Shown here: one piece after another, positions 1 through 52,982 of the stretch | Layout: each line of letters opens with the position of its first letter | How positions within the stretch are numbered: the first letter of the stretch is position 1 | Source of the DNA: Fructobacillus fructosus KCTC 3544 | Lineage (GTDB): Bacteria; Bacillota; Bacilli; Lactobacillales; Lactobacillaceae | DNA: 52,982 bases | Reading direction: 5' to 3' | Assembly: GCF_001438695.1 (NCBI RefSeq) | Contig: NZ_JQBH01000008.1 | Coordinates: forward strand, 34,354 to 87,335 | Notes under the pieces: generated by a model | What the model was told of the DNA's origin: nothing | Seen by the model: the letters and a program-made list of their open reading frames with translations, nothing else | Database searches by the model: none | Position numbers and translations under genes: made by a program

Positions 1-5
1 ATTGA

Positions 6-30
6 AGTCACTTTCAGAGTGGCTTTTTTC
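6..30 (+). terminator. Rho-independent terminator of a gene left of the window
   Basis: The arms AGTCACT and AGTGGCT (one G-U pair) enclose a 5-nt loop and run into a T tract. It would end a rightward gene lying before the window. Confidence 0.5.
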
Positions 31-38
31 ATTGCAAT

Positions 39-62
39 AAAAAAACGCCATAACTTATGACG
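39..62 (-). terminator. Terminator of the leftward zinc-ribbon gene
   Basis: Read on the minus strand, the arms CGTCAT and ATGGCG enclose AAGTT and are followed by seven T. The stem overlaps the stop codon of the gene ending at 55. Confidence 0.5.
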
Positions 63-273
63 GATTTTGTTGATCATTTAATTTTGTTACAAAAATACTA
101 ATCATATCACTTCCATGAACTTCACCATCGGGAACGTTACACCATGGGCAAAAAATTAGTCTAACATTGTCTGTATCAGATTCAGACCAGTCATGTACGG
201 TATATTTATATGGTTGCCCACAGTTCTTGCAAATTGCCTTAACTAGGTAGTTGTCATTCGAATTGTTAGTCAT
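55..273 (-). CDS. Small zinc-ribbon protein, 72 aa
   Basis: Two CxxC motifs are visible, C15-K-N-C18 and C42-P-W-C45, spaced as in a zinc ribbon. The rest is hydrophilic, with no signal peptide or membrane segment. The ATG start has a purine-rich site (cgaggt) about 8 nt upstream on the minus strand. A zinc ribbon of this size could bind nucleic acid or a protein partner, but I do not recognise a named family. It reads leftward, is flanked by terminators on both sides and so is a single-gene unit. It lies at the left edge of the satellite region and could be island cargo or flanking chromosome. Confidence 0.6.
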   Translation of the reverse strand: MTNNSNDNYLVKAICKNCGQPYKYTVHDWSESDTDNVRLIFCPWCNVPDGEVHGSDMISIFVTKLNDQQNPS

Positions 274-314
274 TAACTGATACCTCGTTTACTTTCTAAG
301 GCTTAGTGTACTAT

Positions 315-357
315 AAAAAATACCCAAGTCTCAATAAAGAAACATGGGTATTTTTTT
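315..357. terminator. Bidirectional terminator between two leftward genes
   Basis: The arms AAATACCCA and TGGGTATTT enclose a loop of about 17 nt, with A and T tracts on either side. On the minus strand it ends the gene at 374-556. Confidence 0.6.
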
Positions 358-373
358 CAGTTTGTTAAAATAA

Positions 374-556
374 TTATTCCTCGAAGGCATCGATAACTTG
401 CTTAACGACGTCTTTTGTTCCATCAGCTACTTTTTTGCCAGCCTCCTTAGTATCGTCAGCAAACTTCTTTCCTGCTTCCTTTGTTTCAGAAGCAAACTTC
501 TTAGCATCGGATTCGAATTGTTCCTTCTTGGCATCGAACTTTTCTTCAAATGACAT
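374..556 (-). CDS. Lys/Glu-rich amphipathic helical protein, 60 aa
   Basis: Almost all of the 60 residues form charged helix with a tandem repeat of about 10-11 residues (KEAGKKFADD followed by KEAGKKVADG), like LEA or apolipoprotein-type repeat proteins. There are no cysteines, no membrane segment and no signal peptide. I start at the second in-frame ATG (554-556) because the AGAGGA ribosome site is only 1-2 nt from the first ATG but about 7 nt from the second. Repeat proteins of this kind are often linked to stress or desiccation, but that role is only by analogy. It is a single-gene unit with a terminator on its left. Island cargo or flanking chromosome, undecided. Confidence 0.6.
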   Translation of the reverse strand: MSFEEKFDAKKEQFESDAKKFASETKEAGKKFADDTKEAGKKVADGTKDVVKQVIDAFEE

Positions 557-685
557 GGGCATTTCCTCTTTTCAGTTTTTCTAAAGTCAGTATACACCTA
601 AATAAAAATAGTAGATGGTTAAAAGATAGTTATTCTAGTAATCCTGTTGAAATGGCAGTAAAATAATGTCAAAGGAGAAACTACT

Positions 686-1063
686 ATGATTAAAGTTTCC
701 GAAGCATACAAGGTGATTGATTCATTTGAAAACCCACTAAACAAGCAGGAAGAGTTTAGCAACAAAGAAAACTTTCATGTTAAGAATAATTTTATTGAGT
801 ATCATAACCAAAAGGAACACTGGCTTGCTTGGTTGGACTCAAAAGCGCCCACAGCGGACTTTAAGGACGTTTACGTGTATATTCGCTGTGCTCCCATGTT
901 GAGTTACTTAGCGGACGGTTTGGGGCTTGATACGGACGATTTTGTTACTTACATTCAGCACGTCAAAGGGATTAACAATTCTAATGCTGTTGTTGAGTCA
1001 CGTATGTTTCGTGAAGCCTTTCCGTATTCCGTAATCGAAGAAGCCATGAAAAAGAAAATGTAA
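686..1063 (+). CDS. Hypothetical protein, 125 aa
   Basis: A soluble acidic protein with no recognised family. It begins with a predicted helix (VSEAYKVIDSF) and has a more conserved-looking C-terminal half containing YIRCAPMLSYLADGLG and an acidic stretch LDTDDF. The start has a strong AAAGGAG site 8 nt upstream. A terminator follows directly at 1068-1096, so it is monocistronic. It is the only rightward gene left of the satellite repressor. It could be accessory cargo; nothing in it points to a virion or replication role. Confidence 0.6.
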   Translation: MIKVSEAYKVIDSFENPLNKQEEFSNKENFHVKNNFIEYHNQKEHWLAWLDSKAPTADFKDVYVYIRCAPMLSYLADGLGLDTDDFVTYIQHVKGINNSNAVVESRMFREAFPYSVIEEAMKKKM

Positions 1064-1067
1064 TCGA

Positions 1068-1096
1068 AGGGGTGGTGATTTGCCACCTCTTTTTTG
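1068..1096 (+). terminator. Terminator of the 125-aa ORF
   Basis: AGGGGTGG and CCACCTCT arms (one wobble pair) with a short loop are followed by TTTTTT. Confidence 0.65.
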
Positions 1097-1102
1097 TTAC
1101 AT

Positions 1103-1126
1103 AAAGAAAAGCCCACCATGGTGGCC
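1103..1126 (-). terminator. Weak terminator of the GNAT gene
   Basis: A palindrome CCACCATGGTGG sits just downstream of the leftward GNAT gene, followed on the minus strand by a T-rich run. The usable stem is short, so the call is weak. Confidence 0.35.
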
Positions 1127-1153
1127 GACTTGTTAATTAGTATTGCTAAGCAT

Positions 1154-1693
1154 TTACTTTTGTTTTGCTAACCAGTCTGTCTGAAAGATAGCATAGCAAT
1201 CAATGTTTACCCACTTTCCTTCGTAAAATGCCTCATCTTTGAGAGTGGCCTCTTTGACAAAACCAGCTTTATTATACGCCTTGACAGCTCCAATATTAAA
1301 TGGGTAAACCGATAACTTCACTTTATGCATGTTAAGGTTATTGAAAGCGTAATCCAAAATCAAATTGAGTGTCTCTTGACCATATCCCTTGGCACGGTCT
1401 TCCTGTTTTGGAAAGCCAATACCAAGTTCACAAGAATGATTCCGAATATTGAAATCGAATAAGCTAACAAAACCAATTAAGCTATCGTCGATGACCTTAC
1501 GCACTGTAAATTCGACAAATTCATTACTCTTGGATGCTTTACGAAAAATACTTTCCCAATCTTGTGCCGTCAATGGGTGGATCATATCCATTGACAGTGG
1601 ATTAACAAAATCATTATCCCATTGCCAGCTTGCGAAGTTTTCTCCGTCTGAATCGTGGTAATGTGACAATTTGACGTTTTCACCTATGAACAT
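1154..1693 (-). CDS. GNAT N-acetyltransferase, RimJ/RimL type, 179 aa
   Basis: Full-length GNAT fold in the order expected: an N-terminal substrate segment, the strand-turn LIGFVSLFDFN, the acetyl-CoA loop in EDRAKGYGQETL (the R/Q-x-x-G-x-G/A motif, about residues 99-110), and the C-terminal N-x-G-A-x-x-x-Y-x-K-x-G-F motif (NIGAVKAYNKAGF). These enzymes acetylate protein N-termini, amino groups of antibiotics or small metabolites; the substrate cannot be read from sequence. The start is followed by a normal GNAT N-terminus. It lies beside the satellite repressor on the same strand but with its own space of 129 bp, and is the best-defined candidate for island cargo. Confidence 0.8.
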   Translation of the reverse strand: MFIGENVKLSHYHDSDGENFASWQWDNDFVNPLSMDMIHPLTAQDWESIFRKASKSNEFVEFTVRKVIDDSLIGFVSLFDFNIRNHSCELGIGFPKQEDRAKGYGQETLNLILDYAFNNLNMHKVKLSVYPFNIGAVKAYNKAGFVKEATLKDEAFYEGKWVNIDCYAIFQTDWLAKQK

Positions 1694-1807
1694 ATTAATC
1701 TCCCCTAATCTAATGTTTTTTTAATATATCGTATTTGTAAACGATTGTAACACAATCTGAACAACCGTACCTGAAAGTACGCCTGTGTAATCAGATAAAT
1801 AGACATA

Positions 1808-1839
1808 ATAAAAACCCCTGACCTAGTCGTCGGAGTTTT
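1808..1839 (-). terminator. Terminator of the satellite repressor gene
   Basis: On the minus strand AAAACTCC-GAC pairs with GTC-AGGGGTTTT around a 6-nt loop containing the stop codon, then continues into T-rich sequence. Confidence 0.6.
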
Positions 1840-2449
1840 TTTTGTTTTGTTGTTCTTCTGCTAGCGCAGTTTTAGTAATGATATTAATACTTTCATTTTT
1901 CAATTTATTTGATATTTCTTTCAATAATTTATTATGTTCTAAACTTTTATTAGAAGCTACGTAAACTAAATTATCAATAATTGTTAGCAATTGTGACCTC
2001 AAACTAATATCACTGATTTGTTCATTAAAATTAAGTTCTGTTTCTGTTGACTCCTTATTTAATGTATTTAGGTAAATAAGAATTGGGGTAAGTTGCTCTG
2101 ACTTTATGCGGTCTTGTCTGGCTTGCCATTCTCTGTTTAATTGTTGTCCTCCGTTTTCATCAAAGCGCGAAAGAAGTTTATCTAATTCGCTTTGATCAAT
2201 TACAGGAATTTCTTTATTTTCATTTTGACTTGAGAATATTCCGTCCATTGCATGACGATAAGGGCTTGTACCCTGCAAATAAGCAACATCTACGTTGAAA
2301 AAGTCCGCGAGTTTTTGCCATGTTGCTAGTTTGGGTTCACGTTCGTTTCTTTCGTAAAGTGAAATAGCTTGGGTTGAAATACCCAAGTAGTCCGCAAGTT
2401 CACCTTGGGCTATATGTTTATTTTTTCTTAATTCTTTAATTCTATTCAT
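1823..2449 (-). CDS. XRE-family repressor, likely satellite master repressor, 208 aa
   Basis: Residues 1-60 form a helix-turn-helix of the XRE type (RIKELRKNKHIAQGELADYL, then GISTQAISLYERNEREP, with LATWQKLADFFNVDVAYLQG). The C-terminal 140 residues are helical and polar and are not an S24 peptidase domain, so RecA-driven self-cleavage is not expected. That fits satellite repressors (Stl-like), which are lifted by a helper-phage protein rather than by SOS; this is inference from the missing domain. It is transcribed away from the Cro-like gene at 2599 across a 149-bp control region with repeated TTTTGTTG motifs. Its own -10 (TATAAT on the minus strand) lies close to the start. Confidence 0.85.
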   Translation of the reverse strand: MNRIKELRKNKHIAQGELADYLGISTQAISLYERNEREPKLATWQKLADFFNVDVAYLQGTSPYRHAMDGIFSSQNENKEIPVIDQSELDKLLSRFDENGGQQLNREWQARQDRIKSEQLTPILIYLNTLNKESTETELNFNEQISDISLRSQLLTIIDNLVYVASNKSLEHNKLLKEISNKLKNESINIITKTALAEEQQNKKNSDD

Positions 2450-2480
2450 GGCTTAATTATAAATTAAAAATAACTAATAA

Positions 2481-2563
2481 CAACAAAATGATTATATTTC
2501 TATCTAAAATTAAACTTTTTGTTGATTTATATTGATGACGATGCTATATTTATTTTGTTGATT
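2481..2563. promoter_or_regulatory. Divergent control region of the satellite: promoter plus repeated operator motif
   Basis: A rightward promoter is visible as TTGATT (2522-2527), 17 nt, TATATT (2545-2550). The 11-mer TTTTGTTGATT occurs at 2517-2527, over the -35, and again at 2553-2563, just past the -10. A reverse-strand copy of the core (CAACAAAA, 2481-2488) lies toward the repressor gene, and a degenerate copy (ATTGTTGAATT) is at 2570-2580. The layout fits operators for the XRE repressor that control both directions. Confidence 0.55.
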
Positions 2564-2598
2564 AAACAAATTGTTGAATTTTTATAGGAGGCGAACAA

Positions 2599-2799
2599 TT
2601 GCCAGTAATTAGTAACGATATGGCCAAGGCCATCAAAAGACAACGGGGCGAACTTAATTTAAAAGTGAGTGATCTAGCAGAGCAGACAAACTTGTCACGC
2701 TTTACCTTGTACCGTGTTCTAAATAGTACAGGCGAATACGTGACAAACAAAACCTATAATTCACTAAATGAATGGTTATTGAAGGAGGAAACAAAATGA
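2599..2799 (+). CDS. Cro-like helix-turn-helix regulator, 66 aa
   Basis: A compact XRE-type DNA-binding domain (MAKAIKRQRGELNLKVSDLA, then EQTNLSRFTLYRVL) fills most of the protein. I use the TTG at 2599: AGGAGG lies 7 nt upstream, whereas no ATG has such a site. It is the first gene rightward of the divergent promoter, opposite the repressor, the position of Cro/Str-type early regulators. The next ORF begins inside its stop codon (ATGA overlap), so the early genes are translationally coupled. Confidence 0.75.
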   Translation: MPVISNDMAKAIKRQRGELNLKVSDLAEQTNLSRFTLYRVLNSTGEYVTNKTYNSLNEWLLKEETK

Positions 2800-2894
2800 T
2801 GGCATGGATATTTCAATTCATAGGATTGTTGACTGTTATAGGTGGCGCATTTGTCACCGGACTTACGATTGGAGCGGAACTGAATGAAAAATGA
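2796..2894 (+). CDS. Membrane peptide, 32 aa
   Basis: A short ORF whose ATG overlaps the stop of the Cro-like gene, with GGAGG 7-8 nt upstream. One hydrophobic segment (FIGLLTVIGGAFVTGLTIG) spans most of it, with a short charged tail. Its stop region overlaps the start of the next ORF. No family can be assigned; the coupling and ribosome site support translation. Confidence 0.5.
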   Translation: MMAWIFQFIGLLTVIGGAFVTGLTIGAELNEK

Positions 2895-2991
2895 CACAAA
2901 AAAAGCCCTTGAACGAAAGTTTGGCGACCGAGTTCAGGGACTGAATAAAGATATTCAACAAGATTATATCATTTTGTCGAGTGAAGGTTAA
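2884..2991 (+). CDS. Hypothetical small protein, 35 aa
   Basis: A charged 35-residue ORF overlapping the 32-aa membrane peptide by 11 nt in another frame. Composition is Lys/Asp/Gln-rich with no motif recognised. No clear ribosome site is seen beyond GGAGCGG about 9 nt upstream. It fills the gap before the helicase gene, which begins 18 nt further on. Confidence is limited by length. Confidence 0.4.
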   Translation: MKNDTKKALERKFGDRVQGLNKDIQQDYIILSSEG

Positions 2992-3009
2992 TAGGAAAGG
3001 AGGTTTAGT

Positions 3010-4353
3010 TTGACAGAAGAAAAAAAGTTACCGCCCTTTATTTACTTAGATGATAAAGACAAGGAAAAGGTTGATCAGCATAAAGTTGTTGAGATTATTT
3101 TAGACAAAACCAAATTTTTCAATACAACAAAACATTTAGCTGGCTATTATTACAATGGTCAGTATTGGGAACAACTAAAAACTCGTGCCGTCCGTGATAC
3201 GTTTTTAAAAAACTTTACTAGTCGGTTATTGAAAGATTATGTTACCTCTAAGTTACTTCGTGACATTTTGGAATTAGTTTTAGCTAGGTCTTTAGATGAC
3301 CAGAAGGCCTTAAATTTTGAAAAACGAAAGTCATTCGCGTCTTTCAAAAACACAGCGGTTGATGGGGACTCAATGGAGTTTGTTCCGAATAGCCCATACC
3401 TTTATTTATTAGGTGGTTTTGATTTTGAAATTAAAAAAGGAGATTGTGACAAAACAAAGGCATTATTTGAGTCAATTTTAGGTGAAAACAGTCAATTTAT
3501 GATTGAGTACGTTGGTTCAATGTTTCATCGAACCTATCGACCATTTCAATATATGGTCATCATACAAGGTAAAGCCGGTTCAGGTAAGTCTTATCTTGTC
3601 GAGTTAATTCGTAATGTGCTTGGTAAAGATATGACAACTAGTTTATCTTTGGAGCAAATCTCGCAAGACAAGTTTATGACAGCCAACCTTCTAGGATCGT
3701 ATGCCAACATCAAAAGTGATTTGAACAATGATTTTATCCCAACGTTTGAAGTTATCAATAACTTGACCGGTTCTGACTCTCTTCAAGTTCAGTTTAAGGG
3801 AGAAAACAGTTTCGCTTTTGTTAATCATGCGAAATTACTTTTTACTGCTAACGAAGCCCCATCAATTAAGGTGAATGAAGGAATTCGTCGACGGGTTAAA
3901 ATCCTCAACTCTAAAGCACCAAAGCATGTTGTCGAAAAAAACGAAGAGACAGATTATTCAAAATATATGGAAGAACGTTCAGCATTTGTGTACTTTGCCA
4001 TGTCTTCATACATGAAGGCAAAACAGATTGGAGATATGAAAATAACACCAGACATTGAAAACACGACAAAAGAATGGTTTGTTAAAGGCGATGTTGTAGA
4101 AAACTGGGCTAATGAACACTTACAAAGTGATGAAAATATAAATCAAAGAAAAGACTTTATCTATACCATGTTTTCTCAAGATTTAATTTATGATGGAGAA
4201 AAAATTACAACCACTAGGCAAAAATTTTATAGGCGACTAGAAGAAATAGGATATACCTTGAGTAAGTCGAGGTCTTCAACATCAGGAAATGATGACACAT
4301 ATGACAAAGGAACACCTGCTAATAGAATTATGGGATTTAAGTATGTTCCATAA
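3010..4353 (+). CDS. D5/P4-type phage primase-helicase (superfamily 3 helicase), 447 aa
   Basis: The protein matches the C-terminal half of P4-family phage/plasmid primases: a D5_N-like region to about residue 160, a Walker A motif GKAGSGKS (187-194), an acidic Walker B-like segment around SYANIKSDLNNDF, the sensor-type motif LLFTANEAPSI, an arginine cluster R293-R295, and a C-terminal winged-helix-like region. The primase catalytic domain found in longer members is absent, so this is probably a helicase/initiator. The TTG start at 3010 has AAAGGAGG 5-6 nt upstream. The 3' end already contains the first GTTCCA repeat of the origin-like array that follows, which suggests that it binds there (inference from satellite and plasmid systems with this layout). 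Confidence 0.85.
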   Translation: MTEEKKLPPFIYLDDKDKEKVDQHKVVEIILDKTKFFNTTKHLAGYYYNGQYWEQLKTRAVRDTFLKNFTSRLLKDYVTSKLLRDILELVLARSLDDQKALNFEKRKSFASFKNTAVDGDSMEFVPNSPYLYLLGGFDFEIKKGDCDKTKALFESILGENSQFMIEYVGSMFHRTYRPFQYMVIIQGKAGSGKSYLVELIRNVLGKDMTTSLSLEQISQDKFMTANLLGSYANIKSDLNNDFIPTFEVINNLTGSDSLQVQFKGENSFAFVNHAKLLFTANEAPSIKVNEGIRRRVKILNSKAPKHVVEKNEETDYSKYMEERSAFVYFAMSSYMKAKQIGDMKITPDIENTTKEWFVKGDVVENWANEHLQSDENINQRKDFIYTMFSQDLIYDGEKITTTRQKFYRRLEEIGYTLSKSRSSTSGNDDTYDKGTPANRIMGFKYVP

Positions 4354-4583
4354 AAACTGAATATGTTCCAGAAATGTTCCGGGCTTTTACGTTGGCACTA
4401 CTGGTTTGTTCCAGATGTTCCATAAATTATTAAGTTATAACGTATAGAAAAAATAAATAAGAATAAATATATATATAGTGAGTCACACTTTTTTGGAACT
4501 TTCGGAACAACCGTTGATATATAAGCATTTCTGTTGGAACATTCTTGGAACAAAACCGGAACAATGCGTATATAACCGGAACA
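4345..4583. other. Candidate satellite replication origin: two opposed iteron arrays around an AT-rich core
   Basis: Five GTTCC motifs (4345, 4365, 4376, 4408, 4417) lie left of an AT-rich stretch (4423-4494). Six motifs in the opposite orientation, GGAAC (4495, 4504, 4536, 4547, 4558, 4578), lie right of it. Several spacings are 9 to 11 bp, about one helical turn, and one is 20. The region is non-coding apart from its first motif and directly follows the helicase gene. Known precedent: SaPI origins have iterons on both sides of an AT-rich segment, bound by the island's Rep helicase. Confidence 0.65.
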
Positions 4584-4610
4584 CTAACACTACACAAAGG
4601 GGAAATAACC

Positions 4611-4751
4611 ATGAACCAATCAATTAAACAATTAAACTCACTATTTGATGAACCTGTATTTGTAGAAGAGGGTAAAGACTTAAGGTTAGCAACACCGGAT
4701 GCTATGAAACGATTGAAAGAGTTAGCAATGAAAATGGGGTGCAAGTCATGA
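4611..4751 (+). CDS. Hypothetical protein, 46 aa
   Basis: A small soluble protein (begins MNQSIKQLNSLFDEP, ends in a basic helix RLKELAMKMGCKS). An in-frame upstream start at 4545 exists, but I use the ATG at 4611 because AAAGGGG lies 9 nt before it and the upstream part would run through the iterons. It overlaps the next gene by 4 nt (ATGA). No family recognised; it is the first gene after the candidate origin. Confidence 0.55.
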   Translation: MNQSIKQLNSLFDEPVFVEEGKDLRLATPDAMKRLKELAMKMGCKS

Positions 4752-4891
4752 ACAAGCTGGACAATTTAGACATGTTGGAAATCAAGGCAACAATTGAAAA
4801 GGAATTAGTCAACCAGACACGATGGATTATTGGTTCGCAAATTGTAACGGTAATTATCGTAATGATCATCATGAAACTGTCTAGGGGGTAG
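4748..4891 (+). CDS. Small membrane-anchored protein, 47 aa
   Basis: An acidic helical N-terminus (NKLDNLDMLEIKATIEKELV) is followed by one membrane segment (WIIGSQIVTVIIVMIIM) and a short basic tail, so it is probably a C-tail or N-in anchor protein. The start overlaps the previous stop, and the next gene begins 2 nt after its stop. No family recognised. Confidence 0.5.
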   Translation: MNKLDNLDMLEIKATIEKELVNQTRWIIGSQIVTVIIVMIIMKLSRG

Positions 4892-4893
4892 CC

Positions 4894-5304
4894 ATGGCTG
4901 ATGAAGTAGACCGTAAGTTTAAGATGTATTTTTCTGGGATTTGGCAACATAACCTAGACTGGCGACACTTTGAGTTAGACCACCAACGAGCGCCAACTGA
5001 TGACAATATTGGTGGTGGCAGGTTGCAGAATGTAAACGTGGCTAAGAACGCTGTAGAGTCTAAAGTAGCCCGTAAGATAGATGACCCCATCGTTCATGAC
5101 TTGACGATGCGGATTGAGTCAATGGAACATTTTTTGCAGATACTATCAGACCGTGACATCAAGATGTTAGAGTTGCGATTTAAGAAGAACCCGGATAAGT
5201 GGGACATTGTCGAGTCTAAGTTGTTTCGGTCAGCAAGGCGTTTAAGTGCCGACCTAAAAAGAATTAAGGCAGAGTACCGAAACGGTATTTATTGGATAGA
5301 TTAA
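4894..5304 (+). CDS. Late-transcription-activator-like phage protein (ArpU/RinA type), 136 aa
   Basis: The C-terminal 60 residues (ILSDRDIKMLELRFKKN, WDIVESKLFRSARRLSADLKRI) look like a sigma-region-4/helix-turn-helix unit. The protein sits just before the packaging genes, as phage late activators of the ArpU/RinA group do. The N-terminal half is aromatic and His/Trp-rich (FSGIWQHNLDWRHFELDHQR) with no clear motif. The ATG start is preceded by AGGGGG. If the assignment holds, it would switch on the HNH-to-connector operon from the intergenic promoter region at 5582-5696. Family assignment is by size, position and C-terminal pattern only. Confidence 0.5.
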   Translation: MADEVDRKFKMYFSGIWQHNLDWRHFELDHQRAPTDDNIGGGRLQNVNVAKNAVESKVARKIDDPIVHDLTMRIESMEHFLQILSDRDIKMLELRFKKNPDKWDIVESKLFRSARRLSADLKRIKAEYRNGIYWID

Positions 5305-5317
5305 AAGGAGAAGATAC

Positions 5318-5581
5318 ATGAAACAAGAAGAGAAGTTTACTGACCTTGAATTGATGCAACAAGCAGTGATCCAAAAGTTACAGGAAGATAAAATTGAGAT
5401 GGCTCATGATTGTCAACGACATTTTACATTGTCACAGACACTGGCTAAGTTGTTTGGGTTGCTTGGAACAAACGTTCCTAATGTGATACGTGGAGACTAT
5501 ACAACACACCCAGTATCAGAAGAGGAACGCAAGCGAATTAAGCGTGAAATTAATGAAGGGTTTAAAGAAGACATTATCTAG
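5318..5581 (+). CDS. Hypothetical protein, 87 aa
   Basis: A charged helical protein with an acidic start (KQEEKFTDLELMQQAVIQKL) and a central segment HFTLSQTLAKLFGLLGTNVPNVI that might form a helix-turn-helix, followed by a basic/acidic tail. It begins 13 nt after the activator-like gene with a good AAAGGAG site, so the two are cotranscribed. No family recognised. It is the last gene before the 115-bp gap that precedes the packaging operon. Confidence 0.55.
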   Translation: MKQEEKFTDLELMQQAVIQKLQEDKIEMAHDCQRHFTLSQTLAKLFGLLGTNVPNVIRGDYTTHPVSEEERKRIKREINEGFKEDII

Positions 5582-5696
5582 CCTGTGGATAACTAAAAGC
5601 CTGTTGACAGTGTCCTTTTCTCGTCCCTTTAACAGCCCGTTTAACCCATAGAAACATGGCATAATTGTAGTATGGAATGATAAGCGGAGGTACGTA
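5582..5696 (+). promoter_or_regulatory. Probable late promoter region before the packaging operon
   Basis: This 115-bp gap holds a consensus -35 TTGACA (5604-5609) without a good -10 at 17 nt, and further on CATAAT (5660-5665) without a good -35. A promoter that needs an activator would look like this; the upstream ArpU/RinA-like protein is a candidate. Confidence 0.35.
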
Positions 5697-6197
5697 ATGA
5701 GATTACATCGATGTGCCGAAGTTGGTTGTCGTGAGTTGATTAAGTTAGGACATGATTATTGTGACCAACATTATCAGACAAGAATGTCTGCCTTTGATAA
5801 GAAACGTAAGCGAGACCAAGAGTTAAGTAGTCAGACCTTACGAGGACAACATGAACGTTATCGTTACTTCAAGAAATACAACGAAGAGGTTCGTCCAGAG
5901 TTAGGTCATGAGTTTTATCAGTCTAAAGAATGGGAAAAGATTAGTTTATATCTCAAGCAACGTGACATGTACACAGACGCTGTTGATGGTCGAGTGTATG
6001 ACCAAGGCAATTTAATTGCTGATCACATCGTTCCTCGTCGTTTGTTGAAGACGAAAGCCGAACAGTTGGACATGTCGAACCTATGGCTACTATCTCGCTC
6101 TCATCACAGCCACAAGACGGCTATTGAACAAAAGCTATCAGACAGTCAGCTCAAACACGTTAATCGTGAATGGTGGATAAAAGTATTGAAGGATTGA
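5697..6197 (+). CDS. HNH endonuclease, packaging-associated, 166 aa
   Basis: The HNH core is complete: D109-H110 (ADHIVPRR), N128 (SNLWLL) and H137 (SRSHHSHK). An N-terminal Cys/His cluster (C6, C11, C22, H25) looks like a small zinc finger. In HK97-like cos phages and in capsid-forming islands an HNH nuclease next to the terminase genes is needed for genome cutting at packaging; that role is inferred here from position. It has a GGAGG site 6 nt before the ATG. A strong terminator overlaps its stop codon, so TerS transcription must come partly from read-through or a second promoter. Confidence 0.9.
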   Translation: MRLHRCAEVGCRELIKLGHDYCDQHYQTRMSAFDKKRKRDQELSSQTLRGQHERYRYFKKYNEEVRPELGHEFYQSKEWEKISLYLKQRDMYTDAVDGRVYDQGNLIADHIVPRRLLKTKAEQLDMSNLWLLSRSHHSHKTAIEQKLSDSQLKHVNREWWIKVLKD

Positions 6198-6216
6198 CTC
6201 GGTCAGTCCTTTTTTT
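6190..6216 (+). terminator. Terminator after HNH gene
   Basis: A 10-bp stem AAGGATTGAC / GTCAGTCCTT (one wobble) with loop TCG runs into six or more T and overlaps the HNH stop codon. Confidence 0.75.
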
Positions 6217-6343
6217 ATTTGATACCCCCCGCCGTTTACGTTCGTCAGGGGAGCACATACCAGGGCTGCCTTCCTCTTTAAAACAAACAATTATTTTTTC
6301 GTTTTTGGAGGGCTGACCAATCAGATTAGAAAGGAGGTATACA
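6217..6343. other. HNH-TerS intergenic, candidate cos region
   Basis: The 127-bp gap between HNH and TerS holds a GC-rich block (CCCCCCGCCG, 6225-6234) in otherwise AT-rich sequence, followed by GGGGAGC and CAGGGCTGCC. cos phages with HNH and a P27-type TerS commonly have cos at this place. No direct proof of cleavage is possible from sequence. An AAAGGAGG site near its end serves TerS. Confidence 0.4.
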
Positions 6344-6820
6344 ATGCCAAGAAAAGCAAAAATTACAACTTCTGACAGCGATAGAGCCTATCAACGTCAA
6401 CGAACAGAAGCCTTGAAAGAAGCTAACTCAGAAATGGCCAAGCTATCAGAAAAACCACCTCTTCATTTAAAGGGAGTGGCTAATCAATTGTGGGCAACGC
6501 TTGTTCCAGAGTTGAACAAGTTGGGATACATTACTAGTTCTGATAACTCGACTGTTGAAGCTTTTTGTATTAATTACAGTGTCATGCGTGAAGCTTACGA
6601 TAGTATCAAAGAAGTAGGTGCTATCTATGAAAATCAAGGTCGATATTATAAAAACCCAGCTACTGCTGTATTGAACGATGCAACAGGTAAGGTCAAGTCC
6701 TTAGGTGGAGAATTAGGATTAAGTCCAAGTTCTCGGGCAACCTTGATTGAGCGAGCGAACGATGGTGACTCATCCTTAACTGGTGATGATCTAGTCAAAA
6801 TGTTTGGTGATAGCCAATGA
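6344..6820 (+). CDS. Terminase small subunit, P27 family, 158 aa
   Basis: The pattern is that of P27-family small terminases: a basic N-terminus, PPLHLKGVANQLWATLVPELNKLGYI, then the helical core SSDNSTVEAFCINYSVMREAYDSI, and KNPATAVLNDATGKVKSLGGELGLSPSSRATL near the end, the most conserved part of the family. It recognises the packaging site and delivers DNA to TerL. It is nearly full length for the family. It ends in ATGA, overlapping TerL by 4 nt. A dedicated TerS means the element selects its own DNA rather than relying on the helper's packaging. Confidence 0.93.
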   Translation: MPRKAKITTSDSDRAYQRQRTEALKEANSEMAKLSEKPPLHLKGVANQLWATLVPELNKLGYITSSDNSTVEAFCINYSVMREAYDSIKEVGAIYENQGRYYKNPATAVLNDATGKVKSLGGELGLSPSSRATLIERANDGDSSLTGDDLVKMFGDSQ

Positions 6821-8652
6821 TTGAAAAATATCAAGATGTTATCAAGGAATACGGATTAGAAGAACCAACGATTCATTACTGTGTGGATGTTCTTAATGGA
6901 AAAATCATTGCTGGAGAGAAAATTAAGTTAGCCTGTGAACGGCATTTGTCGGATTTACAACGAGTTAAAAGTGACCCAACGTTTCAATATATTTATGACT
7001 CCGAACGAACACAGCGAGTAATTAAGTTTAGTAGCTTGCTTGTTGATTTGGAAAGCCGTGAGCCCTTCAAAATAAGCCCGTATGAGTCTTTTATAGTTGG
7101 GCTACTGGAAGGTTGGGTCGAGCCTCAAATGCACGGTAAGCGTTTTGATAGGGCAATTATTTCAATGTCCCGTGCAAATGGTAAGACTGCCATTATGGCG
7201 TTAATTAGTTTGTACAACTTCCTGTTTGGTCAACCTAAAACAAATCGCCAATTGGCGGTAGCAAGTGCAGATACGGCACACGCTGATGCGTTGTTTAAGT
7301 ACATGTCGAGCCAATGGGCAAACTTAGCAGATGGAACGTTCTCAAAGATGGCCAAGCAGTGGGGAATTGAATATAACCAACGTGAAATGCGAATTAAAAG
7401 CCAGTCAACGACCATGAGAAAACTAAGTGCTTCATCCAGTACCACTAGTGACGGAATTGGTCACTTTAGTTATGCGGTTGTCGACGAATACCATTTGTTT
7501 AAAGACCGGTCGTTTATTAATTCGATTACATCAGGTCAAGCATTCTTGCCGGGGTCACAAACTATTTTCATCAGTACCAGTGGGACAGATGTTAGAAGTC
7601 CAATGTATGCCGATTACAAACGTTATAGTTCATTCCTTAGTGAAAGAACATGGCAGAAGATAGATAATATTTTGTTCCTTGCTTGGGAACAAGATAGCGA
7701 TGATGAGGCCTTTGGAAATCCTGATTTATGGCAAAAATCGAATCCTCTTTTTGAATTAGCTAGTAAAAAACAGTCAGCGATTCCCAAACTAACAGCAGAG
7801 CGAGATGAACTTAATTCTCAAGGTCGTTTACCTGATTTTTTGGTAAAGAACATGAACCGTTGGCAAAATGCCAAAGAGAACGCCTTTTTACCTGTTGATT
7901 TACTAAACCAAGCGATTATATCAGACTTTGATATGGCTGGTAGAGACGTTTATATTGGTTTTGATTATAGCCAAACAAACGATGATACAGCTCTTGCTTT
8001 TGTATTCCCATATGCTGATGAAAACGGTAACCAGAAATACCATTTATATCAACATTCTTTTATTCCACTAGCCAAACTTGGGACAATTGAGGCAAAAGAA
8101 CAGCGGGACGGTATTAATTACCGTGATGTTGAAAGTAAAGGGTTTGCCACGATTACACGAGACAGGTTCGGATTAATTGACGAAGATGAGGTGTTTAACT
8201 TCATGTTGTCATTTATCGAAAGGTACGATCTCAACGTAAAGGCCATTCTGTACGACCAATGGGGCGCTGGAAAGTTTATTAGACGACTAGATGAGGTCAA
8301 AAACGAATATTTAATCATACCGGTTCGTCAAGGTATCAAATCGTTAAATGAACCAACGAAGTTTTTGCAGACATCATTTGTTAAAAATCAGATAACCATG
8401 TTTGACGATAGCGCTATGTTTGGAGCATTGGCCAATGCAGTCATTGTTGAAGATAATAACGGTATCAAGATTGATAAACATACTAATAGCGCAAAAATCG
8501 ATATTGTCGATGCTGTAATCAACGCTTTATATGAAGGTATGTGGTATTTTACGCAATTTAGCAATGCACCAGAAGATAATAGCAAAAGCCCGTTTGTTGG
8601 CATGTCCCAAGAAGAAATTAACGATTATTTTACGAAAGAGTTTTCATTTTAG
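6817..8652 (+). CDS. Terminase large subunit, 611 aa
   Basis: Complete ATPase and nuclease domains. The Walker A is SRANGKT (118-124), and the Walker B is AVVDE with D223-E224. The nuclease acidic residues are in IGFDYS (D383), LYDQWG (D480) and KIDIVDAV (D562/D565). Full length for the YmfN/HK97-type family. It pumps DNA into the prohead and cuts it. It is coupled to TerS by a 4-nt overlap and followed 13 nt later by the DUF1056-like membrane gene. No frameshift or lost catalytic residue is seen, so the motor should work. Confidence 0.95.
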   Translation: MIEKYQDVIKEYGLEEPTIHYCVDVLNGKIIAGEKIKLACERHLSDLQRVKSDPTFQYIYDSERTQRVIKFSSLLVDLESREPFKISPYESFIVGLLEGWVEPQMHGKRFDRAIISMSRANGKTAIMALISLYNFLFGQPKTNRQLAVASADTAHADALFKYMSSQWANLADGTFSKMAKQWGIEYNQREMRIKSQSTTMRKLSASSSTTSDGIGHFSYAVVDEYHLFKDRSFINSITSGQAFLPGSQTIFISTSGTDVRSPMYADYKRYSSFLSERTWQKIDNILFLAWEQDSDDEAFGNPDLWQKSNPLFELASKKQSAIPKLTAERDELNSQGRLPDFLVKNMNRWQNAKENAFLPVDLLNQAIISDFDMAGRDVYIGFDYSQTNDDTALAFVFPYADENGNQKYHLYQHSFIPLAKLGTIEAKEQRDGINYRDVESKGFATITRDRFGLIDEDEVFNFMLSFIERYDLNVKAILYDQWGAGKFIRRLDEVKNEYLIIPVRQGIKSLNEPTKFLQTSFVKNQITMFDDSAMFGALANAVIVEDNNGIKIDKHTNSAKIDIVDAVINALYEGMWYFTQFSNAPEDNSKSPFVGMSQEEINDYFTKEFSF

Positions 8653-8665
8653 AAAGGAGTGTAAT

Positions 8666-8830
8666 ATGCAAAGTTTAGGTAAGTACTTACCATTTATCTT
8701 GATTGTATTAGGTATGCTTGCCATTTCCTATAGTGCGATGATGATTTCAATGGCCTTAGGTTGGCTGGTAGTTGGTTTGAGTTTATGTACGGTTGCTTAT
8801 ATTCTTTCTCCTAAAGGAGGAAAAGTATGA
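8666..8830 (+). CDS. DUF1056-like small membrane protein, 54 aa
   Basis: Two membrane segments (FILIVLGMLAISYSAMMI and ALGWLVVGLSLCTVAYIL) and a short polar tail. The ATG at 8666 has AAAGGAG 6-7 nt upstream. A small two-helix protein between TerL and portal is typical of Lactobacillales siphophages (DUF1056); its role is not known. The portal start lies inside its stop (ATGA overlap). Confidence 0.65.
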   Translation: MQSLGKYLPFILIVLGMLAISYSAMMISMALGWLVVGLSLCTVAYILSPKGGKV

Positions 8831-9900
8831 GTCTAAAAAATCCATTTGAAAGACGGCAGGTAATTACAACCAGTAGTTACTTGCCTTTTATTATGAGCAG
8901 TTCAGGAACATCAATTGTCCCTAATGAATTAATTGGGGCAGAACGTGCTTTGAAGAACAGTGATTTGTACAGTGTCACGAGCCTGATTAGTGCTGATGTA
9001 GCCGGTTCTAGTTTTGTTGGTAATGATAAAAAGGCGTTGTCACTATTAAATAAACCAAGTCAATTGACTAATCGTTATAACTTTTGGCAGACAATGGTTT
9101 TAGAGTTGCTATTGTCAGGTAATGCTTTTGCCATTATTGGCAAAAATGAGTTGCGATATGTTCCTAGTCAGTCCGTTGTAATTGATTTAACAGACGATAA
9201 GTTAACTTATCAAGTGAACCCATTTGGTGACTACCAAGGTGGTAACTATTCGTCCGATGAGGTCTTACATTTTAAAATCATGACCTATGGCATGAATGGG
9301 CAAGAATTGGTAGGACATAGCCCATTAGAAAGCTTGACCAGTGAAATTAGTCAGCAAGAACGGGCTAATCGTTTATCTTTGGCAACACTAGCACAAGCTA
9401 TTAATCCAACGTCCGTTATTAAAGTTCCAGATGCAGTATTGAGTCCCGAAGCAAAGGACAATGTCCGTAAAGAGTTTGAAAAAGCAAACACTGGTAATAA
9501 TGTTGGTCGCAGTCTTGTATTAGATCAAAGCGCAGATTTTCAAACTATTTCAATCAATGCAGATGTGGCTAAGTTCCTAAACAATGCGACTTATCAACGT
9601 AGTCAGATTTCTAAGGCTTTCGGTGTTCCCGATAGCTATTTGAACGGTCAAGGTGACCAGCAAAGCAACTTAGAGATGATTCAAAGTATGTATGTCAACG
9701 GTCTTAATCGTTATATCGAGCCTATCGTGAGTGAAGTACGGGCCAAGTTTAGCCCTGATATCAATCTAGACATGAGTAGTATTTTGGATTATTCAAACGC
9801 TATTTTTAAGCAGGACGTATTGAACTTTGTTGATAAACAGATTTTAACTGCCGAGCAGGCACAAAAGATTTTAATTGATAAGGGGGTAATTACTTTATGA
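8827..9900 (+). CDS. HK97-family portal protein, 357 aa
   Basis: The full-length portal pattern of the HK97 family: an N-terminal segment with SDLYSVTSLISADVAGSSF, then NFWQTMVLELLLSGNAFAII, the stem/clip part DEVLHFKIMTYGMNGQ and HSPLESL, and the C-terminal AFGVPDSYLNGQGDQQSNLEM segment before a final helical part. Portal forms the dodecamer through which DNA enters and to which connectors attach. It overlaps the protease start by 4 nt, and an RBS GGAGG lies inside the upstream gene. Confidence 0.95.
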   Translation: MSLKNPFERRQVITTSSYLPFIMSSSGTSIVPNELIGAERALKNSDLYSVTSLISADVAGSSFVGNDKKALSLLNKPSQLTNRYNFWQTMVLELLLSGNAFAIIGKNELRYVPSQSVVIDLTDDKLTYQVNPFGDYQGGNYSSDEVLHFKIMTYGMNGQELVGHSPLESLTSEISQQERANRLSLATLAQAINPTSVIKVPDAVLSPEAKDNVRKEFEKANTGNNVGRSLVLDQSADFQTISINADVAKFLNNATYQRSQISKAFGVPDSYLNGQGDQQSNLEMIQSMYVNGLNRYIEPIVSEVRAKFSPDINLDMSSILDYSNAIFKQDVLNFVDKQILTAEQAQKILIDKGVITL

Positions 9901-10472
9901 AAAATAAAGAAATTCGCAACTTGTCACTTTCAGAAGTGCAGTACCGGAATAGCGATAATCAAAACTTTGTCGGGGTTATCTCTGGTTATGCAGTGGTCTT
10001 TAATAAGGCTAGTCAAAACCTAGGTGGATTTGTTGAATACATTGAACCAACGGCTTTTGATGGTGTTGATATGTCCGATGTAGTCGCTTTGTATGATCAT
10101 GATTTCGCTAATGTATTGGGCAGAACATCTGCCGATACGCTAAAACTAACCATTGATGAACAAGGTTTGTATTTCGAGTTAAATATCCCAGATACAACTG
10201 TTGGACGGGACGTTTATACCAACATCCGAGCAGGTAACCTTCAAGGTATGAGCTTTGGTTTCACGGTTGTTAGTGATAGTTGGCAAAACGGAAGTGATGG
10301 CGTAGCCATTCGACAAGTTGACTCAATTGGACAACTTTTTGAAGTCTCTGTCGTCACCATGCCGGCATACCAGGATACAAACGTTGAGGCTATTCGGTCG
10401 TTAAGAATGGTTGCTGATAAGCAAAAGATGTTGTTATTGCTAGATGTATATGAAAAGGAGAATGCAGAATGA
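9897..10472 (+). CDS. HK97-family prohead protease, 191 aa
   Basis: Recognisable by GYAVVFNKAS, VALYDHDFANVLGRT (catalytic His68) and NLQGMSFGFTV (catalytic Ser119), the usual His...Ser order of the family. It should remove the scaffold-like delta domain of the capsid protein during maturation. Length is normal. It overlaps portal and capsid by 4 nt on both sides. Confidence 0.93.
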   Translation: MKNKEIRNLSLSEVQYRNSDNQNFVGVISGYAVVFNKASQNLGGFVEYIEPTAFDGVDMSDVVALYDHDFANVLGRTSADTLKLTIDEQGLYFELNIPDTTVGRDVYTNIRAGNLQGMSFGFTVVSDSWQNGSDGVAIRQVDSIGQLFEVSVVTMPAYQDTNVEAIRSLRMVADKQKMLLLLDVYEKENAE

Positions 10473-11590
10473 AAACGTCAGAAATTGAAGGACAAATTAA
10501 GTCCTTGAAGAAACAGGAAGCAGAAAAAATTAATGAGGTTCGCACATTGGCAAACAGTGATCAGTCAGATGTGGCTGATGTACAGGCTGGAATGAAGGAA
10601 GTAGAAGAATTGCGCAGTCAATTGGCTAATGCTAAGAAAGAACTAGAAACGGTTCAACGTGCAAAAGAGCTACTTGATGATGAAGCAAAAACAGAAGAAA
10701 AAAAGGAGTCCGAAGACATGAAAATTAACCCTAACCAAGAACAAGAAACTGCAGAAGTACGTGATTTTATCCATTACCTAAAGACTGGTGAAAAGCGTGA
10801 TAACGGAATGACAACAGTAGATGCCGGTGTTGTTATCCCAAAGGAAATTTTGAACGTACAAAAAGTACCAACTGACAATCGAAACTTGGCCTCATTGGTA
10901 AACCGAGTAATGGTTTCATCTGGTATGGGAACATTGCCAATTCTGCAAAAGAACACGGCACGCTTGACGACTGCCGAAGAACGAGCAGAAAATCCAGAAA
11001 TTACTAAGGCTATTTTGAAGAACGTTGATTATAAGGCACTCACGTATCGTGGCGCTTTGCCTTTGTCTATGGAAATGATTCAAGATGCACCTAATCTAAA
11101 GGAATTGTTGAACACTTATGTACAAGAAGCCAAGGAATTGACGGAACAGTACCAAATTGGTCAAGTTTTGCAGACTGCAACGCCTGTTAAGGCAGGGTCA
11201 GCCGATGAGTTGAAGACGGCTTACAATACTGGGCTGGCTAACTATAACCGCCAATGGGTTGTGACAGAGTCATTTTACAATGCAATCGATTTGTTGAAGG
11301 ACGCTAACGGTCGTTATCTGTTGCAAGATTCGATCTCTTCTGCAACTGGTAAGTCATTGTTTGGTGCAAATGTAACGGTTGTATCTGATGATGTTCTGGG
11401 CGGTGGAGCAAAGGGCTTTGTTGGTGACCCTAAGGCCTTTGTTCTTGAGGCTTTGCGTTCTGATGTGTCAGTAGAGTGGGATCACAACGAAAACTATGAA
11501 CACATTCTTGCTGTTGCTTTGCGTGCTGACTTTAAGCCAGCAGATACAAACGCCGGTAAGTTTGTTTCATTTGGCGAAACAGGTAAGTAA
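10469..11590 (+). CDS. HK97-type major capsid protein with delta domain, 373 aa
   Basis: Residues 1 to about 85 are a charged coiled coil (SEIEGQIKSLKKQEAEKINE and onward), the delta domain used as internal scaffold. The HK97 fold follows from about residue 115 (GVVIPKEIL, then RNLASLVNRVMVSSGMGTLP) to the end (ALRADFKPADTNAGKFVSF). The matching protease is just upstream. The capsid belongs to the element itself, so it can build its own shell; whether the head is smaller than a phage head cannot be read from sequence. Two tandem hairpins follow the stop. Confidence 0.93.
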   Translation: MKTSEIEGQIKSLKKQEAEKINEVRTLANSDQSDVADVQAGMKEVEELRSQLANAKKELETVQRAKELLDDEAKTEEKKESEDMKINPNQEQETAEVRDFIHYLKTGEKRDNGMTTVDAGVVIPKEILNVQKVPTDNRNLASLVNRVMVSSGMGTLPILQKNTARLTTAEERAENPEITKAILKNVDYKALTYRGALPLSMEMIQDAPNLKELLNTYVQEAKELTEQYQIGQVLQTATPVKAGSADELKTAYNTGLANYNRQWVVTESFYNAIDLLKDANGRYLLQDSISSATGKSLFGANVTVVSDDVLGGGAKGFVGDPKAFVLEALRSDVSVEWDHNENYEHILAVALRADFKPADTNAGKFVSFGETGK

Positions 11591-11633
11591 TTGTCCATAA
11601 GTGGACAACATAAACATTCCCCAGTAGTGGGGA
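11591..11633 (+). other. Two tandem RNA hairpins after the capsid gene
   Basis: TTGTCC/GGACAA around a 6-nt loop (11591-11608) and CCCC/GGGG around AGTAGT (11619-11632, extended by a T-A pair). Neither has a T tract, so they are not classic terminators. They may protect the 3' end of the abundant capsid message or lower expression of the connector genes. Confidence 0.5.
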
Positions 11634-11658
11634 GTACATATATTGAAGGAGAACAGCA

Positions 11659-11961
11659 ATGAATATTGTCACTAAAGAGGAATTAGCTAAAGAATTGAAT
11701 ATCGACTTAACACTAGATGAAATGAGCACAATAACATCATTAATTGAGTCTGCTAAGGCTTTGATTAGTTCAGCAATTAAATTAAACGTCACTGATGAAC
11801 AGTTATTAAAAATTAATGGTGAGCTATATAACCGGCTGATTAAGACATTGGCAACGAGCTTATACTATGACCGAGAGCTAACGTCAGGATACTCAAAAGG
11901 AACGATGATTATGTTGACGAATTTACGTTCAGAGGCGTTGGGGGTTAGTGATGAAGTATAA
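11659..11961 (+). CDS. Head-tail connector (gp6-like) protein, 100 aa
   Basis: An all-helical 100-residue protein with the pattern of phage DNA-packaging/connector proteins of the HK97 gp6 kind: an N-terminal ITSLIESAKALISSAI helix and a C-terminal LATSLYYDREL...TMIMLTNLRSEAL segment (QLRG-like end, here TNLRSEA). It should form the ring under the portal. RBS AAGGAG is 8 nt upstream. It overlaps the next gene. Present in both tailed phages and capsid-forming islands. Confidence 0.8.
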   Translation: MNIVTKEELAKELNIDLTLDEMSTITSLIESAKALISSAIKLNVTDEQLLKINGELYNRLIKTLATSLYYDRELTSGYSKGTMIMLTNLRSEALGVSDEV

Positions 11962-12298
11962 ACCAAGTGATTTTAATAAGATTGTCCGTTTGGGGTCTAT
12001 CGAGAGTGTTCCTAATGAAATCAATGGAAATCTTATGGAAACGTTTGTGGAAGACATGAAGCTACACTATGCACCAAAGACACGAACGATGACACAACAG
12101 TATACGCTGTTAGGAACGAAGCTAGAAGACACCATTTTAATTGTCATTAGACACAATTCTGCTGTACAGGATAAGATGCTGGCACAACTCCCAGACAATA
12201 AATACTATGAAATTGTGGGTATTAGTCCTGACGAATCGAACAACATTATTAAATATGACATTGTCACATTGAAATTAAGCCAAAAAGGAGTGGAGTGA
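11951..12298 (+). CDS. Head closure / stopper protein (SPP1 gp16-like), 115 aa
   Basis: A small beta-rich protein matching phage head-closure proteins: KYKPSDFNKIVRLGS at the start, an internal ETFVEDMKLHYAPKTRTMTQQYTLLGT strand region, DTILIVIRHNSAVQDKMLAQL, and a C-terminal YEIVGISPDESNNIIKYDIVTLKL, where the last strands form the interface to the tail. A GTG at 11948 also fits; the ATG at 11951 is preferred. It is the last virion gene: no tail-completion, tail-tube or tape-measure gene follows. In the capsid-island model this surface would accept a helper tail. Confidence 0.78.
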   Translation: MKYKPSDFNKIVRLGSIESVPNEINGNLMETFVEDMKLHYAPKTRTMTQQYTLLGTKLEDTILIVIRHNSAVQDKMLAQLPDNKYYEIVGISPDESNNIIKYDIVTLKLSQKGVE

Positions 12299-12492
12299 TG
12301 GAAAAACTGGAAGTAATGGAATGGCCGAAGTGGTTACGTCGTAATCAAGCCCACCGTTATTTAAGCGTTGCGGATAACACGTTTATGAAAAACTATGTAA
12401 AGAATGGAAAAGTTAAAGCTTATCCAACTGCTCATGGTATCCGTTATGATCGAGATGAAATTGATGAAGCCGTTCGTCACTATTACGACTAA
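12298..12492 (+). CDS. Excisionase-like winged-helix DNA-binding protein, 64 aa
   Basis: A MerR/excisionase-type wHTH pattern: MEWPKWLRRNQAHRYLSVADNTFMKNYVK, then VKAYPTAHGIRYDRDEIDEAV. Such proteins bend att DNA and direct a tyrosine integrase to excise. I use the ATG at 12298, 4-5 nt after GGAGTG; a GTG 3 nt earlier is possible. It overlaps the head-closure stop by 1 nt and lies 108 nt before the integrase, so excision is tied to the end of the late operon rather than to the early genes. Confidence 0.7.
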   Translation: MEKLEVMEWPKWLRRNQAHRYLSVADNTFMKNYVKNGKVKAYPTAHGIRYDRDEIDEAVRHYYD

Positions 12493-12525
12493 TGTTAGTC
12501 AGAAACTAAATATTGTGGAATAATG

Positions 12526-12560
12526 AAAGCGTGTTAGTTTGAAAAAACCACGCTTTTTTA
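12526..12560 (+). terminator. Terminator of the late operon before the integrase
   Basis: AAAGCGTG and CACGCTTT arms flank a 15-nt loop and continue into T6. Integrase would therefore rely on its own promoter or on read-through. Confidence 0.65.
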
Positions 12561-12600
12561 TTTTGACTTTTTACTCAATCATCAGAAGGAAGAATAAAAA

Positions 12601-13758
12601 ATGCAAATCAAAGAAGTTGATAGCAGAAGTGGTAAAACGTATGAAGTAGTTGGATATTTAGGCCGAAATAAAGACGGTACTAAAGCAAGAGCAAAGAAGA
12701 GGGGATTTGACACAAAGAGAAGCGCAGAGCAATGGTTTAATAATCAAAAATTACTGTTTGAAAATGGCGAGAGTCGTTACAATAAAAAAACAACCCCCGA
12801 TGTCATGACCATTCAGGAGTTGTATGATATGTGGCTAGAAACCTACCAGTACACTGTAGAAGAAAGTACACTTGGTAAAACGATGAAAACAATTGAATTA
12901 CACATACTTCCCAAGTGGGGTAAGGTGCTCGTAAGTGACATCAAGCCAATTGATTTACAACGCTATATTAACACATTGCAGGGTCAGTTGTTGCACTATC
13001 GAAAAGTGGTCGCTCATTTGAAAAGGTTGGTTAGATTAGCCGTGAGAATGGATATGATACCAGTTGACCCATTCACTAAAGTTGAAATGCCAAAGCAACG
13101 AAGGAACAAAAATAAACCAAAGCAGTTTATGGATGTTGATGAATTTAAGGCTTTTATTGATGTATTAGATAATCAATATTGTAATGTAAACCGACAGGCT
13201 TATGTCTTGCTAAGGTTGGCCGCATTCACAGGTATGAGAACAGAAGAATTACTAGCCTTGCAATGGAAACACATTGACTTTAATGGCGGATATATCCACA
13301 TTGTACAAGCGCTCGGAAGAGGCCTTAGAGGTGGAACGTACTTGAAGGAACCGAAAAGCGACAGTAGTAAGAGGACAATAAAAGTTGATAGTGGTATGAT
13401 GTCCGTACTCGCTGATTTCTATGATAATAGTTCCAATAAAACAGAAGATGATTTTGTCTTTAATGTTCATGGAGATAAATTAAACATAGGCCGTCCGAAT
13501 AAGTGGATGCATGATGTCAGCGAGCAGTATGGCGTGGCTGTTGGGTTATCTATGCACAAGTTACGCCATACTTGGGCAACGTTGGCTTTAGATCAAGGAG
13601 CCAGTATCAAACAGGTACAAACTTATTTGGGTCACGCTGATGTCTCAATGACATTGAATGTGTACAGTGATATTACGAAGCGAGCAAGTGATGAGACGGG
13701 TAATGTTCTCTCAAAACTAACATTAGAGGAACACAAAAAAGGGCACAAAGTGCCCTAG
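12601..13758 (+). CDS. int: Tyrosine recombinase (satellite integrase), 385 aa
   Basis: An N-terminal arm-binding region (YEVVGYLGRNKDGTKARAKK, GFDTKRSAEQWF) is followed by a core-binding SAM-like domain (TIQELYDMWLETYQYTVEES) and the catalytic domain with R213 (GMRTEELL), H319-x-x-R322 (HKLRH), H345 (GHADVS) and the nucleophile Y355. All catalytic residues are present. It differs clearly in sequence from the second integrase at 44878, so the two elements use different sites. It ends a few tens of bases from the thioredoxin-like gene, placing attR there. ATG start with GGAAG upstream. Confidence 0.95.
   Translation: MQIKEVDSRSGKTYEVVGYLGRNKDGTKARAKKRGFDTKRSAEQWFNNQKLLFENGESRYNKKTTPDVMTIQELYDMWLETYQYTVEESTLGKTMKTIELHILPKWGKVLVSDIKPIDLQRYINTLQGQLLHYRKVVAHLKRLVRLAVRMDMIPVDPFTKVEMPKQRRNKNKPKQFMDVDEFKAFIDVLDNQYCNVNRQAYVLLRLAAFTGMRTEELLALQWKHIDFNGGYIHIVQALGRGLRGGTYLKEPKSDSSKRTIKVDSGMMSVLADFYDNSSNKTEDDFVFNVHGDKLNIGRPNKWMHDVSEQYGVAVGLSMHKLRHTWATLALDQGASIKQVQTYLGHADVSMTLNVYSDITKRASDETGNVLSKLTLEEHKKGHKVP
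13735..13757 (-). terminator. Terminator of the thioredoxin-like gene, overlapping integrase 3' end
   Basis: GGGCAC and GTGCCC enclose AAA, and on the minus strand six T follow. It lies inside the last codons of the integrase gene, so the island carries the terminator used by the host gene at this end. Confidence 0.6.
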
Positions 13759-13825
13759 ATATAGGGGCGATGCTTAGTAAATGATTCCTAAGGAATCCAC
13801 CCCTCTTTCAGTGTATATGGTTGAT

Positions 13826-14155
13826 TTACTTCAAAGTGTCTTCATACCATTCAGTAATTTGCTTTGGCGTCAGGCGCTCCCCATGGCCGATTTGGTCGAT
13901 TTTTTGTCCGTTTTCAAAGAGGACAAAGGCGGGAATCCCCTTCAAGCCAAACTGGCTGGCCCAATCCAAATTTTGATCGCGGTCAGCATCCATCCAGTCG
14001 GCTGTTTTTTCAACTTGGTCGCGAATGGCTTGAACGAAAGGTTTAATCACTTTGCAGTCACCACACCATTCGGCTGAAAGGAAAACGATGTGACGGCCAG
14101 GTGCTTCAATAAAGTTTTGGAGTTCCTGGTTTGAATGTTCTTCTGGTTGATACAT
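13826..14155 (-). CDS. Thioredoxin-like protein, 109 aa
   Basis: Thioredoxin fold with active site S-A-E-W-C-G-D-C-K (about residues 30-38), cis-Pro region KGIPAFVLF, and the C-terminal helix LTPKQITEWYEDTLK. The CGDC motif differs from the standard CGPC, as in YtpP/YbbN-like small thioredoxins. I start at 14155 because GGAGGT is 6-7 nt upstream. It works as a cytosolic disulfide reductase, partner unknown. The satellite integrase ends 67 bp beyond its stop codon, so its 3' end is the probable attachment gene; the coding sequence is intact. Confidence 0.88.
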   Translation of the reverse strand: MYQPEEHSNQELQNFIEAPGRHIVFLSAEWCGDCKVIKPFVQAIRDQVEKTADWMDADRDQNLDWASQFGLKGIPAFVLFENGQKIDQIGHGERLTPKQITEWYEDTLK

Positions 14156-14235
14156 AATTGACCTCCAATTTTTCTTCCATTGTAGCACAGAAGTTAAAAT
14201 TGGACTAGTTGCATTTTTGATTGAGGAGAGGGCTA

Positions 14236-14994
14236 ATGTGCGGGAAAATGATTTGTGAATTATACCAAAAAAGGCACGGAAGAGTTCTTTCAGCTGAACT
14301 GACAAAACAGAAAGCAGAAAAGCTCTTACAAAGTGGTCTAACAAAAAGAGAAGAAGGATTCGCGTTCTTTTCTCTTGTTAATCAGGGGCAAACAGAAGAC
14401 GACTTTACTTCCTTGTTGGCCCTTGCTGGGCGTCTCCAACGAGCGATTGACCGACCAATCATGGTTCATCTTCGCACCGGCGATTTAAGTCCGCAAATGC
14501 TTCCTGAGTTTTTCGAGCAGATAGCAGAAGCAGAACTGGTTAATTTTTTGATTATCGGTGGGGATAAGCGAGTTCATTCCGGTGGTTTTTCCACCACCGA
14601 AGATTTGCTGAAAGCCTTGAGAAAGGGGACACCCGATCGCTTGTCCCTCGGAGCGACTATCGATCCGAGCCAACCGGCTGCCCCGTTGAAGGCAAAAGTT
14701 CGACAGGCAGCGGGCGCCGATTTCCTAATTAGCCAAGTTCTTTTTGATGAACAGCCCCTGTTAGCGTTGCAGGATAAACTACGCAAAGCAAATCCGACGT
14801 TTTCAATACCACTCATACCGGGACTTTTGTTGAAGCCGACTCTTGGTCAGCTTCGTTGGGTGAATCACGTGTTAAAAGTCGCTATTCCTGATGACTATTA
14901 TGCCCAACCAGCGCTAGCCGGGCAGAGGCTACGGACACAACTGAATCAAGTAAATTTTGTTGGGGAGCATTTTTTTACAGTTCCTGAAAAATAA
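14236..14994 (+). CDS. Methylenetetrahydrofolate reductase-like TIM-barrel protein, 252 aa
   Basis: The part GATIDPSQPAAPLKAKVRQAAGADFLISQVLFDEQPLL followed by FSIPLIPGLLLKP matches the MetF pattern (K...AGADF..(S/T)Q..FD, then PI.PGI). An upstream LVNFLIIGGDKRVHSGG resembles the family's strand with the bound substrate. The full MetF length is about 280-300, so this is short. I use ATG 14236 with GAGGAGAG 6-8 nt upstream. It would act in one-carbon metabolism, reducing methylene-THF; a related TIM-barrel activity is possible. No methionine genes are nearby to support it. Confidence 0.5.
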   Translation: MCGKMICELYQKRHGRVLSAELTKQKAEKLLQSGLTKREEGFAFFSLVNQGQTEDDFTSLLALAGRLQRAIDRPIMVHLRTGDLSPQMLPEFFEQIAEAELVNFLIIGGDKRVHSGGFSTTEDLLKALRKGTPDRLSLGATIDPSQPAAPLKAKVRQAAGADFLISQVLFDEQPLLALQDKLRKANPTFSIPLIPGLLLKPTLGQLRWVNHVLKVAIPDDYYAQPALAGQRLRTQLNQVNFVGEHFFTVPEK

Positions 14995-15081
14995 GGCTTG
15001 GTAAAGACCTACCCACCTTTTTTTCTTTTGTTAAAAGGGGTACAATAAATACTTATTAAAGAATAAATTTGGAGAGAAACC

Positions 15082-16932
15082 ATGTTTCGAAACCTTAAGC
15101 GTGTTGTCATCGGAAAACCTTTGAAAAGCTCAGAGGCAGCAGGACAGTCATTGACCAAGTCAAAAGCGCTGGCCCTACTTTCTTCCGATGCGCTATCATC
15201 CGTTGCCTATGGAACGGAATCAATCACATCTGTATTAATTACCGCGGGCGCTGTGGCCCTGTGGTTGCAGTTGCCAATTGCGATGATTATTTTAGTCTTG
15301 CTAGGGGCAATCGTCCTTTCTTATCGACAGATTATTAAAGCCTACCCAAATGGTGGCGGTGCCTACACCGTTGCCAGTCAGAATTGGGGGGCCAAGGCCG
15401 GCTTAGTTGCTGGTGGTTCTCTTTTGGTCGACTATATGCTAACGGTTGCCGTTTCAGCTTCGGCAGCGGCTGACGCTATTACGGCGGCGGTACCTGCTCT
15501 TTTAAATTTTGCGGTACCACTATCCATTGCAACAATTTTGATCTTAACGGCTTTGAATTTGCGTGGGTTACGTGAATCGGCTAACTTCTTAATGGTTCCC
15601 GTTTATTTCTTCATTGTTGTGATGACGATTACTGTCCTCTGGGGGCTCTTTCAGGCTGCTACCGGAGCAATTCCCGCTCATCAAGCCGCACGAATCGGCA
15701 CCGACTTTTCCGGTTTGACCTTGATTTTCTTTTTGCGTGCTCTGTCTTCTGGTTCTTCCTCTCTGACTGGTGTGGAAGCCATTTCCAACGCGGTACCAAA
15801 CTTTAAAGAACCGAAAGAAAAGCATGCGGCGACGACTTTGACCATGATGGCTGCTATTTTGGCCTTCTTCTTCCTTGGCATTACTTTCTTGTCTTACTGG
15901 TATGGCATTCAGCCAAACAGTCATTCGACTGTTCTTTCACAGATTGCTGCGCAAACTTTTGGCGGCCATAACCTGTTCTTCTACTTAGTTCAGTTGGCCA
16001 CTGCCCTTATTTTGGCAGTAGCGGCGAACACAGGTTTTTCTGCCTTTCCGGTTCTGGCCGTTAACTTGGCCAAAGACAAGTACTTGCCCCATCTTTACTT
16101 GGACAAGGGGGACCGTCTCGGCTACTCGAATGGGATTTTGTCACTTTCCATTGGGGCCATGATTTTGACGGTGATTTTCCATGGGAACACTGATAATTTG
16201 ATTCCGCTTTATGCTGTGGGTGTTTTTGTACCGTTTACCCTATCACAGTCAGGCATGATCATTCACTGGTATCGCAATCGTCAGGAAGAAGGTTTCTGGT
16301 GGTTTAAGTCCATTATTAACTTTATCGGGGCCGCCATGTCGGCGGGCTTGGTGATTGTCCTCTTCGTGACCCGTTTAAATCACGTTTGGCCCTATCTCTT
16401 CATCATGCCCCTCGTGATGTTCATGTTCTTCCGCATTCGTCGTCATTACGAAGCAATTGCTCGACAGTTGCGTTTGCAGTACGTTAATAACGTTGAATCG
16501 GTTCGCCATGAATACGATGGTTCAACGGCCATTGTCTTAGTCTCGAACTTGACCCGTGTCACTTCAGAAGCCGTTGATTATGCGCAGTCAATCGCTACCA
16601 AAGTCGTGGCGATGCACGTGTCCTTCGATGACAACCCTGGACGTGAGGAGAAGATTCAGGCGCAGTTCAAGGCAGACTTTGGGGATGTACGTTATGTTGA
16701 CGTTCACACGTCCTACCGCTCCATTGTTAAACCAGTCGTGAACTTTGTTTCCAAAGTGTCGAAACAGTCAGAAAAGGTCAACCATTCCGTAACCGTGATT
16801 ATTCCGCAATTTGTGCCAAAGAAGCCTTGGCAAAACATTTTGCATAACCAATCATCGTTGCGCCTGCGAGCGGCCCTGTCCACAATGGATAACATCTCCA
16901 TTTCAACTTATTATTACCATCTATCCGAATAA
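15082..16932 (+). CDS. kimA: KimA-type potassium importer (APC superfamily), 616 aa
   Basis: Closely follows Bacillus KimA (YdaO) in order and signature segments: IGKPLKSSEAAGQ at the start, LALLSSDALSSVAYGTE, SYRQIIKAYPNGGGAY, GGSLLVDYMLTVAVS, LTGVEAISNAVP, AANTGFSAFPVLAVNLAKD, LIPLYAVGVFVPFTLSQSG. About 12 membrane helices occupy residues 30-450. A cytosolic C-terminal domain of about 170 residues (HVSFDDNPGREEK, VHTSYRSIVKP, ILHNQSSLRLR) is the region that binds c-di-AMP in KimA. It takes up K+ with protons. No c-di-AMP riboswitch fits in the 87-bp upstream gap, so control, if any, may be at the protein. Confidence 0.85.
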   Translation: MFRNLKRVVIGKPLKSSEAAGQSLTKSKALALLSSDALSSVAYGTESITSVLITAGAVALWLQLPIAMIILVLLGAIVLSYRQIIKAYPNGGGAYTVASQNWGAKAGLVAGGSLLVDYMLTVAVSASAAADAITAAVPALLNFAVPLSIATILILTALNLRGLRESANFLMVPVYFFIVVMTITVLWGLFQAATGAIPAHQAARIGTDFSGLTLIFFLRALSSGSSSLTGVEAISNAVPNFKEPKEKHAATTLTMMAAILAFFFLGITFLSYWYGIQPNSHSTVLSQIAAQTFGGHNLFFYLVQLATALILAVAANTGFSAFPVLAVNLAKDKYLPHLYLDKGDRLGYSNGILSLSIGAMILTVIFHGNTDNLIPLYAVGVFVPFTLSQSGMIIHWYRNRQEEGFWWFKSIINFIGAAMSAGLVIVLFVTRLNHVWPYLFIMPLVMFMFFRIRRHYEAIARQLRLQYVNNVESVRHEYDGSTAIVLVSNLTRVTSEAVDYAQSIATKVVAMHVSFDDNPGREEKIQAQFKADFGDVRYVDVHTSYRSIVKPVVNFVSKVSKQSEKVNHSVTVIIPQFVPKKPWQNILHNQSSLRLRAALSTMDNISISTYYYHLSE

Positions 16933-16938
16933 GGAAAA

Positions 16939-16987
16939 TAAAAAAGTCGGTCAACCATGCTTCAATGTATGGCTGACCGATTTTTTG
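16939..16987. terminator. Bidirectional terminator between kimA and gatD
   Basis: AGTCGGTCA and TGACCGAT arms with inner pairs form a long hairpin flanked by A and T tracts; it ends kimA. Confidence 0.8.
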
Positions 16988-16998
16988 TTTATGTGCAC

Positions 16999-17030
16999 AA
17001 AAAAGAGCAGTGAAGACACTGCTCTTTTTT
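16999..17030 (-). terminator. Terminator of murT-gatD
   Basis: Perfect stem AAAAAAGAGCAGTG / CACTGCTCTTTTTT with an AAGA loop (+ strand), at the gatD stop codon. Confidence 0.85.
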
Positions 17031-17760
17031 AGAATGTTTCTGCTGGCACTTTTTCAAGCTTGGCCTGCCAGTCGACGTCTGGGTACTTGCGTTCCAGAGC
17101 CGTTGCCAAGACACGCTTAGCCAGGTTACCATTGCGGGTAAAGATGGGACCGTGGAAGTAAGAACCGTAGACGTTGTGGTAAATAACACCTTCCGACTGG
17201 TCCATACCATTGTTTCCGCGACCAGAAACAACGGTTCCAAGTGCTTTTTCACCCTTACCTAAGAAGGTGCGTCCTTGGTGATTTTCAAAGCCATGGTAGG
17301 TTTCACCAGTTTCGTTGTTCTTGATGACGATGTCACCGGTTAAGCGAGTACCCTTGGCGACTTTGACGGATGGGTCGGTCATGTTGGTTGTGTAGTGGTC
17401 CATCACACCGATACCATCGACTTTACTACCATCGGCCATTTCCATGTAGTGACCAAGTAGCTGAAAGCCACCACAGACGGCCAATAGGGGACCATCGTTT
17501 TCGATGTATTCCTTCAGGCCTTCTTTTTTGCCAGCCAAGTCGTTGGCGACAATGGTTTCTTCGTAATCCTGACCGCCACCAAAGAGGACAAAGTCGTAAG
17601 CCTTTGAATCAAAGTCATCGTTCAATGAAACCAGCTGATCATCGATTTCAACGCCGATTTGCTTGGCGTAGTAGCGTAAGGCAATAATGTTACCATAATC
17701 GCCATAAGTGTTCATTAAGTCACCATAGAGGTGGGCGAGTGTCAGTTTATAATCAGCCAT
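17029..17760 (-). CDS. gatD: Lipid II isoglutaminyl synthase, glutaminase subunit GatD, 243 aa
   Basis: CobB/CobQ-type class I glutamine amidotransferase fold. An oxyanion/Gly-rich FGGGQDYEE precedes the nucleophile C96 ([13 protein letters not shown]), with later NHQGRTFLG and a C-terminal region with [12 protein letters not shown]. It supplies ammonia to MurT for amidation of D-Glu of lipid II, which in this group is needed for cross-linking. It overlaps murT by one base, in the usual murT-gatD order. Confidence 0.93.
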
Positions 17761-19118
17761 TAGTACTCCTCCTTGATGTAGCCCTTTTCGCGTAAGACGG
17801 CCCGAACCTGCAGCATGGCCGTGTAGGTGGCAGCCAAGTAAACCTTATCGGTTGGGGCTGCTTCAATTGCCTGGACAATTTCTTCTGTTTTTGGGAAAGT
17901 CTCTTGGATGGGGAAGCCGGCCATTTTGAGACGGACGGTGATATCCTTGTAACGTTCTCCCCCGGTCATGACGGCCTTCAGTTGGCTATCATGGAGCCGT
18001 TCAAATTCGGCATCCCAAATCCAGGAGGTGTCGATTCCGTCAGCGTAGTTGGCGTTTAACATGGCAATCAGGGTAAAGGGTGCTGGCTCGGTTTCCATCA
18101 TGTCAATCACGGTGTTGGTACCGACCGGATTTTTAATCAGCAGGATGGTGAGGTCTTTATTACCAATTTTGAGCGATTCTTGCCGACCGAAGACTTGCTT
18201 GTCTTCATCGAAGGCAGCAGCCATTTGGGCTGGCGTCACGTCGAATGCCTTTCCAACGCTGTAGGCGGCCAGTGCGTTGTAAATGTTGTATAAACCACCA
18301 ATTTCCATTTTGAGTGGTTGCCCATCAATGGCAAAGCGAGAAGACTTTGGGGTCAGCTCATCAATGGCTGTGACCGCCGTGTCGAGATGGGGGCGCTTAA
18401 AGTCGTCTGTGACGGAGAAGTAACGGCCAAGGTTGGCGTAGGTAATGAAATGATAGTGGAGGACGGAGTGATCAGTGGGGCTCAAGATACCATCTGTATT
18501 ATTAGGGGCTTTTAAGTCTTTGTAATCGCTTTCTTTAACGTTATCAAACCCGTAATAGAGGCGCTTATTTGGGTAATCACCACGAGCAAAAATTGGTGAA
18601 TCACCATTGGTGATGACTGTCGCATCGGGTGCCTGCAGAATGCCGTCAATGATTTTTTGATAAGTCGTGTAAATCTCACCGTAACGATCCATCTGATCAC
18701 GGAAAATATTGGTCAAGACAAAATACTTCGGCTGGATGGCCTTAGCGAGTGACAACACGTTGGCTTCATCTACTTCCAAAACTGCAATTGGCTTTTTACC
18801 ATTGGGCGAAGGAGTGATTTTAGTTGTTAATAATGTTCCAGCGATTCCCTGAACCATGTTGGATCCGGAGGGATTGGTAATAACGGAGTAACCCCCCGCT
18901 TTTAAGATGCGTGTGATTAGAGCGGTTGTTAGGGTTTTCCCGTTGGTTCCCGTGACCACGACGAGATCAAAGTCTGTGGCTATGGCTGACAACACGTCGG
19001 GATCAATCGAAACGGCTAGTTTCCCAGGTAATGATGTACCGCCTCGTTTCAAAACGTCGTGTAAAACAAAGTGCGCTGATTGGGCCGTGAACTTGGCCAA
19101 TTGGCTTTTCAAAGACAT
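17760..19118 (-). CDS. murT: Lipid II isoglutaminyl synthase, Mur-ligase-like subunit MurT, 452 aa
   Basis: Mur ligase P-loop [10 protein letters not shown] (G57-T62 core), then [34 protein letters not shown] and the C-terminal DUF1727 part ([24 protein letters not shown]). In Staphylococcus and Streptococcus MurT a four-Cys zinc ribbon sits around the segment that here reads [17 protein letters not shown] and DDFKRPH. This protein has no cysteine at all, so that zinc site is lost. It activates the D-Glu carboxyl with ATP and partners with GatD in the next gene. Confidence 0.9.
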
Positions 19119-19239
19119 GAAACGCCCTCCTTTTCTAAATCCTTATTTTACCACGGTTCGAAAGCTTTTGAGAAATTGGTCTGGCCCATCGTCAGATGGC
19201 CTAAAAATTGCTATACTAGATAGGATAGAAAAAAGAAAA

Positions 19240-19854
19240 ATGGTGAATCTTTTGGCCCAGTTATACTTTGAATATGGAGCAATGGGCTCCGGTAAATCAA
19301 TTGAAATTTTAAAAGTCGCACACAACTACGAATCGCAAGGAAAGCACGTTCTTTTGTTGACGCCCTTGATTAACGATCGAGATGGCGTGGGGATGATTGC
19401 TTCGCGAATTGGCTTGAAACGCCCCGCCAGGGTTATTGAGCCACAGGCCAATCTTTACGACATGATTCAAGAAGAGTTAACCGAACGGGAACTCACGGCT
19501 GTTTTAGTGGATGAAGCGCAGTTCTTAAAAAAGGAACAAGTGGATCAGTTAACTTTGGTAGTGGATCGCTTGGATTTGCCGGTCATGACTTTCGGTTTGA
19601 AACAAGACGCCTTTAACGAACTCTTTGAAGGGGCGAAGCGGCTGATTGAGATGGCCGACAAGTTAGTTGAGATGAAAACCATTTGTTCTTTTTGTGGTCG
19701 CAAGGCAACGACGCAACTACGTTTTGCCAATGGGCAACCTCAGTATGAGGGAGAACAGATCCAAATTGGTGGCGATGACACCTACAAGCCGGTCTGCCGT
19801 TACCATTGGTACCATCCAGATTTGACGATGTTAGAGAAACAGGGGGATGCGTAA
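19240..19854 (+). CDS. tdk: Thymidine kinase, 204 aa
   Basis: P-loop GAMGSGKS near residue 13, catalytic DEAQF(L), the lasso-type region and a zinc site from CSFCGRK and CRYHWYH. It phosphorylates thymidine in salvage. The ATG at 19240 gives the normal length; a candidate -10 TATACT is at about 19212. Its TAATG junction overlaps prfA by one base, starting the tdk-prfA-prmC-sua5 unit. It is divergent from murT. Confidence 0.93.
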
Positions 19855-20933
19855 TGGATCCGATTTTTGCTCAAATTCAAACGGTGGTTGACCGTTATGA
19901 TGAATTAAACCAAATGTTGGCCGATCCCGACGTGATGGCTGACTCACAAAACTACATGAAGTTATCCAAGGAAGCTGGTCAAATTCGCGAAACGGTTGAA
20001 ACCTACCAGCGTTATCAAAGCGTGGTTTCCGGCATCGAAGAAGCCGAGTCGATGTTGGGTGATCCTGAAATGGATGATTTGGCCAAGGAAGACTTGGCGA
20101 CTTTGAAACCTGAAAAGGAAGAGTTGGAAGAACAACTCAAAATTTTGATGCTGCCAAAGGATGATAATGATGATAAGAACATCATCATGGAAATCCGTGG
20201 CGCAGCCGGTGGGGACGAATCTTCGCTTTTCGCAGCCGATTTATTAGGCATGTACCGGCGTTATGCTGAATCGCAGGGTTGGCAGTTGCAAATCATTGAT
20301 GAAACAACTACCGAAGTTGGCGGTTACAAAGAAGTAGCGGCCATGATCACCGGTGATAAAGTCTTTTCGAAGTTGAAGTTTGAATCTGGCGCTCACCGTG
20401 TACAACGGGTACCAAAGACTGAAACACAAGGTCGTGTGCATACGTCAACGGCCACGGTTGGTATTATGCCCGAGTTCGAAGAAGTTGATGCGGAGGGGTT
20501 AATTGATCCAAAGGATGTTCGCGAGGACGTCTACCGTGCCTCTGGTGCCGGTGGTCAGCACGTCAACAAGACCTCTTCGGCAATCCGGTTGACCCATGAA
20601 CCGACCGGTATTACGGTGGCGATGCAGGATGAGCGTTCTCAGCAGCAAAACCGTGCCAAGGCCTGGAAAGTCTTGAATGCCCGTGTTTACGATCATTTTG
20701 CACAAGAAAACCAGGCCGAGTATGCTGAACAGCGGAAGACGGCCGTTGGTTCTGGTGACCGGTCAGAACGAATCAGGACCTATAACTACCCACAAAACCG
20801 GGTAACTGATCACCGAATTGGCTTGACTTTGAACAAATTAGACCGCATCATTGCCGGTGACTTAGGTGAGATTATCGATGCCCTCGTGTTGGCCGAACAG
20901 ACAGCTAAGTTGGCTGCCTTAAATGAACAATAA
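19854..20933 (+). CDS. prfA: Peptide chain release factor 1, 359 aa
   Basis: Full-length RF1 with GGQ in [12 protein letters not shown] and the [19 protein letters not shown] segment. Recognises UAA/UAG; the GGQ Gln is methylated by PrmC encoded next. Overlaps tdk and prmC by one base each. Confidence 0.96.
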
Positions 20934-21928
20934 TGGCTGAAGAAGACAAGCGAACGCTTGGTGAATTGAATAACGTTGGCATGGGACGCTTTGATCGACA
21001 GGTTGGTCGGTCCTCAAAGTATGGGGGCACGAACCAACCGAAAATTGCCCTTCTAGAAGCCAGAAAGTGGGCACTGGCTGAACTTTTGGCTGCTGGTTTT
21101 GATGAAGCAGAGTCGCTTGATAACATCGACTTTCTGTTGACGGGTGCTTTAAAAGTCAATTACGGCATGTTACGAGCAAACCTGACCCGGATGATGCCAA
21201 ATTGGTTGGCCGAACGTTGGCCGAGCTGGATTGCGGGACTAGTTCAAGGAAAGCCAGCCCAGTATGTTATTGGTGAAGCACCGTTTTACGGTCGCGACTT
21301 TTTGGTTGACGAACGGGTACTAATACCAAGGCCAGAAACGGAATTGCTGGTCGATTGGATTTTGAACGATTTAAAGCGTTCACCAATTCAATCTGAACGT
21401 CCCACCGTCCTTGATGTTGGAACTGGTTCTGGTGCCATTGCTTTGACTTTAGCAGCGGAGCAGGCATCGTTGACCCTCACTGCAGCGGATATTTCAAGGG
21501 ATGCTCTGGCGGTTGCCTGGGAAAATCGTAAACGATTCCAAGTGGAAAATCGCGTGAAATTAGTTGAATCCGACCTCTTCGAAGCGCTCGGCGATAAACG
21601 ATACGACATCATTGTGTCTAATCCGCCTTATATTAGAAAAAATGGGCAAGATGAAATGGATGAGTCCGTGGTGGCCTATGAACCGGACTTGGCACTGTAT
21701 GCCGATCATCAGGGGCTGGCCTTGTACGAGGCCATGGCAAAGCAACTGGCTGATTATTTGCAGCCCGGTGGTCGGGCCTATTTTGAGATTGGTTATGACC
21801 AGGGAACGGTTTTAAAAAAGATTTTTCAAGATGAACTGCCACAAGCCCAGGTCGATTTAAAACAAGACCTGGCAGGCTTAGACAGAATGATTCGAGTGAA
21901 ACTTGATGGAAACAAAAACATTAAATAA
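20933..21928 (+). CDS. prmC: Release factor glutamine N5-methyltransferase PrmC, 331 aa
   Basis: SAM-binding DVGTGSGAIALTLA and the catalytic NPPYI motif are intact, after the family's IGEAPFYGRDFLVDERVLIPRPETE. It methylates the GGQ glutamine of RF1/RF2. The protein is about 40-50 residues longer than usual because of a charged N-terminal extension ([19 protein letters not shown]...) before the family start near residue 37. The ATG overlapping the prfA stop has no ribosome site of its own, so translation is coupled. Confidence 0.93.
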   Translation: MAEEDKRTLGELNNVGMGRFDRQVGRSSKYGGTNQPKIALLEARKWALAELLAAGFDEAESLDNIDFLLTGALKVNYGMLRANLTRMMPNWLAERWPSWIAGLVQGKPAQYVIGEAPFYGRDFLVDERVLIPRPETELLVDWILNDLKRSPIQSERPTVLDVGTGSGAIALTLAAEQASLTLTAADISRDALAVAWENRKRFQVENRVKLVESDLFEALGDKRYDIIVSNPPYIRKNGQDEMDESVVAYEPDLALYADHQGLALYEAMAKQLADYLQPGGRAYFEIGYDQGTVLKKIFQDELPQAQVDLKQDLAGLDRMIRVKLDGNKNIK

Positions 21929-22931
21929 TTCAACAAAAGCGATTGAAGTAGCAGCCAAACTCTTGCAATCAGGGGAAGTCGTGGCCTTTCCAACGGAAAC
22001 TGTCTATGGATTGGGAGCTGATGCCACGAATGACGAAGCAGTCAAAAAGGTCTTCGTGGCAAAGGGACGCCCGTCCGACAATCCTTTGATTATGACCGTC
22101 GGGGCCATTGAACAACTGCAACCTTACGTTGAGTTGACGGCACAGGCAAAGGAATTAATGACGGTTTTCTGGCCGGGTTCTTTGACCATTATTTTACCGA
22201 TTAAAACGGGAATGGTGTCGATGCTGGTGACAGGGGGACTCGAAACGGCTGCCGTACGAATGCCGGCCAACCAGGTGACACGCCAAATGATTCGACTGGC
22301 CGGTGTGCCAATCGTTGGGCCCTCAGCGAACACTTCTGGTAAGCCATCGCCAACCACGGCTGCTCATGTTAAACACGATATGGCTGGTAAAATTGCGGCC
22401 ATTGTTGATGATGGGCCAACTCAGGTAGGGGTTGAATCGACGGTGGTTGATTTAACGGCTAAGCGACCAACAATCTTACGAACCGGAGCTGTGAGCCAAG
22501 GTGATTTGGAACAGGTGTTGAAGACTGAAGTGATCGATGCAACTAGCCAAAAGGCATTGGCAGCAGACCAGGTACCGAAGGCACCGGGGATGAAGTACCG
22601 GCATTACGCACCAGATAAAGAGGTGGTGATGTTCGACCCACTCGATTGGCAGGACTTGCAACGGGTACTCACTACTAGTGATGCGGTTATGGCAGAAGAT
22701 GCCTTGTTGATGGACATTGATGCGAGAAAGCAAGCATCCTGGTCTTTGGGAACTGGCCTGGAGCAAGCGAGTGAGAACCTTTTCGCTGGATTGCGTTACT
22801 TTGATGACCAATCGGTAATCAAACGAATTTACGTCGAGTCCATGCCGGATATGGGAATTGGAAAGGCTTATAATAATCGCTTGGGGAAAGCCTCGGGCGG
22901 ACGGCTTTTCCAAGGGCTTGACAGTGAATAA
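21906..22931 (+). CDS. Threonylcarbamoyl-AMP synthase Sua5/TsaC, 341 aa
   Basis: YrdC/Sua5 domain (VVAFPTETVYGLGADA, then KGRPSDNPLIMTV and GPSANTSGKPSPT) with a C-terminal Sua5 extension (PGMKYRHYAPDKEVVMF). Makes threonylcarbamoyl-AMP, the first step of t6A37 of tRNAs; TsaB and TsaD lie just downstream. It overlaps prmC by 23 nt and I use the ATG at 21906. ptsH with its own promoter follows. Confidence 0.93.
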   Translation: METKTLNNSTKAIEVAAKLLQSGEVVAFPTETVYGLGADATNDEAVKKVFVAKGRPSDNPLIMTVGAIEQLQPYVELTAQAKELMTVFWPGSLTIILPIKTGMVSMLVTGGLETAAVRMPANQVTRQMIRLAGVPIVGPSANTSGKPSPTTAAHVKHDMAGKIAAIVDDGPTQVGVESTVVDLTAKRPTILRTGAVSQGDLEQVLKTEVIDATSQKALAADQVPKAPGMKYRHYAPDKEVVMFDPLDWQDLQRVLTTSDAVMAEDALLMDIDARKQASWSLGTGLEQASENLFAGLRYFDDQSVIKRIYVESMPDMGIGKAYNNRLGKASGGRLFQGLDSE

Positions 22932-22934
22932 TCC

Positions 22935-22963
22935 TTGCTATTTTGTAAGCGCTTTGATAAACT
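22935..22963 (+). promoter_or_regulatory. ptsH promoter overlapped by a catabolite-response element
   Basis: TTGCTA (22935-22940), 17 nt, TAAACT (22958-22963). The spacer contains TGTAAGCGCTTTGA (22944-22957), which fits the cre consensus TGWNANCGNTNWCA at all fixed positions except one. CcpA binding there would repress or adjust HPr synthesis. Confidence 0.6.
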
Positions 22964-23002
22964 TAAATCGTGAATAAGACTTTTCCAAAAGGAGAAAGAA
23001 AC

Positions 23003-23272
23003 ATGGCAGAAACAAAAGAATTTAACATCATTTCCGAAACAGGTATCCACGCTCGTCCAGCAACTTTGTTGGTACAGGCTGCTTCAAAGTTTTCATCTGA
23101 GGTAACCTTGTCATATCAGGGTAAGGAAGTTAACTTGAAGTCCATCATGGGTGTGATGTCACTTGGTGTTGGCCATGGCGCAGATGTGACCATTAAAGCT
23201 GACGGTGACGATGCTAAGGATGCCATTCAGGCCGTTTCAACCGTTATGCGTAACGAAGGCTTGGCAAAGTAA
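23003..23272 (+). CDS. ptsH: Phosphocarrier protein HPr, 89 aa
   Basis: Active-site [13 protein letters not shown] (His near residue 16) and regulatory Ser in [11 protein letters not shown] (the Ser46 site for HPr kinase) are present; length is normal. In this organism it is alone: a terminator follows at once and no ptsI (Enzyme I) is found beside it, unlike the common ptsHI operon. RBS AAAGGAG is 9-10 nt upstream. Confidence 0.96.
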
Positions 23273-23296
23273 AGCAGTCGTTGACTGATTTTCTTT

Positions 23297-23321
23297 TAAA
23301 ACCGCTTTAGGCGGTTTTTTT
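23297..23321 (+). terminator. Terminator of ptsH
   Basis: AAAACCGC and GCGGTTTT arms around TTTAG followed by a T tract. Confidence 0.85.
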
Positions 23322-23385
23322 ATTTGAAATGAAGCCGTTCTCTAGTAAAATGAATAGGTAGAACAGGCATCATAAGGGGGCTGTA

Positions 23386-24111
23386 ATGAAAGTTTTGGCA
23401 ATTGATACAAGTAATCAACCACTACTGGTGGCGCTTTCTGAAGATGGTCAATTGGTTAATTCCTTTTCGACCAACAAACCTAAGAATCATTCGGTCGATT
23501 TGCTGCCAGCAATCCAAAACTTGCTAAAAGAGGCGGCCTGGTCACTGCAGGATGTGAATCAAATTGTGGTGGCGAAGGGACCGGGTTCCTTTACAGGCCT
23601 AAGAATTGGCCTAACAGTAGGAAAGGTGCTTGCTGATACGTTGGATAAGCCACTGCTGGCTGTTTCGTCTTTGAAAGCCCTTGCTCGTCAAGTCCAATTA
23701 CAGGCTGGTCCTAAGACCGTTGTATTGGCGCTTTTTGATGCCCGTAACGATAATGTTTTTGCAGGTGCTTACCTCGGAAATCAGGTAGTGTTAGAAGATG
23801 GTCACTACCCAATTGATGAGGTGTTGCCGTTGATTGCCCAGGTAAACGAGCCGGTGATCGTGATTGGGGATGGCCAGCACTTTGAGGATGTACTTAATGA
23901 GGAGCTGGGCCGTATGCCACTCACCATTCTCTCTGAGGAGGAATCATTGCCAAACGGGACGGGACTGATTAGTCTTGCTCCTGAAACCAAAGCCGTTTCA
24001 GATGTTGCGAATTTAACGCCTGCTTACTTGCGTAAGACACAGGCTGAGTTGAATTGGGAAAAGGCCCACCAGGGTCAACCATTGGATAAGCCTTATGTTT
24101 TTGAAGTTTAG
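23386..24111 (+). CDS. tsaB: tRNA t6A synthesis protein TsaB, 241 aa
   Basis: ASKHA-fold protein: LAIDTSNQPLLVALS, LLPAIQNLLKEA, VAKGPGSFTGLRIG. It is the partner that activates TsaD; it lacks the metal-binding histidines of TsaD. It begins with AAGGGGG upstream and heads an operon tsaB-rimI-GNAT-tsaD in which starts overlap stops. tsaE is not in the window. Confidence 0.95.
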   Translation: MKVLAIDTSNQPLLVALSEDGQLVNSFSTNKPKNHSVDLLPAIQNLLKEAAWSLQDVNQIVVAKGPGSFTGLRIGLTVGKVLADTLDKPLLAVSSLKALARQVQLQAGPKTVVLALFDARNDNVFAGAYLGNQVVLEDGHYPIDEVLPLIAQVNEPVIVIGDGQHFEDVLNEELGRMPLTILSEEESLPNGTGLISLAPETKAVSDVANLTPAYLRKTQAELNWEKAHQGQPLDKPYVFEV

Positions 24112-24652
24112 GAAGAAAAAGAAAAAGAAAGAAAAGCCCGTCGCCCAGACACTCATTGACTTTCCAACCGAACGACTTGAAATCAATGGGGATGTGCTAA
24201 CCCTTCGGTTGGCGACGGTATCTGATATTCCGGGCCTAGTTGCCATCCAAGAGGCAGTTTACAACGGGTATGCTCCTTGGGTTTCTCGTGATTTTTATCA
24301 TGAACTGACAACTGAAAAAGATCGCCTTTACCTTGCGGTCTCCAAAAGGGATCAAGTGGTTGCCTTTATCGCACTTGTTCGACGCGAACAGGTTCCGGAC
24401 TTGCATATTGCTAACTTGGCTGTCTTGCCCGTCTGGCAAGGACAAAAGGTGGGTTCCTACCTCATTAATACGGCTAAAGCCGTTGCCTGGGAAATTGGAT
24501 TACCGAAACTTTCCTTAGAAGCCAGACGCTCAAATACGGGGGCGTTAGCGCTATACGACCGTCTGGGCTTTCATGTCGAAGATGTGATTGAAAATTACTA
24601 TGTCGATAACAAGGAAGATGCCATTTCCATGGTGGAAAACCTTGAGGGCTAG
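24095..24652 (+). CDS. rimI: Ribosomal-protein-alanine N-acetyltransferase-like RimI, 185 aa
   Basis: GNAT domain from about residue 30 with the AcCoA motif PVWQGQKVGSYL and the terminal NTGALALYDRLGF. RimI between TsaB and TsaD is the standard arrangement. It has an unusual N-terminus with a run of six Lys (RKKKKKKEK), encoded by a repetitive AAG/AAA stretch that overlaps the tsaB 3' end by 17 nt. Substrate in this organism is not known. Confidence 0.85.
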   Translation: MFLKFRKKKKKKEKPVAQTLIDFPTERLEINGDVLTLRLATVSDIPGLVAIQEAVYNGYAPWVSRDFYHELTTEKDRLYLAVSKRDQVVAFIALVRREQVPDLHIANLAVLPVWQGQKVGSYLINTAKAVAWEIGLPKLSLEARRSNTGALALYDRLGFHVEDVIENYYVDNKEDAISMVENLEG

Positions 24653-25061
24653 GCTGGCAACGGTATTGGATGCACCCATGATTGCGACTTTGTTTCACAA
24701 CGCCTTTGGTGGGCATAGCCCTATACCCGAAGCAGTGATTGTGCAGCAGCTACAAAGTCATCGGGTTCACTATTTGATGGAGGAACGCGGCCGTGCTGTT
24801 CTTTCCTTTACCGTTGTTTTGGACGAGGTTGAGATTGACTACTTGGCCGTGCTGCCGGATAATCAGCGTCAGGGACTTGGGCAAGCGCTATTGGGTCACT
24901 TATTAGAGCAACAGGCCGGAAACCGCATTTTGCTTGAAGTGGCGGCCAATAATCAGCCTGCACAAAAACTTTATGCTAAGATGGGCTTTCAAACCTATAA
25001 CGAACGGAAAAACTATTACCAAGACGGTCAAACCGCCATACTAATGGAGAAAAGATCATGA
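24642..25061 (+). CDS. GNAT N-acetyltransferase, 139 aa
   Basis: A second GNAT directly after rim[22 protein letters not shown], AcCoA motif [13 protein letters not shown] and [21 protein letters not shown] start at TTG 24642, which overlaps the rimI stop by 11 nt, because the GNAT fold begins at that point. It is close to RimI in type and shares its operon, so it may also act on ribosomal or translation proteins (inference). The tsaD start overlaps its end by 4 nt. Confidence 0.8.
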
Positions 25062-26083
25062 CAACTTTGATTGCATTTGAATCCAGTGCGGATGAAACTT
25101 CGGTGGCTGTCGTCAAAGACGGCAATCAGGTGCTATCGAATGCGGTGGCCACTCAAATTAACTCTCACCAACGATTCGGTGGGATTGTTCCTGAGGTTGC
25201 CTCCAGACATCATTTGGAGTGGATTACTAAAACGCTGGATATTGCCTTAGATGAATCTGGTGTGAATCCTGACGAGCTCGATGGCGTAGCTGTTACTTAT
25301 GGTCCAGGTCTTGTTGGCTCTCTGCTGGTCGGGTTAATGGGGGCAAAGACCTTTGCAATGGCTCATAACCTGCCGTTGATTCCAGTGAACCATTTAGCTG
25401 GGCACATTGCAGCGGCAAACTTCAACAAGGCAATTGAATATCCCGCCATCGCGTTGATGGTCTCTGGTGGTCACACGGAACTGGTGTTGATGGAAAAAGA
25501 AAATTCCTTTGAAATTCTCGGGGAAACCTATGATGATGCGGCAGGGGAATCATATGACAAAGTCGGTCGGCTCATGGGCTTAAACTATCCGGCTGGAAAG
25601 GCGATTGATGAACTCGCTGATCAGGGAGAAGTGACCATTGATTTTCCACAGGCGATGGCCCATGAAGCTGGCTATGACTTTTCTTTTTCAGGACTGAAGT
25701 CTGCGGTAATCAACCAAGTGCATAATGCCGAACAGCGCGGTGACGTGATTGACCAGAAAGACTTGGCCGCTTCCTTTCAAGCTGCTGTCATTAAGGCTTT
25801 GATTGATCGGACAAGACGGGCGTTGCAGGATTTTCCTGTGCGTTCACTTGTCTTGGCTGGTGGTGTAGCAGCTAACAGTGGATTGCGACATGCCTTAGCG
25901 GAATTGATGACCGAATTTCCCGATACTGACTTTATCCCAGTTCCCAAACAATACACAGGGGATAATGCCGCCATGATTGGGGCAGCCGGTTATTGGAATT
26001 ATAAGCAAGGTATCTTTGCTGATTTAGATTTAAATACACATCCAGGGTTGGATTTTCCTTTGCGGGAAAAGAAAACGGACTAA
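25058..26083 (+). CDS. tsaD: tRNA N6-adenosine threonylcarbamoyltransferase TsaD, 341 aa
   Basis: Metal-binding [13 protein letters not shown]-fold segments ([34 protein letters not shown]) and full length. Transfers threonylcarbamoyl from AMP to A37 of ANN-decoding tRNAs together with TsaB and TsaE. Confidence 0.96.
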
Positions 26084-26107
26084 ACAGGGAAAACCTGTTT
26101 TTTTTTA
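26082..26107 (+). terminator. Terminator of tsaD operon
   Basis: AAACAGG and CCTGTTT arms around a GAAAA loop followed by a long T tract. Confidence 0.85.
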
Positions 26108-26161
26108 TTTAATTAATTTAGAACTGTTAAGGTTTTATGTAACAATAATGTGATAAAAGTA

Positions 26162-26252
26162 TTGTGAATTTTTAACAAGTTTCTTTTTTAACGCTTGATA
26201 TTATGCTATAATTTATACATTATAGTTCACAAGGAACTGGACTTTCACAAAG
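26162..26252. promoter_or_regulatory. rex promoter region with candidate Rex sites
   Basis: TTGTGAATTTTTAACAA (26162-26178) resembles the Rex palindrome TTGTGAA-N4-TTCACAA with one mismatch and one base shorter. TATAAT is at 26207-26212. Right-half motifs TTCACAA (26224-26230) and TTTCACAAA (26243-26251) follow the -10. Autoregulation by Rex would be expected. Confidence 0.4.
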
Positions 26253-26270
26253 TATTGAATGGAGACGAAT

Positions 26271-26918
26271 ATGAACGAACAAGCGCAGATTCCACGCGCA
26301 ACTGCTAAACGGTTGCCGATTTATTATCGTTATTTAACTTTTCTTGAAGATGCGGGCACAAACCGAATTTCTTCAGCCGAATTAGCCGAAGCAACGAAGT
26401 TTGATGCTGCTACAATTCGTCGCGACTTTTCCTATTTTGGTGCCCTTGGTAAGCGTGGGTACGGTTATGATGTGAAGGCCTTGCTTTCTTTCTTTGCCAA
26501 GGTTTTGGATCAAAATTCGTTGATTAACGTGGCATTAATTGGGGTTGGAAACTTGGGGCATGCGCTGTTGAATTTCAACTTCCACCAATCATCAAACATG
26601 CGAATTGCCGCTGCCTTTGACATTAATGAGCACCGGGGCAAGATTTTGTCTGGTGTGCCAATTTATGATATGTCAGAATTAGAGGAGCAAATTAAGGCAC
26701 AACGAATTAATATTGCGATTTTGACAGTTCCTCAAGAAGCTGCACAAGACATTACGGACCGTTTGGTTAAGGCTGGCGTGAAAGGGATTATGAACTTTAC
26801 ACCACTCCGTGTTTCAGTTCCAAAGGGTGTTCGTGTTCAAAACGTTGACTTAACTAACGAATTACAGACTTTGGTGTACTTTATTCAAAACTATGCATCC
26901 ATCACAACGGGGAAGTAA
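26271..26918 (+). CDS. rex: Redox-sensing transcriptional repressor Rex, 215 aa
   Basis: N-terminal winged helix ([45 protein letters not shown]) and NAD(H)-binding Rossmann domain ([16 protein letters not shown]). Senses the NADH/NAD+ ratio and represses fermentation and respiration genes. I use ATG 26271, which has GGAGA about 6 nt upstream. Confidence 0.95.
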
Positions 26919-26921
26919 AAA

Positions 26922-27965
26922 ATGGCAGTTCTTGATCTGACAAATAAAACAGCAGTTAAAAAGTTTCAAGACTTTGTACGAACACAGGACGGGGGACAGG
27001 TCACTCAGGACCCCAAGTGGGGTGAACTGAAGGCGAACTGGGGGCATCTTTACCTTTATCGTGAAAACGCTGCCGGCGAACTGACGGCCGCGATGGCTGT
27101 TTTAACCATTGAGGCGGTTCCTGGAAAGCTGTTAGCTTACTGTCCTAAGGGACCTGTTGCTGATATTGACGATGTCGACTTGATTAAGTCCTTAGTTCAA
27201 GAAGCGTTGGATAACTTACCTGATAACGTCTTTTTGCTTCGAATGGATCCAGAAGTTTTGTACAACAAAGGGTTGAATGCCCAATATGAGGCGGCCGGCT
27301 TTGTTACCCGAAACACAAACGTGACCTATATGCACGGTAACATTCAGCCTCGACGAAACGTCAACCTCTTTTATGACGGCCGAGGTGAGGGCGCCGAGGT
27401 CATTACCAATGAAGATGAGCTCATGCATCACTTTAAGAGTGATTACCGTAATCAGATTCGTCGGGCAATCAAAGACGGCGTGACCATTACCTCCGGTCGT
27501 TCAAAAGAAGACATTGATGCCTTCTTTGAAACGTACAAGATGATGGCGAAGGCGCAAAATATTACGCACCGTCCGATTGATTATTTCTACCGAATGCAGG
27601 AACTCTGGGCCGATGACCCCGCCTTCCGTGTGTTCTTAGCCCACTTTGATGGTCAGGTAGTTGCTGCAGGGATTGGCTTTGCATATGGCGACAAGATCTG
27701 GTACATGTATGCCGGTTCGAACCGTGCCTATGCCAAACACTATGGTCCATATTTAGTGCAGTGGGAAATGCTGAAGTGGGGCTTGTCTGAAAAGAAGACC
27801 CGTTATGACTTTGGTGGCGTTGGTTCCTTTACCCCAGACGATGGGCTCTACAAGTTTAAGCACGGCTTTGCTTACCACGATCCACATGTGGAGTACATTG
27901 GTGAACTGGATTGGGTTGTTGACCAGGCGGCCTACGAAAAGTATCTAGAAGGTTTTGCTGAATAA
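26922..27965 (+). CDS. FemA/FemB-family peptidoglycan bridge aminoacyltransferase, 347 aa
   Basis: Fem pattern: HFKSDYRNQIRRAIKDGVTIT (central helix), VVAAGIGFAYGDKIWYMYAGSNRAYAKHYGPYLVQWEMLKWG and the final YDFGGVGSFTPDDGLYKFKHGF. Full length for a single-domain FemX-like ligase. It adds an amino acid from aminoacyl-tRNA to lipid II to start the interpeptide bridge. It begins 3 nt after rex, so it is cotranscribed; together with MurT/GatD in this window it forms part of cell-wall precursor editing. Confidence 0.9.
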   Translation: MAVLDLTNKTAVKKFQDFVRTQDGGQVTQDPKWGELKANWGHLYLYRENAAGELTAAMAVLTIEAVPGKLLAYCPKGPVADIDDVDLIKSLVQEALDNLPDNVFLLRMDPEVLYNKGLNAQYEAAGFVTRNTNVTYMHGNIQPRRNVNLFYDGRGEGAEVITNEDELMHHFKSDYRNQIRRAIKDGVTITSGRSKEDIDAFFETYKMMAKAQNITHRPIDYFYRMQELWADDPAFRVFLAHFDGQVVAAGIGFAYGDKIWYMYAGSNRAYAKHYGPYLVQWEMLKWGLSEKKTRYDFGGVGSFTPDDGLYKFKHGFAYHDPHVEYIGELDWVVDQAAYEKYLEGFAE

Positions 27966-28012
27966 GTGATGAGCCATTGAGCCGTCCTTCGACTAAACAA
28001 GAAAGGCGAACT

Positions 28013-28846
28013 ATGACGATTAAATTAATTGCCTCCGACATGGATGGTACGTTTTTGGCTAACGAAGACCAGTATGACCAGAAACGTTTTGCAAAACTAT
28101 TAAAAGAGTTAAAAGAACGAGACGTCCGTTTCGTTGCTGCTTCAGGTCGCCGTATTCAAAATTTGCGTGAATTGTTTGCGCCGATGGGAAATCAAGGACT
28201 CCTTGATCAAATTGATTACGTTGGATCGAATGGTTCCGTTGTCCAAACTTCTGACGAAGAGTTGTACGCTGTTTATTTAACGGCTAAACAAATTGAAAAA
28301 GTCATTGAATGGAACAGCTTGAATCCGCAGTCAGCAGATAATTTGATTGTGCTTTCAGGTACGAAGGGAACCTATGTATCCAACCATGCCAGTCAGGCTG
28401 TCATTGATCAATTAGCTCGCTTTTACCCAAACGTGATGCAAGTGGAGAAATTGCTCTCGATTGATGATCAAATTCTTGGTGTTTCCTTCATTTGGCCACA
28501 TGACGAAGTTCAGAAGTATGTCACGGCGATTGAAGAAGTTCTGGGACATGAAATTCATGTTACGGGCTCTGGCTTTGGGTCTGTCGACATCTTGCCAAAG
28601 GATGTCAACAAAGCCAATGCGTTGGCTATCTTGCAAAAACATTACGGCATTTCAGATGATGAGGTGATGGTTTTTGGTGATAATTCCAATGATTTGGAAA
28701 TGCTAAAGAAGTATCAGGAGTCCTTTTTGATGCCGAATGCGGCGGCATTTATGCACCAAGTTCATGACCGAGAGGCGCTGGCAACGAATGAAGAAGCCGG
28801 TGTGATTAAAACGATTGAAGAAAAACTCAATTTGTCGCAAAAATAG
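28013..28846 (+). CDS. Cof-type HAD phosphatase, 277 aa
   Basis: HAD motif I SDMDGTF, the sugar-phosphatase cap, motif III LPKDVNKANAL and motif IV VFGDNSNDLEML. This group removes phosphate from sugars or cofactors such as FMN, PLP or NADP. RBS AAAGGCG about 6 nt before the ATG; the earlier in-frame start lacks one. Confidence 0.92.
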   Translation: MTIKLIASDMDGTFLANEDQYDQKRFAKLLKELKERDVRFVAASGRRIQNLRELFAPMGNQGLLDQIDYVGSNGSVVQTSDEELYAVYLTAKQIEKVIEWNSLNPQSADNLIVLSGTKGTYVSNHASQAVIDQLARFYPNVMQVEKLLSIDDQILGVSFIWPHDEVQKYVTAIEEVLGHEIHVTGSGFGSVDILPKDVNKANALAILQKHYGISDDEVMVFGDNSNDLEMLKKYQESFLMPNAAAFMHQVHDREALATNEEAGVIKTIEEKLNLSQK

Positions 28847-28850
28847 GTTG

Positions 28851-28878
28851 AAAAGAGGGGGGGTATCCTCCTCTTTTT
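28851..28878 (+). terminator. Terminator of the HAD gene
   Basis: AAAGAGG / CCTCTTT arms followed by T, with a G-rich loop. Confidence 0.7.
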
Positions 28879-28963
28879 ATCATTTATATTCATCATCTTT
28901 GCTGACCGCGGTGTCACTTGATTCTGAATTGTGTTACCCTAATCAAAGATAAGAGGAAGAGAT

Positions 28964-29737
28964 ATGAAACACTTTACGGCTTTTTTAAAACAACACCAGC
29001 GCATCACTTGGACAGCAACGAGTTTGTATAAAGTCCTGGCTTGGCTTTGCTTTTTCTTTTTTGAATATTTGGCCATGGCGATGTTGCAGGGGTCGATTTT
29101 AGTTTCGGGAAGAGAACGTTATTTGTGGCTGCTTTGTGGTTTTTTGCTTTCTTATTCATTTATTCGCTTTGCCTTTCAAACCTTAAAACAGCCGATGCAA
29201 GTTCATGCAAAACGAATTCGGCAGCGCTTTTCGTTTAAAAAGGTCGACTGGCCAAAACAATCGGAATGGTTAAATTTAGCCGGCATCTACTTAATTTCGC
29301 TTTCCGGTATGATGATTTGGGGTGTTTTCGAACAACTCTTCTTGTCAAAATGGACGAGTGGTACAACCGAAAACCAAGCAGCATTGGATGATTTAATGCA
29401 CTTCAGTGGTGTTTACTCGACGGTCATCCTATCCTTTATTATCGTGGTGATGGGACCGCTAATGGAGGAGTTGGTGTTTCGTGGCCTCTTTTTCCACTAT
29501 TTTAAATGGGCAAAGGCGCCATGGGTAACCGTGATTTTGTCCGGATTGCTTTTTGGACTTTACCATTTAGGCTCTTATACTTGGCTGTCACTACTTGATC
29601 TGCCACCATACTTAATCATTGGAACTGGCTTGGCCTATGCCTACAATAAAACCGGAAAACTATCATCGTCGATTTTGATGCATATGTTTCATAATGGTTG
29701 GATACAAGGAATGTCATTGCTTGTCTTATTACGTTAA
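28964..29737 (+). CDS. CPBP family intramembrane metalloprotease, 257 aa
   Basis: About six membrane helices. Motif 1 EELVFRG (E-E-x-x-x-R) and motif 2 FGLYHLG (F-x-x-x-H) plus a third His region near the end (LMHMFHNG) are in place. CPBP proteins in lactic acid bacteria often process or protect against bacteriocins, but no bacteriocin gene is nearby. It is a single gene with its own terminator. Confidence 0.9.
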   Translation: MKHFTAFLKQHQRITWTATSLYKVLAWLCFFFFEYLAMAMLQGSILVSGRERYLWLLCGFLLSYSFIRFAFQTLKQPMQVHAKRIRQRFSFKKVDWPKQSEWLNLAGIYLISLSGMMIWGVFEQLFLSKWTSGTTENQAALDDLMHFSGVYSTVILSFIIVVMGPLMEELVFRGLFFHYFKWAKAPWVTVILSGLLFGLYHLGSYTWLSLLDLPPYLIIGTGLAYAYNKTGKLSSSILMHMFHNGWIQGMSLLVLLR

Positions 29738-29745
29738 AGTTGAAA

Positions 29746-29781
29746 TAAAAAACGCCTGCCGGTTAGGGTGGGCGTTTTTAC
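29746..29781. terminator. Bidirectional terminator between CPBP and TetR genes
   Basis: AAAAACGCC and GGGCGTTTTT arms flank a 12-nt loop; A and T tracts on either side serve both convergent genes. Confidence 0.8.
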
Positions 29782-29786
29782 TTGTT

Positions 29787-30296
29787 TTAATCAATGCCCG
29801 GGAATTTCTTTTCTCGGATGATTTCATCGAAGAGGGCGTAATCCTTTTGAAAGGAATGCGGAGTTGATAACGAGGCATTCCAGATACGAATTACTTGCAT
29901 GTTTCCAAGTAGCCACAGGATATCAGAGGATGAGGCCATGGCCGTTAGTTCTTTAAAAACAGCGTTGTAAAATTGGTCTTCGAAGGTTTTGTCTTGCAGC
30001 TGAAAGTCGAGTACGGATAGCGATTCAGGAAAGGTGAACTTATTGATTGTGGTGAATGGCTGTTGGCGGAAGGATTCAATATCAATCTGATTGGCCATCA
30101 CGTGAAGTGCTTGTTGAATGATGACATCCAGTAGCTCATACTTATCATCGAAGTGGCGATAAAACGTATTGCGGTTAACTTCGGCTTTCTCACAAATATG
30201 CTTTACGGTTAGCTTGGAGAAGGGGATGACGGCTAGGAGTTCACCAGCAGTATCCAGAAGGTGTTCGTGCATTAGCGTGTAGGTTTTATTAGCCAT
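29787..30296 (-). CDS. TetR-family regulator, 169 aa
   Basis: N-terminal TetR helix-turn-helix (LAVIPFSKLTVKHICEKAEVNRNTFYRHFDDKYEL) followed by a short all-helical ligand domain. It is divergent from the MmpL transporter at 30421, the usual layout of a regulator that controls a membrane pump. The inducer is not known. Confidence 0.85.
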   Translation of the reverse strand: MANKTYTLMHEHLLDTAGELLAVIPFSKLTVKHICEKAEVNRNTFYRHFDDKYELLDVIIQQALHVMANQIDIESFRQQPFTTINKFTFPESLSVLDFQLQDKTFEDQFYNAVFKELTAMASSSDILWLLGNMQVIRIWNASLSTPHSFQKDYALFDEIIREKKFPGID

Positions 30297-30420
30297 AAAA
30301 GGGACACTTTCTTTATTTTGTAATGTTTGTGGGACAGTATCTCAATTTTACCCCTTTACCGTTTTTATTTCCATGCCTAGAATGAATTCAGATGTTAAAT
30401 CAATATAAAGGAGATTCATT
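30297..30420. promoter_or_regulatory. TetR/MmpL divergent intergenic region
   Basis: This 124-bp gap holds two direct GGGACA motifs (30300-30306 and 30332-30338) that could be part of the TetR operator, and a GGAG site for the transporter. I see no clean palindrome. Confidence 0.3.
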
Positions 30421-32691
30421 ATGCTTAAGCGATTGGGAGAATGGATTTATCAAAATAAATTCAAGACCTTCTTCGCCTGGATTGTTGTTGTGTTGGCTTT
30501 GGGAGCAGGGGCAGTTGGTCTCGGTTCGCACTATAGCCAGAGCCTAACCATTTCAGGTATTCCGTCGACGGATATTCAATCGACTTTGCAAAAGGAATTT
30601 AATCAAAATCCAAATGCAGGGACGATGAAAGCGGTCATCCAAGAAAAAAATGGGGACGTTACAAATGATGCCACGAGGGCCGATGTAGCAGCCGCTATTA
30701 AAAAAGTTCAGGACAAGTATGGTAAGGACATTAAGTCCGTTGCTAATCCTTACGAGTCGAACGCGGTTTCATCCGATAAGACAACCACGTACGTGGATAT
30801 TACTTATAAAAAAGACGCCAATGATGTGCCGCGAAAGGCCATTGACGGCGTGATGGATATCTTTAACGATAAAGTAAAGACTGCAAACGTCAAAGTCGCC
30901 TACACGGGTTCTGTACAAGTTCATGAATTTGAAGTTGGTGGTGCGTCCGAAGTCATTGGAATTGTCATTGCTTTCGTTTTGCTACTGGTACTTTTCCGTT
31001 CCTTTGTGACGGCTGGAATGCCAATCATTTCCGCCCTGGTCGGCTTGGTTTCTGGTATTTTATTGGTAACAATTGGAACCAACTTCTTGACAATGGCCTC
31101 CGTTTCACAGACTTTGGCCGTGATGCTGTCATTAGCGGTTGGAATCGATTACTCACTCTTTATCCTAAATCGTTATAAGACAGATTTGGCTGATACCAAT
31201 GGGAACAAGCAAGAAGCTTTGGGTCGCGCTGTTTCCGAAGCTGGTGCTTCGGTTGTCTTTGCCGGTGTAACAGTGATTATTGCTGTGCTCGGCTTGGCCT
31301 TCGCCGGTATTGAGTTTGTGACGACGATGGGAATTGCCGCAGCCTTTGCTGTTGCCTTTGCCGTTTTCTCAGCCTTGACTTTCTTGCCAGCCTTGATTGC
31401 TTTGCTTTCAAAGTTCATCAAACCTGCTACTAAAACAGTTGATGAAATGGCTCAAAATCCATCAAAGATTACGAAGTTTTTGACGGGGCACCCCTGGACG
31501 GTGATTGTTGCCGTTGTTGTTGCCCTGGGTGCGATGGCTATTCCAACGCATAACATGCGTTTGGGTATGCCATACAATGGGTCACTGCCTGAAGACCGAA
31601 CGGAACGTCAAGCCTATGACATGATTTCCGATAAGTTTGGTGAAGGCGTTAACTCACCATTGGTTGCCGTCGTTAAATTGGATACCGATAAGGATGCCAA
31701 CCAAAACCAGGCTAACCTAGAAAAGATTGCCAAGCACATTGCTTCTTTGAAGGGTGTTAAAACGATGCAGACTTTGTCTGTCGATCAGACAAAGGCAGCG
31801 GCTTTGCAAGAGCAGCTAACCGCCCAGGCTCAGCAACAAATGACTGCCCAAGCGCAAGCAACTGGGCAAATGCCAACGCAGGCAGAACAGGACGCAGCTG
31901 CTGCTAAGATTAAGTTAGCAATCATGGCCCAAGCTGGTCGTCAGTACATGGTGTCAGATGATGGTAAGTATGCCCTAATGCTGATTACACCAACAAAGGG
32001 TTCAGAAGCAAAGCAGACAACGGACTTGGTTAACAAAATCAAGGACTACTCCGATACGACCAAGTCTAAGTATGATGCCAAGATTACTTTGACTGGTATC
32101 AACGCAGTGAACCTCGATATTACGGCTAAGTTGAACAACGCCACGCCAATCTTTGTTGCAACAATCATGATTTTGGCCTTCTTACTTTTGATGGCGGTTT
32201 TCCGTTCCTTCGTTGTGCCCGTGGTCGCCATGGTTGGCTTTGGCTTGTCATTACTGGCTTCCTTTGGCTTTACCACGCTCGTTATCCAAGAAGGCTTCAT
32301 GAAGGATGTCTTCGGTGTTTCAAAGGGTGCGCCATTAATTGCCTTCTTACCAATTATTGTGACCGCCATTCTCTTTGGTTTGGCAATGGATTACGAAGTC
32401 TTTATGGTGTCACGTGCCCGTGAAGAGTATCAGAAGACGGGTGATAATGACCGTGCGGTTACTGTTGCCATGCAGGACTCTGGTCCAATCGTTGTGACGG
32501 CTGCGCTAATCATGATTGCTGTCTTTGGATCCTTTGCCTTGAATTCAGACCCAACGGTTAAGTCCCTGGGCTTGGCTTTGGCCTTCGGAATCTTCTTCGA
32601 TGCCTTCTTTATTCGCTTGCTCTTTGTTCCAGCGATGTTGAAACTCTTCGGAAAGATTAACTGGGCGTTCCCCGGTAAAAAGAATTCATAA
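30421..32691 (+). CDS. MMPL/RND-type transporter, 756 aa
   Basis: Two MMPL repeats. Each has a large extracellular domain after the first helix (ESNAVSSDKTTTYVDI; DKFGEGVNSPLVAVVKL), then a helix cluster with GIDYSLFILNRY in repeat 1 and AMDYEVFMVSRAREEY in repeat 2, the family's charged pair motif. About 12 membrane helices. Gln/Ala-rich insertion near residues 460-500. Exports lipids or drugs by proton drive (substrate unknown); controlled most likely by the divergent TetR gene. Confidence 0.92.
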   Translation: MLKRLGEWIYQNKFKTFFAWIVVVLALGAGAVGLGSHYSQSLTISGIPSTDIQSTLQKEFNQNPNAGTMKAVIQEKNGDVTNDATRADVAAAIKKVQDKYGKDIKSVANPYESNAVSSDKTTTYVDITYKKDANDVPRKAIDGVMDIFNDKVKTANVKVAYTGSVQVHEFEVGGASEVIGIVIAFVLLLVLFRSFVTAGMPIISALVGLVSGILLVTIGTNFLTMASVSQTLAVMLSLAVGIDYSLFILNRYKTDLADTNGNKQEALGRAVSEAGASVVFAGVTVIIAVLGLAFAGIEFVTTMGIAAAFAVAFAVFSALTFLPALIALLSKFIKPATKTVDEMAQNPSKITKFLTGHPWTVIVAVVVALGAMAIPTHNMRLGMPYNGSLPEDRTERQAYDMISDKFGEGVNSPLVAVVKLDTDKDANQNQANLEKIAKHIASLKGVKTMQTLSVDQTKAAALQEQLTAQAQQQMTAQAQATGQMPTQAEQDAAAAKIKLAIMAQAGRQYMVSDDGKYALMLITPTKGSEAKQTTDLVNKIKDYSDTTKSKYDAKITLTGINAVNLDITAKLNNATPIFVATIMILAFLLLMAVFRSFVVPVVAMVGFGLSLLASFGFTTLVIQEGFMKDVFGVSKGAPLIAFLPIIVTAILFGLAMDYEVFMVSRAREEYQKTGDNDRAVTVAMQDSGPIVVTAALIMIAVFGSFALNSDPTVKSLGLALAFGIFFDAFFIRLLFVPAMLKLFGKINWAFPGKKNS

Positions 32692-32702
32692 CAAATGCCA
32701 TT

Positions 32703-32734
32703 AAAAGCCTGACCAGTCGGTCGGGCTTTTTTTG
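32703..32734 (+). terminator. Terminator of the MmpL gene
   Basis: AAAGCC-GACC / GGTC-GGGCTTT arms around AGTC and a T tract. Confidence 0.85.
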
Positions 32735-32758
32735 TTTAAAAATAATTGCTAAAAAGTC

Positions 32759-32787
32759 TTGCGGCAAATGGCTAGGCTTGTTATAAT
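32759..32787 (+). promoter_or_regulatory. tRNA-Tyr/tRNA-Gln promoter
   Basis: TTGCGG (32759-32764), 17 nt, TATAAT (32782-32787), 20 nt before tRNA-Tyr. Confidence 0.75.
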
Positions 32788-32807
32788 ATTTAAGTCGTAA
32801 GGCATTC

Positions 32808-32890
32808 GGGAGTGTAGCGAAGTCTGGCTAAACGCGACGGACTGTAACTCCGTTCCTTCGGGTTCGTAGGTTCGAATCCTACCGCTCCCA
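32808..32890 (+). tRNA. tRNA-Tyr(GTA)
   Basis: Acceptor GGGAGTG pairs with CGCTCCC; anticodon loop CTGTAAC gives GTA; long variable arm; TTCGAATCC T loop. Discriminator A at 32890; CCA is not encoded. Confidence 0.95.
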
Positions 32891-32924
32891 TCGCTGCTGC
32901 AATAAGCAGCTGGTATCTTACGAT

Positions 32925-32996
32925 TGCCCCTTGGCCAAGTGGTAAGGCAGAGGTTTTTGGTACCTCCATGCGCTGGTTCGATCCCAGCAGGGGCAA
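32925..32996 (+). tRNA. tRNA-Gln(TTG)
   Basis: Acceptor TGCCCCT pairs with AGGGGCA; anticodon loop gives TTG; T arm with TTCGATCC. CCA is not encoded. It is cotranscribed with tRNA-Tyr; a short hairpin (GCTGC/GCAGC) lies between them at 32893-32910. Confidence 0.95.
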
Positions 32997-33020
32997 TAGG
33001 CCGTTATGGCAATCACTCTT

Positions 33021-33045
33021 GGCAGACTAGTTAGTCTGCCTTTTT
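33021..33045 (+). terminator. Terminator of the tRNA pair
   Basis: GGCAGACTA and TAGTCTGCC arms followed by T5. Confidence 0.85.
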
Positions 33046-33059
33046 AATTTGTTTAAAAC

Positions 33060-33100
33060 AAAAAAAGACGCTCATTTTAATTAGTGAGCGTCTTTTTTTA
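33060..33100 (-). terminator. Terminator of hflX
   Basis: AAAAAGACGCTCA / TGAGCGTCTTTTT perfect arms with a short loop (+ strand); it overlaps the hflX stop. Confidence 0.85.
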
Positions 33101-34399
33101 TTGAATATATTGTCGGTAGCGAGCGATTTCTTCGCTAGAGAGTTTGACGGTGATGAGACTACCACTTTCGTTAAACTCCTGTGCGAGTAGTTCGTGTTCA
33201 TCTAAAATGTTGGCAGTCACGGCAGAGTCAGCAAATGGGATGGCCAATGTTACTTTTTTACGGTCCGCAAAGAGACGACTCTCGATGAGTTCTAAGAGAG
33301 CATCCTGTGATTTGCGGTCACGTGCTGAAATGGTAATCGCAGCATCGCCATCGAGCATTGGGAAAGCCATATCCGCCTTATCTGCTTTGTTATAAACAGT
33401 AATCATCGGCTTATCCTTGATGCCAAGTCTTGCTAATGTCTCCTCAGTGGTCTTCATCATATCCGCATAGTGTTCATCCGAAATATCGACGACTTGTAGG
33501 AGTAGGTCGGCTGTTGCGGCTTCTTGTAAAGTCGATTCAAAGGCAGCGACCAAATGGTGCGGCAGTTTTGAAACAAAGCCAACGGTGTCTGACAGAAGAA
33601 ACTTGCTTTTGTCGGACAGGGTTAACTGGCGAATGGTGGTGTTTAAAGTGGCAAAGAGCATGTCCTTTTCGAAGACTTGCTTACTTTGATCACTTTCAGC
33701 TCCTTGACCAAAACGAACGAGAAACTGGTTCATTAAAGTCGATTTCCCGGCATTTGTATAGCCGACCAAGGCAACGGTTGGGATGGCTGATTCCTGTCGC
33801 TTCTTTCCCTGTGTCTGACTATCCTTTTGCAAAGCGGCGAGTTCTTTCTTGATAGCAACCATTTCAGAAGTTAAGCGCCGACGGGATTGTTCGAGTTTGG
33901 TTTCACCAGCACCACGAGAGGTAAATCCGGCTCCACCGGCACCGGTCTGCTGATCAAGTGAAACGGACATTGAGGTTCGTAAACGAGGTAATTGGTATTC
34001 TAGACGGGCTAACTGTACTTGTAATTTAGCAACCTTTGTTTGAGCACGTTTGGCAAAAATATCTAAAATTAAGCCAGTACGGTCAACCACTGTTGCCTGT
34101 GTTGCCTTTTCTAGGTTCCTGATTTGAGAAGGTGAGAGCTCATCATTTGTCACAATCAGGTCGGTTTCGTAGGTGTTTACCGCGATACGCAACTCTTCGA
34201 CTTTTCCTTTACCGAAGTAAGTGGCGGGGTTGGGCCGTTCAAGTGACTGGATAAAGGTTTCGACCGGTTCTAAGCGATTGGCCCGGGCGAGGTTTGATAA
34301 CTCCTCTAGTTCATAATCTAAGTTCTGCTTTTGATTCTGCTTTAAGGCAGCCAGTAAGACTTTACGAACTGGCTGGGCTGTTTGATTTTTTTCTTCCAT
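33098..34399 (-). CDS. hflX: GTPase HflX, 433 aa
   Basis: The N-terminal HflX domain has the family's ARANRLEPVETFIQSL and FGKGKVEELR segments, and the linker has GAGETKLEQSRRRL. The G domain follows with GYTNAGKST, DTVGF and NKAD. Binds ribosomes and splits stalled ones. I use the ATG at 34399 with GAGGG 5 nt upstream, not the GTG 6 nt earlier. It forms a leftward unit by itself or with the phosphatase gene upstream (43-nt gap). Confidence 0.95.
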   Translation of the reverse strand: MEEKNQTAQPVRKVLLAALKQNQKQNLDYELEELSNLARANRLEPVETFIQSLERPNPATYFGKGKVEELRIAVNTYETDLIVTNDELSPSQIRNLEKATQATVVDRTGLILDIFAKRAQTKVAKLQVQLARLEYQLPRLRTSMSVSLDQQTGAGGAGFTSRGAGETKLEQSRRRLTSEMVAIKKELAALQKDSQTQGKKRQESAIPTVALVGYTNAGKSTLMNQFLVRFGQGAESDQSKQVFEKDMLFATLNTTIRQLTLSDKSKFLLSDTVGFVSKLPHHLVAAFESTLQEAATADLLLQVVDISDEHYADMMKTTEETLARLGIKDKPMITVYNKADKADMAFPMLDGDAAITISARDRKSQDALLELIESRLFADRKKVTLAIPFADSAVTANILDEHELLAQEFNESGSLITVKLSSEEIARYRQYIQ

Positions 34400-34442
34400 G
34401 TACACCCTCTTTTAAAAGTCATTGTTGACTCTGTGTGTTGTT

Positions 34443-35114
34443 TTACAGTGTATCCTGGCTATCGTTAAATAGGTCGACCCGTCCACTGTCTGTGCCCGTT
34501 AGATGAATCTTAGTGACGGCCCCGTTGTCAATGGCGTGTGCCGCCATTTCTGGATGGCCAAAGTAATTAACGATGGCACGGATGGTCGTACCATGAGCAA
34601 CAACCAAGATTTGGTCACCGTCTTTGTGTTCGCGAAGTAAAAAGTCAAAGCCGTGTTGGATACGTTGAATAAATTCGGCATAGTTTTCGGCAAGGTGGTA
34701 GGGATCTGCCAAAGCAAATAAGTTCATTGATTCCGCCATGCCTCTCTTTTGGATCATATCTGAATAATCACTGTATGGATAATCCGTAAAGGCGTTTAAC
34801 TGTGTCAATGCCACTTGGGAGTCGATACCCTCAAACGAACCAAAGTTTTCCTCTCGAAAGTCAGGGAGTTGTTGTGGCCAAATTGGTGAACCTGCTTGAT
34901 TTTCGGACAATAGGTACTTGGTAGTGTGAATGGCACGAGTTAGATCAGAAGAATAAGCACCATCAAAATGAATGTTTTTCAGGCGTTTTCCAGCACGGTG
35001 ACCATCTTCAATCCCGGATTCAGTGAGTGGTGCATCGGAGTGTCCCTGTAGGCGACGAGTGAGGTTAAAGTATGTTTGACCATGGCGAACGAGGTATAAA
35101 TCAATGGCAGTCAT
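34443..35114 (-). CDS. Histidine phosphatase (phosphoglycerate mutase-like), 223 aa
   Basis: Catalytic LVRHGQTYFN at the start, and the second His in VVAHGTTIRA. GpmB/CobC-type length. The substrate is unknown. It is on the same strand as hflX. Confidence 0.88.
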   Translation of the reverse strand: MTAIDLYLVRHGQTYFNLTRRLQGHSDAPLTESGIEDGHRAGKRLKNIHFDGAYSSDLTRAIHTTKYLLSENQAGSPIWPQQLPDFREENFGSFEGIDSQVALTQLNAFTDYPYSDYSDMIQKRGMAESMNLFALADPYHLAENYAEFIQRIQHGFDFLLREHKDGDQILVVAHGTTIRAIVNYFGHPEMAAHAIDNGAVTKIHLTGTDSGRVDLFNDSQDTL

Positions 35115-35220
35115 GAACAGCCTCCTTTAGTAGTTCTTTTCATCGATAATTAGTAGTCATTAACCCTTAGTTTACCACGAAAGAAAGATAGTGGGCAGGG
35201 CATCGTTATCGTGAGTAAAA

Positions 35221-35244
35221 GAAAAAGGCAGCCGAAGCTGCCTC
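35221..35244 (-). terminator. Terminator of the CNNM/CorC gene
   Basis: Minus-strand AGGCAGC-TTCG-GCTGCCT with a UUCG tetraloop then T. Confidence 0.85.
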
Positions 35245-35256
35245 ACCTTTTGTTGG

Positions 35257-36702
35257 TTAATCTTTCTTTTGATCTTCCTGATCGTTTTCCTTATCACGAA
35301 GGTGGAACTTACGGCGCTCGTTGCTCTTTTCTTGTTCTTCGTTGCCGTTTTTATCGTCTTCCTTATCATCTTCGGACTTCGGTTCGGGTTCGGGGTCAAG
35401 TTCCTTAACCGCAAACTCAGGGATAAAGGCGTTCTCGTAATCTAAGGCAGTAACCTGATAATTGGCGATGCGAAGTGAATCACCCGTTCGGAAATCAGGA
35501 TCGCGTTTTAAGACATAACCAGTTAGGGTAACCGCTTCATCTTCATCAAGTTCTTTCACATCGGTGTGGAAGTAACGTTGGAAGTCATAAAGGGTGGTCT
35601 TACCGGAGACCTTGTAACGGCGGTCACCAAGCTTTTCGATGTATTCGTCGGATTGGTCATCCATCTCATCACGAACTGAACCGAAAAGTTCTTCATAGAT
35701 GTCTTTGTCGGTGATGATACCGGCCGTACCACCGTATTCATCGACAACCACTGCGATTGGTGAGCGCTTCATCACCATTTCATCCATCACGTCGTGCAAA
35801 TCCATGTTTTCAGGAACAGCAGGAATATCGCGCATGATTTTGGCAACAGGTTCTTGACCTGAGATACGACTTTGACGAACCAGGTCGTAGTTGAAGACGT
35901 AACCAAGCACCTTATCTTTGTCACCGTCAGCAACGACAGGGAAGCGAGAATGACGCTTTTGCAAATATTCATCAAGACCAGTGGCGATTGAATCTGATAC
36001 GTCAATCACGTCCATTGATGTTCGGTCAATCATGACATCGACAGCGACTTTGTCATTCATTTCAAAGGCACGTTGCATGAAAGTCAAATCTTCCCGGTCA
36101 AGTTCACCCGCCTCAGCGGCGTTTTTTGAGAGGGAGAGAATCTCGGTCTGTGAATAGATATCGTCATCGTTTGTCACTTGGAAACCAAGTAAGTGAGTAA
36201 CCCAGTTCGATAGATGGTCCAAAATCCAAATCATTGGGAATAAGGTGATGTGGAAGAAGCGGACCGGTTTCACGATGAACAAGAGGACTTTGATTGGTTC
36301 TTCAATGGCAATGTTCTTTGGCACCAGGTCGGTAAAGACGGCGTGTAGGACAGTGAAAATAACGATGGCTGCCACAGAGGCTACTGGCTTAGCAAGGTCA
36401 GTGGGTAACAGGTGGGATTGAATGATTAAATCAGCCACCGTTTCTTCACCAACCCAACCTAAGATAAGCGAAGTCAACGTAATTCCAACTTGAGCGGTTG
36501 AAAGGAACTCCGTCAAGTGACTCACCATGTGGATGGCAGAAGCGATGTTTTTTGAAGGCTTGTCGCGATCAGCTTGCAGCGCTTCAAGAGCGGAAAGTCG
36601 CACCTTGACTAATGAATACTCGGTCAAAGTGAACAATACAGCGAGTAAAAGAATAAAGACAATAATAATTGTATTAATTAAATACGAAGGACCAGAATCC
36701 AA
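35257..36702 (-). CDS. CNNM/CorC-family transporter-associated protein (HlyC/CorC), 481 aa
   Basis: Four-helix DUF21 (CNNM) domain (residues 1-200), two CBS domains (about 205-340, PVAKIMRDIPAVP), a CorC_HlyC C-terminal domain (YQVTALDYENAFIPEFAVKEL), then an unusually charged tail of about 50 residues (Asp/Glu/Lys-rich, near EDDKEDDKNGNEEQEKSNER). Linked to Mg2+ or other metal efflux in the family. Large intergenic space upstream. Confidence 0.92.
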   Translation of the reverse strand: MDSGPSYLINTIIIVFILLLAVLFTLTEYSLVKVRLSALEALQADRDKPSKNIASAIHMVSHLTEFLSTAQVGITLTSLILGWVGEETVADLIIQSHLLPTDLAKPVASVAAIVIFTVLHAVFTDLVPKNIAIEEPIKVLLFIVKPVRFFHITLFPMIWILDHLSNWVTHLLGFQVTNDDDIYSQTEILSLSKNAAEAGELDREDLTFMQRAFEMNDKVAVDVMIDRTSMDVIDVSDSIATGLDEYLQKRHSRFPVVADGDKDKVLGYVFNYDLVRQSRISGQEPVAKIMRDIPAVPENMDLHDVMDEMVMKRSPIAVVVDEYGGTAGIITDKDIYEELFGSVRDEMDDQSDEYIEKLGDRRYKVSGKTTLYDFQRYFHTDVKELDEDEAVTLTGYVLKRDPDFRTGDSLRIANYQVTALDYENAFIPEFAVKELDPEPEPKSEDDKEDDKNGNEEQEKSNERRKFHLRDKENDQEDQKKD

Positions 36703-37000
36703 AACAAATACCTCTTTCAGTTAAAATAAGTTATTTATCTACTATTATAGCAAAAAAGGGCAAAAAGTGAGTAATTGAAAACAGACTGGTCGGCAAATGC
36801 TTTTTAACTTTCACAAGGCTCGGTAAAGGGCAACTGGTTACGCTAGCGCTTTTGAGCTAAAAGATGAGAATGAGGAAATGTCATAAATGACGAGAATCCG
36901 AACGATCCGAGCTGAGAACTGGTTGTATACAAGAGCACAAAGTCAAAAATAAAACCCGGTATAGTCGGCTTTTACGAACAAATGTTTGTGCAGACATATT

Positions 37001-37034
37001 TAGACCTTGAAGTCTATTTTTAAACCGGTAAACT
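37001..37034 (+). promoter_or_regulatory. nrdH promoter with palindrome over the -35
   Basis: TTGAAG (37007-37012), 16 nt, TAAACT (37029-37034). The inverted repeat TAGAC-CTTGAA-GTCTA (37001-37016) covers the -35 and could be an operator; its regulator is not known. Confidence 0.45.
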
Positions 37035-37055
37035 AGAGATTGTTCCGTCGGTTCA

Positions 37056-37074
37056 TCCCCATCAAAGGTGGGGG
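37056..37074 (+). other. Leader RNA hairpin of the nrd operon
   Basis: CCCCATC and GGTGGGG with an AAA loop (7-8 bp), with no T tract. It sits about 40 nt before nrdH and may be a stabiliser or binding site. Confidence 0.5.
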
Positions 37075-37113
37075 TTACTAACGATAAATTTTTAGAGAAA
37101 GAAGGACCAAAAC

Positions 37114-37344
37114 ATGCCACAAGTAACGGTCTTTACCAAAAATAACTGTGTTCAATGCAAGATGACAAAGAAGTATTTGGACCAACTGGGCGTTGCCTTC
37201 AGTGAAATTAATATTGAAGAACAGCCACAATACTTAGCACAATTAAAGGAACAAGGTTTCAAGCAAACGCCTGTTGTTCAAATTGAGGGACATGATGCCT
37301 TTTCTGGTTTTCAACCGGCAGCATTGAAGAAGTTGACTGCTTAA
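37114..37344 (+). CDS. nrdH: NrdH-redoxin, 76 aa
   Basis: Glutaredoxin-like fold with CVQC (residues 10-13) and the NrdH end GHDAFSGFQPAALKKL. Supplies electrons to class Ib ribonucleotide reductase. First gene of nrdH-nrdE-nrdI-nrdF. Confidence 0.94.
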   Translation: MPQVTVFTKNNCVQCKMTKKYLDQLGVAFSEINIEEQPQYLAQLKEQGFKQTPVVQIEGHDAFSGFQPAALKKLTA

Positions 37345-37442
37345 TCTCTGTGCCGCTGTCAGAGCTTCTCAGCAAGGAAGTACAGACAGCGATTAATGCT
37401 TAAAAAGATTCTCCCTTTTTGGAGAGAACGGAAAGGAATGCT

Positions 37443-39614
37443 ATGTCCTTATTAGACATTGACATTGATAATGTTAAATACTTTGACTTGAACAATCAGG
37501 TGAACATTCCCAAAGATGGCCAAATTCAATTGGAAAAGGATCAGGAAGCCTTAGCTGCTTTTATGGAAGAGAACGTTCGTCCAAACATGAAAAAGTTCTC
37601 TTCTATTCAAGAACGTTTTAACTGGATGATTGACCATGACTTTTTGGAGGAAGGGTTCGTTAAAAAGTATGACATGTCTTTCATTGAAAAGCTGTATGCC
37701 TTTTTAGAGGGCGAAGGTTTCGAATTTGCCTCCTTTATGGCGGCCTTTAAGTTTTACAACCAATATGCCCAAAAGACTAATGATAAGGCATACTACGTGG
37801 AGTCTTACATTGACCGTGTTGCAGTGAACGCACTTTTCTACGCGGATGGGGATGAAGAACTGGCGCTTTCCTTAGCCAATGAAATGATTCACCAACGTTA
37901 TCAGCCCGCAACGCCTTCTTTTTTGAATGCAGGACGTGCCCGTCGTGGGGAATTGGTATCTTGTTTTGTTTTGCAGTCAACGGATGACATGAATTCGATT
38001 GGGCGGATTATTAACTCCGCACTGCAACTATCTAAAATGGGTGGTGGTGTCGGGATTAACCTATCGAACGTTCGTGAAGCCGGTGCACCAGTGATGGGAA
38101 TTGCTAATTCAGCTGGTGGCATTGTGCCCATCATGAAGTTGCTGGAAGATTCCTTTACATTTTCATCACAGGTGGGTGCACGGCAGGGTGCTGGCGTTGT
38201 TTACTTGAATATTTTCCACCCCGACTTAATGACTTTCATGGCCACTAAAAAGGAAAATGCGGATGAAAAAGTCCGTGTGAAGACCTTGTCACTTGGCCTG
38301 ATTGTCCCTGATAAGTTTTATGAACTCATCAAGGCGAACGATGAGATGGCCCTCTTTTCACCAGCCGATGTCGAACGTGAGTACGGCGTACCATTCAACT
38401 ATGTTGATATTACGGCTGAATATGACAAAATGTTGGCTAACCCGAAAATTCACCACCGCATGGTTTCTGCTCGAGTGGTGGAAGAAGAAATTTCGAAGTT
38501 ACAGCAAGAGTCAGGCTATCCATACATTATGAACGTTGATACGGTGAACCGTGCCAACCCGGTTGCTGGTAAAATCGTGTCTTCAAACTTATGTTCCGAA
38601 ATTTTGCAGGTGCAAACGACTTCGCAGATTAACGACATGCAAGAATATACCAAGATGGGTGAGGATATCTCATGTAACTTGGGGTCCATTAACATCGTGA
38701 ACATGATGAAGACGCCTGATTTTGCGGCCTCAGTTGAATCGATGATTCGTGCTTTGTCCTTTGTTTCTGATAATTCTGATTTGAACGTCGTCCCATCGGT
38801 CCAAAATGGAAACCAAAAGAACCACGCCGTTGGTTTGGGAGCCATGGGCTTGGCGGCAATGTTTGCTCAAAATCAAATGATGTATGGTGATGAGGAAGCA
38901 CTGGACTTTACCAAGACATTCTTTTCAACTTTGAACTATTATTCCATCATGGCTTCCATGCACATTGCTGAAGACCGTGGTGAAACATTTGCGGATTTTG
39001 ACAAGTCCGCCTATGCGGATGGTTCCTATTTTGATCAGTATTTGAACCAGGACTTTTCACCAAAGACTGAAAAGGTGGCTAAACTTTTCTCAAACATTCA
39101 TTTGCCAAGTAAGGCCGACTGGGAGCAGTTGAAGAAGGAAGTAATGGCCAATGGTTTGTATAATGCATACCGTCACGCCATTGCACCGACCGGTTCGATT
39201 TCGTATGTCAATAACACGACTGCCTCCTTACACCCCATCATTAACCGGATTGAGGAGCGCCAGGAAGGGATGATCGGTAAAGTTTATTATCCAGCACCCG
39301 GTCTTTCAAACGAAACCCTCCCTTACTATCAATCTGCCTATGACACAGATATGCGGAAAGTCGTTGATGTGTATGCTGCTGCGCAGCCACACATCGACCA
39401 GGGAATGTCTCTGACCTACTTCATGCGCTCAACCATTCCGGAAGGATTGTACGAGTGGAAGGATGATCGAACAAACAAGATGACAACGCGTGATTTGTCG
39501 ATTTTGCGTAATTACGCCTTTAAGAAGAATATTAAGACGATTTACTATGTTCGTACCTATACCGACGATAACCAGGAAGCTGGCGTTAATGAATGTGAGT
39601 CTTGTTCCATCTAA
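37443..39614 (+). CDS. nrdE: Class Ib ribonucleotide reductase large subunit NrdE, 723 aa
   Basis: Full-length NrdE: first Cys in RRGELVSCFVLQS, catalytic-site SNLCSEILQ and APTGSISYVNNTTAS, and the redox pair CESC at the end (NECESCSI). Reduces NDPs to dNDPs. It precedes nrdI, a gene order different from the common nrdHIEF. Confidence 0.96.
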   Translation: MSLLDIDIDNVKYFDLNNQVNIPKDGQIQLEKDQEALAAFMEENVRPNMKKFSSIQERFNWMIDHDFLEEGFVKKYDMSFIEKLYAFLEGEGFEFASFMAAFKFYNQYAQKTNDKAYYVESYIDRVAVNALFYADGDEELALSLANEMIHQRYQPATPSFLNAGRARRGELVSCFVLQSTDDMNSIGRIINSALQLSKMGGGVGINLSNVREAGAPVMGIANSAGGIVPIMKLLEDSFTFSSQVGARQGAGVVYLNIFHPDLMTFMATKKENADEKVRVKTLSLGLIVPDKFYELIKANDEMALFSPADVEREYGVPFNYVDITAEYDKMLANPKIHHRMVSARVVEEEISKLQQESGYPYIMNVDTVNRANPVAGKIVSSNLCSEILQVQTTSQINDMQEYTKMGEDISCNLGSINIVNMMKTPDFAASVESMIRALSFVSDNSDLNVVPSVQNGNQKNHAVGLGAMGLAAMFAQNQMMYGDEEALDFTKTFFSTLNYYSIMASMHIAEDRGETFADFDKSAYADGSYFDQYLNQDFSPKTEKVAKLFSNIHLPSKADWEQLKKEVMANGLYNAYRHAIAPTGSISYVNNTTASLHPIINRIEERQEGMIGKVYYPAPGLSNETLPYYQSAYDTDMRKVVDVYAAAQPHIDQGMSLTYFMRSTIPEGLYEWKDDRTNKMTTRDLSILRNYAFKKNIKTIYYVRTYTDDNQEAGVNECESCSI

Positions 39615-39621
39615 TTTTCAT

Positions 39622-39638
39622 AGCAAGCTTTGCTTGCT
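39622..39638 (+). other. Hairpin between nrdE and nrdI
   Basis: AGCAAGC-TTT-GCTTGCT, 7-bp stem without a T tract: probable processing or attenuation site inside the operon. Confidence 0.4.
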
Positions 39639-39717
39639 GTACATAGCACGTCCTTCTCTTTCGAGAAGTTTGTTTTAAACTGACTGACAAATGGAATCAT
39701 TTGTGGAAAGGAGCATA

Positions 39718-40158
39718 ATGGCTGAATATCGAATTTTGTATACCTCGATTGAGGGCAATACCACATCCTTCATTAACAAATTGAAAGAAGAAGCTGAAAA
39801 ATACGGTGACCAATTGTCCATTCTGGAAGTGGGAGATGAGGTCGAGTACGCTCACGAGGAACAACCGTACGTTGCCTTGGTACCCACCTATTTGAATGGT
39901 GGGACTGGGACAGGTCCAGAAGTCGTTGAAATCTTTACAAACGGCTTGGGAGACTATATTGATTTTGGTAACAACACCCGCTATTTACGTGGGGTGATTG
40001 GTTCTGGGAACCGCAATTTTAATGATCAATACATTTTGACGGCTAAACGTTACGCAACGAAGTACCATGTGCCGGTGATTGGTGATTATGAGTTGCGTGG
40101 CACGCAGCGTGAAGCTGAAAAGATTTATGCAAGTATCAAAGAAACGTTAGGAGAGTAG
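39718..40158 (+). CDS. nrdI: Flavodoxin-like NrdI, 146 aa
   Basis: FMN-binding TSIEGNTTSF and the glycine-rich GNRNFNDQYI. Supplies oxidant to assemble the Mn(III)2-tyrosyl cofactor of NrdF. I use ATG 39718, with AAAGGAG 6 nt before it. It is 2 nt from nrdF. Confidence 0.94.
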   Translation: MAEYRILYTSIEGNTTSFINKLKEEAEKYGDQLSILEVGDEVEYAHEEQPYVALVPTYLNGGTGTGPEVVEIFTNGLGDYIDFGNNTRYLRGVIGSGNRNFNDQYILTAKRYATKYHVPVIGDYELRGTQREAEKIYASIKETLGE

Positions 40159-40160
40159 CG

Positions 40161-41129
40161 ATGCAACACGTTAATCAAGGGTCTTATACGGCCGTTAACT
40201 GGAATAACATTGAGGATTCGCTTGATAAGGCAACTTGGGAAAAGCTGACTCAGCAATTTTGGTTGGACACCCGTGTTCCCATTTCCAATGACTTGCGGGT
40301 TTGGCGAGGGGAACTAGATGATTCAGAACGCCGTGTCTATAATTTGGTTTTTGCTGGTCTAACGACTTTGGATACCTTGCAGTCGCAGGATGGAATGGCT
40401 TCACTCCGTGCTGATGCTGTGAACCAAAAAGAAGAGGCTGTTTTGAACAATATCCAGTTTATGGAATCCGTTCATGCCAAGTCCTACTCGTCTATTTTTG
40501 AGACGTTGAACAATAAGTCTGAAATCGATGAGACCTTTGATTGGGCCGATCATGATGAATTCCTACAGTACAAGGCCAACAAAATTAATGATATCTATCA
40601 GGATGGGACGCCCCTTCAAAAGAAGGCGGCTTCAGTTTTCTTGGAAACGTTCCTTTTTTATTCTGGTTTTTATACGCCACTCTATTATCTTGGTCATAAC
40701 AAGATGGTCAACGCCGCAGAAATTATCAAGCTGATTCTCCGTGACGAATCGGTACATGGCACTTACATTGGTTATAAGTTCCAAGTGGGCTTCAATAAGT
40801 TAACTGAGGAGGAGCAGGAAGAATTAAAGGCTTGGATGTATGACTTGCTCTTTGATCTGTATTCAAATGAAGAGCAGTTCACGCATGAAATTTACGATGA
40901 AATTGGTTGGACGGATGATGTTTTGACTTTCTTACGTTACAACGCCAATAAAGCGTTGATGAACCTTGGTCAAGAACCGATGTTTCCGGAATCAGCTGAA
41001 GATGTCAATCCCGTTGTGATGAACGGTATCTCAACTTCTACTTCTAACCACGACTTCTTCTCTGCCGTTGGTAATGGTTATTTGCTTGGTGAAGCTGAAT
41101 CAATGGAAGATGACGACTATAACTTTTAA
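40161..41129 (+). CDS. nrdF: Class Ib ribonucleotide reductase small subunit NrdF, 322 aa
   Basis: Ferritin-like fold with metal ligands in FMESVHAKSYSSIFET and LILRDESVHGTYIG; full length. Holds the dimetal-tyrosyl radical that NrdE uses. Confidence 0.96.
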   Translation: MQHVNQGSYTAVNWNNIEDSLDKATWEKLTQQFWLDTRVPISNDLRVWRGELDDSERRVYNLVFAGLTTLDTLQSQDGMASLRADAVNQKEEAVLNNIQFMESVHAKSYSSIFETLNNKSEIDETFDWADHDEFLQYKANKINDIYQDGTPLQKKAASVFLETFLFYSGFYTPLYYLGHNKMVNAAEIIKLILRDESVHGTYIGYKFQVGFNKLTEEEQEELKAWMYDLLFDLYSNEEQFTHEIYDEIGWTDDVLTFLRYNANKALMNLGQEPMFPESAEDVNPVVMNGISTSTSNHDFFSAVGNGYLLGEAESMEDDDYNF

Positions 41130-41135
41130 TCACAC

Positions 41136-41170
41136 AAAAAAAGCGATGCTAGATCAGCATCGCTTTTTTT
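41136..41170. terminator. Bidirectional terminator of nrdF and PAP2 gene
   Basis: AAAAAAGCGATGCT / AGCATCGCTTTTTT arms around a 5-nt loop, serving convergent genes. Confidence 0.85.
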
Positions 41171-41183
41171 CATGGTTTTGTTA

Positions 41184-41852
41184 TTACGCTTCTTGATCTT
41201 TGAATAACCAAAACTTCTTTTTTAAGAAGGTTGCCACAGCAGGGTAAAGGGAAGCACAGAAAATCACCCAAACGTAGGCTAATAAGAAAGCGCCAATGGT
41301 ATCCGTCAGGAAGTGAGCAGAAAAGTAAAGGCGAGATAACATGGTCATCAATGATAATGTTATCAAGAACCACTTGGTTAAGAGACGAACTAGAGTCGAT
41401 GAAATGTTTGGTGTAACCAACAAAAACATAATGAAAACAGTTAACCACATGGCTGTCACGTGCTGTGATGGAAAGGATGCGCCACTATCTGTCAATAAAT
41501 GACCAAGTGGACGGTCGCGGTGAACCAAAACCTTAATGATTTGCGTGACCACGATACCGCCAACGACCGTTAGGAAGACCCATAGAGCAGGAAGCTTCAA
41601 GTCTGCCAATAGCAAGACGATGGCTAACAAGATACCGTAGAAGAGGTTCATCGCTGGTGACCCAAGGAATGTGGCGATGGACATGATAACGTCGCCATAG
41701 GAAGTTTGGATGGACGACATGAACGAGCGAACGGCTTCATCCATGTTGGCGGGCCAAGTGGCGTTTGTGCCAATCAAAACGGCTAAGACAATGAAAAGTA
41801 AGGCGGCAAGTAAGGCGTGCCGTCGTTGTTTATTAGTTACGGATATAATCAT
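41184..41852 (-). CDS. PAP2-family membrane phosphatase, 222 aa
   Basis: The PAP2 signature is complete: KVLVHRDRP, SFPSQH and SRLYFSAHFLTD. About six membrane helices. Removes phosphate from lipids such as undecaprenyl pyrophosphate or phosphatidic acid. I use ATG 41852 with GGAG 8 nt upstream; an in-frame start further out is less likely. Confidence 0.9.
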   Translation of the reverse strand: MIISVTNKQRRHALLAALLFIVLAVLIGTNATWPANMDEAVRSFMSSIQTSYGDVIMSIATFLGSPAMNLFYGILLAIVLLLADLKLPALWVFLTVVGGIVVTQIIKVLVHRDRPLGHLLTDSGASFPSQHVTAMWLTVFIMFLLVTPNISSTLVRLLTKWFLITLSLMTMLSRLYFSAHFLTDTIGAFLLAYVWVIFCASLYPAVATFLKKKFWLFKDQEA

Positions 41853-41948
41853 ATTGGCTACTCCAAGTTCTTCGTTACATATGTTTAGTATAAAGATTGC
41901 GGCAAGACAAAACAAGGTAAAGCCAAGTAAAAACTGTTAATTTTTTGC

Positions 41949-41977
41949 AAAAAAAAAGTTAGCCGTTGGCTAACTTT
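41949..41977 (-). terminator. Terminator of the 47-aa basic-protein gene
   Basis: Arms AAAGTTAGCC / GGCTAACTTT around GTT with an A tract on the left (T tract on minus). Confidence 0.75.
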
Positions 41978-41979
41978 CT

Positions 41980-42123
41980 TTACTTTGTCTTGGGAAGCTC
42001 AACGTCTTTTCCCTTTGCCCATTGTTGCAATTGTGCAACGGCATCCAGGCGACGCTTCTTCTTTGCATCGTGGCCAACCTTACGGCCGCGGGCAAATGAG
42101 TTCAATGGTGTCTTGATTGCCAT
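41980..42123 (-). CDS. Small basic protein, 47 aa
   Basis: Begins MAIKTPLNSFARGRKVGH and contains a basic cluster DAKKKRRLDAVAQLQQWAKG before an acidic-basic tail. AAGGAG lies 8 nt before the ATG and a terminator lies just past the stop, so it is a separate, well-formed gene. No family recognised. It may bind nucleic acid or the ribosome, judging only by charge. Confidence 0.7.
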   Translation of the reverse strand: MAIKTPLNSFARGRKVGHDAKKKRRLDAVAQLQQWAKGKDVELPKTK

Positions 42124-42205
42124 AGTGGTAACTCCTTATATTTAAACTTTAAAATCTATCGTACAGAATTTGATTATACCCCAATCACAGTGGCTTTTCA
42201 AGTGT

Positions 42206-42219
42206 TATACTATTGGTTA
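42206..42219 (+). promoter_or_regulatory. -10 element placed for a leaderless mutY mRNA
   Basis: TATACT (42206-42211) is only 7 nt from the ATG at 42219, and no ribosome site is seen before the ATG. The -35 is poor. Confidence 0.35.
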
Positions 42220-43262
42220 TGGAGAATTGGAATCAAGAAACAATTGAAAATTTCCGGAAGGATTTATTAGCCTGGTATGATCAGGAGGGGCGGGCTCACT
42301 TACCCTGGAGAGAAAACACTGATCCATACCGTGTGTTAGTTTCGGAGTTGATGCTTCAACAAACGCGCGTTGATACGGTGATTACCTATTTTAACCGGTT
42401 TATGACGGCTTTGCCAACGGTACAGGCTTTGGCCAATGCACCAGAAGAGCAGGTGCTAAAGTTGTGGGAGGGTCTAGGTTATTATTCCAGGGCTAGGAAC
42501 CTTCACCAAGCTGCCAAAGTCGTGGCTTTTGACCTAAAGGGGGCCTGGCCAGAGTCCTACGATGATTTATTGTCACTTCCTGGTGTTGGACCATACACAG
42601 CCGCAGCAGTAGCGTCAATTGCTTTTAATCAGGCGGTTCCCGCCATTGACGGCAATTTTTTTCGAGTATTTTCTCGTTTATTAAAGATTGACGATGACAT
42701 TGCCAAGCCAAAGACCCGGCGTGTTTTTTATGATGCTGTGGCACCGATTGTCGATCCAAAACGGCCTGGGGACTTTAACCAAGCGATTATGGACTTGGGG
42801 ACGTCGTACATGAAGACGAATGATCCAGATACCCTTCATTCACCAGTAGTCAAGTACAATGCTGCTTTTCGAGACGGCGTAGAGGATCAGTATCCAGTTA
42901 AATCGAAGAAGAAAAAGCCAATTTTACAACGATTTCAAGCCTTGGTTTTGTATAATGAAAAGGGCGATTTACTGTACGAACAGCGTCCGGATTCTGGCCT
43001 GTTAGCCGGTTTTTGGACGTTACCATTACGGCCAATCGACTCGATTGAGGACCTTCAGGGTGAGCAATTGACTATCAAAGCAGTTACCCATGTTTTTTCT
43101 CACCGTAAGTGGGAAGTCTGGCCTGTCAAAGTCGAACAGGTCGAAAAGCTAACTCATAATCAGCGTTTCCTATCACCGGCTGAGCAGGAAGCAATGGCTT
43201 TACCAAAACTACAACACAAGTTATTAAAGAATTTAAAGGAGCAACACGATGTTTCCAAATGA
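42219..43262 (+). CDS. mutY: A/G-specific adenine glycosylase MutY, cluster-less type, 347 aa
   Basis: HhH-GPD domain with E-LMLQQTRVDTVI, LPGVGPYTAAAV and the catalytic-Asp region AIDGNFFRVFSRL; C-terminal NUDIX-like domain. It removes A opposite 8-oxoG. The [4Fe-4S] loop of standard MutY (C-x6-C-x2-C-x5-C after M-D-L-G) here reads MDLGTSYMKTNDPDTLH with no cysteine, and the whole protein has none. This is the cluster-less MutY type known from some lactobacilli. It overlaps the next gene by 14 nt. Confidence 0.9.
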   Translation: MENWNQETIENFRKDLLAWYDQEGRAHLPWRENTDPYRVLVSELMLQQTRVDTVITYFNRFMTALPTVQALANAPEEQVLKLWEGLGYYSRARNLHQAAKVVAFDLKGAWPESYDDLLSLPGVGPYTAAAVASIAFNQAVPAIDGNFFRVFSRLLKIDDDIAKPKTRRVFYDAVAPIVDPKRPGDFNQAIMDLGTSYMKTNDPDTLHSPVVKYNAAFRDGVEDQYPVKSKKKKPILQRFQALVLYNEKGDLLYEQRPDSGLLAGFWTLPLRPIDSIEDLQGEQLTIKAVTHVFSHRKWEVWPVKVEQVEKLTHNQRFLSPAEQEAMALPKLQHKLLKNLKEQHDVSK

Positions 43263-44391
43263 AAAATTGAAACACCTCTTCTTTTGGACGATTGAACTCT
43301 TAGCGATTGCGACACTACTATTCATTGTCTTTCGCTTTGATTTCCTAATGAAACCAATTTCGGTATTTGCTGGAACTGTTTTTATTCCATTGTTGGTTTC
43401 TGGGTTCTTGTATTATTGTTTAAAGCCATTGCAGAAATTGATTGAAAAGATTCCCTTGGGCAAACGCAGGGTACCCCGGAGTGTGGCGGTTTTACTAACT
43501 TTTACCATCTTCATGGTAGTGATTATCGGCGCCTTTATGATTTTCGTTCCCCTGATTTTAAATGAAATTACCAATTTAATAACGGCAATGCCAAGTGTTG
43601 TCAATCATATTCAGGATTATGTAAAAGACATGCTGGAAGAACCATGGTTCAAGAAATTGAATTTGTCGATTTCCGATGATGACATTCGTAACGCGGTGTC
43701 CACTTATGCTTCATCATTTGTCCGTATCACTGCCGGAACGCTCACCGGCTTTGTTGGAGCTGCTACTTCGTTTACAATTGGGGCTTTGACAGTGCCAATC
43801 ATTCTCTTCTACATGCTTTCCGATTCCAACCGTTTCTTACCGGCGCTGCAAAAATTCTTTCCCAAAAACCGTTCGGAAGATGTCATGGTTCTCGGACGTG
43901 AACTCGATAAAACAATTGAACGCTATATTTCTGGTCAAGCTATCCAAATGCTATTCGTTGGCTTCACCATGTCGATTGGATTTGGCATGATTGGGTTACC
44001 ATACATCTGGCTCCTTGGCTTTATTGCCGGTGTGGCGAACATTGTGCCATACGTAGGGCCTTTTATTGGGGTGTTCCCAGCGTTGCTTGTTGCGATTTCC
44101 ATTAATTGGAAGATGCTAATTGGTATCATTATTTTGATGGCGATTGTTCAGCAGGTCAATGGTTCCATTATTTACCCAGCTTTAATCGGAAAGTCGCTCA
44201 GGATTCATCCGTTGACCGTGATGCTTTTATTGTTGGCAGCCGGAAATTTGTGGGGCATGGTTGGAATGATTGTTGTAGTACCGTTTTATGCCATTATTCG
44301 AACAATTATTTTATACATTGTTAAGTTACGACAGGTTCAGCAGCATGAAGAAACCGTATCGAATTTGACGAAAAAAATTGAAGAAGACTAA
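43249..44391 (+). CDS. AI-2E family transporter (PerM-like), 380 aa
   Basis: About eight membrane helices with the signature GFIAGVANIVPYVGPFIGVFPA and PLTVMLLLLAAGNLWGMVG. The family exports small molecules or ions (Na+/H+, AI-2 reported in members). Cotranscribed with mutY, whose end it overlaps. Confidence 0.9.
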   Translation: MFPNEKLKHLFFWTIELLAIATLLFIVFRFDFLMKPISVFAGTVFIPLLVSGFLYYCLKPLQKLIEKIPLGKRRVPRSVAVLLTFTIFMVVIIGAFMIFVPLILNEITNLITAMPSVVNHIQDYVKDMLEEPWFKKLNLSISDDDIRNAVSTYASSFVRITAGTLTGFVGAATSFTIGALTVPIILFYMLSDSNRFLPALQKFFPKNRSEDVMVLGRELDKTIERYISGQAIQMLFVGFTMSIGFGMIGLPYIWLLGFIAGVANIVPYVGPFIGVFPALLVAISINWKMLIGIIILMAIVQQVNGSIIYPALIGKSLRIHPLTVMLLLLAAGNLWGMVGMIVVVPFYAIIRTIILYIVKLRQVQQHEETVSNLTKKIEED

Positions 44392-44395
44392 TTTA

Positions 44396-44427
44396 AAAAG
44401 GACAGTGATTTAATCACTGTCTTTTTT
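44396..44427 (+). terminator. Terminator of the mutY operon
   Basis: GACAGTGAT / ATCACTGTC with a TTA loop then T6. Confidence 0.9.
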
Positions 44428-44439
44428 CTAACTTTTTCC

Positions 44440-44468
44440 TTGACGAAGGTCTGAAAATCCAGTATCAT
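44440..44468 (+). promoter_or_regulatory. tRNA-Leu promoter
   Basis: TTGACG (44440-44445), 17 nt, TATCAT (44463-44468). Confidence 0.7.
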
Positions 44469-44488
44469 TTAATAGTCGCTTAAGACAT

Positions 44489-44571
44489 GCGGATGTGGCG
44501 GAATTGGCAGACGCGCTAGATTTAGGTTCTAGTGGATTATATCCGTGCAGGTTCGATTCCTGTCATCCGTA
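44489..44571 (+). tRNA. tRNA-Leu(TAG)
   Basis: Acceptor GCGGATG pairs with CATCCGT; anticodon loop TTTAGGT gives TAG; class II variable arm; T loop TTCGATTCC. A is the discriminator; CCA not encoded. Confidence 0.94.
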
Positions 44572-44595
44572 TAACCAAAATATTTTATCTTTTGG

Positions 44596-44624
44596 TTGTC
44601 AACGAAGCTAGCATTTGCTACAAT
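44596..44624 (+). promoter_or_regulatory. tRNA-Thr promoter
   Basis: TTGTCA (44596-44601), 17 nt, TACAAT (44619-44624). Just upstream an 8-bp hairpin (AACCAAAA/TTTTGGTT, 44573-44597) closes the tRNA-Leu unit without a T tract. Confidence 0.7.
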
Positions 44625-44641
44625 TATTGAGTACTTATTTT

Positions 44642-44714
44642 GCCGACTTAGCTCAGTTGATAGAGCACCTCACTAGTAATGAGGGGGTCAACGGTTTGAG
44701 TCCGTTAGTCGGCA
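44642..44714 (+). tRNA. tRNA-Thr(AGT)
   Basis: Acceptor GCCGACT pairs with AGTCGGC; anticodon loop CTAGTAA gives AGT, which needs A34 deamination to inosine. CCA not encoded. A prophage begins downstream, so it may be the attachment gene or just its neighbour. Confidence 0.93.
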
Positions 44715-44741
44715 TTTGATATGATTTTATGCAATGCAGCT

Positions 44742-44789
44742 AAAGCCCGGTGTTATCGCCTTTAACGTGATAACACCGGGCTTTTCTTT
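44742..44789 (+). terminator. Strong terminator after tRNA-Thr
   Basis: A 15-bp stem begins AAGCCCGGTGTTATC and ends GATAACACCGGGCTT, then T-rich sequence. Confidence 0.9.
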
Positions 44790-44810
44790 TGTTTTAGTAG
44801 TCAGTTTTTT

Positions 44811-44871
44811 CTGCGTAATTCTGCCTAATTCTGTGTGTTTCTGTAAATATTTAGACACTTTTTAGACACTT
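44811..44871. repeat. Phased direct repeats next to the prophage integrase
   Basis: Four 10-bp units starting CTG (44811, 44821, 44831, 44841; the first two are CTGCGTAATT and CTGCCTAATT), then a perfect tandem 11-mer TTTAGACACTT (44850-44860, 44861-44871), ending just before the integrase stop. Likely integrase arm-type sites or part of attL. Confidence 0.5.
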
Positions 44872-44877
44872 TTTGTC

Positions 44878-45933
44878 CTAAAAAATAGACGTCATGATAC
44901 GCTGTGTCTTTTCCTCTTCACTTTCTTTTTGTGAGCTGAGAAGGTGGGTGTAAACGTTAATTGTTGTTGAAATATTTTTGTGCCCAAGCCTCGATGAAAC
45001 ATATTTTATATCAATACCTTGGCTTAATAATAAAGATCCGTGTGAGTGCCGCAATGCATGAAATGAAACTGGTTTAATGTTTAATTCCTTGATTGCTGCT
45101 TTTAAAGCCTTTCCGGCACCATAATTACTGATGTCGGCGATTGGACCTTCAATACCTATTAGCTCATTTAGTAAGTCATCATCAACAGAGATTATGCGGT
45201 TGCTTGATTCTGTCTTAGTGGACTTAACATGACGGTATTGATCAAGTGCCTTATTAACTGATATTGTCTTTTTTTCAAAATTAATGTCGTCAGATTGAAG
45301 GGCCATGATTTCACCAATACGCATCCCGGTATGAATTGATATATAAATTGCTAAGTATGATTTAGCATGTGGATATGTAGCAAGCTTACTTTTAATATAA
45401 TGATCTAGTTTAATAAGTTCGTCTTTTTCAAGGAACTTTTCTGATGCTGACTTTCCAACTGTTCCTGTAAGTTGGATGCGAATAGTGGGGTTATTCTTAA
45501 TTATTCCATCAGCAAAGGCATCTTCTAATGCTTGGCTAATATGGTTCTTTCGTTTAGCAACTGTTTCTTTTGAATGGTCTTTACCAAATTCATTGATGAA
45601 ATTCTGGAAATCAGTACGTGTGAAATCAATAAGAGTAGCGTCAGGCATATACTTAATAATATTGTCGAGCGTATTTTGATATTGATACTGAGTGGCTGCC
45701 TCCATTTTTGATTTATAGGTATCAACCCAAGTCTCAAAATAATCTGATAACAACATCTTTTCATATTTACTTTGTAACTGATCAGTATAACCAGCTTCTA
45801 TCTCTGATGCCCAAATAACGGCTTCTTTTTTAGTACGAAAACCTTGCTTGCTAATTTGTTTGTATTTTCCGTTTTCTTTAACAGACACTCTTGCCCGATA
45901 TTTTCCTGCAGTTGTTTTATGGAATGTAGCCAT
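44878..45933 (-). CDS. int: Tyrosine recombinase (prophage integrase), 351 aa
   Basis: AP2-like arm-binding start (KYRARVSVKENGKYKQISKQ, GFRTKKEAVIWASE), core-binding domain, and catalytic R205 (GMRIGE), H292-R295 (HALRH), H318 (GHKNIS) and Y328. All intact. It reads toward tRNA-Thr, with arm-site-like repeats right after its stop. Confidence 0.95.
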   Translation of the reverse strand: MATFHKTTAGKYRARVSVKENGKYKQISKQGFRTKKEAVIWASEIEAGYTDQLQSKYEKMLLSDYFETWVDTYKSKMEAATQYQYQNTLDNIIKYMPDATLIDFTRTDFQNFINEFGKDHSKETVAKRKNHISQALEDAFADGIIKNNPTIRIQLTGTVGKSASEKFLEKDELIKLDHYIKSKLATYPHAKSYLAIYISIHTGMRIGEIMALQSDDINFEKKTISVNKALDQYRHVKSTKTESSNRIISVDDDLLNELIGIEGPIADISNYGAGKALKAAIKELNIKPVSFHALRHSHGSLLLSQGIDIKYVSSRLGHKNISTTINVYTHLLSSQKESEEEKTQRIMTSIF

Positions 45934-46155
45934 GATTACTCCTTTAATTTTGGAAAAAGTACAAAGTTAAAATAAAAATATGTTTTTAAAAATCAACAAA
46001 ATGTCTGTTTTGACGATTTACAACTAAAAATTAAAGTAAACAAATGTTCAAAATGCTATTTTTGTACAAATAAAAAGGCCTGTGGGCCTAGTTAAAAGTA
46101 TATTTTGAGTTAGCTTTATTGCATTTAAAATAGGTTAATCCATTTACCCTAGTAT
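45934..46155. other. AT-rich space upstream of the integrase
   Basis: No ORF. It contains the integrase promoter side and, near 46070-46090, the terminator of the accessory block. Nothing else is recognised. Confidence 0.5.
46070..46090 (-). terminator. Terminator of the accessory block
   Basis: Minus strand AGGCC-CACA-GGCCT followed by T4. Confidence 0.55.
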
Positions 46156-46920
46156 TTATGATACAAATTTTTCTATCCATTTTTTTCTATCTGACCATGG
46201 TAATACGTCAATTCCATAACGATTGAAAGCTGTTGTAAATTTTGGAGATATATCATTACTATCATTTGCAATTACAAAAAATTCTGAATTAGGTTCATTA
46301 TCCTTGGTATCCATTATGCTAAATAAAGGACTTGTAATTTGGCTACTAGTTGGATTATTAACAACTTTAAATAAACTTCCTTTGTGTTTTCGTGTACGAC
46401 CGATTTCTATTTCAAAAGAATTTAATCTCCCAGCACGACCGAGTATCATACGATTTTCAGAAATTGGAATTTCTTTATCCAGAAAATAACTAGTCACATC
46501 TTCTATAAAAATACTAGAAACATTGCTATGCGAAGTCATTAACATGTCATTTATCGTTATAATAGCCTGAGTTAACCGCATCTGTATGTTTGGTATATCA
46601 AGTTTATCTTCAGTATGAATGCTTAAAATGTCTTCATTGAGTGAAATGCCAAAATTATTAAGTGTATTTTCTAAGAATTGTTTTCTACGTCCTTTTTTAT
46701 TGAAATTAATTCCTAAAATATCTAGTTCGCTAAGGGTATATCCATCATCATCAATTGTAAATTTATTCCCGTTCTGAGATAGATAGAGTGTAATAGCATC
46801 ATTATATAAGTCAACAAACGGGGTGATTATTTTGATTGAATCTTCTAAATTAGTAAATTTTATTTTTTTAGTGGCCCATTTAGCATACGATTCTTGTAAA
46901 TTTTCTAAATTTAAATTCAT
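46156..46920 (-). CDS. DUF1828/DUF1829 protein, 254 aa
   Basis: N-terminal DUF1828 (ITPFVDLYNDAITLYLSQNG, IDDDGYTLSELDILG) and C-terminal DUF1829 (ENRMILGRAGRLNSFEIEIGRTRKHKG, NRYGIDVLPWSDRKKWIEKF). Function unproven in the family; such proteins occur in prophages, often paired with the partner gene seen here just upstream. The pair lies between integrase and CI, a place for superinfection or defence genes. GGAGG is 7-8 nt before the ATG. No catalytic motif is evident. Confidence 0.8.
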   Translation of the reverse strand: MNLNLENLQESYAKWATKKIKFTNLEDSIKIITPFVDLYNDAITLYLSQNGNKFTIDDDGYTLSELDILGINFNKKGRRKQFLENTLNNFGISLNEDILSIHTEDKLDIPNIQMRLTQAIITINDMLMTSHSNVSSIFIEDVTSYFLDKEIPISENRMILGRAGRLNSFEIEIGRTRKHKGSLFKVVNNPTSSQITSPLFSIMDTKDNEPNSEFFVIANDSNDISPKFTTAFNRYGIDVLPWSDRKKWIEKFVS

Positions 46921-46970
46921 GGAATATACCTCCTTTCAGCAATAAAATTATATATTAACAAAATTTCCAA

Positions 46971-47468
46971 TTAAATATCTAATGAAGTTTCTTCTGGATC
47001 ACAAATACTTAACTGATTTCTATTGGCAATGTTAATTCTTTCTAAGAAATCATACACAATATTTTGAACACAAATAACATCATATTTGGTTAATCTTAGT
47101 CCTGATTCTGGTGCGTCTATGGGTAAGGCAACTTTTATTCCATATAATGAGTATGAAGCAATGTGAATATGGGGTGTTTCAATAATTGTATCACTATACT
47201 GATAATTACCTCTTGGATTATGATGTTCTGGGCCAATTACATCTAGTCGAAGCAACACCTGGGATTTATCTGATCCACTTCTAAGTTGAAGAGTTAACTT
47301 TTTAACTCGATGTCCATTACGTGCAAAGTCAACAAAATATTTTTCAGAACTTGATTTTGCATTGTAGTATAACTTGTTTCCATGTTCTGGTAGTTCTAAT
47401 AAATTTGGTTTGTCTGTAATTAATTTTTTTAAGTCATCAATCATTTGTTGGATTGTTTTATTTGACAA
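46971..47468 (-). CDS. DUF6978-like protein, 165 aa
   Basis: Segments such as NGHRVKKLTLQLRSGSDK, LLRLDVIGPEHHNPRG and TPHIHIASYSLYG resemble DUF6978 proteins that pair with DUF1828 proteins in prophages. TTG start at 47468 with AAGGAG about 8 nt upstream. The HNPRG/HIH cluster suggests a metal or nucleic-acid site, but no function is known. A structured RNA element lies directly upstream. Confidence 0.65.
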   Translation of the reverse strand: MSNKTIQQMIDDLKKLITDKPNLLELPEHGNKLYYNAKSSSEKYFVDFARNGHRVKKLTLQLRSGSDKSQVLLRLDVIGPEHHNPRGNYQYSDTIIETPHIHIASYSLYGIKVALPIDAPESGLRLTKYDVICVQNIVYDFLERINIANRNQLSICDPEETSLDI

Positions 47469-47501
47469 TATAATTCTCCTTAAATATATCTAATCCTTTT
47501 A

Positions 47502-47536
47502 ATGTGGTTGCAGCACATATGTACGCCCCAATGGGC
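47502..47536 (-). ncRNA. Two-hairpin RNA motif, copy B (leader of the DUF6978-like gene)
   Basis: Minus strand: P1 GCCC-ATTG-GGGC, then GTACAT, then P2 ATGTG-CTGCAAC-CACAT, then TTAAAAG. Copy A has ACGTG/CACGT at P2, a compensatory change. The first hairpin lies 6 nt after the TAG of a possible 15-codon ORF (47543-47590). Confidence 0.55.
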
Positions 47537-47593
47537 AGTGATCTAGTTTACCTGCTGAAATGCCTTTTCTAATCTTTCAATATTAGCCACCAC

Positions 47594-47628
47594 CTTTATA
47601 GTTAAAGTTATGTACGCCCCGAGAGGGC
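47594..47628 (-). ncRNA. Two-hairpin RNA motif, copy C
   Basis: Minus strand: P1 GCCC-TCTCG-GGGC, GTACATAA, P2 CTTTA-ACTA-TAAAG. It starts 4 nt after the TM2 gene stop. P2 differs in sequence from copies A and B but still pairs. Confidence 0.5.
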
Positions 47629-47632
47629 ATTG

Positions 47633-47902
47633 TTACTTTGAATATCGACCGTTAAGGAAGGTGATATCTTGAGTATCTGAATAAGTGCTATAGGCCTTTA
47701 CGATTGATATAATGAAATCAACTAATGGCCAGATTCCAAGAGTAATCCATGAACCAATAAGCAACTTAAAGATTCCAAGGCCAATTTGACCACGAACGAA
47801 TCGGTCAACGCCTAAATAGCCGACTAAGAAGTTGCAGACCCACACAAAAACATGCTTGTTAATCTTGTTTACTTTAACGTTACCTTGAATAGTTGTTTCC
47901 AT
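47633..47902 (-). CDS. TM2-domain membrane protein, 89 aa
   Basis: TM2 domain: NKHVFVWVCNFLVGYLGVDRFVRGQIGLGIFKLLIGSWITLGIWPLVDFI, two helices joined by a loop with the GVDRF motif. I start at ATG 47902 with TAGGAG about 8 nt upstream. In prophages TM2 proteins are often accessory; possibly superinfection exclusion or a membrane sensor. Flanked by the RNA motif on both sides. Confidence 0.8.
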   Translation of the reverse strand: METTIQGNVKVNKINKHVFVWVCNFLVGYLGVDRFVRGQIGLGIFKLLIGSWITLGIWPLVDFIISIVKAYSTYSDTQDITFLNGRYSK

Positions 47903-47925
47903 AAAAACGCTCCTAACAGCTTTTA

Positions 47926-47968
47926 ACGTGGTTCGGTTATTGCACGTATTATGTACGCCCAAATGGGC
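47926..47968 (-). ncRNA. Two-hairpin RNA motif, copy A (leader of TM2 gene)
   Basis: Minus strand: P1 GCCC-ATTT-GGGC, GTACATAAT, P2 ACGTG-N12-CACGT, TTAAAAG, then the TM2 ribosome site. It starts 6 nt after the stop of the preceding membrane protein gene. Confidence 0.55.
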
Positions 47969-47974
47969 TTTGTG

Positions 47975-48703
47975 TTAATAAACAATAGTTGTTTTTGGCT
48001 TTTCTTGAGTTACTGTCTTTCCCTGATATAGGATAGCACCAAGTCCATCATCTTTATTATCATCTGCTTTGTAAACAGTTGTAACGCCAGTTTGATAGTC
48101 GTCGATTCGATACATTTTTACATTACTGATGGTTTCTGAATACATCATATTACCGTTTGACATCTGTGTTCTTGGCACATAACTTGCTTGATCAGCAAGT
48201 TTCTGAGTAGATTTAGATCCAAAATACTGGGCTGCTGATTTTTCACTATTTGAATCGTCTGCTTTTTTCTGCTTTTCATTATTATTTTTTTGGTTGACTT
48301 GTTGTTGAATAAATTTAGGGCTTCCGCCAGTCAATTTTCCGTCAGCAAAATAGAGGGTATTATTGCCGTATGTCATGACTCGGTCATCTTGGCTTGATGG
48401 CTTTCCTAATTTATCCGAAACTTCATTTTGAGTCATTCCTAATTTTATGTTTTTGAAATCATAACCATCAGATTTTGTACTGATTTTTTCAGCGTTATTT
48501 GATGATTGACCAAAAGTAGGAATTGCAGTTGCCACGAATATCGCAAAAAATAATAAAGTACCAATAAGAGATGATAATAGTTGCTTCTTAGTAATAGTTT
48601 TAGTTACGAAAAATTGTAAGGTAGACTTAATCGTCAACACCATTCCAGTTATAAATAATAAGAAAAATATAATACAAATCGCTGCTATTAAAATTGAAAA
48701 CAT
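47975..48703 (-). CDS. Membrane protein with SmpA/BamE-like repeat, 242 aa
   Basis: Two N-terminal membrane helices (ILIAAICIIFFLLFITGMVL; SLIGTLLFFAIFVATAI), then a soluble domain with FKNIKLGMTQNEVSDKLGKPSS, the pattern of SmpA/BLIP-type small domains. A Lys/Asn/Gln-rich linker and a second region (YSETISNVKMYRIDDYQTG, TVYKADDNKDDGLG) follow. I use ATG 48703, 9 nt from GGAGGA. Possibly a lysogen-expressed envelope protein. Confidence 0.65.
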   Translation of the reverse strand: MFSILIAAICIIFFLLFITGMVLTIKSTLQFFVTKTITKKQLLSSLIGTLLFFAIFVATAIPTFGQSSNNAEKISTKSDGYDFKNIKLGMTQNEVSDKLGKPSSQDDRVMTYGNNTLYFADGKLTGGSPKFIQQQVNQKNNNEKQKKADDSNSEKSAAQYFGSKSTQKLADQASYVPRTQMSNGNMMYSETISNVKMYRIDDYQTGVTTVYKADDNKDDGLGAILYQGKTVTQEKPKTTIVY

Positions 48704-48719
48704 ATACAATGTTCCTCCG

Positions 48720-48956
48720 TTATTTTTTTAAAAAATCTAGATACTTAGATGCACTTTCCAACTTGGTTATCATTTTAGTGTAAACTTCTTCTTTTTGCTT
48801 ATTTGTTATTTCTTTTGAAGCTCTGAAATGAATGATTCCATAATCTGTTTTTAGGTAAACGTCGATTACATCATCAGGAGAATTAACGCTTCCAAATTCA
48901 GAAGGCAAGCACCTATAGTGAAAATCAACTTTATCTGGGTTTTTAATTTCTATCAT
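48720..48956 (-). CDS. Hypothetical protein, 78 aa
   Basis: Small protein with a beta-rich core (VIDVYLKTDYGIIHFRASKEI) and a charged C-terminal helix. No family recognised. In the leftward CI-led operon, 15 nt after the repressor gene. Confidence 0.6.
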   Translation of the reverse strand: MIEIKNPDKVDFHYRCLPSEFGSVNSPDDVIDVYLKTDYGIIHFRASKEITNKQKEEVYTKMITKLESASKYLDFLKK

Positions 48957-48971
48957 AATATTTTTCCATTA

Positions 48972-49673
48972 TTAAAACGATGATTGCTGATGAACTAACT
49001 TACCAATAATTTGAATTGGTGGTTGTCCATTATCAACGTCTTCTTTACTATACTCGAAGGGTTTGAACTCTTCCTTTAACCAGCTATCTGGTTCAAATCG
49101 AATACGATCAGGGTACTGGTACACGTGTTTTAGAGTTGCAGATTCTCCGTCAATAATAACACCGCAGATGTCGCCATTAGTAATTTCGCATGTATCAATT
49201 TTTGCCAAAATAGCTACAGCACCATTGGGTACAACCTTGTTCATGCTCTCTCCGTTAACACGAAGTCCAATTAAATTATCCTTGCCGTACCTTTCGATGA
49301 GTTCATCGTCTATTTTAACGTTGCCTTCAATGTCTTCCTTGGCCCCCTCAGGGTATCCTGCAGAAATGCGACCATAGATAGGAATGGATACAGTGGATGG
49401 GTTAGAACTGATAGGTAATTCATTAGAAATATTATTAGGGACATTGTCAACAATACCAGCCATTTTAAATATCACAGATTTGTCAACTCTTAAACCATGA
49501 GCAATTTTTTCAAGGGTACTTGGCTTTGGTATGCTACGTTTAGCATTTTCTACTTGAGATAAAAAAGGATTAGATACACCAGATTGAAGTGCTAATTGTC
49601 GAATGCTAAATCCTTTATTTTTTCGCAAATCTCTTATATTGTTTCCAAATTCTTCCTTAGTGACATCATTCAT
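48972..49673 (-). CDS. CI-like repressor with S24 peptidase domain, 233 aa
   Basis: XRE helix-turn-helix (GFSIRQLALQSGVSNPFLSQVENAKR), and a C-terminal S24/LexA-like domain with IYGRISAGYPEGA (cleavage-type AG region), LRVNGESMNKVVPNGAVAIL (Ser nucleophile) and GVIIDGESATLKHVY (Lys). So SOS-inducible self-cleavage is likely. I start at ATG 49673 with GGGGAA upstream. It leads the leftward accessory operon. Confidence 0.9.
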   Translation of the reverse strand: MNDVTKEEFGNNIRDLRKNKGFSIRQLALQSGVSNPFLSQVENAKRSIPKPSTLEKIAHGLRVDKSVIFKMAGIVDNVPNNISNELPISSNPSTVSIPIYGRISAGYPEGAKEDIEGNVKIDDELIERYGKDNLIGLRVNGESMNKVVPNGAVAILAKIDTCEITNGDICGVIIDGESATLKHVYQYPDRIRFEPDSWLKEEFKPFEYSKEDVDNGQPPIQIIGKLVHQQSSF

Positions 49674-49712
49674 TTTAATTCCCCTTGCTAGACTATTATA
49701 TAAGGAGTTTAA

Positions 49713-49783
49713 CAAAAGTTTATACATATTTTATAAAAAGTTTATCAAAAGTGCTTGCAAAAGTATTCGTTCGATTGTATAAT
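49713..49783. promoter_or_regulatory. Prophage operator array and rightward promoter
   Basis: Promoter TTGCAA (49755-49760), 17 nt, TATAAT (49778-49783). Direct repeats of the (A/C)AAAAGT core at 49713, 49735, 49746 and 49758, about 11 or 22 bp apart. The 16-mer GTGCTTGCAAAAGTAT (49751-49766) recurs at 50028. Confidence 0.65.
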
Positions 49784-49814
49784 TCTTATATACTATTAGA
49801 AAGGTGATGAGTAA

Positions 49815-50027
49815 ATGCCACGATATTGGAAGGTTAAGAATCCTGATAAATGGCCTGATTTGTTATCCGAAAACGGTTATAGTGAAACTTCTATGGGTCG
49901 TAAAATTGGTGTCAGCTATCAATCTATGTACGGATATAAGAATTACGGCGTTGGAATGAGCCCGGAAAAAGCAAAAAAGGTTGCTATTTTATTGGGTGGT
50001 GAAATCAGGGATTTTTTTTATCAGTAA
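49815..50027 (+). CDS. Cro-like regulator, 70 aa
   Basis: A small helix-turn-helix protein (WPDLLSENGYSETSMGRKIGVSYQSMYGY) directly after the rightward promoter, opposite the CI-like gene. It should bind the same operators. It ends at a second operator copy. Confidence 0.75.
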   Translation: MPRYWKVKNPDKWPDLLSENGYSETSMGRKIGVSYQSMYGYKNYGVGMSPEKAKKVAILLGGEIRDFFYQ

Positions 50028-50043
50028 GTGCTTGCAAAAGTAT
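50028..50043. promoter_or_regulatory. Second operator copy before the antirepressor gene
   Basis: Exact 16-bp repeat of 49751-49766 (GTGCTTGCAAAAGTAT) right after the Cro-like stop. No -10 at promoter distance, so probably a binding site rather than a promoter. Confidence 0.55.
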
Positions 50044-50063
50044 ATCTTATAAAGGAGGCCAAC

Positions 50064-50771
50064 ATGGCAAACGAAGTAAAGGTATTTGACAACCTGAAGG
50101 TCAAAGAAGAAAACGGACAAGTTTTGTTCGACGCAGAAAGTGCAGCTATTGGAATTGGAATTATCACTTTTGCCAAAAGTGGCAAAAATTATGTTCGGTG
50201 GAGTCGTGTTAATGAATATTTAAATTCTGCCACTTCTGGCAGAAAAGTTGGGAAAGGCGATTTCATTACTGAACCACAGTTTTACAAGCTAGTTATGAAA
50301 GCTGGAAGTACTCAAGCAGAAAAGTTCCAAGATTGGGTTACATCAGAAGTCCTGCCAAGCATTCGAAAGACTGGTAGTTACTCGGTACAAACTGACCCAA
50401 TGGCTATCTTAGCGACAACGTTTGAAGCATTGAAACAACAAGAAGATAAACAGGAAAAGCTTGAACAACGTTTGAATAAGTTCGAAGCTGATCAGGAAAT
50501 CCGAAGTTGGGAACAAGCAGAGCTATTACAGCTTCGTCGCAATCGGGTGTTTGCGGTTCTTGGAGGTAAGTACAGCCAAGCATATAAAGAGTTGTCTAGT
50601 GAAGTGTTCCATGCGATTGCAAAGGACTTTAAGCGACAGTTCAGTGTGCCTCGTTACAACGCACTGCCACGAAAGTATTTTGCAGAAGCAAAGCGGTTCT
50701 TGAGTTTGTGGGAACCAAATAACTTAATGGATCTAGCAATTCGTGGTGCTAACCAGGACCAGACGGCGTAA
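50064..50771 (+). CDS. Antirepressor with BRO-N domain, 235 aa
   Basis: BRO-N domain (FDNLKVKEENGQVLFDAESAA, KDFI-like TEPQFYKLVMKAGSTQAEKFQDWVTSEVLPSIRKTGSY), a coiled-coil linker (QQEDKQEKLEQRLNKFEADQ), then an ORF6C-like C-terminus (VFHAIAKDFKRQFSVPRYNALPRK). RBS AAAGGAGG before ATG 50064. Such proteins inactivate or modulate CI; in satellite biology they can also be the helper signal that lifts a satellite repressor (inference). Confidence 0.88.
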   Translation: MANEVKVFDNLKVKEENGQVLFDAESAAIGIGIITFAKSGKNYVRWSRVNEYLNSATSGRKVGKGDFITEPQFYKLVMKAGSTQAEKFQDWVTSEVLPSIRKTGSYSVQTDPMAILATTFEALKQQEDKQEKLEQRLNKFEADQEIRSWEQAELLQLRRNRVFAVLGGKYSQAYKELSSEVFHAIAKDFKRQFSVPRYNALPRKYFAEAKRFLSLWEPNNLMDLAIRGANQDQTA

Positions 50772-50782
50772 AGGAGGAGTAT

Positions 50783-50956
50783 ATGAAAAAAGAAAAGGCA
50801 AACGATATATCAAACGCATTGTCAGGTATCAGCTATTCAGATTGGAAAATTGTTCAAAGCGTTATCGAAAAAAGATTCCATCAAATTAAAAAAGAGCTAA
50901 CTTCCGAAGAAATTGGCTCAAGGTTAACAGCTTTTAAATCAAATTTTGATGATTAG
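50783..50956 (+). CDS. Hypothetical phage protein, 57 aa
   Basis: Short charged helical protein (SNALSGISYSDWKIVQSVIEKRF) with GGAGGA upstream. No family recognised. Its 3' end overlaps the leftward ORF at 50953 by 4 nt. Confidence 0.6.
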   Translation: MKKEKANDISNALSGISYSDWKIVQSVIEKRFHQIKKELTSEEIGSRLTAFKSNFDD

Positions 50957-51198
50957 TCATCGACTATTTGAAAGCTAAGTGGGCTAACTCGATACTCTTT
51001 GTTTTCAAATAATACATGAACAAAAGGGTAGTCAGTTAGATATCCAGGAATTGTATTCATTTCAATAGAATCTAGAATACCGTTGCTTTTGTACCAAGTA
51101 ATCGGATCCATACGGTCTATTGAAACAACACAATTTGGGTCAGTTGTTAAGTCTATCCACCCCATAGGGGCGAGATTTGCGTATATGTGTTTAGACAT
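50953..51198 (-). CDS. Hypothetical protein, 81 aa
   Basis: Leftward ORF with AAAGGAG on its own strand 7 nt before the ATG. Aromatic, beta-rich (GWIDLTTDPNCVVSIDRMDPITWYK). No family recognised. It is divergent from the gene at 51270, sharing the region with palindrome copy 1. Confidence 0.55.
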   Translation of the reverse strand: MSKHIYANLAPMGWIDLTTDPNCVVSIDRMDPITWYKSNGILDSIEMNTIPGYLTDYPFVHVLFENKEYRVSPLSFQIVDD

Positions 51199-51215
51199 AA
51201 CTATTCTCCTTTCAA

Positions 51216-51246
51216 TTTACTAGGCATTGGGGTGCCAGTGGTTAAA
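51216..51246. promoter_or_regulatory. Palindrome, copy 1, between divergent prophage genes
   Basis: TACTAGGCA and TGCCAGTG arms around a 6-nt spacer (51218-51240), flanked by TT and TTAAA. A second copy is at 51808. The GGCA/TGCC pair is replaced by GGTA/TACC in copy 2. Confidence 0.5.
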
Positions 51247-51269
51247 GGATAGCAAAAAAAGGAGGAGAC

Positions 51270-51629
51270 ATGGAAAAGAAAGATAATTTTTTGGAATTAG
51301 CAAAAAAGATGTTTCCAAATCCTACGCAAGAGGTTTTAGAAACACCTAAAAAAGTCTATATAGATGGACATCCAATTGATTTCGTTAGCGAAGTGGAGTC
51401 GGAAGTTTTTGGTAAGGACATAGTAAAAGTGAAAATGACCTTTTTGGCTAAAAGCTTTAAATCAGAAAGCATGAAAGAAAAACCAGAACTATCTCAAGAA
51501 TTAGAAAACATTAAAAGCACGCTCGATAGTATTGATGTAAACAAAGAGAGCAGTGCTGACACACTACTCTCAATGTCTGCAAAGATTATTAACTTAGCTA
51601 ACAAAATCAAAGCTTCTCGCTGTCAATAA
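51270..51629 (+). CDS. Hypothetical phage protein, 119 aa
   Basis: N-terminal helix FLELAKKMFPNPTQEVLE, a short beta part (KVYIDGHPIDFVSEVESEVFG), then a long helical C-terminus. RBS AAAGGAGG. Its end overlaps the leftward DUF1508 gene by 23 nt. No family recognised. Confidence 0.6.
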   Translation: MEKKDNFLELAKKMFPNPTQEVLETPKKVYIDGHPIDFVSEVESEVFGKDIVKVKMTFLAKSFKSESMKEKPELSQELENIKSTLDSIDVNKESSADTLLSMSAKIINLANKIKASRCQ

Positions 51630-51789
51630 CATAAGTTCCGGTATCAACGTTCTCTTTAATGGACTGAATTGTTTTTTCAGCGCTACTTTTCAAAAGATAA
51701 GTTTCACTTTGGGCAACTACTTGGCCATTTTCAGATTTCAATAAGAAATAGTATTGGTCATCGATTGATTTTCTAATTACAAAATACAT
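51607..51789 (-). CDS. YegP-like DUF1508 protein, 60 aa
   Basis: The DUF1508 pattern is clear: YFVIRKSIDDQYYFLLKSE, NGQVVAQSETY, and a final KTIQSIKENV. Function unknown in the family. GGAGG lies upstream on the minus strand. A rare leftward gene within a rightward early operon. Confidence 0.7.
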   Translation of the reverse strand: MYFVIRKSIDDQYYFLLKSENGQVVAQSETYLLKSSAEKTIQSIKENVDTGTYVIDSEKL

Positions 51790-51807
51790 GACACTATCCT
51801 CCTTTCA

Positions 51808-51833
51808 TTTACTAGGTACGTCACTACCAGTAA
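51808..51833. promoter_or_regulatory. Palindrome, copy 2, between divergent prophage genes
   Basis: TTACTAGGTA and TACCAGTAA arms around CGTCAC. Same position relative to flanking genes as copy 1. Confidence 0.5.
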
Positions 51834-51861
51834 CAAAAGGATAACAAAAAAGGAGCGAAGC

Positions 51862-51984
51862 ATGAAAAAAGAAGATGAAGAATTTTATCAAATCCCCAAT
51901 TGGGTTTCTATAGTCGTCAGTATAATCGGCGGTCTCATTGGTTCACTAACAACTACATTCCTGATGTATATGTTTTCAAAATGA
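51862..51984 (+). CDS. Small membrane protein, 40 aa
   Basis: Acidic N-terminus (KKEDEEFYQIPN) and one membrane helix (WVSIVVSIIGGLIGSLTTTF). RBS AAGGAG before the ATG. Function unknown. Confidence 0.5.
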   Translation: MKKEDEEFYQIPNWVSIVVSIIGGLIGSLTTTFLMYMFSK

Positions 51985-52006
51985 TACCAAAAGAAAGGAG
52001 GCAAAA

Positions 52007-52213
52007 ATGGTTTTTGACCCTAACGGCAGTCGAATGTTCACCATTAAAGGGCTAATGGAAGAAATGAAGACGTCGCGAGAAAAAGTTGAGCTTCTTATTA
52101 ACATGCCTGGATGTCCTGAATTTTATTACCCAACACAAAAGAGGCCGGTATATCCAGAAGCTGAAATGGCAGCGTTTATTAAAGCGCATACGACTTATAG
52201 AAAAGATATTTAG
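52007..52213 (+). CDS. DUF771-like phage DNA-binding protein, 68 aa
   Basis: MFTIKGLMEEMKTSREKVELLINMPGCPEFYYPTQKRPVYPEAEM resembles wHTH phage early proteins (DUF771/excisionase type). RBS AAAGGAGG. Probably an early regulator. Confidence 0.5.
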   Translation: MVFDPNGSRMFTIKGLMEEMKTSREKVELLINMPGCPEFYYPTQKRPVYPEAEMAAFIKAHTTYRKDI

Positions 52214-52228
52214 AAAGGAAGTGATGAA

Positions 52229-52453
52229 ATGACAAATAGCATGTTTTGGAATGGAGTAATCAACTGGTTCTTCCTATTTGGGGCAATCGGTGGATTTATT
52301 TACATTGTGACCCTGTCGCTGGATAAAAAACCATTGTTTGGTGACAACGACGTGGATCGTGACATTGCACATAACGAACGCAAGAAAGCACAACGATTTT
52401 TTAAAGCACAGAAAAAAGCTCTCAAGGCTGCAACCAAGAGAGCTAAGGCATAA
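52229..52453 (+). CDS. Hypothetical membrane protein, 74 aa
   Basis: One membrane segment (WFFLFGAIGGFIYIVTLSL) then a basic Lys/Ala-rich tail. RBS AAGGAAG. No family recognised. Confidence 0.55.
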   Translation: MTNSMFWNGVINWFFLFGAIGGFIYIVTLSLDKKPLFGDNDVDRDIAHNERKKAQRFFKAQKKALKAATKRAKA

Positions 52454-52502
52454 AGTTTCCCAGAAAGAAATTTATGCCTCTAGTATATCACGGAGGATAA
52501 AA

Positions 52503-52700
52503 ATGACAATTGAAAACAGCATGATGATGCACCCAGAAAACACGCAACGGATTGAACGGTATGAACAATTGCAGGATGCCATTTATGCAAAGCGTGACGA
52601 AATTAATGATCTAAAAAGTACCAAGGAAGACTTGGAGGCTGACATTGACGAGAAGTACGCAGAACTTGGTGACTTACAACGGGAGGTTGCAGAATTATGA
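52503..52700 (+). CDS. Coiled-coil phage protein, 65 aa
   Basis: A coiled coil (AIYAKRDEINDLKSTKEDLE, then ADIDEKYAELGDLQREV) fills the second half. GGAGGA upstream. Overlaps the next start by 4 nt. Confidence 0.55.
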   Translation: MTIENSMMMHPENTQRIERYEQLQDAIYAKRDEINDLKSTKEDLEADIDEKYAELGDLQREVAEL

Positions 52701-52982
52701 CAGAAGCAATTACACTTCCGTCTGAATTAATTCAAGACGGAAAGATTGAGTTTAAAAACTTAGATCAGTACCTATCCATGGCCGATAAGTATGTTGAATA
52801 TGGCAACAACTTTGTCGTGACAGAAGAAACCATGAAGGGTGCTAAGGACGAAAAAGCGCTGATTAACAAGATGGTTAAGGAGTCGGCTTCAAGGCGTTCT
52901 GACATTGAAAAAAACATGCTTGCTACTTGGCTACCAGTTAAGGAAAAGATGATGAATGCCGAGAAGAAGCTCAAATCGGCAG
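52697..52982 (+). CDS. DUF1351-like phage protein, partial (95 codons seen)
   Basis: Start ATG overlaps the previous stop (ATGA). The visible part (GKIEFKNLDQYLSMADKYVEYGNNFVVTEETMKGAKDEKALINKM) matches DUF1351 of Lactobacillales phages. It runs off the right end of the window. Role in early replication or recombination is inferred from usual neighbours. Confidence 0.7.
   Translation, partial: MTEAITLPSELIQDGKIEFKNLDQYLSMADKYVEYGNNFVVTEETMKGAKDEKALINKMVKESASRRSDIEKNMLATWLPVKEKMMNAEKKLKSA

What the first reader, a model, noticed from the sequence alone, without database searches (positions are those of the whole stretch)
1823..13758. Self-packaging, tail-less satellite (cf-PICI-like) in a Lactobacillaceae host
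Seen: the element carries intact repressor, helicase, HNH, TerS, TerL, portal, protease, capsid, two connectors, excisionase-like and integrase genes, in tight overlap, with no tail, tape-measure, lysis or host-binding gene. Known: capsid-forming PICIs have this gene set and borrow tails. Inference: it is a satellite, not a dead prophage. The alternative is a prophage that lost its tail and lysis genes, but the perfect 4-bp overlaps and the integrase placed right after the head genes argue against that.
Basis: partly seen in the sequence, partly recalled or inferred. Interest (0 to 1): 0.85.

Follow-up and report, generated by a model that had tools for sequence, protein, structure and literature searches.

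The report
Tail-less satellite making its own heads
A 14-kilobase genetic parasite in a lactic acid bacterium carries what a phage needs to build and fill a head but no tail, and close relatives of it keep much the same head while exchanging the protein that should plug into a borrowed tail.

Summary
Window 1823-13758 carries intact repressor, primase, HNH, TerS, TerL, portal, protease, capsid, adaptor, stopper, Xis-like and integrase genes and no recognised tail or lysis gene. The element is larger: att cores lie at window -548 and 13783-13797 (14,331 bp), inside a terminator between two genes that are neighbours in 12 of 12 other genus genomes. Of 28 close relatives none shows a tail hit; all 20 that extend past the stopper continue with xis, and 19 of 19 with the integrase. 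Head genes are intact and under purifying selection. It is best read as a capsid-forming satellite (cf-PICI-like), not a dead prophage. The window's own island is too divergent to show that swap. Helper use is inferred.

The parts
1..13797 (.). part of the 14,331-bp element inside the window (left end lies at window -548, outside)
   Evidence: empty site in 12 of 12 genus genomes; att cores; left inner end alike in L044 and L045 (by eye)
13783..13797 (.). attR core GATTCCTAAGGAATC (attL core at window -548 differs by one base)
55..273 (-). cargo ORF, 72 aa, unknown
   Evidence: ORF; weak PADLOC match PDC-M14A 1e-4
374..562 (-). cargo ORF, 62 aa, CsbD-like by eye (name recalled)
   Evidence: ORF; no family above cut-off
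686..1063 (+). cargo ORF, 125 aa, unknown
   Evidence: ORF; no family
1154..1693 (-). GNAT acetyltransferase cargo
   Evidence: PF13302 4e-15
1823..2449 (-). master repressor, HTH only, no S24 protease domain found
   Evidence: PF01381 7e-16 and other HTH families only at 0.01
2599..2799 (+). Cro-like regulator
   Evidence: phrog_11187
3010..4353 (+). replication primase/helicase
   Evidence: phrog_864 4e-41; PF19263
4894..5304 (+). Alt-like late transcription activator
   Evidence: phrog_2198 1e-5; no Pfam family
5697..6197 (+). HNH endonuclease of packaging
   Evidence: phrog_144 2e-25
6198..6343 (.). predicted cos region (146 bp between HNH and TerS); inference
   Evidence: 13 rows align poorly with conserved edges; record of Sfi21 starts just upstream of TerS
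6344..6820 (+). terminase small subunit
   Evidence: phrog_83 2e-32; PF05119
6817..8652 (+). terminase large subunit
   Evidence: phrog_9 4e-120; PF20441, PF03354
8666..8830 (+). small membrane protein between TerL and portal
   Evidence: phrog_502 (scanned as part of a longer frame); same place in bIL309 and Sfi21
8827..9900 (+). portal
   Evidence: phrog_12 7e-62; PF04860
9897..10472 (+). head maturation protease
   Evidence: phrog_80 2e-54; PF04586
10469..11590 (+). HK97-type major capsid protein
   Evidence: phrog_10 1e-51; PF05065
11659..11961 (+). head-tail adaptor Ad1
   Evidence: phrog_40, PF05135
11948..12298 (+). head closure / stopper Hc1, the tail-facing head protein; allele-swapped among relatives
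   Evidence: phrog_25 4e-21, PF05521; PDB stopper protein 1.5e-31 by profile
12295..12492 (+). HTH protein, excisionase-like
   Evidence: phrog_668 1e-7, phrog_66 5e-4
12601..13758 (+). tyrosine integrase
   Evidence: phrog_1 9e-68; PF00589

Best explanation
The element is a capsid-forming phage satellite of the cf-PICI type. Shown: it is an integrated, sharply bounded 14.3-kb element with its own integrase, Xis-like protein, repressor and replication primase. It has a complete packaging-and-head cassette, under purifying selection among relatives, that stops at the last head-associated protein (Hc1) and is followed by xis and int. Inferred: a helper phage lifts the non-SOS repressor; the element excises and replicates; its HNH/TerS/TerL package it from its own cos site into small heads made of its own capsid protein; adaptor and stopper close the heads; and these dock onto tails made by the helper, which also supplies lysis. 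Among relatives the stopper is exchanged as an allele while TerL, adaptor and capsid stay close, most simply read as matching the head to different helpers' tails.
For: Gene set. Empty site, att cores and left inner end shared with two islands sitting at tRNA-Ser and tRNA-Glu 3' ends. 0 of 28 close relatives with tail hits, xis after Hc1 in 20 of 20 and int in 19 of 19. Intact ORFs and dN/dS 0.06-0.17. Island TerL and capsid proteins each form one clade (SH-aLRT 100). Tailed relatives have, after Hc1, tail completion, tail proteins, major tail and tape measure, i.e. the head/tail split in a table of PMC11661146. Repressor without S24 domain hit. Same integrase backbone in satellites without head genes and in KJ608189 beside a tailed phage. 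Stopper swap among relatives, not seen in tailed controls. Resident prophage with tail genes on contig C8.
Against: No particle, induction or transfer was shown. No helper was matched. The resident prophage on C8 has a different head and neck. The best phage stopper is 47% identical to the window's and 37% to type B. Scans of viral contigs with types A, B and C listed only islands above 40%; types A and C were not run against the phage records. For the window's own island all genes are near saturation (against L080 synonymous differences 0.65-0.85) and its stopper is as distant as its adaptor (63 and 62% to type D), so the swap is seen in relatives only. HNH (67-72%), protease (77-92%) and portal (synonymous 0.41-0.66) are also mosaic between groups; the stopper is the extreme, not the only one. 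Capsid size could not be tested. The window integrase sits on a long branch (0.32) and in an unusual non-tRNA site.
Confidence: 0.86

Rival explanations
1. Remnant of a siphophage that lost tail and lysis genes and is now decaying.
For: Head genes are homologous and collinear with tailed Lactobacillaceae prophages and with bIL309 and Sfi21; a single copy in this genome.
Against: Tail-less order conserved in the informative close relatives, full ORFs and dN/dS 0.06-0.17, one clade of islands, precise att ends, integrase shared with head-less satellites.
Confidence: 0.04
2. A gene-transfer-agent-like or defensive capsid maker kept by the host rather than a selfish satellite.
For: Heads without tails or lysis; cargo such as an acetyltransferase.
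Against: Own integrase, Xis-like protein, repressor, replication genes and HNH/TerS/TerL; absent at this site from 12 of 12 other genomes of the genus; different att sites in relatives. These are marks of a mobile element packaging itself.
Confidence: 0.03
3. Mobile satellite, but the heads mainly interfere with the helper or protect the cell, and transfer uses another route such as whole-island packaging in helper virions.
For: Satellites with the same integrase lack recognised head genes and so presumably use a helper's heads; no tail donor identified.
Against: A complete, selected self-packaging set including terminase, adaptor and stopper would be unnecessary for that.
Confidence: 0.07

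Closest known systems
capsid-forming PICIs (cf-PICIs; defined in passages of PMC10690885 and PMC11389934)
   Same: MCP, protease, portal, connectors, TerS, TerL and HNH with no tail; integrase, repressor, replication gene; chromosomal att site
   Different: int and xis sit at the end of the late operon after the stopper; the same integrase backbone occurs without the capsid cassette; stopper alleles are swapped among relatives. Whether published cf-PICIs do the same could not be checked: the two primary papers are not held
Satellite segment inside GenBank KJ608189 'Leuconostoc phage LLC-1' (UNVERIFIED, partial genome)
   Same: integrase 70% to the window's (69-83% to other islands), xis 72%, primase 30%
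   Different: no head cassette between primase and xis; in the record it is joined to a tailed phage with head, tail and lysis genes
Lactococcus prophage bIL309 and Sfi21-type siphophages
   Same: collinear HNH-TerS-TerL-membrane protein-portal-protease-capsid-Ad1-Hc1 (Sfi21's HNH lies outside the stretch read); TerL 57.6% to bIL309
   Different: followed by HK97 gp10-type, tail and tape measure genes
Streptomyces satellites MulchRoom/MiniFlayer (PMC10690885, passages)
   Same: encode heads and packaging genes and depend on a helper
   Different: stated there to have no significant homology to PICIs or cf-PICIs and to use virulent helpers; actinobacterial

Membership tests
cf-PICI | encodes capsid, protease, portal, head-tail connectors, TerL, TerS and HNH (definition read in PMC10690885) | tested here: met
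cf-PICI | encodes no tail genes, conserved across relatives | tested here: met
   0 of 28 relatives with tail hits; 20 of 20 with xis and 19 of 19 with int after the stopper; a search by similarity only
cf-PICI | integrates at a specific att site by its own integrase | tested here: met
cf-PICI | repressor not of the SOS-cleaved type (PICI feature, recalled) | tested here: inconclusive
   HTH families only, no S24 family at 0.01; absence of a domain hit is not proof
cf-PICI | own replication module | tested here: met
   phrog_864, PF19263
cf-PICI | induced and mobilised by a helper phage that supplies tails | not testable with these tools
   candidate resident helper on contig C8; no compatibility test possible
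cf-PICI | forms small capsids holding island DNA | not testable with these tools
   none
cf-PICI | capsid falls in one of the three published cf-PICI capsid clades (PMC11389934) | not tested
   published sequences and primary papers not held
decayed prophage | broken or relaxed head genes | tested here: not met

The most novel reading that the evidence does not exclude
In this satellite family the head carries an interchangeable docking plug. The stopper gene is repeatedly replaced by divergent alleles, each stable within its group, while terminase, adaptor and capsid stay close, so that one capsid lineage can use tails of different helpers. The packaging-head cassette is itself gained or lost between primase and xis/int within one integrase lineage of otherwise head-less satellites.
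Probability: 0.42. Interest if true: 0.78.

Novelty: new member of a known kind. Interest (0 to 1): 0.61.

Why it matters
cf-PICIs are known to need only tails, and PMC13345588 (passages) says a co-timed study found that they use diverse phage tails. This family gives natural replicates of that question: islands with 96-98% identical TerL that differ sharply in the head protein meant to meet the tail. If the stopper allele predicts the helper, tail choice is set by one gene of about 110 codons and can be read from sequence. The head-less sister satellites with the same integrase also show how a satellite may become capsid-forming.

Tried and rejected
Dead prophage: rejected. Stopper donor among known tailed phages: tested by tree (islands on one side, support 78 for Hc1 and 74 for Ad1, both weak) and by scans; none found. 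Rapid divergence instead of replacement of the stopper: disfavoured, because synonymous differences are also saturated there (0.65-0.81 in six pairs, against 0.16-0.28 in TerL and 0.17-0.33 in Ad1). Exact repeats of 13 bp or more between the right junction and the left contig: none; the core was found only through the empty site. An integrase scan of viral contigs confirmed only the window element itself although islands with that integrase are there, so that scan is insensitive. cos site: the HNH-TerS gap aligns poorly; position inferred only. No structure prediction was run.

Label error told: in the TerL tree two of the 24 rows labelled prophage (L115, L117) later proved to have no tail hits and L111 is too short to tell; the island clade is unaffected. 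Rows dropped before counts: L081, L082, L096 (fragments) and L099 (the window element itself). G112:C42 was not fetched among the 22 other integrase matches. One search used the first three members of each group between groups and four within, and the groups were drawn from the Hc1 tree, so the within-group Hc1 values are partly circular. Several rows are near-identical or the same (L044/L092, L102/L103/L105, L108/L109 in TerL; L163/L164; L012 and L051, which look like one contig), so counts are not independent.
Full report
Observation. The window holds one collinear set of intact genes: repressor (1823-2449, minus strand), Cro-like, primase/helicase, Alt-like activator, HNH, TerS, TerL, small membrane protein, portal, protease, HK97-type capsid, adaptor Ad1, stopper Hc1, HTH/Xis-like and integrase (to 13758). 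Families are from PHROGs and Pfam. No tail or lysis family was hit in the 19 proteins scanned. Five of ten junctions from HNH to integrase are 4-bp overlaps. G+C is 37.9% (window 1-13795) against 45.1% in 14001-44000.

Boundaries. In 12 of 12 other genomes of the genus (13 held, own included) the thioredoxin-like gene right of the integrase lies within 1.5 kb of a homologue of the gene left of the island (both gene names recalled from their sequence, not searched). In those genomes the short gap holds what reads as a bidirectional terminator (by eye). In the window genome the arms of such a hairpin are split: attL core GATTCCTTAGGAATC at contig position 33805 (window -548) and attR core GATTCCTAAGGAATC at 13783-13797, 14,331 bp apart. 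The joined flanks fold to a hairpin of -26.9 kcal/mol. The DNA just inside attL resembles that of islands L044 and L045 (by eye). Those two instead sit at the 3' ends of tRNA-Ser and tRNA-Glu genes with 18-19 bp direct repeats 13,894 and 14,558 bp apart. The island therefore also holds four cargo ORFs at 55-1693 and a 192-base run of N left of the window.

Relatives. Two genomes of one other genus carry TerL at 85% and the whole tail-less order including xis and int (L044's primase is only 24% alike). Scans of IMG/VR gave 26 further contigs plus the window element itself: 25 with TerL at 85-87%, and L079 with 59 TerL residues at 80% and portal at 79%. In these 28 relatives no hit to 48 downstream proteins of seven tailed loci was found at E 1e-4. 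In 20 of 20 that extend past Hc1 xis follows, within 45 bp in 19 and 227 bp in L045, where a 65-codon ORF lies between; in 19 of 19 that extend further the integrase follows; the other eight end in or just after the capsid gene. In 25 of the 28 analysed, head ORFs not cut by contig ends are full length; median pairwise dN/dS (pairs with dS 0.05-1.2) is 0.06 TerL, 0.08 portal, 0.14 protease, 0.15 capsid, 0.11 Ad1 and 0.17 Hc1 (27 pairs). Pairs are not independent.

Tailed relatives. Loci at 73% or less carry after Hc1 a tail-completion/HK97 gp10-type gene, tail proteins, a major tail protein and a tape measure. Of 20 such loci checked, 17 have both major-tail-size and tape-measure hits. The other three are L057 (major-tail hits, contig ends early), L052 (no cross-hit, but a 962-codon frame; its relative phiMH1 is annotated with major tail and tape measure) and L013 (no hit). 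L012 and L051 look like the same contig. TerL and capsid trees put all islands in one clade with SH-aLRT 100 (25 islands against 24 other rows; 21 against 15). None of the 1844 phage records matched reaches 60% to the window TerL; the best is bIL309 at 57.6%. On plasmids the best is a Weissella confusa record at 59.1%.

Backbone shared with head-less satellites. The island integrase (E 1e-80) occurs in 18 of 397 family genomes, 4 of 40 genera, 25 matches (at most four candidates a genome were scored, so a lower bound). Three of the 25 are cf islands (window, G337, G219). I fetched 21 of the other 22. None of the 21 shows a hit to the TerL, portal or capsid of the island or of the C8 prophage. 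In 17 of the 21 a primase hit and the integrase are both in hand with no head gene between them. Two more (L169, L178) have 9-14 kb upstream without a primase or head hit, and two (L160, L176) are cut too near the integrase to tell. The window's own genome holds two more copies of this integrase, on C10 (interval in hand, no head gene) and C34 (cut). In the integrase tree (20 cf, 22 others including KJ608189, 3 outgroups) the capsid state changes at least twice and the deepest branches are head-less; recombination between integrase and cassette could also give this. GenBank KJ608189, an UNVERIFIED partial 'Leuconostoc phage LLC-1' record, contains a tailed phage (annotated head, tail, holin, amidase) plus a satellite segment (about 38040-50014) with the same int and xis and a related primase but no head cassette. 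It is probably an assembly of phage and satellite DNA from one preparation (inference).

The stopper swap. Sorted by Hc1 type, islands fall in groups A, B and C besides the window and a looser set D. Between A, B and C mean identity is TerL 96-98%, capsid 88-93, Ad1 92-94, portal 86-90, TerS 86-90, protease 77-92, xis 80-97, integrase 73-86, HNH 67-72, but Hc1 37-50; within groups A, B and C Hc1 is 89-99, within D 67 (up to three or four members each). Sixty-base windows for L100 against L044 are 78-98% identical up to Hc1, apart from one at 23% just after the capsid gene, then 30-73% inside Hc1, one at 55%, and 88-100% from xis on. L110 against L089 recovers to 91-96% in xis and falls again near the integrase; comparisons with group C recover less evenly in xis (70-100%). 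Synonymous differences in six pairs are 0.65-0.81 in Hc1 against 0.16-0.28 in TerL, 0.17-0.33 in Ad1, 0.12-0.41 in capsid, 0.13-0.53 in xis and 0.41-0.66 in portal, so replacement rather than selection alone is needed. The window's own island cannot show this: against L080 all six genes are near saturation (0.65-0.85), and its Hc1 is as distant from set D as its Ad1 (63 and 62%).

Controls. Control 1, with Sfi21 as query: TerL is 90-95% in 133 records and 60-80% in 109; Hc1 is 80-90% in 144 and 60-80% in 63; Ad1 is 80-90% in 198; 28-30 records a search lie under 60% (bands, not paired by record). Control 2: among 17 pairs of tailed loci with TerL over 70%, Hc1 lies at most 9 points below Ad1 where both are known, and is 81-98% in the 7 pairs with TerL of 89% or more. 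Only one of these pairs reaches TerL 96%, so controls at matching distance are few. Hc1 matches a solved 'stopper protein'. In PMC11661146 (abstract, passages and a table) this protein is the last head-associated ring and HK97 gp10 (tail completion) the first tail-associated protein, which is where the island stops.

Mechanism. Shown: mobility anatomy, intact selected head cassette, tail-less conservation, stopper replacement among relatives. Inferred: helper induction, self-packaging from an own cos site, small heads, docking on helper tails, stopper type tuned to helper. A resident prophage on contig C8 has a different head (portal phrog_64, TerL phrog_3717/phrog_2) and tail genes from completion to tape measure (the distal tail lies off the contig). 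It is a candidate helper only. A second tape-measure gene lies at the end of contig C2.

Comparison with what is known. cf-PICIs are defined in passages I read (PMC10690885; PMC11389934) by this gene set. A Pseudolactococcus paper reports one cf-PICI by software (PMC13335696, passages). The primary papers are not held, so whether this family is already in their lists is open. Library searches listed nothing that by title or abstract describes it; most of these papers were seen only as listings. Verdict: a real new member of a known kind, with an unusual stopper pattern among its relatives worth testing.

Noticed in passing
L115:2959-9757 and L117 (IMG/VR contigs of about 14 kb): HNH-TerS-TerL-portal-protease/capsid fusion and two short ORFs in the connector position, then no tail hits and no recognised integrase in the proteins scanned; possibly another tail-less head-making element, perhaps plasmid-like.
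   Followed up: partly
KJ608189.1 38040-50014 (L131): A phage GenBank record that joins a tailed phage to a satellite with the window island's integrase type; the record looks chimeric.
   Followed up: partly
window 44878-52982: A second prophage start next to tRNA-Leu/Thr genes (integrase, phrog_4-type repressor, antirepressor) carrying PADLOC candidate defence genes PDC-M24A/B; it runs to the contig end.
   Followed up: partly
L125:41-7846 (own genome, contig C10, minus strand): A 2601-codon open frame near another copy of the island-type integrase.
   Followed up: no
contig C44 about 34110, left of the window, inside the island: A tRNA-Asn-like sequence with a promoter-like stretch (read by eye) just before the run of N.
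   Followed up: no
L161:5166-5702, L175:6037-6288, L178:16685-17212 (L161 and L175 in reverse-strand coordinates): Homologues (65-74%) of the window's GNAT cargo gene lie near satellites with the same integrase type.
   Followed up: no
attR window 13783-13797: Two cf relatives with the same integrase type use tRNA 3' ends, but here the element split a transcription terminator hairpin.
   Followed up: partly
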